64,000 nt of DNA from the NCBI RefSeq assembly GCF_036246005.1, contig NZ_CP109171.1, positions 2,282,001 to 2,346,000 on the forward strand, written 5' to 3'. The stretch comes from Streptomyces sp. NBC_01723. GTDB lineage: Bacteria > Actinomycetota > Actinomycetes > Streptomycetales > Streptomycetaceae. A model generated the notes under the pieces. The model ran no database searches, was not told the origin of the DNA, and saw nothing but the letters and a program-made list of their open reading frames with translations. The translations under genes and the position numbers were made by a program. Shown in pieces: positions 1 through 64,000 of this stretch (the stretch's first letter is position 1; the number at the start of each line of letters is the position of its first letter).

Positions 1-93
1 GTTAGGCAGGTCGACGAGCGCGCCGACGCCGGCCGTGTACATGAGGTGGCTGGGGCGTGCGGCACCCACGCGCCGATAGTAGTTGCCGCTCAT
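1..93 (-). CDS. drmB: DrmB (DUF1998 protein), N-terminal 31 codons only
   Basis: Partial gene cut by the left edge. The 31 visible codons begin with ATG at 93 and contain a segment reading RPSHLMYTAGVGALVDLPN, which resembles the conserved start of DUF1998 proteins of the DrmB type. Its ATG overlaps the TGA of the upstream drmA by four bases (ATGA), the usual sign of translational coupling. In class 1 DISARM, drmB follows drmA, and DrmA and DrmB are known to act together as the core of the restriction complex. The identification rests on the short N-terminus and on gene order; the catalytic part is outside the window. Confidence 0.8.
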   Translation of the reverse strand, partial: MSGNYYRRVGAARPSHLMYTAGVGALVDLPN

Positions 94-3000
94 CGCCGTC
101 CCTTTCCTGCCGCGGTTGCGGCGTCTCCGTACTCATCGGCGTCGACCGGTGTGCCACCGTCACCGCCGGTATCCTCATCGGCGGACGTGTCCTTGCTGCC
201 CGCAGCCCCGAAGTACCAGGCGGGGCCGCCGTTGGTGGGCTGGTCCACGAAGTTACCGCCGCCGGGCAGCAGCAGGTTGAGTTCGTTCTCCGTCTCCCGC
301 ATGGACATGGGTACGGTGAGTTCGTCCCATCGCGAGCCGTCGGCACGGTGGAGAAGTCCGGTAACCAGGGTGTCCTTCTTCTTCTCCTTGCGGTAGCCCA
401 GGATGCCGCCGCCCTCGCGCCGTTCCTCCCAGCGGTCCTTGAGGGCGTCGATGCGTTCGGTGAGATAGTCCTGCGCGCGTTGACCGCCGACTCGGTCCGC
501 CCGTTCCAGCAGCCGCTGTTCGACCTGCCGGGCGAGGTCGCCGTGAAGATCCACGTGCTGGGCGTCGGTGTTGCGGGAGTTCTCGTAGGCAGCCTGGCGC
601 AACGCCGCGATGTACGTCGGTGCGGTGCCGCGGTCGAGTGCGCGGCGGGTGAACGGGGTGACCGACAGGGCTTCGACCTGGCGGTAGAAGGTCGCGTGGT
701 AGTGCGCGAAGTCCTCGAAGTGCGCCAGGTCGCGCGGCCGGGACCAGTTGTAGAGGGTGACGACCAGGCCGGGACGCCGCGCGTCACGGCCGACGCGGGA
801 GGACGCCTGGATGTACTCGGCGGTGTTCTTGGGCTGGCCGACGACGAGCATCAGGCCGAAGCGGGAGACGTCGACGCCGACCTGGAGCATGGAGGTGGCC
901 AGGACGACGTCCACCGCGCGTTCCTGCACGGGCGTCATGCGGGCCCGCGGTTCGCGCTTGTCCCGCCGTGCCGCCACGTATTCGGCGGCGAAGGCCTTGC
1001 GACGCTCCGTGGTGTCCCGTTCCGGGTCGAAGGGGGACTCCAGCCGTTTGAGGGTGGCACTGATGTCCGCCGAGGAGATGCGGGAGGTCAGTTCCTGGAT
1101 GGTGAGCATCCCGGATTTGGTAGGGATGCGGTTCGCGATCGTGTCGTGCCCCTTGCGGCCGCCGTTGCTACGGACACGGGTGGCGATGTCGTCGTCGAGG
1201 TAGCGCCGCATGCCGGCGAGTTCACGGGTGGCGTTGAAGTAGCCGACGAGCGTCATGTACGGGTCTGCTGCGTCTCCGTAGGTGTCGAACTGCTCCTGCG
1301 CGGCGAGCAGCAGGATCTCGGCGACCCGGATCTCGGCGGCCTTGAGCCGGGTGCCGTGGGCGCACACGCCGAGGTAGCGGCGGCCTGGGTTGTCCCGGGC
1401 GAGTTCCACCTGCCGGGAGAAGAAGGTGTCGCCGACGTCGAGGACCTGTGGCGGGAAGACGGCGACCTGGCGGGCGAAGACGCCGCGCACCTGCTCGGCG
1501 GCGCGCTTGGTGGTGGCGGTGGACGCGACGATCTTCGGACCGACGTCGTGACGTACGCCGTCGCGATCGGAGTACGTCCAGCTGCACAGTTGGTCGATGG
1601 CGGCCTCGAAGAGTCCGACGGTGGTGCCGAGGGCGCCGGAGATCAGGTGCAGCTCGTCCTGGATGATCAGGTCCGGGGGCCGCAGCCGGGTGACGGGCTG
1701 GGCAGCCACCGCTTCCAGCGTCCCCTTTCGGGTGTGACGGCTACGGCAGCCGGTTCGCTCGTCGAGGTCGTCGTGGCGGTAGCCGTGGCGCGGGCACCAT
1801 TCGGTGACTCGGCCGAACAGCAGCCCGGCGTAGCCGTTCCAGGGCAGCTGGGCGAACTTGTCGACAGTAGCGATGACCATGGCGGGGGCGAGGCGGTAGA
1901 TCTCCTCGTCGACGGTGAGCACGGGGATGCCCTCGTCGGGTGAACCGAGCCGGGAGAAGGGACAGCGGTCCGCGCCTTCGCCTCGCGGGCAGTACAGCAG
2001 CACGCGGCGCCGGTCGGCGTCGTAGTCCATGTTGGAGTGGGCGGTCAGGCCCTGTCCGCACCAGGGGCAGCTGAGGACCTGGATGACGCGTGCGTGCTTG
2101 TCGCTGGCACTCTCCCGGGCACCCGCGATCTGCTCCTGTGCCTCGCCGAACCAGTTGGGAGACACGGAGGTCCCCACCCACAGTCCGATACGGAACGGGG
2201 TGCCGCCCCAGCGTCGGTCACGCGCGTACTCCTCGCGCCGCAGCACCTCACAGGCGCTCATGAGGGCAGCGGCCCGCTGGAACTGCTGGGCCGTCAGCAG
2301 CCGCAGGGTGTAGCGCATGAGGACGGCGACGCCCGCACTGCCGTCGTGGGCCTCGGTGCCGCTGCCCACGATGCCTTGGAGCCTGCGCAGGGCGAAGGTG
2401 TACGCGGCGAGGCCCAGGTAGGCCTCGGTCTTGCCGCCGCCGGTGGGGAAGAACAGCAGGTCGACGAGGGCCTCGCGGCCAGTGCCGCGGTGCGGGTGGC
2501 CGGGTGCGCTCAGTGAGGCGAGGTTGAGCAGGACGAAGGCGAGCTGGAAGGGCCGCCATTCGGCCGCCTCCTTGCCCTGTGCGTGCACCTCCTCATGGGC
2601 GCGTCGGTAGGAGGCGGGGTCGTCCTCGTGTCCGGCGCGTCGGCCGGCGATGGCGGTGTTGCGCCGCTGGAGGGCCATCGCCCGGTTGGCGAACCGGAAC
2701 GCTTCGAGCGCGTCGTCGTCCGTGGACAGGACGTCGATACCGAAGGCGATGCGGTGACACACGTCCTCGGCCTGGTCGATGGCCGCCTCTGCGGCTGTAC
2801 GCAGGTCGGCGGGGAGGGTCCGCGTCTTCTCCCGCTGGGTCTGGAGCCAGGTGCTGTAGCCGTCGGCAAGCGGGGCCAGGGCTGCGCTCAGTTCCGCGCG
2901 GCGTCCGGGCAGGGCGAGGGCCGCGAGTTCGTCCATGCCGAGTTCCAGCCCGGCCAGCAGCGGCTGTTCATCGATTTTGGGGGCGGTGGTGGCGCGCACG

Positions 3001-3959
3001 TCGTACTCCGGCAGCCAGGTGGTGGCCAGCCGGTGGGCCCGCCGCTCGCCGTGGCGGACGCCGGCCGTGACGGCGACGTTGCGGCCGACGGCGTAGCGGA
3101 GGCTGTCGCGGTAGAGCAGGCGCAGCCGCCGCTCCTCCGGTTCCTCGGAGGCCCCGGCGGACCGGGGGTCGAGCGGGTCGTCGATGGGCAGGAAGACGGC
3201 CGCCCGGTCGTCGGGGAACGCGGTCATCTCCAGACCGGTCTGGAACAGCCACTGGGTGTCCCTGCGGTCGGAGGTGCTCTCGGGGAGCCGGTTGACGAGA
3301 GCGACCTCCACGACGCGCAGGTCCTCGCCGGCCGCTCCCGCCGGGCGTTCACGGACCTGTACGTCGAGGTGGATGCCGTGAGTGTCGTCCCCCTCCAGGA
3401 CGCGCCGCTGGTCGCCGGCACGGGTGACCTGGACGTCGATGGGGTGGTGCATCACGGGCTCGCGCCCCCACACCCGCACAGGGTTGGGGCTGGTGTCGAC
3501 GATCCTGTCGGTCAGCGAGTACCGCCCCCAGCGGGCGGTGACGCTGAGGGTGCCGATGGACGCCGGGACCACGAAGGACAGCCCCATGGAGGAGGCCCAG
3601 ATACGGCCGGCGGCCTGCGGGGTGAGGCGTTCGGGCAGCTCGCCGCCCTCGGCGGCCTGCCCGTCGTCGCTGCCGAGCTCGTCGTCGCCGGTCTGGGCGG
3701 CACTGCGAGCCATCCGGCGGGCGTCGTCGCCACCGTCCGGGCGGGGCCCGAGCATGCCCACGAGGTACCGGTCGCGCGGCCCCGCCGACCGGTGCGGCAG
3801 TTCCTCCGTCTCCCCGTCCCATGGGCCGAGGAGGTCCCGCCGGATGTACGTCACCAGCCCGTCACGTACGTCGTACGAGTCCCCGGGGCGGAAGGTCTGC
3901 GGCACCTCATTCAACGGATGCGGCGGCACGCCGGGGGCGGCGGGCAGGGACGACGGCAT
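90..3959 (-). CDS. drmA: DrmA, DISARM superfamily 2 helicase
   Basis: About 1289 residues. ATP-dependent helicase of the DISARM antiphage system, expected to load with DrmB on incoming DNA. Visible motifs: Walker A FFPTGGGKTEAYLG near residue 505; a DEAH-like IIQDELHLISG near 766; an STAT motif III segment; and the C-terminal helicase motif SSRVGRDARRPG near 1053. Two Cys-rich patches (CPWCGQG and CPRGEGADRC, then CPRH) lie between the motifs and probably bind zinc. I chose ATG 3959 because AGAAAGG sits about ten bases upstream; an in-frame ATG at 4040 lacks a ribosome site. The stop overlaps drmB (ATGA). In the usual class 1 order drmMI would be directly upstream; here roughly 9 kb of other genes intervene, so drmA has its own promoter region containing the shared GTGAAC element. 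Confidence 0.9.
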   Translation of the reverse strand: MPSSLPAAPGVPPHPLNEVPQTFRPGDSYDVRDGLVTYIRRDLLGPWDGETEELPHRSAGPRDRYLVGMLGPRPDGGDDARRMARSAAQTGDDELGSDDGQAAEGGELPERLTPQAAGRIWASSMGLSFVVPASIGTLSVTARWGRYSLTDRIVDTSPNPVRVWGREPVMHHPIDVQVTRAGDQRRVLEGDDTHGIHLDVQVRERPAGAAGEDLRVVEVALVNRLPESTSDRRDTQWLFQTGLEMTAFPDDRAAVFLPIDDPLDPRSAGASEEPEERRLRLLYRDSLRYAVGRNVAVTAGVRHGERRAHRLATTWLPEYDVRATTAPKIDEQPLLAGLELGMDELAALALPGRRAELSAALAPLADGYSTWLQTQREKTRTLPADLRTAAEAAIDQAEDVCHRIAFGIDVLSTDDDALEAFRFANRAMALQRRNTAIAGRRAGHEDDPASYRRAHEEVHAQGKEAAEWRPFQLAFVLLNLASLSAPGHPHRGTGREALVDLLFFPTGGGKTEAYLGLAAYTFALRRLQGIVGSGTEAHDGSAGVAVLMRYTLRLLTAQQFQRAAALMSACEVLRREEYARDRRWGGTPFRIGLWVGTSVSPNWFGEAQEQIAGARESASDKHARVIQVLSCPWCGQGLTAHSNMDYDADRRRVLLYCPRGEGADRCPFSRLGSPDEGIPVLTVDEEIYRLAPAMVIATVDKFAQLPWNGYAGLLFGRVTEWCPRHGYRHDDLDERTGCRSRHTRKGTLEAVAAQPVTRLRPPDLIIQDELHLISGALGTTVGLFEAAIDQLCSWTYSDRDGVRHDVGPKIVASTATTKRAAEQVRGVFARQVAVFPPQVLDVGDTFFSRQVELARDNPGRRYLGVCAHGTRLKAAEIRVAEILLLAAQEQFDTYGDAADPYMTLVGYFNATRELAGMRRYLDDDIATRVRSNGGRKGHDTIANRIPTKSGMLTIQELTSRISSADISATLKRLESPFDPERDTTERRKAFAAEYVAARRDKREPRARMTPVQERAVDVVLATSMLQVGVDVSRFGLMLVVGQPKNTAEYIQASSRVGRDARRPGLVVTLYNWSRPRDLAHFEDFAHYHATFYRQVEALSVTPFTRRALDRGTAPTYIAALRQAAYENSRNTDAQHVDLHGDLARQVEQRLLERADRVGGQRAQDYLTERIDALKDRWEERREGGGILGYRKEKKKDTLVTGLLHRADGSRWDELTVPMSMRETENELNLLLPGGGNFVDQPTNGGPAWYFGAAGSKDTSADEDTGGDGGTPVDADEYGDAATAAGKGRR

Positions 3960-4050
3960 GGGGCGGGCCCTTTCTGCCAGGTGGTGAGCCAATGGGGTGA
4001 GGCTATCGCGGGGGTGTGACAGTGCGAGCGGCTTCAGCATGATGTCGATT

Positions 4051-4062
4051 GACTTAGTTCAC
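4051..4062 (-). promoter_or_regulatory. Shared defence-island element, copy A (upstream of drmA)
   Basis: Read toward drmA this is GTGAACTAAGTC, followed by AATCGAC. The same core in the same orientation precedes the N6-methylase gene (30806) and the third kinase (34722), and a full palindrome precedes drmD (20778). It lies about 90 bases upstream of the drmA start. It is either an operator or part of a promoter (GTGAAC as a -35-like box); sequence alone cannot separate these. Confidence 0.5.
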
Positions 4063-4182
4063 ACCAGTTTTGCGAGATCAGTGGACGTAATGAGCTGCGC
4101 TCTCCGCCACACCCACGCGTCCCACCGGAATCCGTACTAGTATCTGTACAGAATCAAGACTCTATATGGGTACGGTGACAGC

Positions 4183-4533
4183 ATGGAGATCCCCGAAGTC
4201 GTGACTGTCAGCGACGCGCGCGCGAGACTGTCGCGGATCCTGACCGACCTGTCGGAGTCCGGCGCGGATGCCGACCCGGTCCTGATCGGCGCCCACCGCA
4301 AACCCCAGGGCGTCCTCCTGTCCGTCGAGGCCTTCGAGGCGCTGAGCAGCCGAGCGGCACGACGTGCGGCCGTCGCCTCGGCCACGGGCTCCATCGAGGC
4401 CGAAGGGCTCCACGCCTCCGAGGCCTCCGACCGCGACACCGAGGCGTACGTGAAGGGCGACCTCGACGCGGACGCCCTTGTCGCCCGCGCGATCACCCGC
4501 CACCGTCAGACCTCGGAGCGGCGGGCAGGGTGA
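4183..4533 (+). CDS. Antitoxin: Phd/YefM-like N-terminus with Fic-inhibitory (VbhA-like) C-terminus
   Basis: 116 residues. The first ~55 residues (VVTVSDARARLSRILTDL ... GVLLSVEAFEAL) look like the Phd/YefM DNA-binding fold, which normally represses its own operon. The C-terminal half carries SIEAEG (Ser70 to Gly75), matching the inhibitory motif (S/T)xxxE(G/N) of antitoxins that block the ATP site of Fic enzymes. It is followed by a short helical tail (AYVKGDLDADALVARAI) typical of VbhA-like partners. The last four bases overlap the GTG start of the fic gene, so the two are co-translated. It lies between divergent drmA and convergent caspase-like genes, inside the DISARM locus. Function is inferred from these motifs. 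Confidence 0.8.
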   Translation: MEIPEVVTVSDARARLSRILTDLSESGADADPVLIGAHRKPQGVLLSVEAFEALSSRAARRAAVASATGSIEAEGLHASEASDRDTEAYVKGDLDADALVARAITRHRQTSERRAG

Positions 4534-5102
4534 ACGATCCGTACGCCATGCCCAACGGCGTGCTGCGCAACAAGCTCGGCATCACCGACCATCAACCGCT
4601 CGCGGCAGCAGAGGCGGACATCACCCGGGCGCGCCTCGTCCTGCTCGCCGAACGCCCCCTGCCCGGTGCGTACGACCTCGGTCATCTCCAGGCGTTCCAT
4701 GCCGCGGTCTTCGGGGACATCTATGCGTGGGCAGGCGAGTTACGCACCGTGAACATCGCCAAGCGCACGCCGTTCTGTCCGGCGAGAAACCTGGTGCCCT
4801 ACGCCGGAGAGGTCTTCGGTCGTCTCGCCTCCTCCGGCCATCTGCGGGATCTCCCCCGCCAGGAGTTCGCAATCCAACTGGCCGAGCTGTACGGCGACAT
4901 GAACGTCCTCCACCCGTTCCGCGAGGGCAACGGCCGCGCCCAGCGAGCGTTCCTGGCCCAGCTCAGCGCTGACGCGGGATACGACGTGAACTGGTCGGGC
5001 ATGGACGCCCAGCGCAATGAGGACGCCTCGGTGAAGAGCTTCCTCGGCGACAACAGCCTGTTGGAGCAACTGCTCGACGAACTCATCACCACCACGGGCT
5101 GA
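4530..5102 (+). CDS. Fic family toxin (probable AMPylating enzyme)
   Basis: 190 residues beginning with GTG, which overlaps the antitoxin stop (GTGA). The complete catalytic Fic motif HPFREGNGRAQR is at residues 128-139: His128 is the catalytic base, the acidic residue and GNGR loop bind metal and the phosphates. An intact motif predicts transfer of AMP (or a related moiety) from a nucleotide onto target proteins rather than Doc-type phosphorylation, where the motif is altered. Length fits small Fic toxins. The upstream gene encodes an SxxxEG-type inhibitor, so this is a class I (separate antitoxin) Fic module. It could stabilise the island or act as an abortive-infection module; the target is unknown. 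Confidence 0.88.
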   Translation: MNDPYAMPNGVLRNKLGITDHQPLAAAEADITRARLVLLAERPLPGAYDLGHLQAFHAAVFGDIYAWAGELRTVNIAKRTPFCPARNLVPYAGEVFGRLASSGHLRDLPRQEFAIQLAELYGDMNVLHPFREGNGRAQRAFLAQLSADAGYDVNWSGMDAQRNEDASVKSFLGDNSLLEQLLDELITTTG

Positions 5103-5169
5103 CACCGTCGCCACCGACAGGCGGCACGGCGTCTGGCGTCCGGCACGTCAGGCCGACACGGAGTGCGCC

Positions 5170-5194
5170 GGTGCCGGGCGGAAGGCCGGGCACC
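5170..5194. terminator. Possible terminator between convergent fic and caspase-like genes
   Basis: A GC-rich hairpin, GGTGCC ... GGCACC with extra inner pairing, lies in the 109-base gap between the convergent 3' ends. There is no U-run, as is common in this type of genome. Weak support. Confidence 0.3.
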
Positions 5195-5211
5195 TGGGCC
5201 GGAAGCGGGGT

Positions 5212-8200
5212 TCAGGACCCGCCCGTGAGGTTCGATGCCGCTTCGAGGCTCACCTGCACCAGGCCTTCCGCTGTGGCCAGGGCCAGGTCTCCGTCAACGC
5301 AGGCGACGTCGTTCACGCAAAGGCCCAGGGGGATCCTCAGCGTCTCGGTTCCCGTCTCGCAGTTCCAGAAGCGGACGGTTCCGTCGCCGTCACCCGTGAC
5401 CAGCATGGTTTCGCGGCCCGGGATCGGGTACGACTCCACGGCGGTCACGCCTGGATGGGCTAACGGCTCCCCTACGGCCTGGCCGGTCATGAGGTTCCAC
5501 AGCCGCACGACCCCGTCCTCACCACCCGTGGCCAGGAGAGACTGGCCGCCAAGGCCGACGAACGCGGACAGGACCCGCACGCCACCGGCGTGATCCGTCA
5601 CCACCTCACCGGCCTTCTCACCATTGCCCGGATCCCACAACCGCACCACGCCGTCCTCACCACCCGTGGCCAGGAATGACCGCCCACCGAACCCGGCGAA
5701 CGCCGATAGAGCACGCACCCCACGGGCGTGATCCGTCACCACCTCACCGGTCATCTCGCCGGTGCCCGGATCCCACAACCGCACGACCCCGTCCTCACCG
5801 CCCATGGCGAAGACGAGCCTTTCGTCATCGTCCTGGACGACTCGGACCGTGGTCACCGTGAGGACATCACCGTCATGTTCGGTCTCCAGCCCGTCGACCT
5901 GCTCGCCCTCGGCCGGGTCGAACACGCGCAGCTTCGATTCGCCGTCCACGGCGGCGATCAGGGTCTGTTCGTCCTCGCCGCTGAAGGATGTCAGCGTCCG
6001 CGTGGTCGTCACGGCGTCGTCGAACGGCACGCCTGCCGTTCGGCCGTCGTGCGGTGCCCAGATCCGTAGCGTGTGGTCGTCACCGCCGGTGGCCAGCAGT
6101 GGGTGTGTGCCAGACAGAGGCGGCACCGGCGACACAGTCCTCACCCAGTTCTCGTGGCCTGTCAGAGGCGCTGTCACCGGCTCGCCGCCGACCGGATCCC
6201 ACAGTCGTACGCTGTTGTCTTCGCCGGCGCTGACGAGCAAGGTCCGTTCACCGGCCTCGGTCTTCTCGACCAGCGTTCCCACCGCGCGGACCGGCTTGCC
6301 GTGGCCGGTGAGAGGTGCCCTGGTCTGTCTGCCGATGTCCGGGTTCCAGATCCGTATCGTCCCGTCCTCACCGCCCGATGACAGCAGCACCTGCCCTTCC
6401 CGCCCCTTGAACACCGCGACGGAGAAGACGGCTCCCTCGTGACCGGTGAGGGGATCGGTGGTCTCCTTCCCGGTGGCCGGGTCCCAGATCCGTATCGTGC
6501 CGTCGTTGCCTGCGGTGGCCAGGCGAACATGCCTATCTTGGCCGTCTAGGCCAACAAACGCCGCCACCGAGTAGACGTCGCCGTCGTGGCCGGTCTCCAC
6601 GAGCCGTTCGGTCTCCTGGTCGGTGTGCAGGTCCAGGTCCATCGCATACTCATCCAGGCCTCCCACCGCCAGTTCCTTGCCGGTCAGCGGCTCCCAGACG
6701 CGTAGCGTCCCGTCTCCGCCTCCCGTGGCCAGCAGCGTTTGCCCGTCGGCGTCTTCGAACGCCGCCACGCAGTGAACCCAGTCGTCGTGGCCGGTCAGTG
6801 GCTCCCCCACTGTCTCTCCCTTGACAGGGTCCCAGATGCGTACCGTGCCGTCCGCGCCCCCGGTGGCCAGCAGAGTCCGCCCCCTCGGGCCCGCGAACTC
6901 CGCGATCGACTGGACGGCGCCGTCGTGCGGCGTCACCGGGTCCCCCACGGTCTCCCCCCTCACCGGATCCCAGATCAGCACCGCCCCGTCGTCACTACCC
7001 GAAGCCAGGAGCACCCGCTGTGAGGCGTCCGTGAACGCCACGAGGGTCTGTACCGAGCCGGTGTGACCGGTGAGACGCAAGTGGGGTGCATGGCGCTTCA
7101 GTTGGCCCCAGGCCACGGACCAGGCCGCATCAGGGTCGGAAGATCTCCTGCCGAAGCGCTGTACGACGGTCTCCGGCGTGCAGCGAAGGCTCGCCAGCTC
7201 GCGCAGTCCTCGCCGATCCCGGGGGTTCGCTTTGGTGAGCTGCTCTCGGGCGAACAGGACTCCCGCCACCGCCGGAGGCAGCTGGAATCGGCCAAGGGCT
7301 CTGAGCATGACACTGGAGACGACCGCCGAGGGGTTCAGCCGGTCGAGCAGTTGGGGACGGTCCGCCAGGGCTTGCCATCCGTCGGGCCCGGCGAGACCGG
7401 CATGGGTGGGCAGGTGTTGCACGACATAGGGGTTGGGGCGCTGCTCCGGCCCGGTCGGGGGCGTCGCCAGGTGCTCGGTGATACGGCGGTGCCGGTCGTC
7501 GTGCGCGGAGGACGGAACCGTCCGGGTGAAGTGCTCGGAGAAGGTCCGGTGGGCCAGTCGGTACACGCTCTGCCCGGATTCCGTGTCAAGCAGGAGGTAG
7601 GGGGCCGCCGTCCATGTCAATTCTTCGATATCCGCGTCGGTGACCTTCATGTCAGGGCTGTCGGCGAGTGCTGTAGCGACGTCGGCCCACACACCCCCGG
7701 TCAGGGGCAGGCCGTGCCCCTGTGCCAGGGCCAGCGCCTCCAGCAGGGCCTGGTTGACAGGAGCCTTCTCGGCCAGCCGGTCGACGGCGCGGGCGAAGAG
7801 CCGACGGTGGTCGTCCTCAAGCAGCGGCCCGGGGTCGTCGGCGAGTCCCGGAGTGGCGATGATCTCGTGCACCGCCAGGCGTGCGTAAAGGAACTCCCGC
7901 TCAAGGCACCCGAGTGCTTTCGCCAGGTGGTCGATCTGTGCGGGCTCCACCTGGAGTTCACCCCTGCTGCGCGCTACCTCCAGGCGTCGCTGGATGTAGC
8001 TGGTCATGGCCTCCTCGTCACGGTCAACGTGAACGACCTTCCGGTTCCGCTCCCGGCCGACGCCCAGAGCGTCAGTGAGGTCCCGGTCCGCCGGCTCCGG
8101 CAGGTCGGGGCCTTCGAGTGTGGAGCCGCGCGTGCCGACGACGACCCGAACACCGGGGAGATCCGCCAGAGGGCTCAGGATCCGCTCGGCGATCGTCAGA

Positions 8201-9465
8201 GGCAGGCGGGCCTCGTCGAGTGCGTCCGCCAGGACGGTGAAAGCGGGATCGTCGGCCTCAGGAACCTGTTCCGCAACGGGGTCGTCCGTCCTGCGGAACT
8301 GCTGGATCAGCCACGAGCACTGTTCGGCGATCGGCCCCTCGGGAGGGGTGGGGAACCCGGCTGCCGCGGCGATCCGCAGCACAACCTCCCTGGGTGTCGC
8401 CCCAGTCAGGTGGAGGACCAGATCGAAGGCTTCATAGGGGCGGGGGCTGCCGAGGGGAAGGGGGTCGAGCTGCCGGTGGCGGATGAGGATGTCGGAGAGC
8501 TCACGCCGGGAGTGCACCAGGACATGCCCGAGCAAGGCGGACTTTCCCGATCCTGCCGCTCCGGTGACAACGAGCATGCCCGGTGCGGCACGGGCGAGCC
8601 AGCAGAGGATCTCATGACGTTCCTCGACGCGCCCCTGGAAGTACCAGGTCTGCTCACCGAGTTCGGCACCACTGGCCTTGGGGACGAAGTGACGCCGTTC
8701 GTCGTCGGTCAGGGACGCGATGACGGCATCGATTTCGGCGACCACATCCAGCGGTGCCTGAGTATGCGCCGCGATGGTCGACCGCGTGCGCCGCAGCACG
8801 GCACGCCCCGTATCCGTCTTCGGCGTGACAGGGCAACCTTGGAGGTTGCGGTTCAGTTCCGTGGCGAGGTCGTGCAGGTCGATGGTCTGCTGTGCGCGGA
8901 AGGTCACCGTGAGGACGGTGGTCAGCGCTCTGCGGAACGCACCGAGCGTGGTACTCCCGTCCTTGGACGTCGCCACGAGCAGAAAGTTGTGGACGTCCCC
9001 ATCCCGGTAGGCGTCCCCGGTCAGCAGTTCGACGAAGCGCCCGGAGGTGCAGGCGTCGATGATGACGATGGCCCAGCCGGCGCCGTTCCTGCCCTGCCTG
9101 GCCTTGAGGTGCCGCAGCAGAGTGGGTGGGTCGATGCCGTCTGGGGCGACAAGCTTGGGACTGTGGGCGTGTGCCAGCAACGAGGTGGGCCCTCCGTCAC
9201 TGAAGCCGTGACCGACCCAGTAGAGGACGGTGTCGCCGATGTCTCGGGGAGCGGACCACGTCGTCAGGCGCGTGGTGACGGCTTCAACCCCGCGGTCCTC
9301 CGGGGAAACCGGCCAGGGTTCGGTCTGGGAACCGAACGGCTTCAGCAACGCCTCGATGCCTTCGATCTCGGGATCCGTCTCCAGCCCGGGGAGGTGGAGA
9401 TAGACACCGATGCCGATGGGGAAGAACTGCAGAGGTCTTCCGTCAGTGCTGTCGGAGATGGTCAT
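5212..9465 (-). CDS. Caspase-like protease - STAND NTPase - WD40 repeat protein
   Basis: 1417 residues. The N-terminal ~230 residues look like a caspase-fold (C14) protease: catalytic His86 in YWVGHG and Cys139 in IIDACTSG. A P-loop NTPase follows, with Walker A TGAAGSGKS at 301-309, in the layout of STAND signalling ATPases. From about residue 795 to the end are roughly a dozen WD40 blades, recognisable by repeated GGxDGxxRxWDP segments. This order (effector, switch, sensor) is that of conflict/suicide proteins in which ligand sensing by the repeats triggers oligomerisation and protease activation. It starts 12 bases after the lipase-like gene, so the two probably form an operon. Several blades are nearly identical at DNA level, indicating recent duplication. 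The domain assignments are clear; a role in antiphage defence is inferred from context. Confidence 0.85.
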   Translation of the reverse strand: MTISDSTDGRPLQFFPIGIGVYLHLPGLETDPEIEGIEALLKPFGSQTEPWPVSPEDRGVEAVTTRLTTWSAPRDIGDTVLYWVGHGFSDGGPTSLLAHAHSPKLVAPDGIDPPTLLRHLKARQGRNGAGWAIVIIDACTSGRFVELLTGDAYRDGDVHNFLLVATSKDGSTTLGAFRRALTTVLTVTFRAQQTIDLHDLATELNRNLQGCPVTPKTDTGRAVLRRTRSTIAAHTQAPLDVVAEIDAVIASLTDDERRHFVPKASGAELGEQTWYFQGRVEERHEILCWLARAAPGMLVVTGAAGSGKSALLGHVLVHSRRELSDILIRHRQLDPLPLGSPRPYEAFDLVLHLTGATPREVVLRIAAAAGFPTPPEGPIAEQCSWLIQQFRRTDDPVAEQVPEADDPAFTVLADALDEARLPLTIAERILSPLADLPGVRVVVGTRGSTLEGPDLPEPADRDLTDALGVGRERNRKVVHVDRDEEAMTSYIQRRLEVARSRGELQVEPAQIDHLAKALGCLEREFLYARLAVHEIIATPGLADDPGPLLEDDHRRLFARAVDRLAEKAPVNQALLEALALAQGHGLPLTGGVWADVATALADSPDMKVTDADIEELTWTAAPYLLLDTESGQSVYRLAHRTFSEHFTRTVPSSAHDDRHRRITEHLATPPTGPEQRPNPYVVQHLPTHAGLAGPDGWQALADRPQLLDRLNPSAVVSSVMLRALGRFQLPPAVAGVLFAREQLTKANPRDRRGLRELASLRCTPETVVQRFGRRSSDPDAAWSVAWGQLKRHAPHLRLTGHTGSVQTLVAFTDASQRVLLASGSDDGAVLIWDPVRGETVGDPVTPHDGAVQSIAEFAGPRGRTLLATGGADGTVRIWDPVKGETVGEPLTGHDDWVHCVAAFEDADGQTLLATGGGDGTLRVWEPLTGKELAVGGLDEYAMDLDLHTDQETERLVETGHDGDVYSVAAFVGLDGQDRHVRLATAGNDGTIRIWDPATGKETTDPLTGHEGAVFSVAVFKGREGQVLLSSGGEDGTIRIWNPDIGRQTRAPLTGHGKPVRAVGTLVEKTEAGERTLLVSAGEDNSVRLWDPVGGEPVTAPLTGHENWVRTVSPVPPLSGTHPLLATGGDDHTLRIWAPHDGRTAGVPFDDAVTTTRTLTSFSGEDEQTLIAAVDGESKLRVFDPAEGEQVDGLETEHDGDVLTVTTVRVVQDDDERLVFAMGGEDGVVRLWDPGTGEMTGEVVTDHARGVRALSAFAGFGGRSFLATGGEDGVVRLWDPGNGEKAGEVVTDHAGGVRVLSAFVGLGGQSLLATGGEDGVVRLWNLMTGQAVGEPLAHPGVTAVESYPIPGRETMLVTGDGDGTVRFWNCETGTETLRIPLGLCVNDVACVDGDLALATAEGLVQVSLEAASNLTGGS
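5475..5750 (-). repeat. Two nearly identical WD40-blade direct repeats (138-bp period)
   Basis: Units 5475-5612 and 5613-5750 encode consecutive 46-residue blades (GGEDGVVRLWDPG and GGEDGVVRLWNLM cores) with long stretches of identical nucleotides, e.g. the shared GTGATCCGTCACCACC segment. A third, more diverged unit starts right after. High DNA identity between neighbouring blades implies recent unequal exchange. Confidence 0.75.
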
Positions 9466-9477
9466 GACGCACTGCGC

Positions 9478-11007
9478 TCAGTCGTCGTCGGAGTCGAGCG
9501 CCAGGACAAGTTGGGTGACGGGGGCGTTGCCGCCGGTATCGGCCCTGACCCGGTAGAGGCCCGGCCCGGGAAGGGTGATCGAGGCACCGATCTCACCGTC
9601 GTGCCAGCCGAGCCGACCGGTGGCAACACGCAGGCCGGTCTCGGCGTCCTGCACAGTGCAGGTGATCCCGGCATACGTGTCCAAGACGGAACCCGGTCCG
9701 GGCCTCAGGCGCAGCAACCAGGGCCGGCCCGCCTCGACGCAGTCCGGGACGTCCAGACCGATGTCCCCCTCACCCAACGCGGGGCCGAGGTCCTGATCGT
9801 GCTCGGTGAGCACCGCGCGGATATAGGCGATGGCGACGCTGTCCTTTGCCAGGGCACCGTGCTGCAGCGGGAGTGGGGTCACGCCCATGGTCGGGCCGAA
9901 GGAAGCGGCGTCCCGGTAGACCGTGCCATCCCCGGCCCGGTCCCTGCGAAGCGGGATGCCGTTGCGGTCACGGGCCAGGCCCCCGTCACCGTTGCGCTCG
10001 AACGAGAGGTACTGCTCGTGCACCACACCACTGTCGAGACGCAGACTCTGCACGGTCGGCTGCGCGACGCCGACGACAGCGCGGTGCCCCGGCAGCGCAG
10101 GTCCCTTCTCCCGCAGGTGCTGCTGGAACTCCTGCGCCTCGCGGGCGAGTTCGGCATCTCCTCCCAGGACTGCCACGTCGGCCGGGGTGAGCCGGTGGAC
10201 ATCGAGACCCGCGTCGACGCAGCGGTAATCTGGCAGCAGGTCGTGTACACCGGGCAGTGTCGCGCACAGGGCCTGCATTCGGCGCCGCAGCCGGGCGGGC
10301 AGCCGGCCGGAGTGGTCACCATTGAGGATGACGGCCGCCATGACCGAACCCAGGAACGGGGTACCGAGGGTGACCACGGCCCTGGTTTCAGGGGTCAGGT
10401 CGCTGCCCTGGGAGGCGGCGTGGGCGAAGGCGGCCCGGGTGACCAGTCCGCCCATGGAATGGGCGACGAACACCAAACGCGCCTCGCGCTCGTCCGGATG
10501 CGAGCAACGTGCCCGAGCATGCTCCTCGCTGGCGCGCCACCGCGCCAGGTGATCGTGAGCGGCTTCCGCCAGCCGCGCTCCATTGACGGCGACGGGGAGC
10601 CGCCAGTCGTACGCGAACTCAAGTACGGCCTTGGGGCGGGCGACAGCACGGACGGCGTCAAGAAGATCGCCGTACGGCTCGAAGCCCTTCAGGAACGGCG
10701 CCACCGTCGGGACGCGCAGCAACTCGGTGGCTTCGATCCGACCGTACCGGCCGGATCGTTCGTCGTCGTCCAGGTGCAGCGGGCGCATCCCGTCCTCGTG
10801 CCGCCATGCCTCGACCACCCACCGAGGATCACGCAGTCCCCACACCAACCGCCCGGTCGTGGTGTCGCGCAAGGCGCTGCCCATGATCCCCGGCACCACG
10901 ATCACCGCATCATGCGTGGCATCCCGGATCACGGGTGGTGTCGGCGTCCAGGGCGCCACGCCCGCGCCAAAGGACATACCGGCTCGCTCGGTCCCCCCAT
11001 ACGTCAT
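9478..11007 (-). CDS. Alpha/beta hydrolase, LCAT/PGAP1-like lipase
   Basis: About 509 residues from ATG 11007. The N-terminus has VVPGIMGSALRD, typical of lecithin:cholesterol acyltransferase-like lipases (oxyanion region), followed by the nucleophile elbow FVAHSMGG and a late QHGALAKD that could supply the His. The last ~80 residues look like a beta-sandwich. No signal peptide is evident, so it is probably cytoplasmic. Starts further upstream (to 11343) would add over 100 residues that read like shadow sequence and overlap the ATPase remnant; an alternative ATG at 10977 has a GGGGGGA upstream. The next gene, 12 bases downstream, is the caspase-like/STAND/WD40 protein; a lipase effector controlled by that protease is plausible but unproven. 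Confidence 0.75.
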   Translation of the reverse strand: MTYGGTERAGMSFGAGVAPWTPTPPVIRDATHDAVIVVPGIMGSALRDTTTGRLVWGLRDPRWVVEAWRHEDGMRPLHLDDDERSGRYGRIEATELLRVPTVAPFLKGFEPYGDLLDAVRAVARPKAVLEFAYDWRLPVAVNGARLAEAAHDHLARWRASEEHARARCSHPDEREARLVFVAHSMGGLVTRAAFAHAASQGSDLTPETRAVVTLGTPFLGSVMAAVILNGDHSGRLPARLRRRMQALCATLPGVHDLLPDYRCVDAGLDVHRLTPADVAVLGGDAELAREAQEFQQHLREKGPALPGHRAVVGVAQPTVQSLRLDSGVVHEQYLSFERNGDGGLARDRNGIPLRRDRAGDGTVYRDAASFGPTMGVTPLPLQHGALAKDSVAIAYIRAVLTEHDQDLGPALGEGDIGLDVPDCVEAGRPWLLRLRPGPGSVLDTYAGITCTVQDAETGLRVATGRLGWHDGEIGASITLPGPGLYRVRADTGGNAPVTQLVLALDSDDD

Positions 11008-11143
11008 GCGGGAACGATATCCGGCATGCCTCACGCGGAGGCGGGAAAGCCGAGGACCGTAGGCGTGGCGACACTGTAGCGCGTTGCCCAATGTCGCGCT
11101 CATTGAAGGTAGTTGCCCTTGTTCGAAAGGCTCCACCGAGGCG

Positions 11144-11400
11144 TCAGCAGTGACTGGGCGCCCGATCCACCTCGGCCCACAGCGTCTTGGTGCAGGGGCC
11201 CTGCGGTCCCGTGCACCAGCGGTCGGCGAGGGCTTCCACAAGTAGCAGCCCGCACCCCGACTCGGCCTCCGTCGCTGGCAGTTCGGGCAGTCTCTGGGTG
11301 TAGGCGGGAAGCCCGCCCGGCCGGGTGTCGGTGACCTCGACACGCACCGACTCCGGCGTCAGCGTCAGGCACAGCGCGAAGTCCCGTCCCGACGCGCAGC
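11144..11400 (-). pseudogene. 5'-truncated HATPase (anti-sigma-like ATP-binding protein) remnant
   Basis: The reading frame ending at TGA 11144 encodes ~85 residues resembling the C-terminal half of the small RsbW-like ATP-binding proteins abundant in Streptomyces: SVRVEVTDTRPGG, then ESGCGLLLVEALADRWC (G2 box region) and TLWAEVD. The N-terminal half, with the N box, is missing. The homology breaks off just at the 3' end of the recombinase gene (stop at 11404), so the gene was probably cut by insertion or rearrangement there. Confidence 0.65.
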
Positions 11401-11403
11401 CGA

Positions 11404-12249
11404 TCAGGCGATGCGGGCGCGACACTGTTGACAGCCTGTCACCCCTCGCTCACCATCGTGCCTCTTGCGGTTGGGGTCTGCGCCCGGCAACAACCCGATC
11501 ACCTTGTGGATTTGATCGTCGGCCACTGCCGCATACCCTGCGGTCGTCGCCGGTGAAGCGTGCCGCATCAGGCGCTGGGTGAGCAGGAGATCACGCCCCG
11601 AGGCGCGATAGACGGCTGTCCCGAAGCGGTGCCTCAGCTGGTGGTAGCGCATACGGATGCCCTCCTTGGCCGCGATGGCAGCGACCGTGCGCGAAACTCG
11701 CTCAGGGGTGACTCCGCCCCATAGGCGCCCCTCGGCCGTGAGGTCTAGCTTCTGAGTGACAACGGGAGGGACCGGGACGATATCGGTACGTCCACCCTTG
11801 CCTTGCACCCGCAGGACGACCTCGCCGTCCTGGAGAACCGATATGTCCTCACGTCTGAGCTTGGCTGTCTCATGCGCTCGCAGACCACAGAAGGCCCCCA
11901 AGAGCACCCACGCGCGATGATGGCCCCGTGCGACTGAAGTAATGCGGGCCAGGTCCCCCTCCGGCAGAGGGTTCGGCGTTGAACGCGGTGCCGGCGGCTT
12001 TCGAATGCCTGTGACAAGATCTACGCCTCTCCATCTACCAAAAGCCTGTAAGTGGTTGAGGTAGGTCCGCCGGGACCACGGCTTGAGCGAGCGCACCGCG
12101 AAGTAGGCCATCACATGATCGACTGTTAAGTCCTCAACCCGAACGAGGGCCGCCTTGGCGATGGCGCGAATACAGCGGGCTCTGGCACGGATGGTGTTGA
12201 TCGAGTATCCGTCCACATGCTGTGCAGCAATGAAGGCATCGAGGACCAT
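11404..12249 (-). CDS. Tyrosine recombinase (XerD-like), candidate invertase for drmMI
   Basis: 281 residues with a SAM-like N-terminal core-binding domain (to ~95) and a complete catalytic set: GLRAHE (Arg I), VQGKGGR (Lys), HQLRHRFGT (His-x-x-Arg), LMRHAS (His) and the nucleophile in TAGYAAV. It is short and lacks the arm-binding N-terminus of large phage integrases, like XerC/D and the recombinases that invert hsdS or pglX genes. The start ATG 12249 has no obvious ribosome site. It is transcribed away from the silent drmMI cassette, whose inverted repeat begins only ~140 bases upstream. This position is the main reason to link it to inversion of drmMI; the alternative is a relic of the element that brought the caspase-like and Fic genes. 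Confidence 0.85.
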   Translation of the reverse strand: MVLDAFIAAQHVDGYSINTIRARARCIRAIAKAALVRVEDLTVDHVMAYFAVRSLKPWSRRTYLNHLQAFGRWRGVDLVTGIRKPPAPRSTPNPLPEGDLARITSVARGHHRAWVLLGAFCGLRAHETAKLRREDISVLQDGEVVLRVQGKGGRTDIVPVPPVVTQKLDLTAEGRLWGGVTPERVSRTVAAIAAKEGIRMRYHQLRHRFGTAVYRASGRDLLLTQRLMRHASPATTAGYAAVADDQIHKVIGLLPGADPNRKRHDGERGVTGCQQCRARIA

Positions 12250-12265
12250 GAGGGGAACGTGTGCA

Positions 12266-12363
12266 CCAACGGGGTTGGCAAACCAGACTCACCATCACAT
12301 GGCCATTAAGCATTCAATAATGTCTTAAAGTATGAGATTTCGGCATCCGACTGGTAGCCAACC
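12266..12363. repeat. Inverted GGTTGGC/GCCAACC motifs around the recombinase promoter
   Basis: GGTTGGCAAACCAG at 12273-12286 is nearly the reverse complement of CTGGTAGCCAACC at 12351-12363, and a smaller palindrome CCAAC-GGG-GTTGG lies at 12266-12278. Between them is an AT-rich stretch (about 12300-12338) that is probably the recombinase promoter. These may be regulatory or recombinase arm sites. Tentative. Confidence 0.35.
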
Positions 12364-12387
12364 GCGGGAAGTCCTTTCAGGGGGCCA

Positions 12388-12632
12388 ACGTTCTGGGGAA
12401 GGGCTTCATCCTGTCGCCCCAGCAGGCCGAGGAGCTCATCCAGCGCGACCCGCGCAACCGCGACGTCCTCTTCCCCTACCTCAACGGCGAGGACCTCAAC
12501 TCCCGTCCGGACTGCTCGGCGAGCCGCTGGGTGATCAACTTCCATGACTGGCCCGAGGAGCGGGCCCGTGAATACCCTGAAGTATTCGCCATCGTGGAAC
12601 GCGACGTGAAGCCCGAGCGACTCAAGAACAAC
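12388..12632 (+). repeat. Inverted repeat, left copy (in silent cassette)
   Basis: Positions 12399-12632 match the reverse complement of 13944-14177 over 234 bases with one difference (T at 12545, the matching C being in drmMI). Weaker identity (three further mismatches) continues to 12388. Length is a multiple of three and the reading frames coincide. Confidence 0.95.
12570..12587. other. Candidate crossover core, left: GAATAC-CCTGAA-GTATTC
   Basis: A perfect 6-bp inverted repeat around a 6-bp spacer, extendable to 8 bp with one mismatch (GTGAATAC/GTATTCGC). This is the geometry of XerC/D or Cre-type core sites. It is AT-rich inside GC-rich coding DNA and is encoded with codons unusual for this genome (GAA, CCT, GAA, GTA). 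An identical copy is in the other repeat arm. Confidence 0.5.
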
Positions 12633-13268
12633 CGCAAGGTCTATCGCGATTACTGGTGGCAGTATGCAGAGAAGCGTCCGGCCATGCTTAAGGCGATCAA
12701 GGGACTGGACAGTGTCTTGGCGGTGGCACTCGTGTCCCGAACCGTGATGCCAGTTTCGGTACCGACAGGACAGGTCTTCTCACACATGCTTGGGGTGTTC
12801 GCAGCTTCGGATTCTGCCCACTTGGCGTTGCTGGACAGCGGTATCCACTACGCGTGGGCAATCGCACGGGCGTCCAGCCTCAAGGGAGACCTTCGCTATA
12901 CGCCGTCAGATGTTTACGAGACAATGCCGTTGCCTACCGGCAGCACGACCATGGCCGTTGCAGGTGCCGAGCTTGATCAAATCCGGCGATCTGTCATGCT
13001 CCAACGCGGCCTTGGTCTGACCAAGCTCTACAACCTCGTTCACGACCCGAGCATCATCGACGCAGATATCCATGCTCTGCGTGCAGCACATGTGGAGGTC
13101 GACCATGCCGTGATGCAGGCCTACGACTGGCAAGACCTGCACTTCCGGCACGACTTCACAACGACTCGAAAGAGCACGCGCTTCAGCCTACCCCAGCCGG
13201 TCCAGACTGAAGTGATCGACCGATTGCTCGAACTGAACCACGCCCAGCACGGGGGAAAAGCCGACTTC

Positions 13269-13295
13269 CTGCTCTTTTGAAGATCAGAAGAGCAG
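13269..13295. terminator. Palindrome formed by the two convergent cassette ends
   Basis: Both cassettes end with CTGCTCTTyTGA (Leu-Leu-Phe-stop) and are separated by only three bases, making the hairpin CTGCTCTT ... AAGAGCAG. It may act as a bidirectional terminator that works in either orientation of the invertible segment. Confidence 0.5.
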
Positions 13296-16200
13296 CCCCT
13301 CGCGTACTGCTGAGGGCGACTGAAAATGTCGCTGGTGATTAAGCTCCAGGAGTCGGTCCAAGATCTCGGTAAGAGTACGCATCGGGAACGTGTAGCGCAC
13401 GCCTTGACGAGTTTCATGGAACCCATGTTCCAAGTTCAGGTCGCTCCACCCGTAGGCTGCCGACACAGCCTCGTCCACAGCTCGATGGCAATCTCGTACA
13501 GCTGCAATCTCGGCATCTCCGACAGAAGGATCATGGACGAGGTTGTAGAGCTTGGTCAGACCAAGGCTGCGCTCCGCCATGATCTCAGCTCGCAGCTGAT
13601 CAAGGCGGGCACCCGCATCTGCCATGCCTGATGAGTAGGTAGGACGTGGAAGCGTCTCGAACACGTCTGACGGTGAGTAGTTGAGGTCAGCCTTCATTGT
13701 GGACGAGTTACGCCATGCCCAACATGTATGGAACGAACTACTGAGGAACGCGAGATCCCCGTCGGAAGCGGACGCAAAAACGGCCAACTTGTGCGAAAGG
13801 ACCTGTCGGCTTGGGACTCGGGCCGGCATCACGGTTCGGGACACGAGTGCTACCACCAAGACACGTTCGCGGCCGGAGATGGCTCGGTACAAGTCCATGG
13901 CGGGCCGGGTGAAGCGCCACCAGATCTCACGACGCTGTCGGTTGTTGTTCTTGAGTCGCTCGGGCTTCACGTCGCGTTCCACGATGGCGAATACTTCAGG
14001 GTATTCACGGGCCCGCTCCTCGGGCCAGTCGTGGAAGTTGATCACCCAGCGGCTCGCCGAGCAGTCCGGACGGGAGTTGAGGTCCTCGCCGTTGAGGTAG
14101 GGGAAGAGGACGTCGCGGTTGCGCGGGTCGCGCTGGATGAGCTCCTCGGCCTGCTGGGGCGACAGGATGAAGCCCTTGCCTAGGACGTAGGAGCCGATAT
14201 AGGCGCCTGGTCGCCCCGAGGCGTCCCCAGATACCAGTCGATACGGCCGCCCCTTCACCCGTGACTGTGGATCCAGCGACGTCGTGATGCCCCGAACCTT
14301 CTCGCCGTCCAGCACTCTGTCCGCCTCGTTCGCGAGCGGCGGCACCGAAGTCCAGACGGCGCAGTACTCCAAGACCGCCGACTTTGAAGGCCAGGGTGCG
14401 CTCTTCACCGCCCGCCGGATGCTGACCTTCCTCTTCTCCTCCAACTGGTCCAGGCCGACCTCACGGGTGTCACCTTGAGCCAGAGTGTTGGTAGCGATGA
14501 GCCCCGTCTGGCCATGCTTGTTGAGGAGCTGGTGAGCGCGGAGTTCAAAGTAGGCCACCAAGTCGGCGCTACCACGCTTCTTGTCGGCGAGGTAGTCGAC
14601 CATGTACTCGCGGTACGCCTCGCCCAGGGCGCCCGTGAGTTTCTGGCCGCCGAGGAACGGCGGGTTGCCGATGATCGCGTCGAAGCCGCCATGTTCCGTG
14701 AAGACTTCAGGGAAGGTCAGGGGCCAGTGCAGAGGTCGTCGGGCCAGCCCTCCGCTCGGGGCTTCGGAGGAAAGCCACTCTTCAGCGGTGGCATGGGCTT
14801 CCCGCACTTCATCCGAGTCTTCCGAAACCTCCTCGTCGATGATCCGTTCCACGATGAGCTCAGCCTGCGGGAAGAGATCCTTGATGCGCTTGCCGCCGTC
14901 CTCCACGTACCACTCGACGCGTCCCGAGGCACAGGTAGCCAGTGCCGCACCGGCGAGAAGGTCGCCGACAAGCCGTAGCCGTGCGGAGTGGCGGTTCACC
15001 TCGGAGAGCTTCTCCCGTTTACGCTGCAGCGCGACCAGGTCCACACCCCTGACCGAAGTGATCGCCAAGCGAAGGTCCTTGAGTTCCTTGGCCTTCTTCT
15101 TCAGTGCTTCCGCGCGCTCGTCGGCGTGCTTGGTGAGCAGGCTGCGCTTCTCGGTCGGTTCCAGGTGTTCCGCTCTGATCTGCTCCATGTTGTGCACACC
15201 CAGCAGCGAGTCCCCCGCCACCAACCGGTCGTCCAGGAAAGTGAACGGACGCGTCGGGTCCATGGAGACCAACCACAGCGAGAGCTTGGCCATCTCCACG
15301 GCCATGGGGTTGATGTCCACCCCGTACAGGCAGTGCTCGATCACCTGGCGCCGGGCCTCGATCACTACCGGGTCGGACTCCGCGTCTGCTGCAGTGACCG
15401 CGTCAACAGCGCGCCCCGCCCGGTACTTGACCGCCTCCTCGCGGCCCTCCCGCTCCCACGCCTCGATCAGCCGATCCCCCAAGTACCGGCAGGCGGCCAC
15501 CAGGAACGCCGCCGAGCCCATCGCGATGTCCGCGACCTTCAGCTCACGGATCCGCTCAGCTGTCTTCGGCACCCAGGCATCCCTGTCCGCCGTCTGGAGC
15601 GGACCCGGCTCGTACACCAGCGGCTCCAGCGCGTGCAGCACGACCTCCTCCGCCAACCGGCGCGGGGTGTAGTGCGTACCCGTGTTCTTCCGCAGCGAGG
15701 ACTCCGTCACGAACAGCGCGCCCGCCGGGATGACCACCGGCAGGTCCCGCAGGTCCCTCCGAATCACACCGAAGAAGGGCAGCAGACGTTCCGTCAGGGC
15801 CGCGTCGCGGCAGGCTGCGAGCAGCAGACGCCTCGCCTCCGTCGCGGCCTCCGCCTTCGCCGGGGCCAGCAGCTTCTCCAGACGCACCGCGCTCGCCGGC
15901 GGCTTGGGGTCCTTCCACGTCTCGTAGATCTTCTTCGCGAGGGTCTTCACGTCCCTCGACGTGGCCGCCAGGGACTCCAACTCCCTCAGCGGTACCTCGT
16001 GTTCCACGCCGTCCGGGCCGATGAGGCCGACCATCGTCTCGACGGCGCGCCGGGCGTCGTACGAGAGCAGGCCCTCGTACACGTAGCCGATCTCCTCCAC
16101 GCCCAGCGCGCGGAAGCTGAGCGTGCGGGTCTCCCTCTGCCTGCCCGTGCCGACACGGACCTCCTGCACGGACTGGAGCATGTGCAGCACCGTGCGGTCG

Positions 16201-17462
16201 TCGATGGGGAGAAGGGGGAAGCTGTTCTCCAGCCAGGGGTACTTGTCCGGATCGAAGATGGAGCCGTCGTACGCCGGGAGTTCGAGCTCAGGGTGCAGCA
16301 CTCCGCCGTGCACGGCGTGGAACAGCGCGATCAGGCGGTGCCAGGCGGCGGTCGTGTACTCCAGGGAGGCCTCGCCCTCGGCGTCGGCGCGGGACTTCAG
16401 CTCGGCGCGCAGGAAGCGGGCGGAGTAGGAGCGGGCGTAGACCTCGTTGTCGGCGGGCAGCAGTCCGCGTTCCTCGGCGAAGAGGAGGAAGACGACGCGC
16501 ATCATGACCGCGACCGCGCCCCGGTAGACCTCGCTCGCCTCGACGCCGCTCGCGCGCAGGCCGGGGGTACCGCGTTCCATGGCGCTGGCGTCGGCGCGGC
16601 CGATGGCGTCCACCAGTTGCTCGACGGCCTGGCGGACCTGGATGCCGAGGGCCTCGGTGACCTCGTCGCCCGCGTCGAGGCTCTTCCTCAGCAGACCGAC
16701 CAGAGTCTCGGACTCGTCGTACTCGAAGAAGCGACGGCGGCGCAGCAGGGAGACGAAGGCGCGGACGACCGTGCGTTCGGCGGCCTCGTTCCAGCCGATG
16801 GCGTCGAAGACGGCCGTGGTCGTGACGCCGCCGACCGGGGCCCAGACCAGGCACCACCAGCGGCCGTCGGTGACCAGGCCGAGGGGTACGTCGTGGTGGC
16901 GCAGGAGTCGGGCGAGGCGGTCGGCGGGGCCGGCCGCCCAGTCGTCGCCCCAGCTCGGGCGGGCCGTTGGGGCGGTGCCGCTGGGGATGGTCATGCCCAG
17001 CATTCGTACGCGCTTGGCAGCAGACCCCGTGTCCGGTTCGGCGGCGAGTTCCGTACCAGGCTCGGTTAGCGCGAAGTCGGCGCGGACACGGGCGTTGTGC
17101 TCGTGGACGTCGAGAGTGAGGCGGTCCAGGGCGAGGTCGTCGTCCTGGCCCTCGCGCAGAACAAGCGCATCGCCCCACTCCAGCAGCGAGCGCAGGATGT
17201 AGCCGGTCCACTCGTCGCGGCCGGCGTTGGTGTCGGCCTGCCAGTCGGCGTGGCGGGCGCGCAGCCGGGTGCGCTGGTCCTTGTCGAGGGCGTCGAGCTG
17301 GGGCCAGGCCTGGAGCAGGACGGGCATGGTGAGGAAAGGGCCGGAGACCTCGGTGAGGTCCAGCCATTCCTGGTGCTGGCCCCGGCCGTCCATGGCCTTG
17401 GCCCTGGCGGCGGCGACTCCGCGGGAGGAGCCACGGAAGGAAGAGGCGGCGGAGCGGCTCAT
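13284..17462 (-). CDS. drmMI: DrmMI, DISARM N6-adenine methyltransferase (Eco57I-like), with invertible 3' end
   Basis: 1392 residues. Methylates host DNA so that DISARM spares it. Motif X-like GTHYTPRRLAEEVV is near residue 600, motif I-like DIAMGSAAFL near 644, and the catalytic motif IV NPPFLGG near 931. The C-terminal part after ~1095 is the target-recognition region: residues ~1096-1173 are encoded by the inverted repeat and the last 219 residues are the variable cassette. The ATG at 17462 overlaps the drmD stop (ATGA). Downstream, where drmA would be expected, the inverted silent cassette and a recombinase gene follow. The cassette part uses fewer GC-ending codons than the body, suggesting a separate origin. 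Recombination across the repeats would give a 1388-residue variant. Confidence 0.92.
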   Translation of the reverse strand: MSRSAASSFRGSSRGVAAARAKAMDGRGQHQEWLDLTEVSGPFLTMPVLLQAWPQLDALDKDQRTRLRARHADWQADTNAGRDEWTGYILRSLLEWGDALVLREGQDDDLALDRLTLDVHEHNARVRADFALTEPGTELAAEPDTGSAAKRVRMLGMTIPSGTAPTARPSWGDDWAAGPADRLARLLRHHDVPLGLVTDGRWWCLVWAPVGGVTTTAVFDAIGWNEAAERTVVRAFVSLLRRRRFFEYDESETLVGLLRKSLDAGDEVTEALGIQVRQAVEQLVDAIGRADASAMERGTPGLRASGVEASEVYRGAVAVMMRVVFLLFAEERGLLPADNEVYARSYSARFLRAELKSRADAEGEASLEYTTAAWHRLIALFHAVHGGVLHPELELPAYDGSIFDPDKYPWLENSFPLLPIDDRTVLHMLQSVQEVRVGTGRQRETRTLSFRALGVEEIGYVYEGLLSYDARRAVETMVGLIGPDGVEHEVPLRELESLAATSRDVKTLAKKIYETWKDPKPPASAVRLEKLLAPAKAEAATEARRLLLAACRDAALTERLLPFFGVIRRDLRDLPVVIPAGALFVTESSLRKNTGTHYTPRRLAEEVVLHALEPLVYEPGPLQTADRDAWVPKTAERIRELKVADIAMGSAAFLVAACRYLGDRLIEAWEREGREEAVKYRAGRAVDAVTAADAESDPVVIEARRQVIEHCLYGVDINPMAVEMAKLSLWLVSMDPTRPFTFLDDRLVAGDSLLGVHNMEQIRAEHLEPTEKRSLLTKHADERAEALKKKAKELKDLRLAITSVRGVDLVALQRKREKLSEVNRHSARLRLVGDLLAGAALATCASGRVEWYVEDGGKRIKDLFPQAELIVERIIDEEVSEDSDEVREAHATAEEWLSSEAPSGGLARRPLHWPLTFPEVFTEHGGFDAIIGNPPFLGGQKLTGALGEAYREYMVDYLADKKRGSADLVAYFELRAHQLLNKHGQTGLIATNTLAQGDTREVGLDQLEEKRKVSIRRAVKSAPWPSKSAVLEYCAVWTSVPPLANEADRVLDGEKVRGITTSLDPQSRVKGRPYRLVSGDASGRPGAYIGSYVLGKGFILSPQQAEELIQRDPRNRDVLFPYLNGEDLNSRPDCSASRWVINFHDWPEERAREYPEVFAIVERDVKPERLKNNNRQRREIWWRFTRPAMDLYRAISGRERVLVVALVSRTVMPARVPSRQVLSHKLAVFASASDGDLAFLSSSFHTCWAWRNSSTMKADLNYSPSDVFETLPRPTYSSGMADAGARLDQLRAEIMAERSLGLTKLYNLVHDPSVGDAEIAAVRDCHRAVDEAVSAAYGWSDLNLEHGFHETRQGVRYTFPMRTLTEILDRLLELNHQRHFQSPSAVREGLLF
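13944..14188 (-). repeat. Inverted repeat, right copy (inside drmMI)
   Basis: Reverse complement of 12388-12632; 233 of 234 positions identical over 13944-14177, then three mismatches in the next eleven. The repeat covers codons ~1096-1173 of drmMI and ends exactly where the two protein versions diverge. Confidence 0.95.
13989..14006. other. Candidate crossover core, right: GAATAC-TTCAGG-GTATTC
   Basis: Identical (reverse complement) to the core at 12570-12587. In drmMI it encodes Glu-Tyr-Pro-Glu-Val-Phe. Exchange between the two cores would invert the 1401 bases between them. Confidence 0.5.
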
Positions 17463-20400
17463 CGGCTGGCTTCCTTTGCGGGGATCACGACGACGACGGC
17501 GACGGGGAAGAGGTGGGAGCGCGGCTCGTAGTAGCGGGCCGCGATGGCGGCGAGTTCGCGCTCGCGTTCGGCGGTGAGGCCTTCGATGCGAGCCTGCCAG
17601 CGGTCCCGGTCCTCGCGGTACTGGCGCTGTTCGGCGGTGGTGACCTCGCGGGTGCCGAAGAGAGCGATCTGCTCGTTGTCGTCGTCGCCCTCCTCCTTGA
17701 GCTTGGCGCGCAGGGTGGCCTCGAAGCGGTCCAGGGTGGCCCGGATGCGGTTCTCCTCCTCGGTGCGGCGGGCGGCCAGCGCCGATTCGAGGGAGGTGCC
17801 GCGTTCACGGGCGCGGGCGGTGAGGGAGTCGTGGAGGGGCTTCTCCAGCCGGGACCAGGCGTCGGTGAAGGCGTGCCGCAGGTCGGGGGCGGCCTCGGCG
17901 CCGTCGGCGAGCGCGCGGGCGAGGACTGCGCCCTGGGTGCGTACGGACTCCCAGCGGCGGAAGCGGCCGGTGTCGCCGAACCAGCCGCCCGCGTAAAGGA
18001 TCTCCTCGTGAAGGCGGGTGCCATCGTTGCCGACGAGGACGTAACGGGCGTAGGCGGAGACGAGGGCCGTCTCGACGGCGGGGTCGTCGGTAACGACGGC
18101 GGTCACGCGGTGCAGACCGACGGTGTCGGCGTTCCACACGGCGGCCGTGAGCAGGCGGGTGGAGAGGGCGACCAGCGGGTGCTTGAGGTGGGCGAGCACC
18201 ACGTCGTCGCGGCCGAGGGCAGCGACCTGCGGGGTGAATGTGACGGGGCGCTGCTCGGCTGGGCGAAGTTTGTGGGCGAGGCCGCGGGTGGCCCGTTCCC
18301 AGGTGCCGGAGAGCGGCGGGACGGTCCAGAGGCCTTTCATGTCCTCGTTGTAGTGCGGAGTCAGGGGCTGCTGGTGGTCCAGGGTGAGGGCGGTGTCGAC
18401 GACCCGTTTGATGTTGGCTGGGGTGAGGCCAAGGGCGTCCACGGTCTCCTGGTACTGCTCGGCGAGGCGCTTGGCCTGCGCAGTGACGTTCTGCTCGGCG
18501 GCGACGGTGCCGCCAGTGCGGCGACCGGCGATCTGCTTGGGCTTGGCGTTGTCGATGTCGACGGGGGTGGTGTCGCCGGTCATACGGCGCTGTACGGCGT
18601 CGGCGATGACGGCGTTGACGGAGCCCAGGTCGGCTTCAGTGCGGGCGATCTTGCGGGCGATGCGGGAGAGGAACTCCAGGTCGGCCTCGTAGGATCCGGC
18701 GGCGGCGTTCTCCCAGCCGGCGCCGATGAAGTGAGTGATCTCCGGGTCGGTCTTCTGGCCCCAGCGGTCGATGCGGCCGATGCGCTGTTCGAGCTTGTTG
18801 GGGTTGAAGGGGATGTCGTAGTTGAACAGGCGGTGGCAGTGGTTCTGGAGGTCGATGCCCTCGCTGGCGGCGTCGGTGGCCAGCAGGATGCGGACCTTGC
18901 CCTCGTCGGTGGCGGGATGAGCCTGGAAGCCGAGGCGGATGTCCTCACGGTCGTCTGTGCTGAGTCCGCCGTGGAGGACGGCGACGCGGCCGCCGTCGGT
19001 GAGTTCCTGCTGCTGGAGCAGGTTGAGCAGCCATTTCTGGGTGTCGCGGTACTCGGTGAAGATCACGACGCGTTCGTTGGTCCAGAACTGGCCATCGGGG
19101 CGGCAGATGGCCTTCAGCTCGCGGATGAGCGCGTCGGCCTTGGAGTCGGCGGCGGCCTCGTGGGTCAGTGCCCAGCGCTCCATCTGCTGGAGAAGGGCGA
19201 GTTCCTCGCCGTCCTCCTGCGGGGTGAGGCTGGTTGAGCGCGTGAGGGCGTCGTCCTCTGCCTCCGCCAGGCCCAGGTCGTCGAGTTCGGCGACGAGGTC
19301 GGAAAAGTCCTCCAGCCAATCGGGGACTTCGGCAGCGGCCGAGCGGGAACGGGTCCGGGTGTCGTCGAGGTGGGAGAGGTAGACCTGGACGGTGTGCAGG
19401 AAGGCGGCCGGGGAGGAGAACAGCCGCTTCTTCAGCAGGAGAGTGACCAGGTCGGCGGCGCGGCGGCCGCCGCGGGCCTTTGGGGTCATCCGCTTGCGGC
19501 GAAGGTCGGAGAAGCTGCTGAGCACGCCGTGGATCTCGCGTTCGGTGTCGGTGTACTCGACGGGGAGTTCGCGGGTGCGGCGGGTGCGGAAACGGGGGGA
19601 GCCGTCGGGGTTGGTGATGGTGGACTTCAGGCGTCGGACGACGGTCTCCTTGCGGGCCTGCTCGTCGGGGTCGACACCACGGGCGAACTTCTGATTGTCG
19701 ATGAGCTCCAGCAGCGCGGTGTACGACTCGGGGTAGCCGTTGTGCGGGGTGGCGGAGAGGAAGAGGCGGTGCTCGAAGTGCGGGACGAGCCGCCGGATCA
19801 GCTTGGTCTGCTGGGAGTCGACGGCGTACACCTGCTTGGGCGCGGCGGGTGCCACGTGGTGGGCCTCGTCGAGGACTAGCAGGTCGAAGAAGCGGCGGTC
19901 GGTTCCGTCCTCCCTCGTCTCCTGGCGGGTCGGGACGACCTCGTCGAGGAGGCGCTGCGCCTTGGTGCCGCGCAGCCAGGGCAGGGACACGATGGTGAGC
20001 GGGTGGACGCGGAACGGGTTGGCGGCGGTGCCGTGGGTGCGGCGCAGCCGGGCGCAGCGCTCGGCGTCGACGATCGTGAAGTCCAGGCCGAACTTCTCTG
20101 CGAGTTCGTCGCGCCACTTCAGGGTGAGGCCCGCCGGACAGATCACCATGACGCGGTGGGCACGCCCTCGCAGCAGCAGCTCCTGGACGACGAGGCCAGC
20201 CTCGATGGTCTTGCCGAGGCCGACGTCATCGGCGAGGAGCAGGTTGACACGGGGGGCGCCGACCGCGCGGGAGACGGGTTCGAGCTGGTAGGGCTCGACG
20301 GCGACGCCGGAGCGGAACGGCGCCTGGAGGGTCTTGACGTCGGCGGAGGCGACGGCCGACCAGCGGACGGCGTCGAGGAACGCGGCGAGACGGGACGGCG

Positions 20401-20677
20401 GGTCGTACTGTCCGGTCGACGCGTCGGGCAGGGAGCCGCGGTCGAGGACACGGCGGCCGGGCTCGACTTCCCAGATAACGGAGAGGGTGTCCCCGAAGCG
20501 GCCGTCGGCGACGGACTGGAGGTGGACGAGGGTGGCGGCGCGGCCGTCGGAGGGCGGGGCGGGTTCCACCCTGCTGACGACCCAGCTCTGACCCCGTACT
20601 TCGACGAGCTCACCGTCCCCGGGTAGTCGCTCCTGAGGAGCCGCCGCACCTCGCTCCCGGTGAGCCGTCTGCGTCAT
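17459..20677 (-). CDS. drmD: DrmD, DISARM SNF2-like helicase
   Basis: About 1072 residues. SNF2-family ATPase found in class 1 DISARM. Motifs: Walker A ADDVGLGKTIEAG near 146, DEAH box LLVLDEAHHVAP near 266, motif III LSATPHNG, and the C-terminal helicase lobe ATDAASEGIDLQ near 605 with QRIGRIDRWGQ near 635. A coiled-coil-like C-terminus follows. ATG 20677 is preferred because GGGGAGG lies about ten bases upstream; the frame opens at 20719. Its TGA overlaps the drmMI ATG. The 111-base gap to the upstream kinase holds the palindrome GTGAACTAAGTTCAC, so drmD-drmMI probably has its own promoter. Confidence 0.92.
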   Translation of the reverse strand: MTQTAHRERGAAAPQERLPGDGELVEVRGQSWVVSRVEPAPPSDGRAATLVHLQSVADGRFGDTLSVIWEVEPGRRVLDRGSLPDASTGQYDPPSRLAAFLDAVRWSAVASADVKTLQAPFRSGVAVEPYQLEPVSRAVGAPRVNLLLADDVGLGKTIEAGLVVQELLLRGRAHRVMVICPAGLTLKWRDELAEKFGLDFTIVDAERCARLRRTHGTAANPFRVHPLTIVSLPWLRGTKAQRLLDEVVPTRQETREDGTDRRFFDLLVLDEAHHVAPAAPKQVYAVDSQQTKLIRRLVPHFEHRLFLSATPHNGYPESYTALLELIDNQKFARGVDPDEQARKETVVRRLKSTITNPDGSPRFRTRRTRELPVEYTDTEREIHGVLSSFSDLRRKRMTPKARGGRRAADLVTLLLKKRLFSSPAAFLHTVQVYLSHLDDTRTRSRSAAAEVPDWLEDFSDLVAELDDLGLAEAEDDALTRSTSLTPQEDGEELALLQQMERWALTHEAAADSKADALIRELKAICRPDGQFWTNERVVIFTEYRDTQKWLLNLLQQQELTDGGRVAVLHGGLSTDDREDIRLGFQAHPATDEGKVRILLATDAASEGIDLQNHCHRLFNYDIPFNPNKLEQRIGRIDRWGQKTDPEITHFIGAGWENAAAGSYEADLEFLSRIARKIARTEADLGSVNAVIADAVQRRMTGDTTPVDIDNAKPKQIAGRRTGGTVAAEQNVTAQAKRLAEQYQETVDALGLTPANIKRVVDTALTLDHQQPLTPHYNEDMKGLWTVPPLSGTWERATRGLAHKLRPAEQRPVTFTPQVAALGRDDVVLAHLKHPLVALSTRLLTAAVWNADTVGLHRVTAVVTDDPAVETALVSAYARYVLVGNDGTRLHEEILYAGGWFGDTGRFRRWESVRTQGAVLARALADGAEAAPDLRHAFTDAWSRLEKPLHDSLTARARERGTSLESALAARRTEEENRIRATLDRFEATLRAKLKEEGDDDNEQIALFGTREVTTAEQRQYREDRDRWQARIEGLTAERERELAAIAARYYEPRSHLFPVAVVVVIPAKEASR

Positions 20678-20777
20678 CGGTGTTCCGCCTCCCCTTGGCC
20701 TGGCATACGGCCAGAACACTACGCAATACAGGGCCTTCGCCCCGCCTCCTGCAGTAAGCTAGCACCGACGGATTATT

Positions 20778-20792
20778 GTGAACTAAGTTCAC
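20778..20792. promoter_or_regulatory. Shared defence-island element, copy B: perfect palindrome before drmD
   Basis: GTGAACTAAGTTCAC, seven-base arms around a central A, overlapping the stop codon of the kinase gene and lying about 100 bases before the drmD start. Downstream toward drmD, TAGCTT (~20754-20759) could be a -10 box. This is the most symmetrical of four copies in the window. Confidence 0.6.
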
Positions 20793-22384
20793 GAACCTCT
20801 TTCGGAATCCGTCAGCATCCACTCCAATCGGGCGATCAGGCTATCTGTCCGCGCGCGGCGTTCGTCGTCAGCCGGGAAAAACCGCTGCTGCTCCTGCCGC
20901 AGAGCGGTGAGCTGGTCACGCGCCTCGCGCAGCCGTCCCATCCGGGCAACGAGCGAGCCGATCCGGAACCTGGTGTCGAACACGCGCCAATCGGCGGCGC
21001 CGAAGACGGTCCGCTGCACGGGCAGGAGACTCTCGAACTCGTGCAGCGCCTCGGTCGTGTGCCCCAGCTCGGCCAGACATGTGGCCGAGCCGGCCCGGCA
21101 GGCCAGTACATCCGGGTCGGTGGCCGGGCGGCTGCGGCGGAGCGCGTCGCCGAGTGCGGAGTAGCCGCCGTGGGCGCGGGTGAACTCTTCCGACTTCACC
21201 AGCAGGTCGCACAGTGTGAGCCGCGCCGCCACGGTCTCGCTGTCGCCGAGCGGGCGGCCCGTCTCGTGCAGCATCCGCTCCAGCGAGGCGGCAGCCGCCG
21301 CGTGGTCGCCCCGGGCGGCCTGGTCGAGGATCTCTTGAGGTATGGCGGCGGCCGGGGCGGGGTCTGCGGTAGGCGCGGGGCGCGGGGCAGGGATCGGCCC
21401 GGAAAGGGAGTGGCCGGCCGGGGGTGATACGGACACGGAAGCGGACCGCAGGGCACCGGAGCCGGTGGCTGCCGCGCTGCCCGGCTTGGCAGACGTGCTC
21501 CCGGAGGTGGCGGACGTTCTCCCGGTGACAGCCCGGCCGGGCCACCGGGTGAGCCATGGGCGTGCCGCGCTGCGGACCTCTTCCGTCGAGGGGCGGTCGT
21601 CGGGGGACTTTGCCAGCAGTTCCATGATGAGGGAGGCGAAGCCCGCGGGTATGTCACCGCGCAGATCGCCGAGCCGGGGCGGTTCCTCGTACGCGTGCCG
21701 GTAGAGGAGTGTTACGGCCGTCCCCGCGGTGAAGGGCGGTCGGCCCGCCAGGATCTCGTACAACACACAGCCCAGGGCGTACAGGTCGCTCCGCTCCGTC
21801 GCCCGCCCGCCGTCCGCCTGTTCCGGTGCGATGAACCCGGGTGTGCCCAGCACTTCCTGGGTGCGGGTGAGCCGGGGTTCGCCGACGTCCGGCTCCAGGG
21901 CCGCCGCGATGCCGAAGTCGAGCACCTTCACCGTGCCGTTCGGCGTGAGCATCAGGTTGGACGGCTTCAGGTCACGGTGGACGACGCCGATGCGGTGGGC
22001 GTGGGCCAGGGCGTCGGCCGCTTGTGCGGCAACCTCGGCGGCGAGGTGGATCGGGAAAGGGCCGTTGCGCTTGAGGAGCCGGGAGAGGGTATCGCCCTGC
22101 ACGAGTTCCATGACGAGGTACAGTCCGTCGCCGTCGTCTCCGTCGAGCCGACCCGAGTCGTACACGACCGGCACGCTCGCGTGGCGGATCCGGGCGGTGA
22201 GGCGGGCCTCGCGCAGGAAGCGCTGTTCCATGCGGTCGAGGTCGACACCGCGGCCGCCCGCCGACAGGAACTTGACTGCGACGGGCCGGTCAAGCCGCAG
22301 GTCCCGGGCCGACCACACGTCGCCCATGCCACCGCGGCCCAGGCGGTCGATCAGCTCGTAGTGTCCTCTGATCCGTCGTGTCAC
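20789..22384 (-). CDS. Ser/Thr protein kinase with C-terminal helical (TPR-like) region
   Basis: 531 residues, GTG start. Complete Hanks-type kinase domain: glycine loop LGRGGMGDVW, ATP lysine in VAVK (38), HRDLKPSN (HRD 136-138), DFG 156-158, and an activation loop ending GTPGFIAPEQ. No transmembrane segment is visible. After a Pro/Ala-rich linker (~280-350) the C-terminus is Leu/Ala-rich and helical, with repeated LxxLG/ARxGxLREA patterns like TPRs. It follows another kinase gene by 74 bases, and drmD begins 111 bases after it, so it may be part of one long minus-strand operon. Phosphorylation of defence proteins is a guess from context. Confidence 0.85.
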   Translation of the reverse strand: MTRRIRGHYELIDRLGRGGMGDVWSARDLRLDRPVAVKFLSAGGRGVDLDRMEQRFLREARLTARIRHASVPVVYDSGRLDGDDGDGLYLVMELVQGDTLSRLLKRNGPFPIHLAAEVAAQAADALAHAHRIGVVHRDLKPSNLMLTPNGTVKVLDFGIAAALEPDVGEPRLTRTQEVLGTPGFIAPEQADGGRATERSDLYALGCVLYEILAGRPPFTAGTAVTLLYRHAYEEPPRLGDLRGDIPAGFASLIMELLAKSPDDRPSTEEVRSAARPWLTRWPGRAVTGRTSATSGSTSAKPGSAAATGSGALRSASVSVSPPAGHSLSGPIPAPRPAPTADPAPAAAIPQEILDQAARGDHAAAAASLERMLHETGRPLGDSETVAARLTLCDLLVKSEEFTRAHGGYSALGDALRRSRPATDPDVLACRAGSATCLAELGHTTEALHEFESLLPVQRTVFGAADWRVFDTRFRIGSLVARMGRLREARDQLTALRQEQQRFFPADDERRARTDSLIARLEWMLTDSERGS

Positions 22385-22458
22385 GCCGTACTCGGCCCCC
22401 TGCCCAGTTCGTGCGGTCGCCCGTACGGCATATTCTCACGCTCCTGGTGATCGGGTGG

Positions 22459-23403
22459 TCACACCGGGTACGGGCCCTGCGGGAGCACGAACGGTCGGCG
22501 CGGGTCCTCGGTACCGAAGCCGCGCAGGGTGCCGGGGCCGGGGCGGGCGGCGGGCAGCCACGGTCCGAGCGCGCCGTACACCTCGGCGGCCGAGGAGGGC
22601 CGATTTTCGCGGCCCTTAGCCATCAGGGCGAGGGCCAGTTCCTGGAGCGCGTCCGGTACGGGGACGCCCGCCGTGGCGAGGCTGGGCGGCGCGTCGTGCA
22701 GATGCCCGCGCAGGACGGCCAACGGCCGCTCCGCGGGGAAGGGCGGGGTTCCGGCGAGCATGTGGTGCAGCAGGCAGCCGACGCTGTACAGGTCGCTGCG
22801 CCCGTCGAGCGCCGCGTCGCCCGACAGCAGTTCGGGCGACGCGTAGCGGAGGTTGCCGGGCTGCTCACCGGTGGCGGTCAGTCTCGGGCCCTCGTCCGCC
22901 ATCAGTTTCACCAGGCCGAAGTCCAGGATCTTCACCACGCCGTCGCGACGGATCATGACGTTCTCGGGCTTCAGGTCCCGGTGGACGAGACCTGCGGCGT
23001 GCGCGGCGGCGAGGCCGGAGCAGATCTGGGCGGCGACGGCCGCTGCGGACGCCACGTCGAGCCGTTCCTCCTCGGCCTCGTCGATGACTGTACCGAGCGT
23101 CGCCCCATCGACGAGCTGCATCACGAGCCAGTGGGTGTCACCGGTGACGGCCGCGTCGTGGACGGTGGCGATGTTGTCGCTGTCGAGCGCCGCCGCGGCC
23201 TTCGCCTCCCGTACGAAGCGGCGCCGCGCCCGCTCGCGGTCCTCCGCCTCGGCGAGGAGTTCCGCGGCGACTGTCTTGACGGCGACAGGACGCCCCAAGT
23301 GCAGGTCGCGTCCCTGCCAGACCTGCCCCATGCTGCCGCGTCCAAGAGGACGGTCAAGTGCGTAGCGGTCGCCGAGCACGGTGCCCTGGCCGATGGTGTG
23401 CAC
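22459..23403 (-). CDS. Ser/Thr protein kinase
   Basis: 314 residues, GTG start preceded by GGAGGGGGAG. A compact Hanks-type kinase: LGRGSMGQVW loop, AVK (Lys43), HRDLKPEN (141-148), DFG (161-163), and RYASPELLSG in the activation segment. It ends soon after the kinase domain, with no membrane anchor or sensor. It is divergent from the UvrD-like gene across 72 bases and is the first gene of the kinase-kinase-drmD-drmMI series. The activation loop differs from the other two kinases (GNLRYASPE instead of GTxGFxAPE). Confidence 0.85.
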   Translation of the reverse strand: MHTIGQGTVLGDRYALDRPLGRGSMGQVWQGRDLHLGRPVAVKTVAAELLAEAEDRERARRRFVREAKAAAALDSDNIATVHDAAVTGDTHWLVMQLVDGATLGTVIDEAEEERLDVASAAAVAAQICSGLAAAHAAGLVHRDLKPENVMIRRDGVVKILDFGLVKLMADEGPRLTATGEQPGNLRYASPELLSGDAALDGRSDLYSVGCLLHHMLAGTPPFPAERPLAVLRGHLHDAPPSLATAGVPVPDALQELALALMAKGRENRPSSAAEVYGALGPWLPAARPGPGTLRGFGTEDPRRPFVLPQGPYPV

Positions 23404-23424
23404 GAACTCCCCCTCCTGGCGGGG

Positions 23425-23442
23425 CGATCAGTAAAGTGATCG
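23425..23442. promoter_or_regulatory. Palindrome CGATCA-6 nt-TGATCG in a divergent promoter region
   Basis: Perfect six-base arms in the 72-base gap between the kinase and UvrD-like genes, placed to control both. No regulator can be assigned. Confidence 0.4.
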
Positions 23443-23475
23443 TAGTTCCTGGAAGGCTGGCCGGAGGGGGCGGGG

Positions 23476-25629
23476 ATGGCGACGCTGGGCATGCACCGGG
23501 ACTTTCTGATGGAGTTCGCCACGCTGGAGAAATCCGTCCAGAAACGCGTCTTCGAGGTGTTCGAGAAGTTCGCGGCAGCCAAGCACGCGGGACTGCACCT
23601 GGAGAAGCTCACGCACCAGAAGGATCCGCGGCTGCGGACCATCCGGATCACCGACTTCTGGCGCGGCGTCGTCCTCAAGGCGGAGTCCGGCGACAGCTAT
23701 CTGCTGTTGAGGGTGCTCCCGCACGACAAGGCCAACGACTGGGCGGCGAAGCACCGGGCGTCGGTGAACGAGGCCACCCAGGGCATCGAGATACGCAACG
23801 ATGTGGCCCTGGAGCGGGCCACGGCTGGGCTGCGTGCGTTGGCCGCCGACGAGCCGTCCCGTCTGTTCCCCGCCGCGGAGTATCCGGACAAGGTGCTGCG
23901 CAGCCTCGGGGTCGACGAGGAGATCCTGCCGATCATCCGGCTGGTCCCCGACGAGGCCCACCTGGAGGCACTGCACAAGGTGCTTCCCGAGCAGCAGTAC
24001 GACGTGCTGCTCGGGCTCGCGACCGGTATGAAGCCCGAGGAGATCGACCGCGAGCTCGTGCAGGCGTACGCCCGGACAGCCGTGCGGAGCGCCCGGGCCT
24101 CCGAGGGCGACGAGCTGGGCACCGCGATGGGCCGCTCACGCGGCCGTATCGCCCTCGTCTCCGGAGCCAATGAACTGCTGGAGATCCTTCAGCGCCCCTT
24201 CGACGCCTGGCGGGTCTTTCTGCATCCGAGCCAGTACCGGGTGGCCTACCAGGAGAGTTACGCCGGCTCGGCGCGGGTCACCGGCGGGCCGGGTACGGGC
24301 AAGACCGTCGTGGCGCTGCACCGGGCGTACCACCTCGCGCGGGGCCTGCCCGCCGACGCGCCCGACGGCTGTGTACTGCTGACGACCTACACGAAGGACC
24401 TGGCCGCCGAACTGCAGCGCTGCATGGAGCTGCTGATCACGGAGGACGCTGTCCGCGCGAAGATCCGGGTGGTGAACGTCGACGCCCTGGCCAACGAGAT
24501 CGTACGGGCGGACCGCGGCGGCGCACCGCTGAAACTGGTCTTCGACCAGAAGGAGATCACCGCTCGGTGGGCGCGGATCGCGCGACGCTTGAACCTCGAC
24601 TTCACGGACGTCTTCCTCGACCAGGAGTGGCGGCACGTCGTCGTCGCGCATGCCGTCGCCACTCCCGAGGAATACCTCAAAGTGTTGCGGACAGGCCGTG
24701 GGAGCGGGCTCGGGCCGCTGAAACGCCTTCAGGTGTGGCGTGCGGTCTCCGCTTTCGAGGAGCAGCTGCGCCAGGCCGGGGAATGGACGTTCCTGCAGGT
24801 GTGCGCCGAGGCCGCACGTGTCCTGGACGGGAGCGGCAAGCGGCCCTTCCGGCATGTCGTCGTCGACGAGGCACAGGACCTGCACCCCGCCCAGTGGCGG
24901 TTCCTGCGGGCCCTCGTCGGCTCCGGCGCCGACGACCTGTTCCTCGCCGGGGACACCCACCAGCGTATCTACGGCAACCGGGTCTCGCTTCGCTCGCTCG
25001 GCGTCGAGGTCGTCGGACGCTCGTACCGGCTGCGGGTCAACTACCGCACCACGCAGGAGATCCTCGCCTGGTCCACCGCGCTGCTGACCGGAGAGAAGCC
25101 CGACGACATGGACGAGGGGAAGGAGACCCTGGCTGGCTATCGCTCCACGATGCACGGCGAACGGCCCGAGACCGCGGGACACGCCTCGAAGCCCGAGGAG
25201 ATGGCGGCGCTGGTGGCCCAGGTGGAGAAGTGGGCCGCCTCGGGCGTGGATACGGAACACATCGGCATCGCGGTGCGGTTCATCCAGTTCGGGCGGGACA
25301 TCGCCAAGGCCCTGGAACGCGCCGGGATCCCTTCTTTCGTCCTGGGGGCCGGGCGCAGTGGTGCGGGGGTGCGGATAGGGACCATGCACCGGATGAAGGG
25401 GCTGGAGTTCCGCTGCGTCGCCGTGGCCGGGGTGATGGACGGCACGGTTCCGATGAAGTCCGCCGTGACTCCGGTGGACGTCGACGCGCAGCAGCACCAG
25501 GAGGATGTGAATAGCGAGCTGAGCGTGCTGTTCGTGGCGTGCACGCGGGCGCGGGAGGCACTGCGTGTGTCCTGGCACGGGACGCCGAGTCCGTTCCTGG
25601 CACCAGTCATCAGCGGTCCGCGTCCGTAG
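23476..25629 (+). CDS. UvrD-like superfamily 1 helicase with RelE/ParE-like N-terminal domain
   Basis: 717 residues, ATG with GGAGGGGG upstream. The first ~95 residues (VQKRVFEVFEKFAAAKHAGLHLEKL ... LRTIRITDFWRGVVL ... YLLLRVLPHDKANDWA; read in pieces) resemble a RelE/ParE toxin fold. The rest is a UvrD/Rep helicase: Walker A GGPGTGKT near 269, motif II VVVDEAQDLHP near 463, AGDTHQRIYG, VNYRTTQEIL, and the C-terminal HRMKGLEF motif. Such fusions occur in defence islands; the RelE-like part could act on RNA or serve only as a binding domain. It is divergent from a kinase gene and convergent with the DUF262 gene. A decayed relative of its C-terminus lies at 30.6-30.8 kb. Confidence 0.85.
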   Translation: MATLGMHRDFLMEFATLEKSVQKRVFEVFEKFAAAKHAGLHLEKLTHQKDPRLRTIRITDFWRGVVLKAESGDSYLLLRVLPHDKANDWAAKHRASVNEATQGIEIRNDVALERATAGLRALAADEPSRLFPAAEYPDKVLRSLGVDEEILPIIRLVPDEAHLEALHKVLPEQQYDVLLGLATGMKPEEIDRELVQAYARTAVRSARASEGDELGTAMGRSRGRIALVSGANELLEILQRPFDAWRVFLHPSQYRVAYQESYAGSARVTGGPGTGKTVVALHRAYHLARGLPADAPDGCVLLTTYTKDLAAELQRCMELLITEDAVRAKIRVVNVDALANEIVRADRGGAPLKLVFDQKEITARWARIARRLNLDFTDVFLDQEWRHVVVAHAVATPEEYLKVLRTGRGSGLGPLKRLQVWRAVSAFEEQLRQAGEWTFLQVCAEAARVLDGSGKRPFRHVVVDEAQDLHPAQWRFLRALVGSGADDLFLAGDTHQRIYGNRVSLRSLGVEVVGRSYRLRVNYRTTQEILAWSTALLTGEKPDDMDEGKETLAGYRSTMHGERPETAGHASKPEEMAALVAQVEKWAASGVDTEHIGIAVRFIQFGRDIAKALERAGIPSFVLGAGRSGAGVRIGTMHRMKGLEFRCVAVAGVMDGTVPMKSAVTPVDVDAQQHQEDVNSELSVLFVACTRAREALRVSWHGTPSPFLAPVISGPRP

Positions 25630-25643
25630 CACTTTGGGTTCGA

Positions 25644-25681
25644 CGGGTGTGGGGCCCATGCGTTCTCGGGCCTCACACCCG
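25644..25681. terminator. Bidirectional terminator between convergent helicase and DUF262 genes
   Basis: Stem CGGGTGTGGGGCCC (25644-25657) pairs with GGGCCTCACACCCG (25668-25681), 13 of 14 positions, with a ten-base loop. It is placed between two 3' ends. Confidence 0.75.
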
Positions 25682-25692
25682 TGATGACAACG

Positions 25693-28278
25693 TCAGAGCG
25701 TGTCCGGACCGTCGTCCATCATGCGGCGGGCCTCAGCCAGAGCGGCGGTCTGCGCGAACCATTCCAGCACCACGCAGATCTCCTCGCTGTGCCCGGAGAA
25801 GACCTCCAGGGCGAAGGATGGACGCAGGTCCAGTTTGGCCTCCGCCAGGTCGATGCCCTCGATGCCGTTCAGCCGGATCATCAGCTCCCGGCGCATTGGC
25901 TCGTCATCGAACGGAGGCCGCCGCTTCAAGTATTGGAAGACCACTTCGACAGTGCCCGCGACTGGGTAGATCCCCAGCGGCCAGAGCGCACGGGCGGTGT
26001 CGCGCGTGTCGCCGAACCGCACCATTGGGAAGCAACTGGTCTCGTCGGCTCGGCCGTAGGCAAGGTGGCCGCCCTGCTGCTCCCAATAACGCAGTGCGCC
26101 GAGGACGCCCTGCACGGTCTCCTCGGTCTGGTTGTCGCGGAGTTGGGCTTCGAACCGGTCGGCCTTTGTCTGCTGCTCGACTTCGGCCTGCGCGGATGGC
26201 ACGGACTCATCCGCGGTGTCCCTGCCGAGCAGGGTAGCCAGGTCGGCGGTGGTCAGCCGGTGGGACCGGCGGGCCCGTCCCGCGTCGTCGAAGCGAACTC
26301 CCTCCGCTTCCAGGCGGGTTCGCGCGTCGCCGGACTCCTTGCCGTCCGGCCACCGGAAGCCCGCCGAGACGCGGCCGTCCGCCGTCAGCACGCGGTACGC
26401 GCCGTGCAGACCAACCCTGGTCGCCAGGTGCTGGCCCACTGGGACGGCATGGGTGCCGATCAGTGCCGCCACATCGCCGTACGTCGTCCACGTGCCGGCC
26501 GGCATGGCAAGGAGCGCAGCCCGGAGTTCCTTCCAGCCAGCCCACTCGTCCTCTGCTTGGACGACTCCCTCGGCGGGGCCGGGCCACAACCTCACGGCTT
26601 TGTCCGCCAGTTCGTCGGCGCGGGCGAGAATCTCCTTCCTCGCCCACCGTTCCTCGGCGGCGATCCGCTGGTTCATGCGCAAGGCGCTGGCGTCGAGGAT
26701 TTCCTGCTTGCGGCGGAAGGGGTGGTTCGACAGGCGCGCGTTGTCCGCGGAGAGGGTGAGGTTGCCCAGGGTGTGGACGAGCAGGGCGTGGAGTTCGTCC
26801 GGGCTCTGGCCGTCCTCGGCGTCCTCGGCGAGAAGGTCGTACCATTGCTGGGCCGGGCTCTGCGGCAGCACGTGCTCGACGGTGAGGGATGCCTTGGCGT
26901 AGTCCACGGGCTCACTACCGTCATAGCTCTCCTCCAGTCGGCGCAGCACCTGGAACCGCTGGTTGCTGCGGCCCGCCTTGTAGAAGGGGCGGGTGCGGAC
27001 AGCCTCGCGCAGCGCTTCGTCGCCGGGCCAGACTCGTGCCCCCGTCCTGTTCCGGGACAGGAAACGGCGTACGGCGTCCGCCGGGTCGTCGTCCTTCTCC
27101 AGTTCCTTGGGCATCTCCATGAAGACCCGGTTGCTGCCCGTGGTGGACAGGCCCGCCAAGAGGCGGCGCACCATGTAACTCTCGGCGTAGGCCAGCGCTC
27201 GGGCGGCCTGCTGGGGCGTGGCCCGGCCGTCGTCGACACGGTCGAGCAGCTGGAGCGCCAGCGGGTAGTGGGTCTGACCGCCCCAACGGAACAGCCTCTC
27301 CAGGACCTCTCGCAGTTCCGGGTCCGGCTCCCGCCGAGGCTCCAGGATGCGCATCAACCGTTCGGCCCGCCGGGCGAGGGAGGCGATCTCGGCCACCAGT
27401 GCCGCCTCGTCGGTGCTCAGTGGCTCCAGGCGCTTCTTCTGGTCGCGGTAGATCTCGCTCTGCTTGGCCCGGCTGTTGCCAGCCACAACCAGATCAAGCC
27501 AGACGAGCAGTTCGAGGTTGTCGGGACCGAGGAGCTCCTGCATAGGCAGCCAGTGGTTGCGGTAGACCGACTCGCCACGGGTCTGCAAGCACATGAAGAG
27601 GTAGTTGCGCAGCAGGTCGCTCTGGCGGAGACCGACACCGGTGTTGTTGATGGACTCGAAGATGCGGTAGACGTTGTCGCCTTCGGCCGCGGTGATCTCG
27701 ACGATGGACACCAGACTGCTCAGGACGGTTTCCACCGCGCCCGTCCACGCTTCGCCGCCGTTCTCCTCGCCCTCCGTGAGGACGGCCACGAAGAAGCGGT
27801 AGGCGGCGCCCACATTGCCGGGGCCACCGGCCTTGGGGGTGTTCTCGACGCACGCGGTGAAGGCCTCGCGGTCCGCCTGTGTCGGCAGGAGACGGTAGTG
27901 GTCGTCGCCGTTGCGGTACCTGTTGACGAGCACGAGGTCGTGAATGCGGTCGGCGTCCCGCTCGGCGCCGCGCTCCCGGTAGCGGTCACGCAGCGCGGTG
28001 AGGGCCAGCATGAGGGTGGTGAGCCGCTGCTGCCCGTCGACGACGAGCCAGCGCTGCATACCTCCCGCGGTGATCCTTCCCGGGGCGAGCACCACGGAGC
28101 CGAGGAAGTGGGTCGCGGGCGTCCTGCCCTCCAGGTGCTCCTCGACCAGCTCCAGCACGTCGTCCCAGAGCTGCTGCAGCTCGTCCTGCTGCCAGCTGTA
28201 TGTGCGCTGGTAAAGCGGCACCTGGAACTGCTTCTCGCCTTGGACGAGCTCCTTGAACGTGGTCTCCTGAGCGTGCAC
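25693..28278 (-). CDS. DUF262-DUF1524 (GmrSD-like) endonuclease with alkyltransferase-like domain
   Basis: 861 residues, GTG start with GGGGAGG upstream. The N-terminus has the DUF262 (ParB-like NTPase) signatures VPLYQRTYSW (~21-30) and VDGQQRLTTL (80-89). The middle has the DUF1524 HNH-type motif VEHVLPQSP near 466, followed by NLTLSADNARLSN. GmrSD-type enzymes couple these two to cut modified phage DNA. Residues ~590-645 (GTWTTYGDVAALIG, PVGQHLA, GAYRVLTADGRVS) match the DNA-binding fold of O6-alkylguanine transferases, without the PCHR cysteine, so an alkyltransferase-like reader domain is likely. A further C-terminal ~150 residues resembles DUF5655-type sequences. It is a stand-alone gene, convergent with the helicase. 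Confidence 0.85.
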   Translation of the reverse strand: MHAQETTFKELVQGEKQFQVPLYQRTYSWQQDELQQLWDDVLELVEEHLEGRTPATHFLGSVVLAPGRITAGGMQRWLVVDGQQRLTTLMLALTALRDRYRERGAERDADRIHDLVLVNRYRNGDDHYRLLPTQADREAFTACVENTPKAGGPGNVGAAYRFFVAVLTEGEENGGEAWTGAVETVLSSLVSIVEITAAEGDNVYRIFESINNTGVGLRQSDLLRNYLFMCLQTRGESVYRNHWLPMQELLGPDNLELLVWLDLVVAGNSRAKQSEIYRDQKKRLEPLSTDEAALVAEIASLARRAERLMRILEPRREPDPELREVLERLFRWGGQTHYPLALQLLDRVDDGRATPQQAARALAYAESYMVRRLLAGLSTTGSNRVFMEMPKELEKDDDPADAVRRFLSRNRTGARVWPGDEALREAVRTRPFYKAGRSNQRFQVLRRLEESYDGSEPVDYAKASLTVEHVLPQSPAQQWYDLLAEDAEDGQSPDELHALLVHTLGNLTLSADNARLSNHPFRRKQEILDASALRMNQRIAAEERWARKEILARADELADKAVRLWPGPAEGVVQAEDEWAGWKELRAALLAMPAGTWTTYGDVAALIGTHAVPVGQHLATRVGLHGAYRVLTADGRVSAGFRWPDGKESGDARTRLEAEGVRFDDAGRARRSHRLTTADLATLLGRDTADESVPSAQAEVEQQTKADRFEAQLRDNQTEETVQGVLGALRYWEQQGGHLAYGRADETSCFPMVRFGDTRDTARALWPLGIYPVAGTVEVVFQYLKRRPPFDDEPMRRELMIRLNGIEGIDLAEAKLDLRPSFALEVFSGHSEEICVVLEWFAQTAALAEARRMMDDGPDTL

Positions 28279-28659
28279 GCACCCCTCCCCGCTGTCTGCC
28301 GGGCCAGCTCATACTCCCCCATCGGGTTGGGATGGCCTCTGCCCCGACTCGATCACCAGCGGTGACACTATCGGCCGAGCCTCAGGCGCACACCTCGTTC
28401 CCCCGTCATCGGGGAGGTCGTGGGGAACTCGCGGTTCCGGAGGCACTCACCCGACAACGACACGGATCGGGCCCGACAACAGCCGCGGAACTCCGCGTGG
28501 GCTGCCCACAGGGGATAGCAGCAGTACAGCAATCAGCCGCCCGGACACGCCAAAACGTCATGCCGTTCGGGCACCGCCGAGTTCATGGCCAGTCGGCGAG
28601 GGGGCGGTGGCGATTGAGCTCCTCAGAAAAATGACCACCAACAAAGTGCTTATCCCACA
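28279..28659. other. Intergenic region, no supported gene
   Basis: About 380 bases upstream of the DUF262 gene and beyond the 3' end of the XRE gene. A 100-residue open frame on the plus strand (to 28634) resembles nothing I recognise and lacks a ribosome site. The stretch presumably includes the promoter of the DUF262 gene at its left end. It may contain decayed mobile DNA. Confidence 0.4.
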
Positions 28660-28923
28660 TCAGTGCGAGATGGATTTTTCGGGTTCTCGCCCAATATGGT
28701 TGACGAGCCGCCCTGGTTCCACACCAAGCCCCGCTGCGATGCCGAGGAGTGTCAGCACGCTGAGATTGCGCCTCCCGTGCTCGATATAGATGAGGCCTCG
28801 AAAGCTCAATCCGCTGCGTTCAGCAAGCTGCTCCAAGCTGTAACCGCGCTCTTCTCTGAGGCGTCGAATTTGCAGACCGATGGCCAGGAGTCGCGGATCG
28901 GGCGGCGATGAGCTTTCAGACAC
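28660..28923 (-). CDS. Small XRE-family regulator (C-protein-like)
   Basis: 87 residues, GTG start. Almost the whole protein is a helix-turn-helix XRE domain: IRRLREERGYSLEQLAERSG, then SFRGLIYIEHGRRNLSVLTL and a short tail. Size and layout match controller proteins of restriction-modification systems and phage repressors. It is divergent from the integrase at 29172, so it may simply repress that element. The shared GTGAACTnAGTC elements elsewhere contain the AACT/AGTC-type half-sites seen in C-protein boxes, making it a candidate regulator of the island. A TTGACG box lies just upstream of the start, which has no clear ribosome site. Confidence 0.8.
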   Translation of the reverse strand: MSESSSPPDPRLLAIGLQIRRLREERGYSLEQLAERSGLSFRGLIYIEHGRRNLSVLTLLGIAAGLGVEPGRLVNHIGREPEKSISH

Positions 28924-29171
28924 ATGGTGACTCGACCGTCAACCCATCAGGTACACCATGAACAGCTGTGCATAACTACTTCCCGTAGTGGAAAGTCTGC
29001 GCGGGGAACGGATAGAGCAGCACACCGTCGGCCGTCGTCAGCACTCGCGTGCTGGCGTTGATGGCTGTGGGCAGGTCCTGTTCGCAGCCATCAACGGAGC
29101 ACTCGGGCTCCGAAGCCAACGCGAGGTCAACAAGGCCGAGGGGTAAACAGTAGACAGGCAGGCGGGATTTC

Positions 29172-30452
29172 ATGGGCAGGCCAAACGAACCTTTTGACCG
29201 CTGGCACAAGACGTATCCAAAACCGGACCGCGGGGAGATCCCATGCCGCTGTGGAACGACACGTCGCCCGCTGTATCCCTCATCGGATCACGGGCGAGGA
29301 CTCCAATGGCAAGCCCGATACGCGGACTCCAACGGTAAACAGTACCGTCGCTCCTTTGCCGCCTGGCAGGAGTGCCGCGACCATCTGGATAATCTTCATG
29401 CAGCCATGCAGTTGGGTACATCGGGTAACCCGGGTGCAGTCAGCCTGCCTGTCGAGTTCTACGCGAAACAGTTGATCGAGAGGAGGCGCAAGAGAAACAA
29501 AAACGCCAACACGACAAATACCTACGAGAGCCATCTTCGGAATCACATCCTGCCGTTCGCCGGACGCCGGCCCGCGAGCGCGCTACGCCGCCGGGACTCC
29601 ACGGCGCTAGTCGACTGGCTCCTCGTCAAACCCAGCCTCAGTTCCACGTGCACGGTCGTCCAGATCTTCAAAACTTGGCGGATTCTTGTGCACTACATGC
29701 TGGACGAGGACGTTCCACTACCGTCCAACGTCGTGGCGCGCATCGACCTTCCGGACGTCACACAGCGCGTAGCGGTCGCGCTGTCACCCGGACAGGTCGC
29801 AGCCATCGCAGCAGCCATGCGCAAGGTGGCGCCCCGCTACGAGATCCTGATCTGGCTCGCCGCGTGCGCCGGGCTCCGTCAAGGTGAGGCCTTTGGGTTG
29901 AGGCAAAGCCAAGTCATGCAGAGCCAGGACCGGCTCTGCATCAAGGAGCAACGGCAGCGCGGCAAGGCCGTAGGGCTCAAGACCAAAGCCAGTTACGCCA
30001 CGCTGCCAGTGGACCACTTCCTGATCGAGCAGCTGACCCAGCACAGTTCACAGTTCGTTGAACCGGAGCTCGTTTCGCCATACACCGAGCAGCGCCGCAG
30101 GGCGCGCGGCTACGCGGAGCCACCGGGCGAGGACCTCATCGTCACCAACCGCTTCGGCAGGCCTGTCCTGCGCAGCGATTTTCATGACAAGTGGAAAAGG
30201 GCCGTGAGGCTGGCCGGGCTTCCCGGAACGACACGTTTCCACGATCTCAAGCACTTTTACACCACCACGCTCGGCTCCTCCGGTAATCACGATCCGAAGA
30301 CCGTGCAAGCGCTCTCCCGGCATGCCGAGTTCTCCGAAACCTGGGACACTTACGCCCATCCTCCACTCGCCGTGGAGCATGTCACGGTCACTGCGTTCAG
30401 CTCCGCCTTCGCACACATCGCGCAACACAGTTCGTGCCACGAGCAACCTTGA
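29172..30452 (+). CDS. Tyrosine site-specific integrase (actinophage/ICE type)
   Basis: 426 residues. A long N-terminal arm/core-binding part (YADSNGKQYRRSFAAWQEC, then TYESHLRNHILPFAG) and a C-terminal catalytic domain: AGLRQGE (Arg I), LKTKAS (Lys), HDLKHFYTT, LSRHAEF (His) and WDTYAHP (Tyr). The HxxR box reads HDLK, with Lys at the place of the second catalytic Arg; other motifs are intact. It is preceded by a divergent XRE repressor, as in integrative elements, but no excisionase or replication gene follows. Downstream is a decayed helicase fragment and then the N6-methylase. Probably the integrase of an element that built part of the island. Confidence 0.85.
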   Translation: MGRPNEPFDRWHKTYPKPDRGEIPCRCGTTRRPLYPSSDHGRGLQWQARYADSNGKQYRRSFAAWQECRDHLDNLHAAMQLGTSGNPGAVSLPVEFYAKQLIERRRKRNKNANTTNTYESHLRNHILPFAGRRPASALRRRDSTALVDWLLVKPSLSSTCTVVQIFKTWRILVHYMLDEDVPLPSNVVARIDLPDVTQRVAVALSPGQVAAIAAAMRKVAPRYEILIWLAACAGLRQGEAFGLRQSQVMQSQDRLCIKEQRQRGKAVGLKTKASYATLPVDHFLIEQLTQHSSQFVEPELVSPYTEQRRRARGYAEPPGEDLIVTNRFGRPVLRSDFHDKWKRAVRLAGLPGTTRFHDLKHFYTTTLGSSGNHDPKTVQALSRHAEFSETWDTYAHPPLAVEHVTVTAFSSAFAHIAQHSSCHEQP

Positions 30453-30599
30453 CGGCTCCCTGCTGCTCGGCGAGCGGCCTCTGCGCCCGGGGCATGGGTC
30501 CGGAGCTGGCCGACTCCGTGGATGGCAGGTGCGCGACTGGCAGGCTGCCGGGGTCACTTCCCCGAAGATCGCGGTCTGCGCGGTTCGAGATGCACGCTG

Positions 30600-30780
30600 C
30601 GTAGATCAGCGAGCTCGCCAAGGCGAGGCTTCCGGTGGTGCGGTCGAGGAGAGGGAGCCCGCCGACACGGTCGGCGTTTAGGTGTCGAGCCTGTACAGCG
30701 TCAAGGGGCTTGAGTTCTACTGCGTGGTCGTGGCCGGGATGTCCGTCTCCGCATTCCCGTTCCTCGATCAGGTGCATGGA
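30600..30780 (+). pseudogene. Decayed UvrD-like helicase C-terminal fragment
   Basis: The frame through 30682-30775 reads SLYSVKGLEFYCVVVAGM, closely matching HRMKGLEFRCVAVAGVM in the intact helicase gene ending at 25629. It is interrupted by a TAG at 30679-30681 and has no start. A relic of a second helicase gene. Confidence 0.6.
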
Positions 30781-30805
30781 GCGTCTGAACGACCATGCCT
30801 GACCT

Positions 30806-30834
30806 GTGAACAAAGTCAATGGCCGTAGTAGCCT
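30806..30834 (+). promoter_or_regulatory. Shared defence-island element, copy C, in a probable promoter of the N6-methylase
   Basis: GTGAACAAAGTC at 30806-30817, followed by AATGG. If GTGAAC is taken as a -35-like box, TAGCCT (30829-30834) is a -10 at 17-bp spacing, placing transcription start near 30841. The next gene starts at 30856 or 30925. Confidence 0.5.
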
Positions 30835-30924
30835 GACGGACGTAAGAGGAGAAGGGTGGCTCGATCACGCACCCACCGTCGGGGGCAAATCCTCGTTCGC
30901 CCAAGAAACGCCCTGGGAGTGCAG

Positions 30925-32958
30925 ATGACCACGCCTCGCGCCGTACCGGTGACTCTGGCCGAAATCGCCCGCCTCGCCGGCGTCGGGCGGGCTGCCGTCA
31001 GCAACTGGCGGCGGCGGCATCCGACCTTCCCCCAGCGCATCGCGGGCACCGACGTCAACCCCCAATTTTCCATGACCGACATCGAGAACTGGCTGCGCGA
31101 GAACAAGAAACTCAAGAAGTCCGTCGAGCGGGAATGGCTCTGGCCCCGCTTCGAGGTGCTCGGCGGACGCGACGAGACCGGGGATACCATCGCACGGACG
31201 GGACGGCTCCTCGCCAGCCAGGAGGACGAGGATTGTGGCCAACTCCCCCCTGAGGCTGCGGAATTGATCGACCGGACCGTGGCGCTGGGGCGGCGCGAGG
31301 GGGAAGCCGAAACATTCGCGTTCCTGCTGCGCCGGTGGCTCGATGTCCACGTACGCCAGATCGCCACGACGCCGGAACCCCTGGCAGCACTCATGGCGAG
31401 CCTCGCTCTCAGCGCGGCCACCAGCGCTGGGAGCGGCTCGAACAGCGTCACAGTGATGGATCCGGCCTGTGGCACCGGGCACCTGCTCGTAGCCGGGGCC
31501 GAAGCGGTGAAGGCAGCCGGAGGCGGGGAGCCCACCCTGCTCGGCGGTGACCGCGACCCTGTCCTCGCCGCACTTGCGGACGCCCGCCTGAGACTCGCTG
31601 AGAGGGAGGGCGGGCGGGCCGTCATCGATGTGCGAGCTGGCGACTCGCTGCGCGACGACCCCTTCGCCGATGACCCCGCCGACATCGTCCTGTGCAATCC
31701 GCCCTTCAGCGAACGGGACTGGGGATATGAGGAGCTCGCCACCGACTCCCGCTGGAGCTACGGGCTGCCCCCGCGCACCGAGCCCGAACTCGCGTGGGTC
31801 CAGCACTGCTTGGCCCGGCTGCATCCCGGCGGCGCCGCTGTGCTGTTGCTGCCGCCCGCCGTCGCGGCCAGGAAGGCCGGACGACGAATCCGCGGTTCGC
31901 TGCTGCGCACCGGCCACCTCCGGGCCGTCGTCGCACTGCCGCCGGGATGCGCGGCACCACACAGCGTCTCCCTGCACCTGTGGCTGCTGCAAACGCCCGT
32001 GCCCGGGAAGGAGAAGCAGGCGGGCGGGCGACTCCTGGTCGCCGACGCCGCGTCACGCTTCCCCCGGGATTCCACGCGGGAGAGCGCCCCCGCCCCCGAC
32101 TGGGCATCGATCGGCGCCTTCGTCCGCGAGGCCGTCGAGCAGGCCGACTCCCCGCAGCTCCCCGCCTACGTCGCGCAGGTGCCCGTCATCGAACTCCTCG
32201 ACGACGAGGTCGACCTCACCCCGGGACGCCACATCAGCCCGTCCCCAGCGGACACCGCGCCCCGACTGGCCGCGTCCTGGGGGGAGTTCACCGCACTCAC
32301 CGCAAGCGTGGACAAGTCGGCGCAGCTGCTCGCCGCGCTCGACCTCGTCGCAGCCACGGCGGACACACCGACAGCGACCACCGTCGCCGAACTCGCCCGG
32401 GCCGGTGCACTCACCCTGCGCGGCGGCCAACAGCCACCGGAGAAGTCGATCAGCACCAGCCCCTCGTCCGACGGCGACATCCCCTTCCTCACCGTTCCCG
32501 ACCTATTGGGGACGGGGGAACCCGGGGGCTGGCTCGCCTCCGACGGCGATTCGGCCCGCGAGGCCGTGATCGTCCAACCCGGGGACATCGTGGTCGTGGG
32601 CGTGGCGCGGAAATTCTCCGCCTGGGTCCACGAGGGGCCGCCGACCGCCCTCGGTCCGCAGCTGCATGCCGTGCGGGTGCAGCCCGAGCAGCTCGACGCC
32701 TGGTTCCTCGCCGGTTCGCTCCGCGCCCCGGCCAACGCCCGGCAGGCCGGCACCCACACGACGAGTTCCTCCCGCATCGACGTCCGCCGCCTCCAAGTCC
32801 GCCAGGTCCCGCTCAGCGAACAGCGCCGCTACGGCGAGGTTTTCCGTGAACTGGACTCCTTCGAGCGGGTGTTGCGCCGCGCCACCGACCTCGGCGCGGA
32901 CCTCGTCCGCGACCTCGGCGACGAAGTCGCGGCCGGACGCCTGGCGGGCGGGGCGTAG
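30925..32958 (+). CDS. N6-adenine DNA methyltransferase with N-terminal HTH and specificity-like C-terminus
   Basis: About 677 residues from ATG 30925 (GGGAG six bases upstream). A GTG at 30856 with AGGAG just upstream would add 23 residues. The N-terminus is a MerR/XRE-like helix-turn-helix (LAEIARLAGVGRAAVSNWRRR). Motif I DPACGTGHLL is near residue 178 and motif IV NPPF near 257, as in HsdM-type gamma-class enzymes. The last ~200 residues (GDIVVVGVARKFSAW ... QAGTHTTSSSRIDVRRLQV; read in pieces) look like a fused type I specificity half. No cognate HsdR is adjacent; the next gene is a convergent Ser/Thr kinase. It could be an orphan guard, or work with a nuclease of the island. Confidence 0.85.
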   Translation: MTTPRAVPVTLAEIARLAGVGRAAVSNWRRRHPTFPQRIAGTDVNPQFSMTDIENWLRENKKLKKSVEREWLWPRFEVLGGRDETGDTIARTGRLLASQEDEDCGQLPPEAAELIDRTVALGRREGEAETFAFLLRRWLDVHVRQIATTPEPLAALMASLALSAATSAGSGSNSVTVMDPACGTGHLLVAGAEAVKAAGGGEPTLLGGDRDPVLAALADARLRLAEREGGRAVIDVRAGDSLRDDPFADDPADIVLCNPPFSERDWGYEELATDSRWSYGLPPRTEPELAWVQHCLARLHPGGAAVLLLPPAVAARKAGRRIRGSLLRTGHLRAVVALPPGCAAPHSVSLHLWLLQTPVPGKEKQAGGRLLVADAASRFPRDSTRESAPAPDWASIGAFVREAVEQADSPQLPAYVAQVPVIELLDDEVDLTPGRHISPSPADTAPRLAASWGEFTALTASVDKSAQLLAALDLVAATADTPTATTVAELARAGALTLRGGQQPPEKSISTSPSSDGDIPFLTVPDLLGTGEPGGWLASDGDSAREAVIVQPGDIVVVGVARKFSAWVHEGPPTALGPQLHAVRVQPEQLDAWFLAGSLRAPANARQAGTHTTSSSRIDVRRLQVRQVPLSEQRRYGEVFRELDSFERVLRRATDLGADLVRDLGDEVAAGRLAGGA

Positions 32959-33151
32959 GACGGCGAGCGTGACACGGTGGCCGGGTCCGTCTGGCTCACG
33001 CAACGCTCTGCCGCCAACTGTGAGCGTCATGCGGCCCGGCCTGCGCGGACCGTGCTTACGTACTCGTGTCCGTGGGACCGGCGGGTAGTCTCCGGTCGTC
33101 CGCAGGATGCGGCCGTGCGTCGACGACATCGCCCAGCTGCTCAGCGAGCGG

Positions 33152-34633
33152 TCACGCCCCCACATCCCCCGGGTCCGCCAGGCGGGCCGAGAGCTGGGTG
33201 TCGACCGCGACGCGTACGGCCTCGACGCGGGCCGCGAGATCCAGTGTCAACCCGGCGGCGGTGCGGCCCGCCGCCTCGACCGCCCTGATGGCGGACTCCA
33301 GCTCACCGAAGGCGAGGCGGCACTCGGCGAGGCGCAGCCGGATGACCGCCCGTTCGGCCCGCTCGGCCGGGCCGTCCCCGTGGATGAGGTCGTCACCGAT
33401 GGCTCGATAAAGACGGGTCGCGGAGCCGAAATCGCCGACCAAGCGGAGTCCGTCCGCCGCTGCCTGCCACACACGGCGTACCAGGGGACGACGCTCTCCC
33501 CACTCGCTGCGGACCCGTTCCGTCAGGCCAACCAGCACGGCGGCCGCGTCGCCCGGCTCGCCGGAGGCGATCTCCGACTCGGCCTGCGTGCACAGCTGGT
33601 CGACTGCACCCTGATCCAACCACTCCTCCTCGGTCGACGCGGATTCGGCGGGCGAGGGAGCGGGGGCGGGGCGGCGCGGGGCCCGCTCCTGCGGCCGACG
33701 CAACGGGGCGGTGGGGTCGGGGTGCGTACGCGGACTGGGCCCTGGGGCACCAGGCCGAGGCGCGAACGGGGCCAGCATCGCCAGCACCTCGCCGACGGCG
33801 GGACGCTGCTCGGGCTTCTTGGCAAGCATCCGTACCACCAGATCTTCGATCGGCTCCGGGATGCCCGCGGCGTACACGCTCGGCGGCAGCGGCTCCTCGT
33901 GGAGGTGCTTGTCGGTCAGGCCGGAGTCCGCACCGAGCGGGAACGGGGGCCGTCCGGTGAGGAGTTCGTAGAAGATGCAGCCGAAGCAGTAGACGTCCGT
34001 ACGAGCGGTCGGCTCCAGCTCCAGGAGCTGTTCCGGCGCCAGATAGCCACGGGTGCCCAGCGTCGAACCGTGCGCCGTGTACCGCGTGGCATCGGCGCGC
34101 AGTGGCTTGGCGATCCCGAAGTCGATGAGGACCACCGCGCCCTCGTCGTCAATCATGATGTTCGCGGGCTTGAGGTCCCGGTGAACAACGGGGAGCGTAT
34201 GCGCACAGGCCAGTGCCCCGGCCATCTGCGCGGCGACGGCGACCGCCGTGGCAAGGGGCAGGGGATTGTGCTCGTCGAGGAAGGTCCGCAGGCTCACCCC
34301 GTTCACCAGTCGCATGGCGATATACGGCACGCCCTGGTGCGATCCGCTGCCGTACAGCTCCGTGATACCCGGGTGGTCGAGCGTACCCAGGAGGCTGGCC
34401 TCACGCCGGAACCGGGCGTTCCTGGCTGCGAGTTCGGCCTCCCGCTCGTACGGTTCGAGGCAATAGAGGGCCTCGGAGTCGTGGCGCAGGAACTTCACCG
34501 CCACCTCCCGGCCCCCGGACACCTCGCGGGCCCGCCAGACCTGGGCCATCCCGCCCTTGCCGAGCGAGTCTCTCAACTCGTAACGCCCGTCGATGAGATC
34601 GCCCGCACTGGGCCTGTACGTATCCGCGTCCAC
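33152..34633 (-). CDS. Ser/Thr protein kinase with C-terminal helical region
   Basis: About 493 residues from GTG 34633, chosen for AAAGGGG seven bases upstream; the frame extends to 34735 but without a ribosome site. Kinase motifs: LGKGGMAQVW, VAVKFLR (Lys47), HRDLKPAN, IDFGIAKPL, GTRGYLAPEQ. After a Pro-rich linker the C-terminus (~150 residues) is Ala/Leu/Glu-rich and helical, resembling the tail of the kinase ending at 20789. No membrane segment is visible. It is convergent with the N6-methylase and divergent from the pPIWI-RE operon. The shared GTGAACTCAGTC element lies about 80 bases upstream in sense orientation. Confidence 0.85.
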   Translation of the reverse strand: MDADTYRPSAGDLIDGRYELRDSLGKGGMAQVWRAREVSGGREVAVKFLRHDSEALYCLEPYEREAELAARNARFRREASLLGTLDHPGITELYGSGSHQGVPYIAMRLVNGVSLRTFLDEHNPLPLATAVAVAAQMAGALACAHTLPVVHRDLKPANIMIDDEGAVVLIDFGIAKPLRADATRYTAHGSTLGTRGYLAPEQLLELEPTARTDVYCFGCIFYELLTGRPPFPLGADSGLTDKHLHEEPLPPSVYAAGIPEPIEDLVVRMLAKKPEQRPAVGEVLAMLAPFAPRPGAPGPSPRTHPDPTAPLRRPQERAPRRPAPAPSPAESASTEEEWLDQGAVDQLCTQAESEIASGEPGDAAAVLVGLTERVRSEWGERRPLVRRVWQAAADGLRLVGDFGSATRLYRAIGDDLIHGDGPAERAERAVIRLRLAECRLAFGELESAIRAVEAAGRTAAGLTLDLAARVEAVRVAVDTQLSARLADPGDVGA

Positions 34634-34710
34634 CGCCGTGCCCCTTTGCGCTCCTGCTTTATCAGGCACACCAGAGTAGCGTGAAGGGAGCATCACGCGA
34701 GTAGTCCATG

Positions 34711-34722
34711 GACTGAGTTCAC
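34711..34722 (-). promoter_or_regulatory. Shared defence-island element, copy D (kinase / pPIWI-RE divergent region)
   Basis: Read toward the kinase: TTGTGAACTCAGTCCATGGAC. The core GTGAACTnAGTC and the following (A/C)AT(G/C)G are shared with copies A and C. It is in the 180-base divergent region and may control both the kinase and the pPIWI-RE operon. Confidence 0.5.
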
Positions 34723-34815
34723 AAACGTATGTCATGCTCGACTGGCATCGGGCCTCAATAGAGTCCCATCAGTCCTGGGCACCTCCTGCCCATGCCGCCA
34801 TCCACGGGGGTCAGC

Positions 34816-36657
34816 ATGCAGAATCCATCGGGTGTCGTCGGCCACGACTGGCTGATCAAGGCGAGCCCCCGGATGGCCCGGCCCGACGACGCGGCCTGTC
34901 CTACCCACCGGCGCACGGCGATGCGCCCCCTCCTCGTCGCCGAACCGCCCGTACCGTTCCGGCCCGACCCGCGCGAGGAGTTCCCGTTCGCCCCTCTCTT
35001 CACGGCCCTCGACCTTGTGGAGCACAGTGGCTGGCCCATCGAGCGGGTGCGTGAGGAACTCCGCAACACCCGCGGCCCCTTTCGAGGGTGGGGCGCCCCG
35101 GTCCACCCCGCTCACCTGGCCTGGACCGCCCACGCCCTGGAGCGCTACATAGCCGCCCGCCACCAGGAGCAGGCTGCTGCCGTCGAGGCCGGACTGCCCC
35201 CGACCGAGCCGGTGTTGAAGCCATGGACGTGGCGCACCCTCCGCACGGACACCCCCGATCCGCGTGGTGTCCGGCAGTACGAGCACACCCTCTGGGGGCG
35301 AATGTACGCCTCTCAGGACGGAATGGTGCGCGACCTGTGGCTCCCCTCCCTGGGCCGCGCCAAGACCGGCCGCCCCGATGCCGAACTCGCGGCCGTGGCC
35401 AAGGTGATGGTGTACGGCGCGCCCACGCCGCGGCGTAAGGCGCGCAGCGAACCTCCGCCCACTGCGACCGATGTCGTCCGGCCGCCCGGACTGCTCCGCG
35501 TCTTCGATGTCGGATGCGCCGACGGCTCCGTACAGGGGCTGCTCTCCACAGACCCGGCCGAGGCGAGCCGGCGATTCACGGAAGACGCCGTGCCTGCCTT
35601 CCTCTCCGCCGCGACCGGAACCGGTGTGCGGCCCGGGGAGAGCTGCGTCGACTGCAAGGCCCTCGCCAGCTGTACGGATCTCAAACGCACCCCGCGGCTG
35701 TGGAACGGGCGGCCCCCGGTCCCCGTTCGCAAACGCCGCTCCATATCTGTCTGGGATCTGCGCCTGCACGCCGAGTGTCCTGCCCAGTACCACCTGGTAC
35801 GGCGGCTGCACCTCAACGATCTGTCCAGAGAGAACCAGGGCGCACAGCGCGGCCGGGCCGTCGATGCTTGGCTCGACGCGCAGCACGCCGAACGCCCAAC
35901 GCGGGGCTGCCGGGACCGTCAGCCCCCGGGGCCGGTCGACATTCGCGCCCGTACCGTACTCGACGACGCGTCCGCACGCGAAGCCGCCGCCATGCTCGCC
36001 GAGCACCGGCTGCTGTGTCCGCTCAACGGGCTCGGCGCCGACGAGGAGGTGCTTGTACAGCATCGGGTAACGACGTACGTGCCCGAGCTCGACGTCGTCG
36101 TCCTCGCCGTACCCGACCTGGTGTACACCCATCGCGGACGATGGATCTGGCGCGAGACCAAGACGTCGGCCCGCCCGCTGTGGGAACGCGAGTCACTGCT
36201 CCGTACCTACCCTCAACTCGCCCTCGGGGTACTGCTGTTCCATGCAGGTGCGGTCGGCGCCGAGCCGCGCCGGTCCTGGGTCGAACTGGAGCACCTACGC
36301 GAAGGTCATGGGGAGAGCCGGCTCGAACCCATCGACCCCGGCCGCGCTGAGAACGTCGACGAAGCCCGGGCCGTCATCGCCGAACTCGCCCAGCCACTCC
36401 TGGACGACACCACGTACGAACCGAGGACCGGGCGCCACTGCCACGGCTGCCAAGCCCGGACCTGGTGCCGGCCCGGCACCGCCTACGTCACCGACCATCC
36501 ACGCCCGGGAAGCCCCGCCGTGGACACCCCCTACGAGGAGACACCCCGGCACGTACCTGACGAGCAGCTCGCGCCCGACCGCCTGTCCGCCCCAGGGGCA
36601 GCGTCCTCCCCGGATGCGAGGCCCACACCGAGAGGAGAGGCCTCCGCTCATGACTGA
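34816..36657 (+). CDS. PD-(D/E)XK nuclease with cysteine clusters (Cas4/RecB-like), first gene of pPIWI-RE operon
   Basis: About 613 residues; ATG 34816 follows GGGGG, while the ATG at 34792 has no ribosome site. The C-terminal third has the nuclease core: VPDLVYTHRGRWIWRETK, i.e. Asp ... Glu-x-Lys near residue 445, with a downstream YPQLALGVLLFH helix as in RecB-family nucleases. Cysteine pairs CVDCKALASC (~277) and CHGCQARTWC (~541) resemble the iron-sulfur clusters of Cas4/AddB nucleases. It overlaps the next gene by eight bases. Likely DNA processing together with the helicase encoded downstream. Confidence 0.75.
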   Translation: MQNPSGVVGHDWLIKASPRMARPDDAACPTHRRTAMRPLLVAEPPVPFRPDPREEFPFAPLFTALDLVEHSGWPIERVREELRNTRGPFRGWGAPVHPAHLAWTAHALERYIAARHQEQAAAVEAGLPPTEPVLKPWTWRTLRTDTPDPRGVRQYEHTLWGRMYASQDGMVRDLWLPSLGRAKTGRPDAELAAVAKVMVYGAPTPRRKARSEPPPTATDVVRPPGLLRVFDVGCADGSVQGLLSTDPAEASRRFTEDAVPAFLSAATGTGVRPGESCVDCKALASCTDLKRTPRLWNGRPPVPVRKRRSISVWDLRLHAECPAQYHLVRRLHLNDLSRENQGAQRGRAVDAWLDAQHAERPTRGCRDRQPPGPVDIRARTVLDDASAREAAAMLAEHRLLCPLNGLGADEEVLVQHRVTTYVPELDVVVLAVPDLVYTHRGRWIWRETKTSARPLWERESLLRTYPQLALGVLLFHAGAVGAEPRRSWVELEHLREGHGESRLEPIDPGRAENVDEARAVIAELAQPLLDDTTYEPRTGRHCHGCQARTWCRPGTAYVTDHPRPGSPAVDTPYEETPRHVPDEQLAPDRLSAPGAASSPDARPTPRGEASAHD

Positions 36658-37891
36658 CCAGCAACTCGTACCGGACTGGCTGTCCCACCCCGATGTCGTC
36701 CTCCTCCGGGACGTCGCCACCGCCGTCCTACACCTGGCGGCCGTCGACCGCCTCGACTCCTTCACCCTGCCCTACCCGCCCGCCGCGCAGCGCGCCTTGG
36801 ACGCCCTCGTGCTCCAGTGCCTGCGCAACAGGGCCAAGCCTCCAGCAGGGGTGCCCGAGATGATGCGCTGGGCCCGAGCCCGTCCCCTGGGCAGCTGGCC
36901 CCTCGACAGGCTGCCCGCCGATCTGTTCGACGCCGCCGACCGACTCATCGACGCAGATTCGGGAGAGCCCGCGCAGCTCTGCCACGAACTCGCCGTGCAG
37001 GGACACGGCGACAGCACCGGACGACAGTACGACCGTCTGGTAATCCACGAGGCCCTCCGTGCCTGCCGCGCCATGTCATCGCCCGAGTCGTACACGGCCT
37101 TCCGCCGCCTTCTGGTCACCCAGCCTGTGCTCACGGAGGCGGACTGGACCGAGGTCAGTACGGACCTCTTCCTCGACCCGGTCCGCTTCCTCATCGAGGA
37201 GATCTACGCCCCCGTCCCCCTCGGGTTCCGCCGGAACGGGGCTTACCTGTGCTGCCACCGCTGCCTGACCCTGCTCCACCCGGTGTCCAACAACGAGTGG
37301 TGGTGCGAGCGTGACCAGTGTCGGCACCGGGGCCCCGCACCGCACGGGAGGGAACTCGTCGCGGCGGAAGTGGGTGAGCTGCGCCAACTGCGCAAACCCC
37401 TGCGGCAGTTCGTCACCGGTCCCGGACGCTCCGAGGTATCGCTGGAGAGCGAACTGCGTGCCCTCGGGCTCACCGTCGAGATGTGGCCCGGCTTCGACGC
37501 GTACGACCTGCGCGTCACCTTCCCCGACGGCCACGTGTGGGCCGTCGACGTCAAGGACTGGGCACACCCCGCCTTCCTCGGACGCGCCGCCGCCACGGTC
37601 CGCGCCGAGCCGCCGTACGACGAGGCCTGCTGGGTGGTGCCGAGCTTCCGGGTGCGCGCCCGCCGCGACTACCTCGACGTCTACACCCGGGAGCGTGGTG
37701 CGGGGGCGGACGGCCTGCGGCTTCTGACTGACAAGCAACTGATACGGGCCGCACGGCTGCGGCTGTCCGGCGAACGCGGACCGGACGCGTCCATCGCGCC
37801 CACCCGCACAGTGCGCACCCAGTCGCCCCCGGCCGGAAACCACACGGCGCCGGCCGATGGCGCCCGGAAGAACGGAGCGGATCATGCGTGA
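36650..37891 (+). CDS. pPIWI-RE-associated restriction endonuclease-like protein
   Basis: 413 residues; ATG 36650 inside the previous 3' end, with GAGAGGAGAGG upstream. The middle contains a zinc-ribbon-like CCHRC ... WWCERDQC (~199-225). A PD-(D/E)XK core follows: Glu in SELRALGLTVEMWP, Asp in YDLRVTFPDG and AVDVKDW (~262-305), then CWVVPSFR. This matches the divergent REase encoded in pPIWI-RE systems. It overlaps the helicase gene by eight bases, so expression is coupled. Expected to be the DNA-cleaving partner of the pPIWI-RE complex. Confidence 0.8.
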   Translation: MTDQQLVPDWLSHPDVVLLRDVATAVLHLAAVDRLDSFTLPYPPAAQRALDALVLQCLRNRAKPPAGVPEMMRWARARPLGSWPLDRLPADLFDAADRLIDADSGEPAQLCHELAVQGHGDSTGRQYDRLVIHEALRACRAMSSPESYTAFRRLLVTQPVLTEADWTEVSTDLFLDPVRFLIEEIYAPVPLGFRRNGAYLCCHRCLTLLHPVSNNEWWCERDQCRHRGPAPHGRELVAAEVGELRQLRKPLRQFVTGPGRSEVSLESELRALGLTVEMWPGFDAYDLRVTFPDGHVWAVDVKDWAHPAFLGRAAATVRAEPPYDEACWVVPSFRVRARRDYLDVYTRERGAGADGLRLLTDKQLIRAARLRLSGERGPDASIAPTRTVRTQSPPAGNHTAPADGARKNGADHA

Positions 37892-40800
37892 CCGCAGCAG
37901 CTGGTACCAGCCAGTCGTCGCCGCCCTGGGTCCCTGGCCCGAAGAGCATGCCCGGACCCGGCCGACCCTACTCTGCCAGGTCGAGCTCGCCCTGCGGTTA
38001 CTGGAGACCGTGGCACCCGGCCACGCGGCCAACGGAGCGTGGACACTTCTCGGCGGTCATGGTCTCCGGTTCGTGCAGGCCGCGAAACTCCCCATCGGAA
38101 CCGCCGAGCAGACCGCGCTGACCGCAGCCCGACACCTGCTCTGGCCGATGCGCCGCGGCCGGATGTGGCGGCAGAGCCTGGATGCCTACCTGGAGCTGCC
38201 CGAACGGCTGCGCGCGTACTACGTACCGGCGGCCGGGGAGCCTGCTCTCCGGCTTTCTCTCAAAGTGGCCGCCGATCGCTTCACCACCTACGACGACGCC
38301 CTCGCGGACCTCCCCGGCTTCACTACGAAGCCACTCCCCCAAGCGGAGGCGGGAGAACACCGCTTCATCGATCGCCGCCACCGGCGTACCTCCGTCTCGA
38401 TCCCCGCCGACCTCGTACGCGTCCCCTTCCCCGGCCACCCCCTCACCGCCGACCGCCCGGCCACCGCGGGCCCCCTTGATGTACCGCTCGGCGAACTCGC
38501 CGACGTGGCGCGGTGGATGGATGGTGAGGAGCGGCGCCGTGGGCTGAAGGCGGGAAACTGGGAGGAGCGCCTCGACCACCTCGAACTCGACACCCGCACC
38601 CCGGACGGGACGGCATTCGAGGAAGCGGATGCGCTGCGACTCGACCGGCTCACCCACCTCGTCGGCATGGTCGGCGCTGGCAAGTCCACCCTGATGACCT
38701 TGCTCGCCGTCTGGGCGCACCAGAATGGTCTGCGCATCACCCTTGTAGTCGGCGACGTGGCCGAACAGCTCACCCTGACCGAACTGTTCCGCGCGCTCGG
38801 TCTGAGCGCCGCCCTCGTGCAGGGCGGCACCACGCGGCCCCAGCACACCCAGCGGCTGCACCGCAGGCTCGCCGCACGCGGGGAGCACTCGTTGCTGGCC
38901 CACACCCTCCCCAGCTTCACCCACCTGAGCACCGCCTGCCCGCTGGACGCTCTCCGGGCCCTCGACACGTCCGAGCCGCTGCGCTACGCCGACGCACCGT
39001 GCGGTGCCCTCCACCCCGCACCCAGCAAGGAAGCCGTCGAAGAACCGGTGGGCGAGCGCGCCGTACGCGAACTCGAACACGCCCGGGGAATCGCCGGAAG
39101 GGAGACCGCCGCGGACGATGCAGACAACGAGGACTTGGGCACCCCGCACGCCTGTCCGCTGTGGAGCGCCTGCCCCCGGCACTCCTCCGCCCGCGACCTC
39201 GTGGACGCGCTGATCTGGGTGGCCAATCCCGCCAGCCTTGTCCAGACTGCCGTACCGCGCCAACTCAACGCCGAACGCCTGCGTTACTTGGAACTGGCCT
39301 GCCTACGCAGCGACATCTTGATCGTCGACGAGGCCGACCGCGTACAGATGCAGCTCGATCAGATGTTCGCGCCGTCGGCCACCCTCGTCACCACCGGTGT
39401 CTCCGAATCCTGGCTCGACCGGCTACAGACCCATGAGATCGCCGAACTCGCCCGGCAGGGACGACTCCAGCTCTCCGACCAGGACGTGGAACGGTGGTCC
39501 GCCGCACTGGATGTTGTCGGATCCGCCGCGGACCGGCTGTACGCCATGCTCATCGACGACGAAGGGCTGCGGAACTGGGCGCAGATAGACTATTTCAGCG
39601 CGTGGACCCTCCAGGAGAAGCTGCTGCACGCCTGGTACCCGCCGGTGTCGAGCCGGGCCGAGGGGCAGCCGAATAGCCGCACAGACGAAGGAGGCATTGA
39701 AGACGAGAGCGCGCTGTACGAAGACGAAGACGGTCTCGGAGACGACAGCGACATCACTGCTCCGGAGGCTCCTTGGGAGCAGCGCCGTATCGAGATCACC
39801 CGGTTCTTCGACACGTTCCGCGACGATCCGCTCGGCGGGCGCGGCCCCTACGGGACGCCCGCGGACGAGCTGACCGCCCTCGCCCACGACGTTCTGCACA
39901 CCCTTGACGAGAAGCGGACACGGCGCCGCGTCCGCAGCCTCCTCGACTCGCTCCTCATCGGAGCGCCGGGGCCAGAGCAGCGCCGCGCGCCCGTCACCAA
40001 GCGGGGTAAGGAACCGGCCTCCGAGGACGTGCCCCTCACCGAGGCATGGCGCGAACTCAACGCACGCCGACTGGAATTCACCCTCGTTCTCGCTGCCCTG
40101 CACCAACGCCTGGACCGGGTTACGTTCCTGTGGCCCCAGGTGGAGGCGGCACTGCGGCTCGACGCAGCCAGCCACGAACTGACCCGCCGCCCGCCCCTCG
40201 ACTACGCGCCCCTCCTACCCGAGGCGCCCATGGGAAATGTGCTCGGCTTCCAGTACCTGGTAGACGAACGTGCCGCGGCCCGTAACAAGGACGGTCACCG
40301 CACCGGTACTCTGCGCTTCTTCCGCTGCGCAGGCGTGGGCCGCGAGCTGCTTCTCAACCTTCCCCAGCTCGGCGCCGACCCCGGCCGCGGTCAGGCGGGC
40401 CCGCATGTCTTGTTGATGTCGGGCACCAGCTGGGCCGGCACCTCCACCAGGGCACACGTCCTGGCTCCCGTGCGCGCGGTTCTTAAACCGCAGAGAAAGG
40501 CGCTGGATGCCATCCGGAAGACCGTGTTCCGTACCGAGTTCCTCTACGACGCCGCCGGGCAGCCGATCCGGCTCTCCGGGCAGGACCCTGACCATCGCGA
40601 GGACGTCCTGCGTCTGATGATCGACCGGCTCGCCCGGTCCCGGGGCGACGGAAACTCCTCTCCGCTGCAGAGTGAACTGGCCCGCATCCCCGACCAGCGC
40701 CGCAAGCGCGCCCTGCTCCTGGTGGGCAGCTACGCCGAGGCCAAGGTGGCCGCCGCTGCCCTGGACGAGATCCCGCGCTGGCGCGGCCGGGTGCGTGTTC

Positions 40801-41657
40801 TGGCAGCTGACGACGCCGAGTTGGAGACCGCAGTCGAGGGTGCGCCCCCGTCGGGCAGCCGGACATCGGACACCGGATCGCGTACGGGATCAAGGGCCGG
40901 AGCGGTCCGGCGCGGAGACCTCGCCTCCTTCGCCGACGACTCGGACGCCGAACTCCTCGTCGCTCCCCTCCTGGCCGTCGAGCGAGGGCACAACATCCTC
41001 ACCGTCCCCCAGCGTCCGGGCGAGGAGAGAGTGGCGGCGTTCGGGACGGTGTTCTTTCTGGTCCGACCGCACCCGCGCCCCGACGACCTGACCCTGGCCG
41101 TCTTCGCCGTCAACGACTGGGCGACCCGGTTCGTACGCGGTCAACTGACGTGGCAGGAAAGAACATTCGACGAGCTGGTTGCCGAGGCGGGCAGCCTGGA
41201 CGCGGCTGGCGGCGCCTTCCGAACCACCGCCCGCGGCGTCTGGCGGCACCTGCTGTCCCGGCCCTATATCTACTCCTCGCTCCCTGAAGACGAGAAGAAA
41301 TCCTTCGTCTGGGACCAGCTCGTCACCATCTGGCAGGTCATCGGACGCCTCGTGCGCGGCGGCGTGCCCGCCCGCGTCGTCTTCGTCGACGCGGCCTTCG
41401 CGCCACAGCTCGCAGCGGCCCAGGCGCCTTTCACCGAACAGGGACGGCAACCCCGCCGTACCAGTGACCCGGGATTGCTCGTGCGGCTGCGGGACGTCCT
41501 CGCCCCGTACTTCGGGGAGAGCGGGGTCGGGGGCGCCTTTGGGGGCGCGCTCCCCGACCCCGCTGACGCCGAGCTCGTCAAACTGCTCTACCGCCCGCTA
41601 TACGAGGCGCTGTGCGTCATGGGAGCGCCTCCGCCCGACCCTCTCGACGCGGGCTGA
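37884..41657 (+). CDS. DinG/XPD-type superfamily 2 helicase of the pPIWI-RE system
   Basis: 1257 residues from ATG 37884 (GGAG nine bases upstream). Walker A GMVGAGKST near 261, DEAD-like LIVDEADRV near 479, and motif VI VIGRLVRGG near 1151, which in DinG relatives reads QxxGRLxR. Between Walker A and DEAD are cysteines (TACP ~351, PCGALHP ~372, CPLWSACP ~422) placed like the four ligands of the XPD/DinG iron-sulfur cluster. The large size and insertions match helicases that accompany pPIWI-RE proteins. It is the third gene of the operon, 71 bases before the pPIWI-RE gene. Confidence 0.88.
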   Translation: MRDRSSWYQPVVAALGPWPEEHARTRPTLLCQVELALRLLETVAPGHAANGAWTLLGGHGLRFVQAAKLPIGTAEQTALTAARHLLWPMRRGRMWRQSLDAYLELPERLRAYYVPAAGEPALRLSLKVAADRFTTYDDALADLPGFTTKPLPQAEAGEHRFIDRRHRRTSVSIPADLVRVPFPGHPLTADRPATAGPLDVPLGELADVARWMDGEERRRGLKAGNWEERLDHLELDTRTPDGTAFEEADALRLDRLTHLVGMVGAGKSTLMTLLAVWAHQNGLRITLVVGDVAEQLTLTELFRALGLSAALVQGGTTRPQHTQRLHRRLAARGEHSLLAHTLPSFTHLSTACPLDALRALDTSEPLRYADAPCGALHPAPSKEAVEEPVGERAVRELEHARGIAGRETAADDADNEDLGTPHACPLWSACPRHSSARDLVDALIWVANPASLVQTAVPRQLNAERLRYLELACLRSDILIVDEADRVQMQLDQMFAPSATLVTTGVSESWLDRLQTHEIAELARQGRLQLSDQDVERWSAALDVVGSAADRLYAMLIDDEGLRNWAQIDYFSAWTLQEKLLHAWYPPVSSRAEGQPNSRTDEGGIEDESALYEDEDGLGDDSDITAPEAPWEQRRIEITRFFDTFRDDPLGGRGPYGTPADELTALAHDVLHTLDEKRTRRRVRSLLDSLLIGAPGPEQRRAPVTKRGKEPASEDVPLTEAWRELNARRLEFTLVLAALHQRLDRVTFLWPQVEAALRLDAASHELTRRPPLDYAPLLPEAPMGNVLGFQYLVDERAAARNKDGHRTGTLRFFRCAGVGRELLLNLPQLGADPGRGQAGPHVLLMSGTSWAGTSTRAHVLAPVRAVLKPQRKALDAIRKTVFRTEFLYDAAGQPIRLSGQDPDHREDVLRLMIDRLARSRGDGNSSPLQSELARIPDQRRKRALLLVGSYAEAKVAAAALDEIPRWRGRVRVLAADDAELETAVEGAPPSGSRTSDTGSRTGSRAGAVRRGDLASFADDSDAELLVAPLLAVERGHNILTVPQRPGEERVAAFGTVFFLVRPHPRPDDLTLAVFAVNDWATRFVRGQLTWQERTFDELVAEAGSLDAAGGAFRTTARGVWRHLLSRPYIYSSLPEDEKKSFVWDQLVTIWQVIGRLVRGGVPARVVFVDAAFAPQLAAAQAPFTEQGRQPRRTSDPGLLVRLRDVLAPYFGESGVGGAFGGALPDPADAELVKLLYRPLYEALCVMGAPPPDPLDAG

Positions 41658-41728
41658 CAGGCATCGACCGACGCCGTCGATGATCTGGCCTGCCATCGAT
41701 CACGTACGACTTCGCAGGGAGAACCGAC

Positions 41729-44700
41729 ATGTACAAAAATACCCGCCGATCCGCGTACCACCTCGCCGAAGACAGCGCTCCCTGGACTGAGGACTTCCGC
41801 GCGCTAGCCTTCCCCGAACACTGGCACGCCGGACTCCTCGATCTGCACAACCACGGGCGGGACGAGGAGAAGCAGCTGCTGACTCTACCCACCCGCCGGT
41901 TCGATGGTGTCCTCCAGACCCTCGCCCCTGACGTGATCGTCCGCCCCCGGCCCCGGACGCCCGTCGAGCCGGGTCCGCAGGTAGCCGAGGACTTCTGGAT
42001 GTACGTACCCGCCTCGGTCCCTGATCCGCTGCCGGGCCGTTCGCTGCAACAGCTCCTTGATGCCTGGCTGCGCACACTGGGTCCCAAGGGCGCCGCACAG
42101 GACCCCGGATTTCGCTCGCTTCTACTCGCCAGCAGCGCCGACCTGAAGCGGAACCTGCCCACGTGGCAACCCGTCGCCGGCGTCGAACTGCTCACCACCC
42201 CGACCACCGCGGGCGGCACCGCGGCCCCCGAACCAAGGCAGTTCCAGCTCGCCACCGACGCACTGGCACGCCGCATCCTGGCCCTCGGCGCCTACCCGTT
42301 CGAGGGCGGACAGCTGCGCTTCCGTGCTCTGCCCCGGGGGCCGCGGGACCAGGGCGCTGAGCTCATGTCGCAACCCCTGTGCCGGACCGTCAAACGGAAG
42401 GAATGGTGGTTCTCCGTCGTCCTGAACATCTCATTGCACACCACACCGTTCGACCCCAGGCCGCGCCTCCACCTGCACTGGGGCGTACGACGCTGGGCCA
42501 CCCACCCGCGGGCCACGACCAAGCGCCTTAACCTGTCCTACCGTGAGGCCACTACGGCCTACCTCCGTCCCACCATCCCTTGGCTCCCCGGAGCACCAGC
42601 CACCGAACGCTACGCCGTCGCCCGGCTGCGTCGCGACCGGGCCGCCGATACCTTCGTCTGGTCAGAGAACGACACCGCCGGCATCCTGCGCGGACTCAGC
42701 CTCGCCGGCAATTTCCCCGACCCCGAACAACTCCTTACCGAGCCGGTCTCCTGGATCGGCGAGGGCGGAGTCCGCGGCGCCGTTGTCCACAGCACCCGAA
42801 TGGGCAAGCACGAGATCGGCGTCGGCTTCATGCCCAACCAGCGGGCCCAGCTGACCGAATGGGCCGAACAGGCCCTTCCCGAGACGTTGGTCCGGGTGCC
42901 CGATCTGACACGGGGACGCGGCAAGGGCATCGCCGCACCGGAGAACCGGCGGCCTAAGAAGAGGACCGACGAAATCAAGAAAGCCGAGGGCCAGGCCCGG
43001 CGCGTGGCACTCGCCACGCAGGCCCGGATCGACGGCCACGGTCCGCACCAGGATGCCCCGCCCGTGGTGGAAGCCCGGCTGCTGTGGCAGTCGCCTGAGG
43101 TACGCAAGGAGGCGGTGGCACAGTTTGCCGAGGTCCTGGGACTCGATGGCGACGGCGGTGTCTCCGTCGCACACGTCACGGATCAGGACTTCGACGAGGC
43201 CAGGCCTGGGTCACCGATCGTCCTCGAATGGCGGACGGCTGAACTTACCCTCCGCCTGCGCTGCTTGCCCCTCGCCGATGGGCTTGGTGACCGGCTTGTA
43301 CCCGATCCCGTCGTCAAGGCAAGGGGTGCAGCCCTCGCATCGGCCGTCGCCGAACGTCGCCGCGCCTTGCATGCCTGGCTTCACGCGGACGGTGTTGTCC
43401 CCTCCCGGCCGGGCCTTGCCCTGGTGGAGATCGCGCACCGAAGCACTTTCCGTCCCACATCGACGGACCCAAAGTTCGCTGTCCGTCTCGGGTGCGCCGA
43501 CGCCGGGCTGCTGACCCAGTTCGTCGTGACCCCGTCCACCGACCGTCAGATCGACAACGCGGAAGATATCGATCACCGCACGCACAGTTCCTGGCTTGAC
43601 GGACTGCGCCAGCTCGGCGTCCGTGTCCTGCCCCAGCACACCCTCGGCGACGACCTCCCCGACGCACTGCAATACGCGGCTGTGTGGATGGTGAAGCGCC
43701 GCAAGGATGGCCCGACCCGGCTGCCAAAGCACCTGCCCGTGGCCGTCCTGGTCACCCCGCTGCCGGATGGGGAAGGCATCGCGTCCGTACGCGGCTGGGA
43801 CGACAGTACGGGGGAGTGGGTCTCCTACCCACGTTTCCTCCTAGGTCTGGTGAAGCAGGCCGAGATAGACCCCGAAGGATTCGCGGAGCCCGAGCCTTCG
43901 ACCGATGGCCCGCACATCAGCGCGCCCCGAGTCACCGGCAAGCAGTGGCGTACCAACCTCACCCAGCAGCGCAAGGAGACCGCGGCCTTCCTCCAGCGCG
44001 TCCTGCACTCCCTGCGCGGGCAGCCCACCGTCCTGATCACCCATGCGCAGAACAGCAGGCTTCACTGGCCGTGGCTCCAGGACGGACGCATCGAACGTGA
44101 CCTGATCAGGACCGGTCACGCCCCCGCCGGCCGTCTCGACGACGAGCTCCGGCTCGTCCGTGTACGCGGGTGCGGCGGACGCGAGAGCGCCCAGTGGTGG
44201 GGACTGGCTGACCCTGGCAATCCCCATGGTCAACCGGCCGGTTTCTGGAAGCAGACTCCCAGCCAGGACCATGGAGAACCCGTGAGCGAGCGAATCTTCT
44301 ACAGCACCACAGAACGCCCCGCAAGCCACCCGGTCTCACCCTCCCTCGACCGGCTCGCCACCAGGGTCAACGCGGCAGGCAACCTCACCTCGCAGGCAGG
44401 CACCAGCGCCTGGAACCCAACTCTGATGGAGATCGCGGTACTGGGTTGCCACGAGGACACCGACCCGGGTGCCCCAGTACCGGGCCAGGCCGACGACGCC
44501 GAGGCACTCGCCCTCGCCATGCACCAGCTGCGCCAGGCACCGGACTACGTCTCAGCACTGTCTCTCCCATTGCCACTTCATTTGGCGGGACTGGCCCAGG
44601 CGTACGTCCTCCCTGTTCTAGCTGATCGCGACGAGAGCCCAGGCGAGGAAACCACGGAGGCCGCCGTGGAAGGGAGCACAGAGCACCTCGACCCAGACCT

Positions 44701-44776
44701 GACCGATGCAGCCGGACTGTCCACAGAACCCGACATCGACGATGACTATGTGGCGGAGACACTCAGCGCCTCATGA
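41729..44776 (+). CDS. pPIWI-RE protein (prokaryotic PIWI/Argonaute-like)
   Basis: 1015 residues, ATG with GGGAGAA upstream. The C-terminal RNase H-fold/PIWI region is recognisable by WWGLADPGNPHG (~822), ERIFYSTTERPASHP, SQAGTSAWNPTLMEI (~894) and a final DDAEALALAMHQLR ... LSLPLPLHLAGLAQ block; these blocks are characteristic of the pPIWI-RE family. An upstream MID-like part is less clear. These proteins are thought to use nucleic-acid guides against invading DNA with a DinG helicase and an REase, both encoded just upstream. Family assignment is firm; guide type and mechanism are not settled. Confidence 0.88.
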   Translation: MYKNTRRSAYHLAEDSAPWTEDFRALAFPEHWHAGLLDLHNHGRDEEKQLLTLPTRRFDGVLQTLAPDVIVRPRPRTPVEPGPQVAEDFWMYVPASVPDPLPGRSLQQLLDAWLRTLGPKGAAQDPGFRSLLLASSADLKRNLPTWQPVAGVELLTTPTTAGGTAAPEPRQFQLATDALARRILALGAYPFEGGQLRFRALPRGPRDQGAELMSQPLCRTVKRKEWWFSVVLNISLHTTPFDPRPRLHLHWGVRRWATHPRATTKRLNLSYREATTAYLRPTIPWLPGAPATERYAVARLRRDRAADTFVWSENDTAGILRGLSLAGNFPDPEQLLTEPVSWIGEGGVRGAVVHSTRMGKHEIGVGFMPNQRAQLTEWAEQALPETLVRVPDLTRGRGKGIAAPENRRPKKRTDEIKKAEGQARRVALATQARIDGHGPHQDAPPVVEARLLWQSPEVRKEAVAQFAEVLGLDGDGGVSVAHVTDQDFDEARPGSPIVLEWRTAELTLRLRCLPLADGLGDRLVPDPVVKARGAALASAVAERRRALHAWLHADGVVPSRPGLALVEIAHRSTFRPTSTDPKFAVRLGCADAGLLTQFVVTPSTDRQIDNAEDIDHRTHSSWLDGLRQLGVRVLPQHTLGDDLPDALQYAAVWMVKRRKDGPTRLPKHLPVAVLVTPLPDGEGIASVRGWDDSTGEWVSYPRFLLGLVKQAEIDPEGFAEPEPSTDGPHISAPRVTGKQWRTNLTQQRKETAAFLQRVLHSLRGQPTVLITHAQNSRLHWPWLQDGRIERDLIRTGHAPAGRLDDELRLVRVRGCGGRESAQWWGLADPGNPHGQPAGFWKQTPSQDHGEPVSERIFYSTTERPASHPVSPSLDRLATRVNAAGNLTSQAGTSAWNPTLMEIAVLGCHEDTDPGAPVPGQADDAEALALAMHQLRQAPDYVSALSLPLPLHLAGLAQAYVLPVLADRDESPGEETTEAAVEGSTEHLDPDLTDAAGLSTEPDIDDDYVAETLSAS

Positions 44777-44930
44777 GCCGGGCCGTTGACCGAAGACTCC
44801 GGGATCCGTGCATGCAGGCCAAAGCACAGGACCCCGAAGTTGACCAGTAGGTCAGGGCAGCACGGGTTCCACGACCGACGCCAGACGGCACCGGAGACAC
44901 GTCAGAATCATGAGGCAGAAGAGGGGGATC

Positions 44931-45770
44931 ATGGACGGCAGGCTCTGCGATGGCTGGGTTCGCTCGCTCAGAGGACAGACACTCTGCTTCACCGGCAAAG
45001 TGCTCATCGACGGCGAGTGGACCATCCGAAAACACTGCATCGAGATTGCCCTGAGGCTCGGGGCGGGGTGGAAACCAGACTTCTCACGCAAGATCACTGT
45101 CGTGGTTCATGGTGATCTCGCAAGCCAGGTTGTGACCGACGCACGCCGGGAGTACAGCCAGAAGCTCGTGCGTGCAGCGTGGGAGCGCGACCGGGGCTAC
45201 CACGTGTGTGTCGTGGACGCGGACGGCTTCGCGGACCTCCTCGGACGATTTCCCGCACGTTGTCGAGAGCTGCGACAAGCTGAGAGCGGCAGTGACCGAG
45301 TCCTCGTACTGCCTCAGACTGGGGATGGCATCCTCGGCGGCCCACTCCGGCGACGGAGCGTCGGTCAGCACGAAGCTGGTGCACTTGCGCTCGACCTTGA
45401 TCAGCTCGACAAGGGCACGAGAGCACACGAAGCAACTGTCACAGCACTGGTCGAGCACCTTGCTCGACAGCAGATCGAGCTTCGCGGGCATGCTCGCCAC
45501 GCTCCGAGGTTCGACGCGGGCTGGTCGCGCGGCGACGACGTGTTCATCGCTGAGGTCAAGAGCCTGACCGGCGCGAGCGAGGATCAGCAGATTCGGCTGG
45601 GAATTGGCCAGGTCCTCGACTACGCCCACCAGCTCCAACGTGTTAGGACCTTTGGGCAGATACGCCCTGTGCTGGTCCTGGAGAAGCAGCCGGACGACCC
45701 CAGATGGAGGTCGCTCGCGGAGGCCAGCGGAATTCTACTGACGTGGGCTCCGCTTTTTGCGGGCTGCTGA
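44931..45770 (+). CDS. BRCT domain fused to a PD-(D/E)XK-like nuclease
   Basis: 279 residues from ATG 44931 (AGAGGGGG upstream; an ATG at 44910 has none). The N-terminal ~80 residues match a BRCT domain of the DNA ligase/replication factor C type: LCFTGKVLIDG (TGK at 21-23), a long helix, then TVVVHGDLAS. The C-terminal half has a restriction-type core: DDVFIAEVKSLTG (Asp ... Glu-x-Lys, ~204) followed by QQIRLGIGQVLDYAHQL and PVLVLEKQP. BRCT modules of this type bind 5'-phosphorylated DNA ends, so the protein may act at breaks. It follows the pPIWI-RE gene after 154 bases on the same strand and may belong to that system. Confidence 0.75.
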   Translation: MDGRLCDGWVRSLRGQTLCFTGKVLIDGEWTIRKHCIEIALRLGAGWKPDFSRKITVVVHGDLASQVVTDARREYSQKLVRAAWERDRGYHVCVVDADGFADLLGRFPARCRELRQAESGSDRVLVLPQTGDGILGGPLRRRSVGQHEAGALALDLDQLDKGTRAHEATVTALVEHLARQQIELRGHARHAPRFDAGWSRGDDVFIAEVKSLTGASEDQQIRLGIGQVLDYAHQLQRVRTFGQIRPVLVLEKQPDDPRWRSLAEASGILLTWAPLFAGC

Positions 45771-46024
45771 GCATCCGTCCGCGCCACAGTCGATAGCTGC
45801 GCTGGTCCTCCGATCCGCAATCCGTCGCACGGCAGCGCGGACTGCACCCCAAGCCTTTAAGATCATTTACGGAGAGCACCCAACGAGCACGCCGTACCCG
45901 GCCAGTAATGCACCTTGCCTCTACAGTCAATCCGGGCCAGCTGACACTCAACGCACCGTCGTTGACGGGGTGTCGATGATTATTCTCGTGCGCTCGACCG
46001 TTGAGCTGACCCAGTCCGCGGACT

Positions 46025-46480
46025 CTACGAAACTGGGTCAACGAAGTTGAGCGGTGCGAGGTGCCCTCGGGCTCGGCGGGTGGTGACGCAGCGTGTGCGT
46101 AGCCGCTGGTTGGCCGGGTTCCGGAAGCCGTTCGTATTCCGCGCGCATAGCTTGATCATCCGGTTGACGCCCTCGCTGGTGGCGTAGCAGTGGCCGGTCG
46201 CGATGAAACGCCGAGATCTTGGGCCACGAGCAGTCGAGAGTGACCGCGAGCTGGCGGACCTCGGAGTCCGCGTACCAGGTGAGGACCTTCCAACACAGGT
46301 GGCCGACGCGCTCGCGGTCGGCCCGGTGCGGGCGAGGGCGAGCAGGTCCCGCAGCCGCTCCTGCGCGATGCACGCAGTCAGCAGCGCCATGCCGATCTGG
46401 CCGGCGTCCATCACGGCGTTCCGCATCTTCGTGAACTGCACGCCGTACCCGGCCAATAATGGACATGTCGATGGCCACCT
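46025..46480 (-). pseudogene. ISL3-family transposase remnant (frameshifted)
   Basis: Read with two frame changes, the sequence gives MRNAVMDAGQIGMALL, RVGHLCWKVLTWYADSEVR, TSEGVNRMIKLCARNTNGF and NPANQRLRTRC, the C-terminal third of ISL3-type transposases (TSEGVNR ... RNPANQRLRTR motif). It ends at TAG 46025. The N-terminal two-thirds are absent. A 24-base fragment of the same gene (46438-46461) recurs with one mismatch at 45887-45910, so the region is a mosaic of IS debris. Confidence 0.7.
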
Positions 46481-46523
46481 TCCATAAGATTGCCCCTGAT
46501 GCGCGGCCAACGAGGAGGTATGG

Positions 46524-46910
46524 GTGGGCAATCTGGGGGGATACCAGATGATGACGACGCTGGCGAAGAAGGTGGGCGGCCCCGGGGCGCTGGCCGTCGT
46601 CACTGCCGTGGGCGGGTGGGCCATCGGCCGGGGTGCTGAAGCTGGCGGGAAGAACGTATTCAGGGCCGCCAAGGCTGCGGCCAAGAAGCGGAACGCCCCG
46701 TGCTCGACGAAGGGCCAGGTCTTCGACGTCGTGTCCGACGGCGAGGACGGCAAGGGCCTCGCGCTCCGGGCAGGTGACCAGTACCGAGTCATGGAGTGCG
46801 ACGAGGAAGCGATCCTTATCGAGGTGCTCGGTGGCACGAACAATCCCTACTTCACGTCAGCACAGTTCCTGGCGTCGGTGTCGGGCTTCCCCCACGGCGG
46901 AGAAGATTAA
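46524..46910 (+). CDS. Hypothetical protein with N-terminal hydrophobic segment
   Basis: 128 residues, GTG 46524 with GAGGAGG five bases upstream. An N-terminal Gly/Ala/Val-rich stretch (~14-35: GGPGALAVVTAVGGWAIG) could be a membrane helix. A basic segment with KAAAKKR follows, then an acidic C-terminal domain. I do not recognise the family. It stands alone between inverted IS remnants and is followed by a strong hairpin, so it is probably expressed. Function unknown. Confidence 0.6.
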   Translation: MGNLGGYQMMTTLAKKVGGPGALAVVTAVGGWAIGRGAEAGGKNVFRAAKAAAKKRNAPCSTKGQVFDVVSDGEDGKGLALRAGDQYRVMECDEEAILIEVLGGTNNPYFTSAQFLASVSGFPHGGED

Positions 46911-46967
46911 TGCCGAGTAGCTCGACTGCGGGTGTAGGCACTCGAGTCAGGGGCTGACTCGCGCATC

Positions 46968-47006
46968 GTAGAAGCCCCGTGAGTGCGGCGCTTACGGGGC
47001 TTCTAC
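46968..47006 (+). terminator. Hairpin terminator after the hypothetical gene
   Basis: GTAGAAGCCCCGT (46968-46980) pairs perfectly with ACGGGGCTTCTAC (46994-47006) around a 13-base loop, 58 bases after the stop codon. Confidence 0.7.
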
Positions 47007-47305
47007 GCTGATGTCGATCCAGGTCGCTCGGTCTCGAGTCCGTCATTCGAGTCGATCCCGAACTCGGCCGCCGACGTGCGGGCGCGGTCAACGGCGCAGA
47101 ACTGTGCGCTGTCCAGTTCGTGCGTCGCCAGGACGGCCGAGCCGCCGTTGAGCGTCCCGCCCAGGATGCCCGGCGGGAGGCCACAGCCGTGTCGTTGCTG
47201 GCTCTTCGCTCTTGAGCGGTGCGCCTGGCTCTTGTCGCTGACGTGCTATCACGGTCGGTGACGGGTCTGTCGGCCCCGTTATGAGGCGCTCGTGGTCCTG
47301 AGTAA

Positions 47306-47420
47306 TCATGCGCACGGCTTCCGGAACCCTGCTAACCAGCGGCTACGCACACGCTGCGTTACCACCCGCCGAGCCCGAGGACACCTTGAACCGCTCAACT
47401 TCGTTGACCCACGAAACTAG
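47306..47420 (+). pseudogene. Second ISL3 transposase 3' fragment, inverted relative to the first
   Basis: Encodes GFRNPANQRLRTRC and the following VTTRRARGHLEPLNFVD, ending at TAG 47420; nearly identical to the end of the remnant at 46025-46140 but on the other strand. The pair brackets the hypothetical gene at 46524. Confidence 0.7.
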
Positions 47421-47730
47421 GGACAGCTCAATCCCGCCTGCCCCGCCATGCCAGTGCGCGCCACACAGGAAGACACACCGGACCATACTTTCCGCTGCCT
47501 CGGAAGCGTCCAGACCCACTACCCACCAGCCTCCGACTGCGTTCTGCACGCGACATGACGCCGATATTGCCCCACTTGCCCCATACGAGTCGGACCGGAG
47601 CGACGATACTCGGCGTACACATCCACGATGTCACTCACCCGCACGGCCCAGATTCGACCCGGATTCGACCCCGAGAGTTTGTTTAGCCAAAAAACATGGC
47701 CTCTGACCTGCAGAAATAAAGAGCGGCAGA
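47421..47730. other. Intergenic stretch at the island / backbone junction
   Basis: About 310 bases with lower GC and no supported gene. It holds a duplicated ATTCGACCC (around 47648-47668) and an A-rich run, and ends directly at the 3' end of rnpB. A plausible place for the island boundary; no attachment repeat could be identified. Confidence 0.4.
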
Positions 47731-48130
47731 CGAGCAGGGCTATACGCCGGGTTCTGTTCCGGAGGGTCCTCGCGGGCCCTCCGGCGACGGCCATCCATCT
47801 AGGGCCGGTGTTGCCACCGGCCTCCAGCGGTCTACCCGCGGACTCGGGCGGGCAGCCCTCGATCGTCCGCGCAGAGCGCGTGTTACGGCGCTCCTCTTGA
47901 CCTTGCTCCGGGTGGGGTTTACCTAGCTGCCCAGGTCACCCTGGGCACTGGTGGTCTCTTACACCACCGTTTCACCCTTACCGGGGGCCGAAGTCCCCGG
48001 CGGTCTGCTTTCTGTGGCACTGTCCCGCGGGTCACCCCGGGTGGCCGTTAGCCATCACCCTGCCCTGTGGAGCCCGGACGTTCCTCGGGAAGTCCCGTGA
48101 GGGACTCCACGCGGCCGCCCGCCCGGCTCG
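47731..48130 (-). ncRNA. rnpB: RNase P RNA (bacterial class A)
   Basis: Catalytic RNA that matures tRNA 5' ends. On the minus strand the sequence starts with CGAGCCGGGCGGGCGGCCGCG, and contains the universally conserved GAGGAACGTCCGGGCTCC, the CACAGAAA and GTGAAACGGTGG segments, GTAAACCCCAC, and near the 3' end AGATGGATGGCCGTC and AACCCGGCGTA. Ends are set by pairing of the 5' CGAG and 3' CTCG and are good to a few bases. Confidence 0.95.
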
Positions 48131-48144
48131 TCTGCCGTGTCGAC

Positions 48145-48440
48145 CATGGTACCGGGCGGGTGCGGCGGCTCGCTCCAGTGGCCGTCGTGGCCGCCGTCGC
48201 CAGGACCGGGCCCGTCAGGATCAGGACGAACGCGGCGAGGACGGTCGGCGCCAGGCGCTCCTCCAGGAAGACGGCGCCCGCCGTCACCGCGACCGCCGGG
48301 TCGACGTACGTGATGACCGTCGCGCGGGTCGGACCGGCCTCCTTGATCAGCTCAAGGAAGGCGACGAAGGCGATCGCCGTGCAGACCACGCCGGGGCCGG
48401 CGAGGGCGGCCAGTCCGTCCCCACTCCGGGTCGTACGGAC
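48145..48440 (-). pseudogene. EamA-family (DMT) transporter C-terminal remnant
   Basis: The frame encodes about 95 residues: LAALAGPGVVCTAIAFVAF, ELIKEAGPTRATVITYVDP, VAVTAGAVFLEERLAPTVL, a typical last-three-helices segment of an EamA exporter. No N-terminal helices or start are present upstream, where the merR promoter begins, and the frame runs into rnpB. Truncated relic. Confidence 0.65.
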
Positions 48441-48487
48441 CAGAGGCGGTCCACCGGTGTCCGGTGCGAGCCGGCCGCGCCGCTCGC

Positions 48488-48518
48488 TTGACCCTGTCGC
48501 AACGTCAACGTTTCTACT
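48488..48518 (+). promoter_or_regulatory. MerR-type promoter (19-bp spacer)
   Basis: TTGACC (48488-48493), a 19-bp spacer ending AACGTCAACGTT, and TCTACT (48513-48518). The over-long spacer with internal dyad is the hallmark of promoters controlled by MerR proteins, and it lies directly before a merR gene, implying autoregulation. Confidence 0.7.
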
Positions 48519-48524
48519 GGGGTC

Positions 48525-49286
48525 ATGCGGATCGGAGAACTCGCCGACACCGTCGGCGTCACCACGCGGACCGTGCGGCACTACCACCACCAGGGGCTGC
48601 TGCCCGAGCCGGAACGGCTGGCCAACGGGTACCGGTCGTACACGCTGCGGCACGTCGTCGTGCTGGCCCGGATCCGGCGGCTGGCCGAGCTGGGGCTCGG
48701 GCTCGCCGAGGTGCGGGACGTGCTCGCGGACGAGGCCGGGAAGGAGCTGGCCGAGGTGCTGGAGGAACTGGACGCGGACCTGGCGCGGCAGGAGGCGGCG
48801 ATCCGGGAGCGCCGGACGCGGCTGCGGGCCCTGCTGGCGTCGGAGGGCGGGCTGCCGCCCGAGGGGCCGGTCTCGCCGGAGCTGGCCGAGCTGTTCGCGG
48901 GGATGGGGGACGTCTCCGGTTCCCCCATGGCCGTACGGGACCGCGAGATGCTGGCGACGCTGGAGAGCACGGTGCCCCCGGAGGAGCGGGCCGGGCTGGT
49001 GGCCTCGCTGCGCGGCGCGCTGGGGTCGCCGGAGGCGGTGGCGCGGGCCCACAGGGCTTACGCGCTGCTCGACGAGCTGGTGGACGTCGGCGCCGACGAT
49101 CCGAGGGTGGCGGAGGCTGCCGGGGTGCTCGCCGAGGCCATGCCGGCGGACCTGGTGCCCGAGGAGGGCGTCGACCTCGACTTCGACCACAGCATCCTGC
49201 GTGCCCTGTACGCGGACTTCGCGCCGGGGCAGGCGGAGGCGATCCGGCAGGCCATGGAGATCGTGTCGAGGGGGCGGCGGTCATGA
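48525..49286 (+). CDS. MerR-family transcriptional regulator
   Basis: 253 residues. The N-terminus is a MerR winged HTH (MRIGELADTVGVTTRTVRHY, then GYRSYTLRHVVVLARIRRL), followed by a coiled coil (~75-110) and a helical C-terminal domain of ~140 residues without evident metal cysteines, so an organic ligand or drug is more likely than a metal. The -10 box ends seven bases before the ATG, so the transcript is probably leaderless. Its last four bases overlap the next gene (ATGA). Confidence 0.88.
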   Translation: MRIGELADTVGVTTRTVRHYHHQGLLPEPERLANGYRSYTLRHVVVLARIRRLAELGLGLAEVRDVLADEAGKELAEVLEELDADLARQEAAIRERRTRLRALLASEGGLPPEGPVSPELAELFAGMGDVSGSPMAVRDREMLATLESTVPPEERAGLVASLRGALGSPEAVARAHRAYALLDELVDVGADDPRVAEAAGVLAEAMPADLVPEEGVDLDFDHSILRALYADFAPGQAEAIRQAMEIVSRGRRS

Positions 49287-49897
49287 CGGGCTCCTCCCTC
49301 ACCTCGGTCCCGTACCTGCTGGTCCGGCACGAGCTGCGGCTGCTGGCGAGCCTGTGGCTGTGGATGACCCGGCGGACCCACGGGACGGCGGACGGCTCGG
49401 CCGCCTTCGGGTACGCGCGGGGGCAGGGCGCGATGATGTTCGGTTTCGCGTTCGTCTGCGTGGTCGAGTCCGTGGGGATGTCCGTGCTGCTGCGCGACTG
49501 GCCCACGGTGCACCACGTGGTGCTCGTCCTGGACGTGTACACCGTCGTCTTCGTCATCGGGCTGCACGCCGCGTCCGTGGTCCGCCCGCACGTCCTCGAC
49601 CCGGGCGCGGGCACGCTGCGGATCCGCCGGGCCGTGCACGTCGACGTACGGATACCGCTGGAGCGGATCGCCGCGGTCCGCCGCGAACTGCGCGCGACGC
49701 ACGAGCCGAGGGACGGCGAGCTGAACCTCGCCGTGGGCGCGCAGACGTCGGTGACCGTCGAACTCGCCGAGCCCGTCACCCACGTCACCTTCCTCGGGCG
49801 GCGGCACGAGGTCCGCGTGGTGCGCTGCCACGCCGACGACGCCGGCGGCCTCGTACGGGCCGTCAACCAGGCGCGGGAGGGGCACGCCGTACCCTGA
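49283..49897 (+). CDS. Membrane protein, conserved hypothetical
   Basis: 204 residues, ATG overlapping the merR stop. Two hydrophobic segments are visible (~51-70, MMFGFAFVCVVESVGMSVL; ~82-100, VVLVLDVYTVVFVIGLHAA), with a soluble C-terminal domain (~105-204) rich in beta-strand pattern. Co-transcribed with the MerR regulator, which may control it. The precise function is not evident; not a recognisable transporter. Confidence 0.75.
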   Translation: MTGSSLTSVPYLLVRHELRLLASLWLWMTRRTHGTADGSAAFGYARGQGAMMFGFAFVCVVESVGMSVLLRDWPTVHHVVLVLDVYTVVFVIGLHAASVVRPHVLDPGAGTLRIRRAVHVDVRIPLERIAAVRRELRATHEPRDGELNLAVGAQTSVTVELAEPVTHVTFLGRRHEVRVVRCHADDAGGLVRAVNQAREGHAVP

Positions 49898-49924
49898 CCG
49901 GGAGCTTGGATCGAAGGAGTGCCT

Positions 49925-50707
49925 GTGCTTGTCCTGCTGCCGCCGTCCGAGGGGAAGGCCGCCTCCGGCCGGGGTGCCCCGCTGAAGACCGACGCGTTGT
50001 CGCTGCCGGGGCTGACCCCGGCCCGCGAGGCCGTCCTCGGCGAACTCGTCGACCTGTGCGCCGGGGACGAGGAGAAGGCGCGCGAGGTGCTGGGGCTGAG
50101 TGAGGGGCTGCGCGGCGAGGTCGCCAAGAACGTGGAGCTGCTGACGGCGGGGGCCCGGCCGGCCGGGGAGATCTACACCGGTGTGCTGTACGACGCGCTG
50201 GACCTGGCCTCGCTCGACGCGGCGGCCAAGCGGCGGGCGGCCCGTTCGCTGCTGGTGTTCTCCGGGTTGTGGGGTGCCGTGCGGGTGACCGACCGGATCC
50301 CCTCCTACCGGTGCTCGATGGGCGTCAGGCTGCCGGGGCTCGGCGCGCTGGGCGCGTACTGGCGGGCGCCGATGGCCGAGGTGCTGCCCGAGGCGGCCGG
50401 GGAGCGGCTGGTCCTGGACCTGCGCTCGTCGGCGTACGCGGCGGCCTGGAAGCCGAAGGGCGAGGTCGCCGGGCGGACGGCGACCGTACGGGTGCTGCAC
50501 GCGCCGACCCGGAAGGTGGTCAGCCACTTCAACAAGGCGACCAAGGGGCGGATCGTGCGGAGCCTGCTGACCTCCGGGACCGCGCCGGGCGGTCCGGCGG
50601 AGCTGGTGGAGGCGCTGCGGGACCTGGGCTACGAGGTGGAGGCCGAGGCACCCGCGAAGGCGGGGCGGCCGTGGTCGCTGGACGTGCTGGTGGACGAGAT
50701 CCACTGA
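49925..50707 (+). CDS. yaaA: YaaA family peroxide-stress protein (UPF0246)
   Basis: 260 residues. GTG 49925 has AAGGAG five bases upstream and gives the family start [11 protein letters not shown]; the GTG at 49919 is too close to the ribosome site. Other family blocks: [21 protein letters not shown] and [16 protein letters not shown]. In E. coli YaaA lowers free iron and limits DNA damage during peroxide stress; the fold binds DNA. Stand-alone in a conserved backbone position. Confidence 0.88.
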
Positions 50708-50791
50708 CGTTCCGGCAGGGCGGTCCCCGCTGTCGTTGCGCATACCGCAAAGCGCGTTGCGCGTCGTGCGTTGCGGCGGCACGATGAGGTC

Positions 50792-51451
50792 ATGAGTTCT
50801 CCGCTGCCCTCCTCCCCCGCCACCTCGGTGCTGGACCTCGCCCCCGTCGTGCCCGTCGTGGTCGTCGACGACCTCGCCGACGCCGTACCGCTCGCCCGGG
50901 CGCTCGTCGCCGGCGGGCTGCCCGCGATCGAGGTGACGCTGCGGACGCCGGTGGCGGTGGACGCGATCCGCGCCATCGCCGACGAGGTGCCGGGCGCCGT
51001 GGTCGGCGCGGGCACCGTCATCACGCCGGACCAGGTCGGCGAGGTCGTCGCGGCGGGGGCGCGGTTCCTGGTCAGTCCCGGGTGGACGGACGTCCTGCTG
51101 GACGCGATGCGGGCGTCCGGGGTGCCCTTCCTGCCGGGGGTGTCGACCACCTCGGAGGTGGTGGCGCTGCTGGAGCGCGGGGTGCGGGAGATGAAGTTCT
51201 TCCCGGCCGAGGCGGCGGGCGGCACCGCCTACCTGAAGGCGCTCGCCGCGCCCCTGCCGCAGGCCCGTTTCTGCCCGACCGGCGGCATCGGTCCCGGCTC
51301 CGCACCGGAGTACCTGGCGCTGCCCAACGTCGGCTGCGTCGGGGGCAGTTGGATGCTGCCGAAGGACGCCGTGGCCGACCGTGACTGGGGCCGCGTGGAG
51401 GCGCTGGCCCGTGCGGCGGCGGCGCTCAGCGCAGGTGGGACGTCTCGTTGA
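50792..51451 (+). CDS. eda: KDPG / 4-hydroxy-2-oxoglutarate aldolase
   Basis: 219 residues from ATG 50792 (GAGG upstream). Class I aldolase cleaving 2-keto-3-deoxy-6-phosphogluconate to pyruvate and glyceraldehyde 3-phosphate (Entner-Doudoroff end step), often also 4-hydroxy-2-oxoglutarate. Glu47 in AIEVTLRTP and Schiff-base Lys135 in MKFFPAEA are both present, as is CPTGGIGP of the phosphate site. The 3' end overlaps that of the convergent RNase H/phosphatase gene by 26 bases. Confidence 0.9.
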
Positions 51452-52784
51452 ACAGGCGGACGCTCGCGCCGCCGTCGGCGTAGTACGCGACCGCCGACAG
51501 CGAGGCCGCGGACAGCTCCATCCGGAACAGCGACTCCGGCGGGGCGCCCAGGGCGAGCCGCAGGAACGTCTTGATCGGCGTCACGTGCGAGACCAGCAGC
51601 ACGGTGCGGCCCGCGTAGGCCGGGACCAGCCTGTCGCGGGTGGCGGCGACGCGCTCGCCGGTCGCCGCGAAGCTCTCGCCGCCGCCGGTCGGCCGGGCGT
51701 CCGGGGAGGACAGCCAGGCGTCCAGGTCGGCGGGGTACCGCTCGCGCACCTCGCCGAAGGTGAGTCCTTCCCAGGCGCCGAAGTCGGTCTCCCGCAGGCC
51801 CTCCTCGATGGTCACCTCCAGGCCGAGGCGGGCGGCCACGATGCCGGCGGTCTCACGGGTGCGGGCCAGGGGTGAGGCGACGACCGCCTGGACCGTGCCG
51901 CGCCGGGCCAGGCTCGCGGCCACCCTCTCGGCCTGCTCCCGGCCGACGGACGACAGCGACGGGTCGCTGCCACCGCTGCCGGAGAACCGCTTCTGCGGGG
52001 TCAGGGGCGTCTCACCGTGCCGCAGCAGTACGAAGGTGGCGGGGGCGCCCATGTCGGGGGGTCCCCAGCCGGGGGACGCGACGGTCTTGGCGGCGCGCAT
52101 GTCGGCGTCTTCGCCGGTATCGGCGTCGGTGTCGGCGTCCGCGCCGGTGTCGGCGTCCGCGCCGGTATCGACGTCCGCGCCGGCGTCGGTGTCGGCGTCG
52201 ACCTCGGCACCGGTGCGAGCCGCCTGGGCGACCCGCTCACCGATGGCGGCACCGGCCGTGCGGGCGGTCACCGCCCGGCGTCCGGCGGCGCCCCCCGCGT
52301 CCAGTTCCGCCGTCGACTCGGCCGGTGACCACTGCTCACCGCGCGCGCTCGCGTCCATCGCCTCGTTGGCCAGGCGGTCGGCGTGCTTGTTGTCCGCGCG
52401 GGGGATCCACTCGTACGTCACGCGGCCCGGCGGGAAGACCCGCGCCGCCTCGGCCGCCAGCGGCTTCATGTCGGGGTGCTTGATCTTCCAGCGGCCCGAC
52501 ATCTGCTCCACGACGAGCTTGGAGTCCATCCGTACGTGCACGCGCGCGTCGGGGTCCAGCTCCCTCGCCGCACGCAGTCCGGCCAGCAGCCCCCGGTACT
52601 CGGCCACGTTGTTCGTGACGACCCCGAGGTGCTCGGCGACCTCGACGAGAGTCTCCCCGGTCGCCGCGTCCCGCACCACCGCGCCGTAGCCCGCGGGCCC
52701 CGGGTTGCCCCGCGACCCGCCGTCGGCCTCGACGACGAACTCCCGCACCCGACCGGCCGCCGAAGCTTCCACCGAAGCCGCCAC
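51426..52784 (-). CDS. Bifunctional RNase H / histidine phosphatase
   Basis: About 452 residues. The N-terminal RNase HI-like domain has Asp in VVEADGGSRGNPGPAG, Glu in NNVAEYRGLL, Asp in VRMDSKLVVEQM and Asp in NKHADRLANEA, the full metal-binding set. The C-terminal domain is a phosphoglycerate-mutase-like phosphatase: LLRHGETPLTPQKRFSG and a late LLVSHVTPIK. In actinobacteria this fusion cleaves RNA-DNA hybrids and has alpha-ribazole/acid phosphatase activity. The linker is an Asp/Ala/Gly/Thr low-complexity stretch encoded by short GACGCCGACACC-like repeats (~52110-52220). GTG 52784 follows TAGGGG, which overlaps the upstream stop; GTG 52772 and 52748 are alternatives. Confidence 0.88.
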   Translation of the reverse strand: MAASVEASAAGRVREFVVEADGGSRGNPGPAGYGAVVRDAATGETLVEVAEHLGVVTNNVAEYRGLLAGLRAARELDPDARVHVRMDSKLVVEQMSGRWKIKHPDMKPLAAEAARVFPPGRVTYEWIPRADNKHADRLANEAMDASARGEQWSPAESTAELDAGGAAGRRAVTARTAGAAIGERVAQAARTGAEVDADTDAGADVDTGADADTGADADTDADTGEDADMRAAKTVASPGWGPPDMGAPATFVLLRHGETPLTPQKRFSGSGGSDPSLSSVGREQAERVAASLARRGTVQAVVASPLARTRETAGIVAARLGLEVTIEEGLRETDFGAWEGLTFGEVRERYPADLDAWLSSPDARPTGGGESFAATGERVAATRDRLVPAYAGRTVLLVSHVTPIKTFLRLALGAPPESLFRMELSAASLSAVAYYADGGASVRLFNETSHLR

Positions 52785-52795
52785 CGAACCGGCCC

Positions 52796-53539
52796 CTACA
52801 GCCCGGAGTCGGCCGTGCGCACCAGGATGCGACGGCAGTTCTCGCAGCGTACGACGGTGTCGGGCGCCGTCGAGCGGATCTCGCTCAGCTCGGTGATCGC
52901 CAGCTCCTGGCGGCACCCCTGGCAGCTGCGCTGGTACAGCTTGGCCGCGCCGACGCCGCCCTGCTGCTCGCGCAGCTTGTCGTAGAGCTTCAGCAGGTCG
53001 TCGGGGACCGAGCCGACGATGACCTCGCGCTCCTTGGTCACCGAGGCCGCCTCGCCGTCCAGTTCCTCGACGGCCGCGTCCCGGCGCGCGGTGGCGTCGT
53101 CGATCTTCCCCTGGACCGCGCCGACCCGCTCGGTCAGCTCGGCGACCCGCTCCTGCGCGGACTCGCGGCGCTCCATCACCTCCAGGACGACGTCCTCCAG
53201 GTCGCCCTGCCGCTTGGCGAGCGAGGCGATCTCACGCTGGAGGTTCTCCAGGTCCTTCGGGGAGGTGACGGCGCCGGAGTCCAGGCGCTGCTGGTCGCGG
53301 GTGGCGCGCTGACGCACCTGGTCCACGTCCTGCTCGGCCTTGGTCTGCTCGCGGGCGCAGTCGCTCTCCTCGGTCTGCGCGGCCACGAGCAGGTCGCGCA
53401 GCTGGGTGAGGTCCTTGGTCAGCGACTCGATCTCGGCGTGCTCGGGCAGCGACCGGCGCTTGTGCGCGAGCTGCTGGAGCCGGACGTCGAGGCCCTGCAC
53501 GTCGAGGAGGCGGATCTGGTCGGCGGGCTCGGCTTTCAG
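52796..53539 (-). CDS. C4-type zinc-ribbon coiled-coil protein (CT398-like)
   Basis: 247 residues. A long coiled coil (~20-185) rich in Glu/Arg/Leu heptads, followed by a zinc ribbon with CQGC and CENC pairs (~200-235). Such proteins are always next to Nif3 and RNase H genes in actinobacteria; a role in nucleic-acid or cofactor handling is assumed only. No ATG, GTG or TTG lies in frame near the expected N-terminus. The family start (LKAEPADQIRLLDVQ) coincides with a CTG that overlaps the Nif3 stop as CTGA, with GGGAG upstream; I take CTG 53539 as the start. Confidence 0.85.
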   Translation of the reverse strand: MKAEPADQIRLLDVQGLDVRLQQLAHKRRSLPEHAEIESLTKDLTQLRDLLVAAQTEESDCAREQTKAEQDVDQVRQRATRDQQRLDSGAVTSPKDLENLQREIASLAKRQGDLEDVVLEVMERRESAQERVAELTERVGAVQGKIDDATARRDAAVEELDGEAASVTKEREVIVGSVPDDLLKLYDKLREQQGGVGAAKLYQRSCQGCRQELAITELSEIRSTAPDTVVRCENCRRILVRTADSGL

Positions 53540-54402
53540 TTGGGGGCTCCCATTGTGTTGGAGGTCGGGGCGGACGCCGCGTGGGCGGTCCAGGGGTCGG
53601 TGACCGTCTTCGAGACGTGGACCCTGAGGTCCCAGCCGTTGCGGTCGGAGATCTCGTCGAGCTGGGCCGCGGCCAGCTCGCACCAGGGCCACTCGGTGGC
53701 CCAGTGCGCCGCGTCGAGCAGCGCGAGGGGACTTTGGGCGCGATCCGCCATGAACTCTGCGGCGGGGTGGTGGCGGAGGTCCGCGGTGAGGAAGGCGTCG
53801 ACGCCGGCCGCCCGCACGTGGTCGAAGAGGCTGTCGCCGGAGCCGCCGCTGACGGCGACCGCGCGGACGGTCGCCTCCGGGTCGCCGGCGACGCGCAGGC
53901 CCTGCGCGGTGGCGGGCAGCCGCTCGGCGGCGCGGGCGGCGAACTCGCGAACGGTCAGCGGATGCTCCAGTTCGCACACCCTGCCCAGGCCGCGGCGGCC
54001 CTCGGGGTCGGTCGGGTCCGGCACCAGGGGCCGTACGACGCGCAGGTCGAGCGCGCCGGCCAGCGCGTCGGAGACGCCCGGGTCGGCGGTGTCGGCGTTG
54101 GTGTGGGCGACGTGCAGGGCGATGTCGTTCTTGATGAGCGTGTGCACCACGCGGCCCTTGAAGGTGGAGGCGGCGACCGTCGTCGTCCCCCGCAGATAGA
54201 GCGGGTGGTGGGTGACGAGCAGGTCGACGCCGAGCTTCACGGCCTCGTCGACGATCTCCTGGACGGGGTCGACGGCGAACAGGACCCGGGAGACCTCCTG
54301 GTCGGGCTCGCCCACGACAGTACCGACCGCGTCCCAGGACTCGGCCCGCTCGGCGGGCCACAGGTTCTCCAGCGCGGCGATGACTTCTGACAGACGGGGC
54401 AC
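53536..54402 (-). CDS. Nif3-like dinuclear metal centre protein
   Basis: 288 residues from GTG 54402. NIF3/DUF34 family: LVTHHPLYLRG supplies two metal-binding histidines, and DAAHWATEWP near the end the remaining His/Glu. The enzymatic role is still debated (possibly GTP cyclohydrolase I-like or a metal chaperone). It precedes and overlaps the zinc-ribbon gene (CTGA). The ribosome site is weak (AGGTAGCC). Confidence 0.88.
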   Translation of the reverse strand: MPRLSEVIAALENLWPAERAESWDAVGTVVGEPDQEVSRVLFAVDPVQEIVDEAVKLGVDLLVTHHPLYLRGTTTVAASTFKGRVVHTLIKNDIALHVAHTNADTADPGVSDALAGALDLRVVRPLVPDPTDPEGRRGLGRVCELEHPLTVREFAARAAERLPATAQGLRVAGDPEATVRAVAVSGGSGDSLFDHVRAAGVDAFLTADLRHHPAAEFMADRAQSPLALLDAAHWATEWPWCELAAAQLDEISDRNGWDLRVHVSKTVTDPWTAHAASAPTSNTMGAPN

Positions 54403-54612
54403 GAAGCCAAGGCTACCTGGAGGTTCTGTGCCCTTGTACCCGTCGCCGGTACCCGCCGCGGCCCTCGCCGCCGACCCGGTCCGGCACAGCACACACCCCT
54501 CCCTCCCCTCAGGTGAATCGTTCCTGTGACACACGTACGTGTGATGGGGACGGCAGCCGGTCCCCCGCCCGCGCGTGCGAAAACTAGCTTCGTCGCCGGA
54601 GGTGACCGAACG

Positions 54613-55803
54613 ATGACGGCCTGTGCGATCGAGCCTTCGGCGGAGTCCGGGAACAGCGGGGCCCCGCGGGCGGGCTGCAGCATCACCGCGGAAGGCGCCT
54701 ACGCCGCGCGTCTCGCCCGGCGCGGGGAGTCCTGGTACCCGGAGCGCTGGACCCTGGACGGCCCCGAGCCGTACGCGGTGCCGCTGCCCGGCAACCAGCC
54801 CGAGGAGCCCGGCACGGAGGTGCAGCCGATGGCCGACGGGCGGGTCCTGGTGCACCGCGTCGCTGCCGGACGGCACCACTTCTCGCTGCTGTACCCGACC
54901 GGCCCGGGCACCGGTGAGCTGCCCCTCGGCGCGGTGGAGTGCCCGCCGGACACCACCGGGCTGCGGCTGCTCCCGCCGGTGCCGGGCGGCGAGCGGGCGT
55001 ACGCGCTCGCCGTCGGTCCGCGGGCGACGGTGCTGTGGCAGGTCGTGGGCGGCGCCTTCGGGCCGGAGCGGCTGGCCGAGATCCCCGGCCGCTGCTCGGG
55101 CGGTGTCTGGCTGGACCGCGCGGGCCGGATACTCGCCCTGGACCGGGAGACCGGCGGGCGCGTGAAGGCGGTCGCGGTGGACCTGGAGCGGGACGGAGAG
55201 GTGTCGCCGCTGCTGCAGATCGCCCCCGAGAGCGACGACCGCATACTGCTGGCCGACCCCGACAGCGGACTGGTGCTGATCCGTTCGGACGCGCCCTCGC
55301 CGGGGCGGGACCGGCTCGGCTGGGGAGTGCTGGGCAGCACGCTGCCGGTGCGCTTTCCGGAGTGCCTGCGGCTGCCGGACTGCGTGGTGACGCCGGTCGC
55401 GATCCAGCCTGGGCAGACACTGACGCCGGAGCGGTGCGCGGTGGCGCTGCGCGTGGACGGCCCGTTCGGCAGCTGGGTCGGGGTGTGGCGGCCGGCCGAG
55501 CGTCGGGTGCGCCACCTTCCGGCGCCCGAGGGGTGGTTGACGGGGGCGGGGCTGTGGACGGCGGACGGGGAGCTGCGGCTTCCGTGCTCCACCCCGGAAC
55601 TGCCGTGCGGGGTGGCGCGGCTGGCCCCGGGGGAAGCGGGGGGCACCGGCGACGCGGGAGGCGCCGGCGATACGGGGGACGCGGCTCCGGACCGGCCCGC
55701 CGAGCCGGACGGAAAGCCGGACGAAAAGGATGAACAGACACCCCCTCCACCCCGCCCCGTACCCCTTCAACAGGCCCCGCTGGCACGGCTTGTAACGAAG
55801 TAG
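54613..55803 (+). CDS. Conserved hypothetical protein, probable beta-propeller
   Basis: 396 residues. ATG 54613 follows a near-perfect ribosome site, GGAGGTGA, at seven bases; a GTG at 54526 would add 29 residues without such a site. The body is a series of ~45-residue repeats with strand patterns (DGRVLVHRVAAGRHHFSLLY; RILALDRETGG; GLVLIRSDAPSP), like a beta-propeller. The last ~60 residues are a Gly/Asp then Pro-rich disordered tail. No signal peptide or membrane segment. Function unknown. Confidence 0.75.
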   Translation: MTACAIEPSAESGNSGAPRAGCSITAEGAYAARLARRGESWYPERWTLDGPEPYAVPLPGNQPEEPGTEVQPMADGRVLVHRVAAGRHHFSLLYPTGPGTGELPLGAVECPPDTTGLRLLPPVPGGERAYALAVGPRATVLWQVVGGAFGPERLAEIPGRCSGGVWLDRAGRILALDRETGGRVKAVAVDLERDGEVSPLLQIAPESDDRILLADPDSGLVLIRSDAPSPGRDRLGWGVLGSTLPVRFPECLRLPDCVVTPVAIQPGQTLTPERCAVALRVDGPFGSWVGVWRPAERRVRHLPAPEGWLTGAGLWTADGELRLPCSTPELPCGVARLAPGEAGGTGDAGGAGDTGDAAPDRPAEPDGKPDEKDEQTPPPPRPVPLQQAPLARLVTK

Positions 55804-55900
55804 TGCCGGTTGGCGCGGCCGCCTGGATTCGGGTCGAGGGGTGCCGGTTACACTCGCCCGGCTGTACGAAAGATCATGTTGACGGGGTGAATTCCTTCCG

Positions 55901-56068
55901 ATGAACGACGCCAGCACGACCCAGCCGATGCAGGCCGCCGGTGCCGACGTTTCCGAGACCGACACCGGCCACGGCAAGCACCGCGGACCGGTCTCCAGCC
56001 AGGAGGCCGCGGCGACCCCGCGGGGCCGTCACCGCAAGCCGTCCGAGGAGTCCGGGACGGCGGCCTGA
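55901..56068 (+). CDS. Small conserved-type hypothetical protein (55 residues)
   Basis: A short gene starting ATGAACGACGCCAGC and ending TGA 56068. The peptide is hydrophilic and disordered-looking, with basic motifs GKHRGP and GRHRKPSEES. Codon third positions are strongly GC, supporting real coding. The upstream TTCCTTCCG gives no clear Shine-Dalgarno. I recall similar short proteins at this backbone position in Streptomyces but cannot name a function. Confidence 0.65.
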   Translation: MNDASTTQPMQAAGADVSETDTGHGKHRGPVSSQEAAATPRGRHRKPSEESGTAA

Positions 56069-56158
56069 CGGCACGCCGAGGCACGACACACACGCGGTAG
56101 AGAAGCAGGCAAGCGGCTACGGCCCCGTGCGTCACTCCGACGGACGGGGCCGTCGTCG

Positions 56159-57034
56159 TCACTCGTACCGGACGACGGTGTCGGCGAGGACCGGGGCGTC
56201 GTCCCGCTCGACGGCGCTCACCGCCACGCGCACCGAGCGGCCGCCGTCCGGCACCACCGGCCGCCACATCCGCACCCGCAGCGTCTCCCCCGGGTACACC
56301 ACCCCGGCGAACCGCGTGCGGTACTCGCGCACCCGGGTCACGTCACCGTCCAGCAGCGTGTCGACCACCGACTTGAGCGTGGAGCCGTAGGTGCACAGCC
56401 CGTGCAGGACGGGCCGCTCGAAGCCGGCGCGCGCGGCGAACTCCGGGTCGGCGTGCAGCGGGTTCCAGTCACCGCTGAGGCGGTAGAGCAGGGCCAGGTC
56501 CTCGCGTACCGGAAGGTCGGCGACCTGATCGGGCTCCGTGTCCGGCGGCGGTCCGGGGCGCCCGGACGGCCCCCGCTCGCCGCCCCAGCCGCCCTCCCCG
56601 CGGACGAAGATCTCGGCCTCGTCGGTCCACAGCGGCCCGTCCGCGCCGGTGACGTCGGTGCGCAGCACGAGGACGGCCGCCGTGCCCTTGTCGTACACGG
56701 CGACGACGCGCGAGGCCGCGCTCGCCCGGCCGCGCACCGGGACGGGCCGGTGCGTCAGCAGGCGCTGCCCGCCGTGCAGGACGCGGGCGAGGTCGACGTC
56801 GACGCCGGGCCTGGACAGCGCGCCGATCACCCCCGGGGGTCCGCCCCCCGCCACCGTCGCGAAGCTCGGCAGCACGTGCAGCCGGGACTCCAGGGTGTAG
56901 CGCAGCTCGCGGGGGTCGGTGGCGGGCAGTCCCGCGCCGATCCCGAGGTGGTAGAGCTGGACGTCCTTGTGGTCCCAGGCGAGTTCGCGGACGTGGGGCG
57001 GTGCGGCGAGTGCCGTGGCCGCGTCGACGGGCAT
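56159..57034 (-). CDS. MaoC-like dehydratase / hydratase
   Basis: 291 residues, ATG 57034 with AAGGGGG upstream. Double hot-dog architecture: an N-terminal degenerate half (WDHKDVQLYHLGIGAG ... LHVLPSFATVAGG; read in pieces) and a C-terminal half with the hydratase-2 motif GDWNPLHADPEFA (Asp and His catalytic) and RPVLHGLCTYG. Such enzymes hydrate enoyl-CoA or act as 3-hydroxyacyl-thioester dehydratases in lipid metabolism. Transcribed away from the ABC transporter operon. Confidence 0.85.
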   Translation of the reverse strand: MPVDAATALAAPPHVRELAWDHKDVQLYHLGIGAGLPATDPRELRYTLESRLHVLPSFATVAGGGPPGVIGALSRPGVDVDLARVLHGGQRLLTHRPVPVRGRASAASRVVAVYDKGTAAVLVLRTDVTGADGPLWTDEAEIFVRGEGGWGGERGPSGRPGPPPDTEPDQVADLPVREDLALLYRLSGDWNPLHADPEFAARAGFERPVLHGLCTYGSTLKSVVDTLLDGDVTRVREYRTRFAGVVYPGETLRVRMWRPVVPDGGRSVRVAVSAVERDDAPVLADTVVRYE

Positions 57035-57186
57035 GGCTGTCCCCTTCTCCCAGGTCCTCCCAGGCATGTGGACGGTGACCGGCAGCCACGACCGTACGGG
57101 ACGCCGGCGGCCGGGACATTTGTCCTCCCGGACTCCGGACAACCGCATCTGCCGCCCACCCCCGCCGGCTCCGTAGCGTCACCGGC

Positions 57187-58131
57187 ATGAGAGCGACAGA
57201 AGCCACCGCGTCCGCCGTCTGCTTCACGCGAGCGGCCAAGGCGTACGGCGATGTGCGCGCCGTGGACGGCGTGGACCTGGAGATCGCGCGCGGTGAGACG
57301 GTCGCGCTGCTCGGCCGCAACGGCGCCGGCAAGTCCACGGCGATCGCGCTGCTGCTGGGCCTGTGCCCGCCCGACGCGGGCACGGTGGCGCTGTTCGGCG
57401 GGGAGCCGGAGCGGGCGGTGCGCGCGGGCCGGGTGGGGGCCATGCTCCAGGAGGCGCGGGCGGTGCCCCGGGTCACCGTGGGCGAGCTGGTCGCCTTCGT
57501 GGCCGGCCGCTACCCGGCGCCGATGCCGGTCGGGCAGGCCCTGGAGCTGGCCGGGATCGAGCGGCTGGCCGGGCGTCGCGTGGACCGGCTGTCCGGCGGG
57601 CAGACCCAGCGGGTGCGGTTCGCCGTCGCGCTGGCAGGCAACCCCGACCTGCTGGTCCTCGACGAACCCACGGCGGCCCTGGACGTGGAGGCCCGGCACA
57701 CCTTCTGGGAGTCGATGCGGGCCTACGCGCGGCGTGGCAGCACCGTCCTCTTCTCCACCCACTACCTGGAGGAGGCCGAGGCGCACGCCGACCGCATCCT
57801 GGTCCTCGACCGGGGGCGGATCGTCGCGGACGGCACCGGTGACGAACTGCGCCGGGCGGCGGGCGGCAGCCGCGTCTCCTTCGACCTGGCGGGCCGAGCC
57901 ACCGGCGACCTGGCGCTGCTGCCCGGCGTGTGCGCGCTGGAGATCCGCGGGCACCGGGCGCTGCTGCGCACCGACGACTCCGACGCGACCGTGATCGCCC
58001 TCGCCGAGCGGGGCGCGATCCGCGGCCTGGAGGTCGCCCCGGCATCCCTGGACGACGCCTTCCTGGCCCTGACGACGACGGCCGCGGAGACCACCGCGCA
58101 GACCGCCACGGAGACGGAGCCGGTGCGATGA
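57187..58131 (+). CDS. ABC transporter ATP-binding protein
   Basis: 314 residues. Walker A LLGRNGAGKST (~41-51), signature LSGGQTQR, Walker B LLVLDEPTAALD and the H-loop STHYLEE are all present; typical of DrrA/NatA-type exporters. No ribosome site precedes the ATG. TAGCGT lies seven bases upstream, so a leaderless transcript is possible. Its TGA overlaps the permease ATG. Forms an exporter with the next gene, and the following histidine kinase/regulator pair probably controls it. Confidence 0.92.
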   Translation: MRATEATASAVCFTRAAKAYGDVRAVDGVDLEIARGETVALLGRNGAGKSTAIALLLGLCPPDAGTVALFGGEPERAVRAGRVGAMLQEARAVPRVTVGELVAFVAGRYPAPMPVGQALELAGIERLAGRRVDRLSGGQTQRVRFAVALAGNPDLLVLDEPTAALDVEARHTFWESMRAYARRGSTVLFSTHYLEEAEAHADRILVLDRGRIVADGTGDELRRAAGGSRVSFDLAGRATGDLALLPGVCALEIRGHRALLRTDDSDATVIALAERGAIRGLEVAPASLDDAFLALTTTAAETTAQTATETEPVR

Positions 58132-58847
58132 GGGACTACCTGCGGCTGGAGACGCGCCGCACGCTGCGCGACCCCGGCTTCGTGATCGGCGGCATCGCCA
58201 TGCCGGTCCTCATGTACCTCCTCTTCACCAACCTCGGAGGCGGCGACGCGGGCGACTGGAAGACCGGGGCGATGGTCGGCATGGCGGCGTACGGCGCGGT
58301 CGGCTCGGCCCTGAACACCGGCGGCGGGGTCGCCGAGGACCGGGCGATCGGCTGGCTGCGGCAGCTGCGGGTGACGCCGATGCCGCCGCACCAGGTGGTG
58401 GTGGGGCGCGCGCTGACCGCCTCGGTCACGGTGCTGCCCGCGATCATGGCCGTCCTCGCCGCGGGCGGCCTGGTCAACGGCGTACGGCTGGAGGCGTGGC
58501 AGTGGGCGGCGCTGGCGCTGCTGCTGTGGCTGGGGTCGGTCCCGTTCACGCTGCTGGGCCTCGGCAACGGCTACCGGCTGACCGGGCAGACCACCGGGGT
58601 GGCGAACATGGTGGCCAACCTGGGGCTCGCGGTCCTCGGCGGGCTGTGGTTCCCGTTGGCGCTGTTCCCGGAGTGGCTGCGCGCGGTGTCGGCGTACACC
58701 CCGACCAACCGCTTCGCCGAGCTGGGCACCTCGGTCGCCACGGGGCAGGCGCCCCCGGCGGGTGCGATTCTCGTACTGGCGGCATGGCTGCCGGCGTTCG
58801 GGGCGTACGCCGTCCTGTCCTACCGCCGCGGCACGGAACGCGGCTGA
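58128..58847 (+). CDS. ABC-2 type transporter permease
   Basis: 239 residues with about six hydrophobic segments: an early helix at IAMPVLMYLLF, further ones around MAAYGAVGSALN, VTVLPAIMAVLAAG, WAALALLLWLGSVPFTLLG, NMVANLGLAVLGGLWFPLA and ILVLAAWLPAFG. The family hallmark WFPLALFPEWLR before the last helix is present. Coupled to the ATPase gene by an ATGA overlap. Substrate (lipid, drug or peptide) cannot be told. Confidence 0.9.
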   Translation: MRDYLRLETRRTLRDPGFVIGGIAMPVLMYLLFTNLGGGDAGDWKTGAMVGMAAYGAVGSALNTGGGVAEDRAIGWLRQLRVTPMPPHQVVVGRALTASVTVLPAIMAVLAAGGLVNGVRLEAWQWAALALLLWLGSVPFTLLGLGNGYRLTGQTTGVANMVANLGLAVLGGLWFPLALFPEWLRAVSAYTPTNRFAELGTSVATGQAPPAGAILVLAAWLPAFGAYAVLSYRRGTERG

Positions 58848-58881
58848 GCACGTGAACGACCGAGGAGAGGGGCCGAGGGCG

Positions 58882-60108
58882 ATGAGCGGGACCGGAGGGT
58901 GGCTGCGCAGGGTCTCGTGCCGCCTGGACGCGTGGCAGCTGGCGCGGCAGTCCGAGCCGGTGGCGGCGGCGAAGGCGGGCGAGCTGCCGGAGCGGGTCGG
59001 TCCGCCGCCCACCGGTTTCGCGCTCCTGCCCTGGCTGCTGATGGGCCTGGGCAGCCTGGCCAACATCTTCCAGGGACGGACGTCGAACCCCTGGATCGGC
59101 GGCCTGGGTCTCCTGGTCTTCAACTCCCTCTACATCTACGTGGCCTTCCGCTCCTTCGACAAGGAGCGGCGCGAGGCGCCGTCGACCCGGCTGGCCCTGG
59201 CCGGCATGGCGCTGGTGACCTGCGCCCTGTCCCTGGCCTACGGCGGCAGCTGGCTGCTGTTCTTCCCGCTGCTCGGCCTCGCGGCGGGCGCGGCGCTGCG
59301 CGGGCGGTGGCTGGGCCGGTGGGGCTGGACGCTGGCCGCCGCGGCCGGGATCGTGGCCGGCGTCAAGGACGGCTGGACCGGCCTCAACATCGCCTACGGG
59401 ACCTTCCTGTCCACGATGGTGACGGCCGCGATCCTGAGCCTGTCCGACGCCGTACGGCAACTGCGCGCGGCCCGGGAGGAACTGGCGACGCGGGCGGTGG
59501 CGGAGGAGCGGCTGCGGTTCTCCCGGGACCTGCACGATCTGCTCGGGCACACCCTGTCCGTGATCGTGGTCAAGTCGGAGGCGGCCCGGCGGCTGGCGCA
59601 CCGCGACCTGGACGCCGCGCTGACCCAGATCGGCGACATCGAGGCGGTCGGGCGTCAGGCGCTGACGGAGGTCCGGGAGGCGGTCACCGGATACCGGGAG
59701 GGCAGCCTGGGGACCGAGCTGGACCGGGCCCGTTCGGCGCTGGCCGCGGCGGACGTGGAGCCGGTGGTCGTCCGCTCGGGACCGCCGCTGCCTCCGCAGG
59801 CCGAGGCGCTGCTGGGGTGGGTGGTGCGGGAGGCGGTCACCAACGTCGTACGGCACAGCGGGGCGAGCCGGTGCGAGATCGCCGTGTCGGGCGGCGCGGA
59901 CCGGGTCCGGCTCACCGTCACGGACAACGGCACGGGCGCCGCCGGCCCCACCCGGGGTCCGGGCACCGGCCTGACCGGTCTGACGGAACGCCTCCTCACG
60001 GCCGGCGGCTCGCTGACCGCGGGCGTGGAGCCCCGGGGCGGCTTCGCGGTGACGGCGGAACTGCCGGTTCCGCAGGAGGAGAGGCCGGTGGGGGCGTCGG
60101 CGCCCTAA
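58882..60108 (+). CDS. Sensor histidine kinase (DesK/NarL-pair type)
   Basis: 408 residues from ATG 58882. Several membrane helices occupy residues ~45-190. A short coiled coil leads to the HisKA_3 box FSRDLHDLLGHTLSVIVVK (phospho-His near 218), and the HATPase has WVVREAVTNVVRHSGA (N box near 317) and GPGTGLTGLTER (G box). This architecture is that of DesK-like membrane-stress sensors. It is 35 bases after the permease gene and 9 before the response regulator, making a four-gene exporter-plus-sensor operon. Confidence 0.9.
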   Translation: MSGTGGWLRRVSCRLDAWQLARQSEPVAAAKAGELPERVGPPPTGFALLPWLLMGLGSLANIFQGRTSNPWIGGLGLLVFNSLYIYVAFRSFDKERREAPSTRLALAGMALVTCALSLAYGGSWLLFFPLLGLAAGAALRGRWLGRWGWTLAAAAGIVAGVKDGWTGLNIAYGTFLSTMVTAAILSLSDAVRQLRAAREELATRAVAEERLRFSRDLHDLLGHTLSVIVVKSEAARRLAHRDLDAALTQIGDIEAVGRQALTEVREAVTGYREGSLGTELDRARSALAAADVEPVVVRSGPPLPPQAEALLGWVVREAVTNVVRHSGASRCEIAVSGGADRVRLTVTDNGTGAAGPTRGPGTGLTGLTERLLTAGGSLTAGVEPRGGFAVTAELPVPQEERPVGASAP

Positions 60109-60117
60109 CCTGGCCCC

Positions 60118-60771
60118 GTGACCGACGAGTCTTCCCCCGTGACCGACACGCCTCCCCGCCCCCGGCCCATCCGCGTCCTCCTCGCCGAGGACCAGGGCAT
60201 GATGCGCGGCGCGCTCGCGCTGCTGCTCGGGATGGAGGAGGACATCGAGGTGGTCGCGCAGGTGTCGGCCGGGGACGAGATCGTCGCCGCCGCGCTCGCG
60301 CACCGTCCGGACGTCGCCCTGCTCGACATCGAACTGCCGGGCCGCAGCGGCCTGGACGCCGCCGCCGAGCTGAGGGAGCGGGTGCCCGGCTGCCGGGTGC
60401 TGATCCTGACCACGTTCGGCCGTCCCGGGTACCTGCGGCGGGCCATGGAGGCGGGCGCCGCCGGTTTCCTGGTGAAGGACGGTCCGGTGGAGGAACTGGC
60501 CGGTGCCGTCCGCCGGGTGCTGGGCGGTGAGACGGTCGTGGACCCCGTACTGGCCGCCGCCGCGCTCAGTGCGGGGCCCAGCCCGCTCACGGCCCGGGAG
60601 TGCGACGTGCTGCGGGCCTCGGCGGACGGGGCGACCGTCGCGGACGTCGCCGCGGTCCTGCATCTCTCCGAGTCCACGGTGCGCAACTATCTCTCGGCGG
60701 CGATCGGCAAGACGGCTACGCGCAACCGGACGGAGGCGCTGCGCGAGGCTCGGCGGCAGGGGTGGGTGTGA
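60118..60771 (+). CDS. NarL/LuxR-family response regulator (DesR-like)
   Basis: 217 residues, GTG 60118 (a GTG at 60139 is an alternative; neither has a clear ribosome site, so translation is probably coupled to the kinase). The receiver domain has Asp pocket LLAEDQGMMR, phosphoacceptor Asp70 in ALLDIELPG, and LVKDG lysine. The LuxR-type HTH reads LTARECDVLRAS and LHLSESTVRNYLSAAIGK. Likely activates the upstream ABC exporter genes in response to the kinase. Confidence 0.92.
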   Translation: MTDESSPVTDTPPRPRPIRVLLAEDQGMMRGALALLLGMEEDIEVVAQVSAGDEIVAAALAHRPDVALLDIELPGRSGLDAAAELRERVPGCRVLILTTFGRPGYLRRAMEAGAAGFLVKDGPVEELAGAVRRVLGGETVVDPVLAAAALSAGPSPLTARECDVLRASADGATVADVAAVLHLSESTVRNYLSAAIGKTATRNRTEALREARRQGWV

Positions 60772-60866
60772 GTGGGGGCTGCTCCAGGGCCGGGGGGTGT
60801 GTGAGTGAGGGCTGTCCCAGGGCCGGGGGGTGTGTGAGTGAGGGCTGCCCCAGGGGCGGGGTGGTT
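60768..60866 (+). repeat. 33-bp tandem repeat, three units
   Basis: Units at 60768-60800, 60801-60833 and 60834-60866, each beginning GTGAGTGrGGGCTG and containing CCAGGGsCGGGG. The first unit overlaps the stop codon of the response regulator. Units 1 and 2 differ at two or three positions; unit 3 is more diverged at its end. Confidence 0.8.
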
Positions 60867-60908
60867 CGTCGAGTGCGGGCCGGTGGGTGGTTGCTCGCGC
60901 AGTTCCCC

Positions 60909-60925
60909 GCGCCCCTTCGGGGCGC
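60909..60925. terminator. GC hairpin terminator between convergent regulator and MFS genes
   Basis: GCGCCCC-TTC-GGGGCGC, within the CAGTTCCCCGCGCCCC context that is a common intergenic element in Streptomyces. It serves both convergent genes. Confidence 0.7.
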
Positions 60926-60939
60926 TCGCTCCGAGGCGC

Positions 60940-62394
60940 TCATGCCGTGGCGGGCTTTGGCTTTCCGGCCGGTAGCCACGCCCACATGAGGAGGGCGGCG
61001 GCGGTCAGGACCGCTGTTCCCGTGCGGAAGACCAGGGCGTAGCCGTCCGTGAGCGCCACCGGGCCGGCGTGCTCTCCCCCGGACCTCGCCGCCGCGATCG
61101 TGGACATCACCGCGAGGCCCAGTGAACCGCCCATCGTGCGGGACGTGTTGACCAGGCCGGAGACCAGCCCCGCGTCGCCGGGTGCCGCACCGGAGATGGC
61201 CAGGGAGGCCAAGGGCGTCGCCGCCATGCCCGCGCCCAGCATCATCAGCACGCCGGGGATCATGATCGCCGTCAGGAAGCCCCCGTCCGCGGTCATCGTC
61301 GACTGCCAGCCGAAGCCGGCCGCCGCCACGAGCGTGCCCAGCACGGCCACGTTCCGCGCCCCGAGCACCGGCATGAAGCGCGGCGCCGCCTTGGACCCGA
61401 GGATCACCGCCAGCGAGCTGGGCACCAGCGCGAGACCGGCCTCCAGCGGGGTGTAGCCCAGCACGTTCTGCGCGTACAGCGTCATGAAGAACCACATCGA
61501 GAACATCGACGAGCCGGACACCAGCATCGCCACGTTCGCCGACGCCACCGACCGCCGCCGCAGCAGCCCGAGCGGCATCAGCGGCGCCGCCGTCCGCGCC
61601 TCGACGAGGAGGAACAGCCCGAGCAGCGCGAGGCCGGCGAGCAGCGGCACCAGCGTCGCCGTCGCCGTCCAGCCCTCGGACTCGGTCTGCGAGATGCCGT
61701 AGGCGAGCGTGGCCAGTCCGACGGTGACCAGCAGCGCGCCCGGCAGGTCGAGGCGCCGCCGCGCCGCGCCCCGGCTCTCGGTCAGCCACAGCACGGCGCC
61801 GGCCAGCACGACCGCGCCCACCGGCACGTTGATCAGCAGCACCCAGCGCCAGGACAGCCCGTCCACCAGGGCGCCGCCCACCAGTCCGCCCGCGGCGCCG
61901 CCCCCGGCGCCCACGGCAGTCCAGGTCGCGATCGCCCGGGCCCGCGCGGCCCCCTCCGGCACCGCCGCCGTCAGGATCGTCAGCGTCGAGGGCGCGAGCA
62001 CCGCCGCGCCCAGGCCCTGCACGGCCCGCGCGGCCAGCAACTGCCAGCCCTCCTGGGCCAGGCCGCCGCCCAGTGAGGCCAGGGTGAACAGCCCGAGCCC
62101 GACCAGGAACATCCGCTTGCGCCCGTACAGGTCACCGGCCCGCCCACCGAGCAGCATGAACCCGGCGAAGGCGATGGCGTAGGCGTTGACCACCCACTGG
62201 AGCCCCTGCGCGCTCAGCCCGAGGTCGGTGCGCATGGACGGCAGGGCGACGTTGACGACGGACACGTCGAGCACGACCAGGAACTGTCCGGCACAGGCCA
62301 GGGCGACGACCAGCCAGGTCGGGGGCGTGCGGCGGGTGGATGTGCGGGCGGTGGCGGAGACGGGGGAACTGGTTGCTTCGGGCATGGGTGTCAT
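60940..62394 (-). CDS. MFS drug exporter, DHA2 (14-TM) type
   Basis: 484 residues from ATG 62394 (an ATG at 62385 is also possible). Typical DHA2 motifs: LDVSVVNVALPSM in helix 1 (motif D1), GGRAGDLYGRKRMFL in loop 2-3 (motif A), and RAVQGLGAAVLAPSTL (motif B). About fourteen hydrophobic segments. Likely proton-driven efflux of drugs or metabolites. Divergent from the MFS gene at 62624 across ~230 bases. Confidence 0.9.
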   Translation of the reverse strand: MTPMPEATSSPVSATARTSTRRTPPTWLVVALACAGQFLVVLDVSVVNVALPSMRTDLGLSAQGLQWVVNAYAIAFAGFMLLGGRAGDLYGRKRMFLVGLGLFTLASLGGGLAQEGWQLLAARAVQGLGAAVLAPSTLTILTAAVPEGAARARAIATWTAVGAGGGAAGGLVGGALVDGLSWRWVLLINVPVGAVVLAGAVLWLTESRGAARRRLDLPGALLVTVGLATLAYGISQTESEGWTATATLVPLLAGLALLGLFLLVEARTAAPLMPLGLLRRRSVASANVAMLVSGSSMFSMWFFMTLYAQNVLGYTPLEAGLALVPSSLAVILGSKAAPRFMPVLGARNVAVLGTLVAAAGFGWQSTMTADGGFLTAIMIPGVLMMLGAGMAATPLASLAISGAAPGDAGLVSGLVNTSRTMGGSLGLAVMSTIAAARSGGEHAGPVALTDGYALVFRTGTAVLTAAALLMWAWLPAGKPKPATA

Positions 62395-62520
62395 GGTCTC
62401 AACGGCAGCCCGGCCCGTACATCGGAATTTGGTCCCGGACCGGCCTGGGTCCACGGACCCAGGCCGTCGCGGACCTGGACGAGGACCAAGAGAAGGTCAA
62501 GAATTCATTAGGGACCCGAA

Positions 62521-62536
62521 GCAACGGAATAGTTGC
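62521..62536. promoter_or_regulatory. Palindrome GCAAC-6 nt-GTTGC in a divergent MFS promoter region
   Basis: Perfect five-base arms between two divergent efflux genes, the kind of site bound by TetR or MarR regulators. No regulator gene is adjacent inside the window. Confidence 0.35.
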
Positions 62537-62623
62537 CCTGGCTGACGAGGTTCATCCTGCAGTCATCCCGCACCGCGGTACCGCACTGCACTTCGACGCC
62601 CCCCGGCCTGGAGGCCCCACCCC

Positions 62624-64000
62624 ATGTCCCACACGACGACCGACGAACCCACCCGGAGTGCGAGCGGGGCCACCGTCCCGGTGCTCGCCTTCGCGGGCAT
62701 CGTCGTCGCGGTGATGCAGACCCTGCTCGTCCCCGTCATCAAGGACCTGCCCGCGCTCCTGGACACCAGCCCCAGCAACGCCACCTGGGTCCTGACGTCG
62801 ACGCTCCTGTCCGGAGCCGTGGCCACGCCGATCATGGGCCGGCTCGGCGACCTGTTCGGCAAGCGCCGGATGCTGATCGTCAGCCTCTCGGTGATGGTGG
62901 TGGGCGCGCTGATCAGCGCGTTCACCGACGCACTGCTCCCGATGATCGTCGGCCGCACGCTCCAGGGCGTCGCGATGGGCGCGATACCCCTCGGCATCGG
63001 CCTGATGCGCGACATCCTGCCCCGCGAGCGGCTCGGCTCGGCGATGGCGCTGATGAGCTCCTCGATCGGCGTCGGCGGCGGCCTCGCGCTGCCCGCCGCG
63101 GCCCTGGTCGCCCAGCACACCGACTGGCACACCCTGTTCTACGGCGCCGCCGGCCTCGGCGTGCTCTCCATCGCCCTGACCCTGCTGGTCGTACCGGAGT
63201 CCCCGCTGCGCGCCAAGGGCTCCTTCGACCTGCCGGGCGCGGCCGGTCTGACCGCCGGTCTGATCCTCTTCCTCCTGCCGATCACCAAGGGCAGCGACTG
63301 GGGCTGGTCGTCGCCCTCCACGCTCGGCCTGTTCGCCGCCGCCGTCGTGGTCCTGCTGCTCTGGGGCCTGATGGAGCTGCGCGTCGCCGCCCCGCTGGTC
63401 GACCTGCGCACCACGGCCCGCCGCGAGGTCCTGCTCACCAACCTCGCCTCGATCATGGTCGGCGTCTCCTTCTTCGTCATCTCCCTGGTCCTGCCGCAGC
63501 TCCTCCAGCTGCCCGCCGAGACGGGCTACGGCCTCGGGCAGTCGATGGTCGTCGCGGGCCTGTGCGTGGCGCCGCTGGGCCTGACGATGATGTTCACGGC
63601 GCCGGTCTACGCCCGGCTGTCCGCCCGCTACGGCCCCCGGACCACCCTGATCATCGGCCTGATGATCATCGGGATCGGCTACGCCGGCGGCCTCGGTCTG
63701 ATGAACGCCGCCTGGCAGACCGTCATCACCTCGGTGCTGATCGGCGCGGGCATCGGCCTCGCCTACTCCTCGCTGCCGGCGCTGATCATCGGCGCGGTCC
63801 CGGCCTCGGAGACAGGCGCGGCCAACGGCCTCAACACCCTGATGCGGTCCATCGGTACGTCGGTGTCGAGCGCCGTGATCGGCATGGTGCTCGCCAACAC
63901 CTCGAACGACGTGGGCGGCGTCGCCGTCCCCACCATGCACGGCTTCCGGGTCTCCTTCCTGATCGCGACCGCCGCGGTCGCCGTCGGCCTGGCACTGGCC
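62624..64000 (+). CDS. MFS transporter, DHA2 type (3' end beyond the window)
   Basis: 459 codons visible from ATG 62624 to the right edge, open throughout and in frame at the end. Starts MSHTTTDEPTRS; helices begin at VPVLAFAGIVVAVMQTLLVP, followed by MGRLGDLFGKRRMLIVSL (motif A) and GRTLQGVAMGAIPLGIGLMR (motif B), and DLPGAAGLTAGLILFLLPI mid-protein. A relative of drug and multidrug exporters, more distant from its neighbour than a recent duplicate would be. Weak ribosome site (GGAGG ~14 bases upstream). Confidence 0.88.
   Translation, partial: MSHTTTDEPTRSASGATVPVLAFAGIVVAVMQTLLVPVIKDLPALLDTSPSNATWVLTSTLLSGAVATPIMGRLGDLFGKRRMLIVSLSVMVVGALISAFTDALLPMIVGRTLQGVAMGAIPLGIGLMRDILPRERLGSAMALMSSSIGVGGGLALPAAALVAQHTDWHTLFYGAAGLGVLSIALTLLVVPESPLRAKGSFDLPGAAGLTAGLILFLLPITKGSDWGWSSPSTLGLFAAAVVVLLLWGLMELRVAAPLVDLRTTARREVLLTNLASIMVGVSFFVISLVLPQLLQLPAETGYGLGQSMVVAGLCVAPLGLTMMFTAPVYARLSARYGPRTTLIIGLMIIGIGYAGGLGLMNAAWQTVITSVLIGAGIGLAYSSLPALIIGAVPASETGAANGLNTLMRSIGTSVSSAVIGMVLANTSNDVGGVAVPTMHGFRVSFLIATAAVAVGLALA

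Follow-up and report, generated by a model that had tools for sequence, protein, structure and literature searches.

A probable inverting target-recognition switch in the DISARM methylase gene drmMI of Streptomyces sp. NBC_01723

In the DISARM methylase gene drmMI of Streptomyces sp. NBC_01723, we identified two alternative target-recognition domain (TRD) ends lying head-to-head between 234-bp inverted repeats, and it is probable that an adjacent tyrosine recombinase inverts this segment, joining either end to the same methylase body with a different predicted motif. This reading builds on the observed anatomy of the locus, its reading frames, the identity of the exchanged domain and the association of recombinase and cassette. 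The window referred to below is the whole stretch of DNA that was analysed, 64,000 nucleotides in length.

Anatomy of the locus

The features of the locus are as follows.

90..4040, minus strand: drmA (helicase), downstream of drmMI and in the same direction (PADLOC DrmA, E=2e-298)
11404..12249, minus strand: gene for a 281-aa tyrosine recombinase, the predicted inverting enzyme, pointing away from the silent cassette (Pfam Phage_integrase, E=1e-10)
12399..12632, plus strand: silent arm of inverted repeat IR1, inside the DrmMI reading frame; 234 bp, 1 mismatch against the mirror arm
12633..13280, plus strand: silent variable cassette TRD-B, without the methylase part (MmeI_TRD; best match of the predicted fold, MmeI 5hr4)
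13284..13943, minus strand: active variable cassette TRD-A, DrmMI residues 1174-1392 (MmeI_TRD; best match of the predicted fold, MmeI 5hr4)
13944..14177, minus strand: active arm of IR1, mirror of the silent arm, DrmMI residues about 1096-1173
14178..17462, minus strand: constant N-part of drmMI, Eco57I/MmeI-type methylase domain (PADLOC DrmMI, E=0; Pfam Eco57I, MmeI_Mtase)
17459..20719, minus strand: drmD (SNF2-type helicase), upstream of drmMI and overlapping it (PADLOC DrmD, E=0)
L065:8187-10094, minus strand: drmB, almost wholly outside the window (PADLOC DrmB, E=7e-73)
L065:7429-8190, minus strand: drmC, almost wholly outside the window (DrmC, E=1e-113)

Class 1 DISARM is defined by drmD and drmMI. 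Here, PADLOC and Pfam matches identify the SNF2 helicase drmD and the adenine methylase drmMI, next to a core of drmA and drmB (DUF1998) and the phospholipase-D nuclease drmC, and by this gene content the operon is a complete class 1 DISARM; the earlier note had already named the methylase as DrmMI of DISARM. In particular, the presence of DrmB and DrmC argues for DISARM. An assignment of DrmMI to BREX PglX was considered and rejected, with a best score of 46.9 bits versus a cut-off of 500 for the NCBI PglX family. The interval between the recombinase gene and drmA encodes an LCAT-like lipase, a WD40 protein that weakly matches caspase, and a Phd/Fic-like pair.

The whole drmMI gene occupies 13284-17462 on the minus strand and encodes 1392 aa. 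When the IR1 arms are compared with each other, the sole mismatch is at position 12545, and arms extended to 12385-12632 and 13944-14191 differ at 5 of 248 positions; among the four inverted repeats listed between positions 8000 and 20000, IR1 is the only long one with near-100% identity. The silent cassette lies in an open frame (12390-13280, plus strand) and is devoid of an N-terminus because in-frame stops are located directly upstream. The two cassettes are convergent, with stop codons 3 bp apart, and TRD-A and TRD-B are 54% identical over the 212 columns after IR1. When the segment was inverted in silico with a script, DrmMI remained open (1388 aa) and the first difference appeared at residue 1174, the first codon past IR1. 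The earlier note had described a 234-bp inverted repeat with 233 identical positions, convergent homologous but different cassettes, the silent one without an N-terminus, and repeats that are in frame and end where the proteins diverge, and all of this was borne out; the repeat ends that it gave, 12388 and 14188, were not, being about 10 bp outside the clean repeat. Thus, drmMI displays marks of an inverting locus, namely, inverted repeats inside its specificity-determining part, a silent alternative TRD whose inversion leaves the frame open and a local gene for a predicted site-specific recombinase.

The tyrosine recombinase, which the earlier note had likewise placed beside the repeats, retains R124, K151, H203xxR206, H230 and Y239, invariant in 3 orthologues, and we take these R-K-HxxR-H-Y residues to be catalytic. 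Its best solved relatives are Gp33 (5vfz, the closest), presumably the Brujita integrase, which the title of a paper calls arm-less and directionless, and a XerC-like recombinase. The recombinase has one match within its own genome. All phage relatives are under 60% identical (30-35% for those listed), two relatives on viral contigs are 37-39% identical, and the search of plasmids (E <= 1e-40) yielded no match. A palindromic sequence in the window, GAATAC-N6-GTATTC, was considered as the recombinase site and rejected, as it is not conserved in other species.

The exchanged part, noted previously as a swapped C-terminus, can now be identified as a TRD because both cassettes match Pfam MmeI_TRD (E=5e-11 in DrmMI and E=1e-12 in the silent open reading frame 12390-13280) and both predicted folds match MmeI best. 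The AlphaFold models of the two ends have mean pLDDT values of 88 and 90, and in Foldseek searches the best match of both was MmeI 5hr4 (E values of 5e-13 and 1e-11; TMq of 0.67 and 0.66). Residue equivalences were taken from the DrmMI-MmeI alignment and residue roles from PMC4833311. Residue 1174, the first variable one, is equivalent to MmeI Ala723, which reads base pair 1, and is N in the active end and R in the silent end; in MmeI, Arg or Lys at position 723 accompanies C:G at base pair 1 (PMC4833311). At the equivalent of MmeI Arg810 (base pair 4), the active end has N and the silent end has R. The equivalents of MmeI Glu806/Arg808 are K1257/D1259, with K and D likewise in the silent end, so that G:C is predicted at base pair 6 for both. 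By comparison with MmeI, the two m6A motifs would each have G following the methylated A and would differ at base pairs 1 and 4. MmeI residues 751, 773 and 774 have no firm mapping, two alignments being one residue apart there. MmeI-equivalent specificity residues differ between the two TRDs in this alignment, in which base assignments are predictions; we infer that the TRDs read different DNA motifs.

Association of recombinase and cassette across genomes

We searched for the recombinase (E <= 1e-50) in overlapping family, class, genus and relatives sets and found it in 3/394 family, 1/394 class and 3/382 genus genomes and in 1/120 relatives, jointly five genomes (G000, G616, G460, G110 and G225). 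A second genus draw and the relatives set contributed no further genome with the recombinase, and the contigs of species genomes contained 6 recombinase loci, one of which (L052) is that of G616. At the DNA level, a drmMI repeat lies beside a close recombinase in all 10 distinct genomes read. Both cassettes are visible in eight of these 10, and one of the eight has its active copy truncated. The S. aidingensis arms are separated by an assembly gap of 1,205 N, and the BV286 contig begins within the repeat. The recombinase gene is divergent from the silent cassette wherever coordinates were compared.

Wide flanks were available for 20 drmMI loci: the three that bear the recombinase also have an inverted cassette, and neither is present in the remaining 17 (tblastn, E <= 1e-8); these 17 include a locus with a second full-length inverted drmMI (L035) and one that stops 738 bp past drmMI (L041). 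In 29 Streptomyces loci with 1.5-kb flanks, a set that partly comprises the same genomes, an inverted TRD is present only in L015 and L017, two of the 3 recombinase genomes, and the remaining 27 have none. None of the 22 loci from the class-wide search, 3 of which are without any TRD, has an inverted TRD. Of a set of 35 drmMI genomes, all but five (G034, G080, G099, G202 and G262) had loci extracted for these comparisons. In the protein collection, 15 contig sizes found among recombinases (the closest 55 out of 120 listed) recur among TRD proteins (119 listed ones with a contig size), and equal sizes suggest, without proving, that a recombinase and a TRD protein share a contig. Taken together, the anatomy of the locus and the association of recombinase with cassette are strongly supported.

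The comparison of related drmMI loci called for in the earlier note revealed the same repeat layout in several recombinase-bearing species, with other TRDs and with TRD pairs that differ between species. The inverted repeats measure 266 bp (99.6% identity) in S. sp. P3, 246 bp (98.8%) in S. calidiresistens, 347 bp (98.6%) in S. physcomitrii, 321 bp (100%, the arms separated by the assembly gap) in S. aidingensis, 350 bp (91%) in Actinacidiphila DG2A-62 and 549 bp (82%, with an exact 253-bp run inside) in SID3212. The S. paludis arms have only 41 bp in common, at the junction, and the silent side begins abruptly there. The silent frame is open in all 8 loci read, a number that includes the near-identical pair of the window and NBRC 110468; in seven of these loci both frames are open with stops 3-13 bp apart, and the S. 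paludis frames are open and end 9 bp apart.

Exchanged domains and candidate crossover points

Comparisons at the protein level place like TRDs in both active and standalone positions in related strains. P0261 (Streptomyces sp. NPDC087568), P0269 and P0300 are protein records whose silent position is deduced from their flanks. The first 30 aa of P0261, that is, the flank and the start of the repeat, are 90% identical to the silent side of the window and 57% to the active side; the protein starts in the manner of the silent side (RLV[A/S]NRGKSFQGAN) and its next 60 aa are identical, and its TRD is the active TRD of the window (97% over 223 aa). The silent TRD of the window matches P0261 at 37-73% in 30-aa blocks and at 27% at the tail. 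Similarly, P0269 (DT2A-34) and the standalone P0277 (NPDC087851) share the flank and not the TRD, and the P0269 TRD is 91% identical to that of P0027, the active protein of NPDC087851. Between P0019 and P0101 (FT1), identity is 99.5% for residues 251-1050 but 55% for the TRD; for P3 and P0019 the values are 98.5% and 48%, and the silent TRD of P3 is 90% identical to the active TRD of P0019. Both distal TRD types, alpha and beta, are represented among active proteins as well as among standalone ones. In 12 listed pairs with N-parts 92-98% identical, restricted to pairs with some TRD match of 62% or more, identity between the active TRDs is 49-69% for 11 pairs and 79% for the remaining pair.

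The pairwise TRD table contains no clean reciprocal swaps, those reported here coming from the other protein comparisons; its SID3212 row was dropped because P0263 is a truncated active copy. The swap comparison excluded DrmMI records of 1100 aa or less as well as 27 active and 22 standalone proteins without the motif by which the TRD was delimited. The swaps between relatives are good evidence at the protein level, and TRDs in swapped positions suggest natural switching, although homologous recombination could also produce them.

The opposite orientation was sought in one near-identical genome, NBRC 110468 (L052/G616; 99.94% over 20,843 bp), and was not found, the two being colinear and in the same orientation. 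The alternative DrmMI that inversion would create was also sought in the protein collection, with a best region match of 72% among 120 listed; because this collection is clustered at 90%, the inverted form might hide in the P0008 cluster.

The junction shared by the S. paludis arms, transferred by codon number, delimits a candidate crossover core in IR1.

12575..12615, plus strand: candidate crossover core, holding GAAGTATTC; counterpart of the 41-bp shared junction of S. paludis

Across the 8 recombinase-bearing loci, a glutamate codon in this core is GAA in 7/7 (background 0.30) and a valine codon is GTA or GTT in 7/8 (background 0.18), and the core could represent the crossover site. At conserved residues of these loci, codons are identical in 0.61-0.72 of pairs within IR1, compared with 0.50-0.53 for residues 900-1080 and 0.36-0.40 after IR1; the signal is valid only against these near neighbours because the methylase core (residues 600-800) reaches 0.63-0.66 in the same loci. 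In 16 control loci, the values are 0.36-0.41 for IR1 and 0.71-0.74 for residues 600-800.

We also found a candidate second exchange point inside the TRD, which is absent from the earlier note.

12726..12751, plus strand: silent arm of inverted repeat IR2, inside the TRD at ALVSRTVMP; 26 bp, exact
13825..13850, minus strand: active arm of IR2; 26 bp, exact

Protein comparison resolves two modules in the TRD, a proximal one (about 30 aa) and a distal one, with the joint at VLVVA-VSRT: P0019 and P0101 have the proximal module in common and different distal modules, and the standalone P0275 and P0300 follow the same pattern. The exact arm-to-arm run stops at or just before GTAGC in five of seven loci (L033, L053, L056, L057 and L061); in the window, 26 exact bp extend onward from this point, and P3 has no exact run of 14 or more at the second site. 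The valine codon there is GTA in 12 of the 13 arms listed, GTA accounting for 9.5% of valine codons in three drmMI genes; the control is thin because the pattern was found in only 2/17 control loci, neither with GTA, and one L056 arm was missed. The exchanged modules begin beside the base-pair-1 residue and, within a residue or two, the base-pair-3 residue. With less confidence than for IR1, we infer that VLVVA-VSRT/IR2 is a second crossover point that would swap the distal module only, although this joint could also be a product of homologous exchange instead of site-specific crossover. With two modules combined in the TRD at a second, nucleotide-conserved joint, there may be up to four alleles. 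A tentative extension, more doubtful than the two-state switch itself, is that a DISARM-dedicated recombinase family acts as a four-state shuffler, exchanging the whole TRD at IR1 and the distal module at the second site (CTGGTGGTAGC, IR2), such that half-motifs recombine and each clone could carry four self-marks.

Alternative explanations, implications and known systems

Homologous exchange of TRDs between the repeats over evolutionary time, with the recombinase as a passenger and no fast switch, is the most serious rival, and we regard it as unlikely. Repeats of 230-350 bp are long enough for RecA-type exchange, the two near-identical genomes share one orientation, and TRD mosaics are joined inside the TRD, all in keeping with such slow exchange; against it stand the close recombinase beside the drmMI repeat in every genome read, its divergence from the silent cassette wherever coordinates were compared, and the near-perfect arms and open silent frames of several species. 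Far less probable still is expression of the silent cassette as a free TRD protein that acts in trans with DrmMI in the manner of a specificity half-subunit: many cassettes appear in the records as separate proteins of about 290-350 aa, and some of these begin alike (MATGD..., MPDDKA...), but the cassette of the window is immediately preceded by in-frame stops, and like TRDs in active and standalone positions require recombination regardless. Equally improbable is a functionless, decaying copy of the drmMI 3' end whose similarity gene conversion maintains, which would fit the remnant 41-bp repeat of S. paludis but not the open silent frames of all 8 loci read, the variation of TRD pairs between species or the recombinase that accompanies the cassette.

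Under the inversion model that we favor, the recombinase would flip the segment at a site within IR1, either TRD-A or TRD-B would complete one and the same methylase body, each with a different predicted methylation motif, and the cell would thereby change which DNA sites carry its own mark. DISARM is understood to leave self DNA alone when it is methylated. A clonal population would therefore be a mix of DISARM self-marks, and thus a phage that acquired its mark in one state would find the sites of the other state unprotected. The earlier note had proposed that DISARM self-marking and its targets switch; a switch of self-marking remains the probable reading, and the wording on targets is replaced, as a TRD switch would alter the self-mark, and with it the choice of already marked phage DNA that is spared, and not a target list. 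If true, motif change by inversion makes the DISARM self-mark a heritable and reversible variable and divides a clone into groups able to block one another's phage progeny, and it raises the question of how a cell survives the switch before the new motif has been methylated across its genome. The locus also supplies naturally exchanged pairs of MmeI-type TRDs and half-TRDs for specificity decoding.

In agreement with the earlier note, which knew of no description of phase-variable DISARM, we found no report among the listed open-licence PMC papers, a coverage in which subscription papers and preprints are mostly not included. MmeI (type IIL) resembles DrmMI in having the same Pfam TRD family, as the best structural match and in carrying several specificity residues in the exchanged part, whereas identity in the structural alignment is 18% and no restriction by DrmMI itself is implied; we know of no inversion in MmeI. 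Brujita-type phage tyrosine integrases presumably include Gp33, the closest solved relative of the recombinase; the recombinase described here is about 30-35% identical to phage integrases and sits within a defence operon. In BREX, phase variation of pglX is stated to be common (PMC11341690). An integrase separates full and partial pglX in the phage-defence operon of Lacticaseibacillus rhamnosus (PMC7513527), and in L. rhamnosus GG the two lie on opposite strands (PMC6256098). The likeness extends to a full and a partial methylase gene with a site-specific integrase in a defence operon; however, BREX is another defence system with another methylase branch, and DrmMI scores far below the PglX cut-offs. 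Finally, the inverting type I hsdS loci (SpnD39III and relatives) combine inverted repeats in the specificity gene, alternative TRDs and a locus-borne recombinase, and their inversion alters the methylated motif (PMC7394358). The drmMI locus shares the repeats in the specificity gene, the alternative TRDs and the local recombinase gene with these loci, but whereas type I specificity resides in the separate HsdS subunit, that of DISARM would reside in the C-terminus of the single-chain DrmMI.

Inverted matches and paired drmMI genes

Inside the target-recognition domains (TRDs) of the drmMI region, a third inverted match was identified in addition to the first two inverted repeats.

12994-13048 / 13528-13582, third inverted match, with 31 bp exact, encoding LGLTKLYNLV

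The LGLTKLYNLV segment belongs to a conserved part of the aligned TRDs, and the match could represent either simple conservation or a further exchange point. In the S. aidingensis assembly, 1,205 N (L054:8351-9555) fill exactly the interval separating two identical 321-bp arms.

Genome G122 carries two full-length drmMI genes at one locus, L035.

L035:6685-10821, +, drmMI copy 1
L035:18790-14648, -, drmMI copy 2

The two genes are convergent and mutually diverged, with ~3.8 kb between them, and both are 48-52% identical to the window drmMI; no recombinase match was found in the 19 kb read at this locus at E ≤ 1e-8.

Genes associated with DISARM and its distribution

4183-5102, +, Phd-like antitoxin and Fic/VbhT-like adenylyltransferase pair
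5212-11343, -, WD40 protein (weak caspase match); LCAT-like lipase
25693-28278, -, GmrSD-type protein

The WD40 protein and lipase genes separate the recombinase from drmA in the window, whereas in Streptomyces sp. P3 drmA directly follows the recombinase. The antitoxin-adenylyltransferase pair, in which the Phd-like match scores just under the family cut-off, lies within the DISARM region on the strand opposite to the DISARM genes. The GmrSD-type protein has a C-terminal match to an alkyltransferase DNA-binding domain, also just under the cut-off, and homologues occur near six further drmMI loci (L033, L035, L042 and L049-L051). The species to which the window belongs probably has DISARM as an accessory system, because G277, a genome listed under the same species, yielded no drmMI match at E ≤ 1e-50.

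The UvrD/GajB-like helicase

23476-25629, +, UvrD/GajB-like helicase adjoining DISARM

This helicase shares 85% identity with its counterparts near the S. sp. P3, S. physcomitrii and SID3212 loci, whereas drmA at those loci is only ~62% identical to that of the window; identity to the L044 counterpart is 46%. By eye, its first 100 aa have a putative RelE-like look, a feature that would be reminiscent of ArmD of ARMADA.
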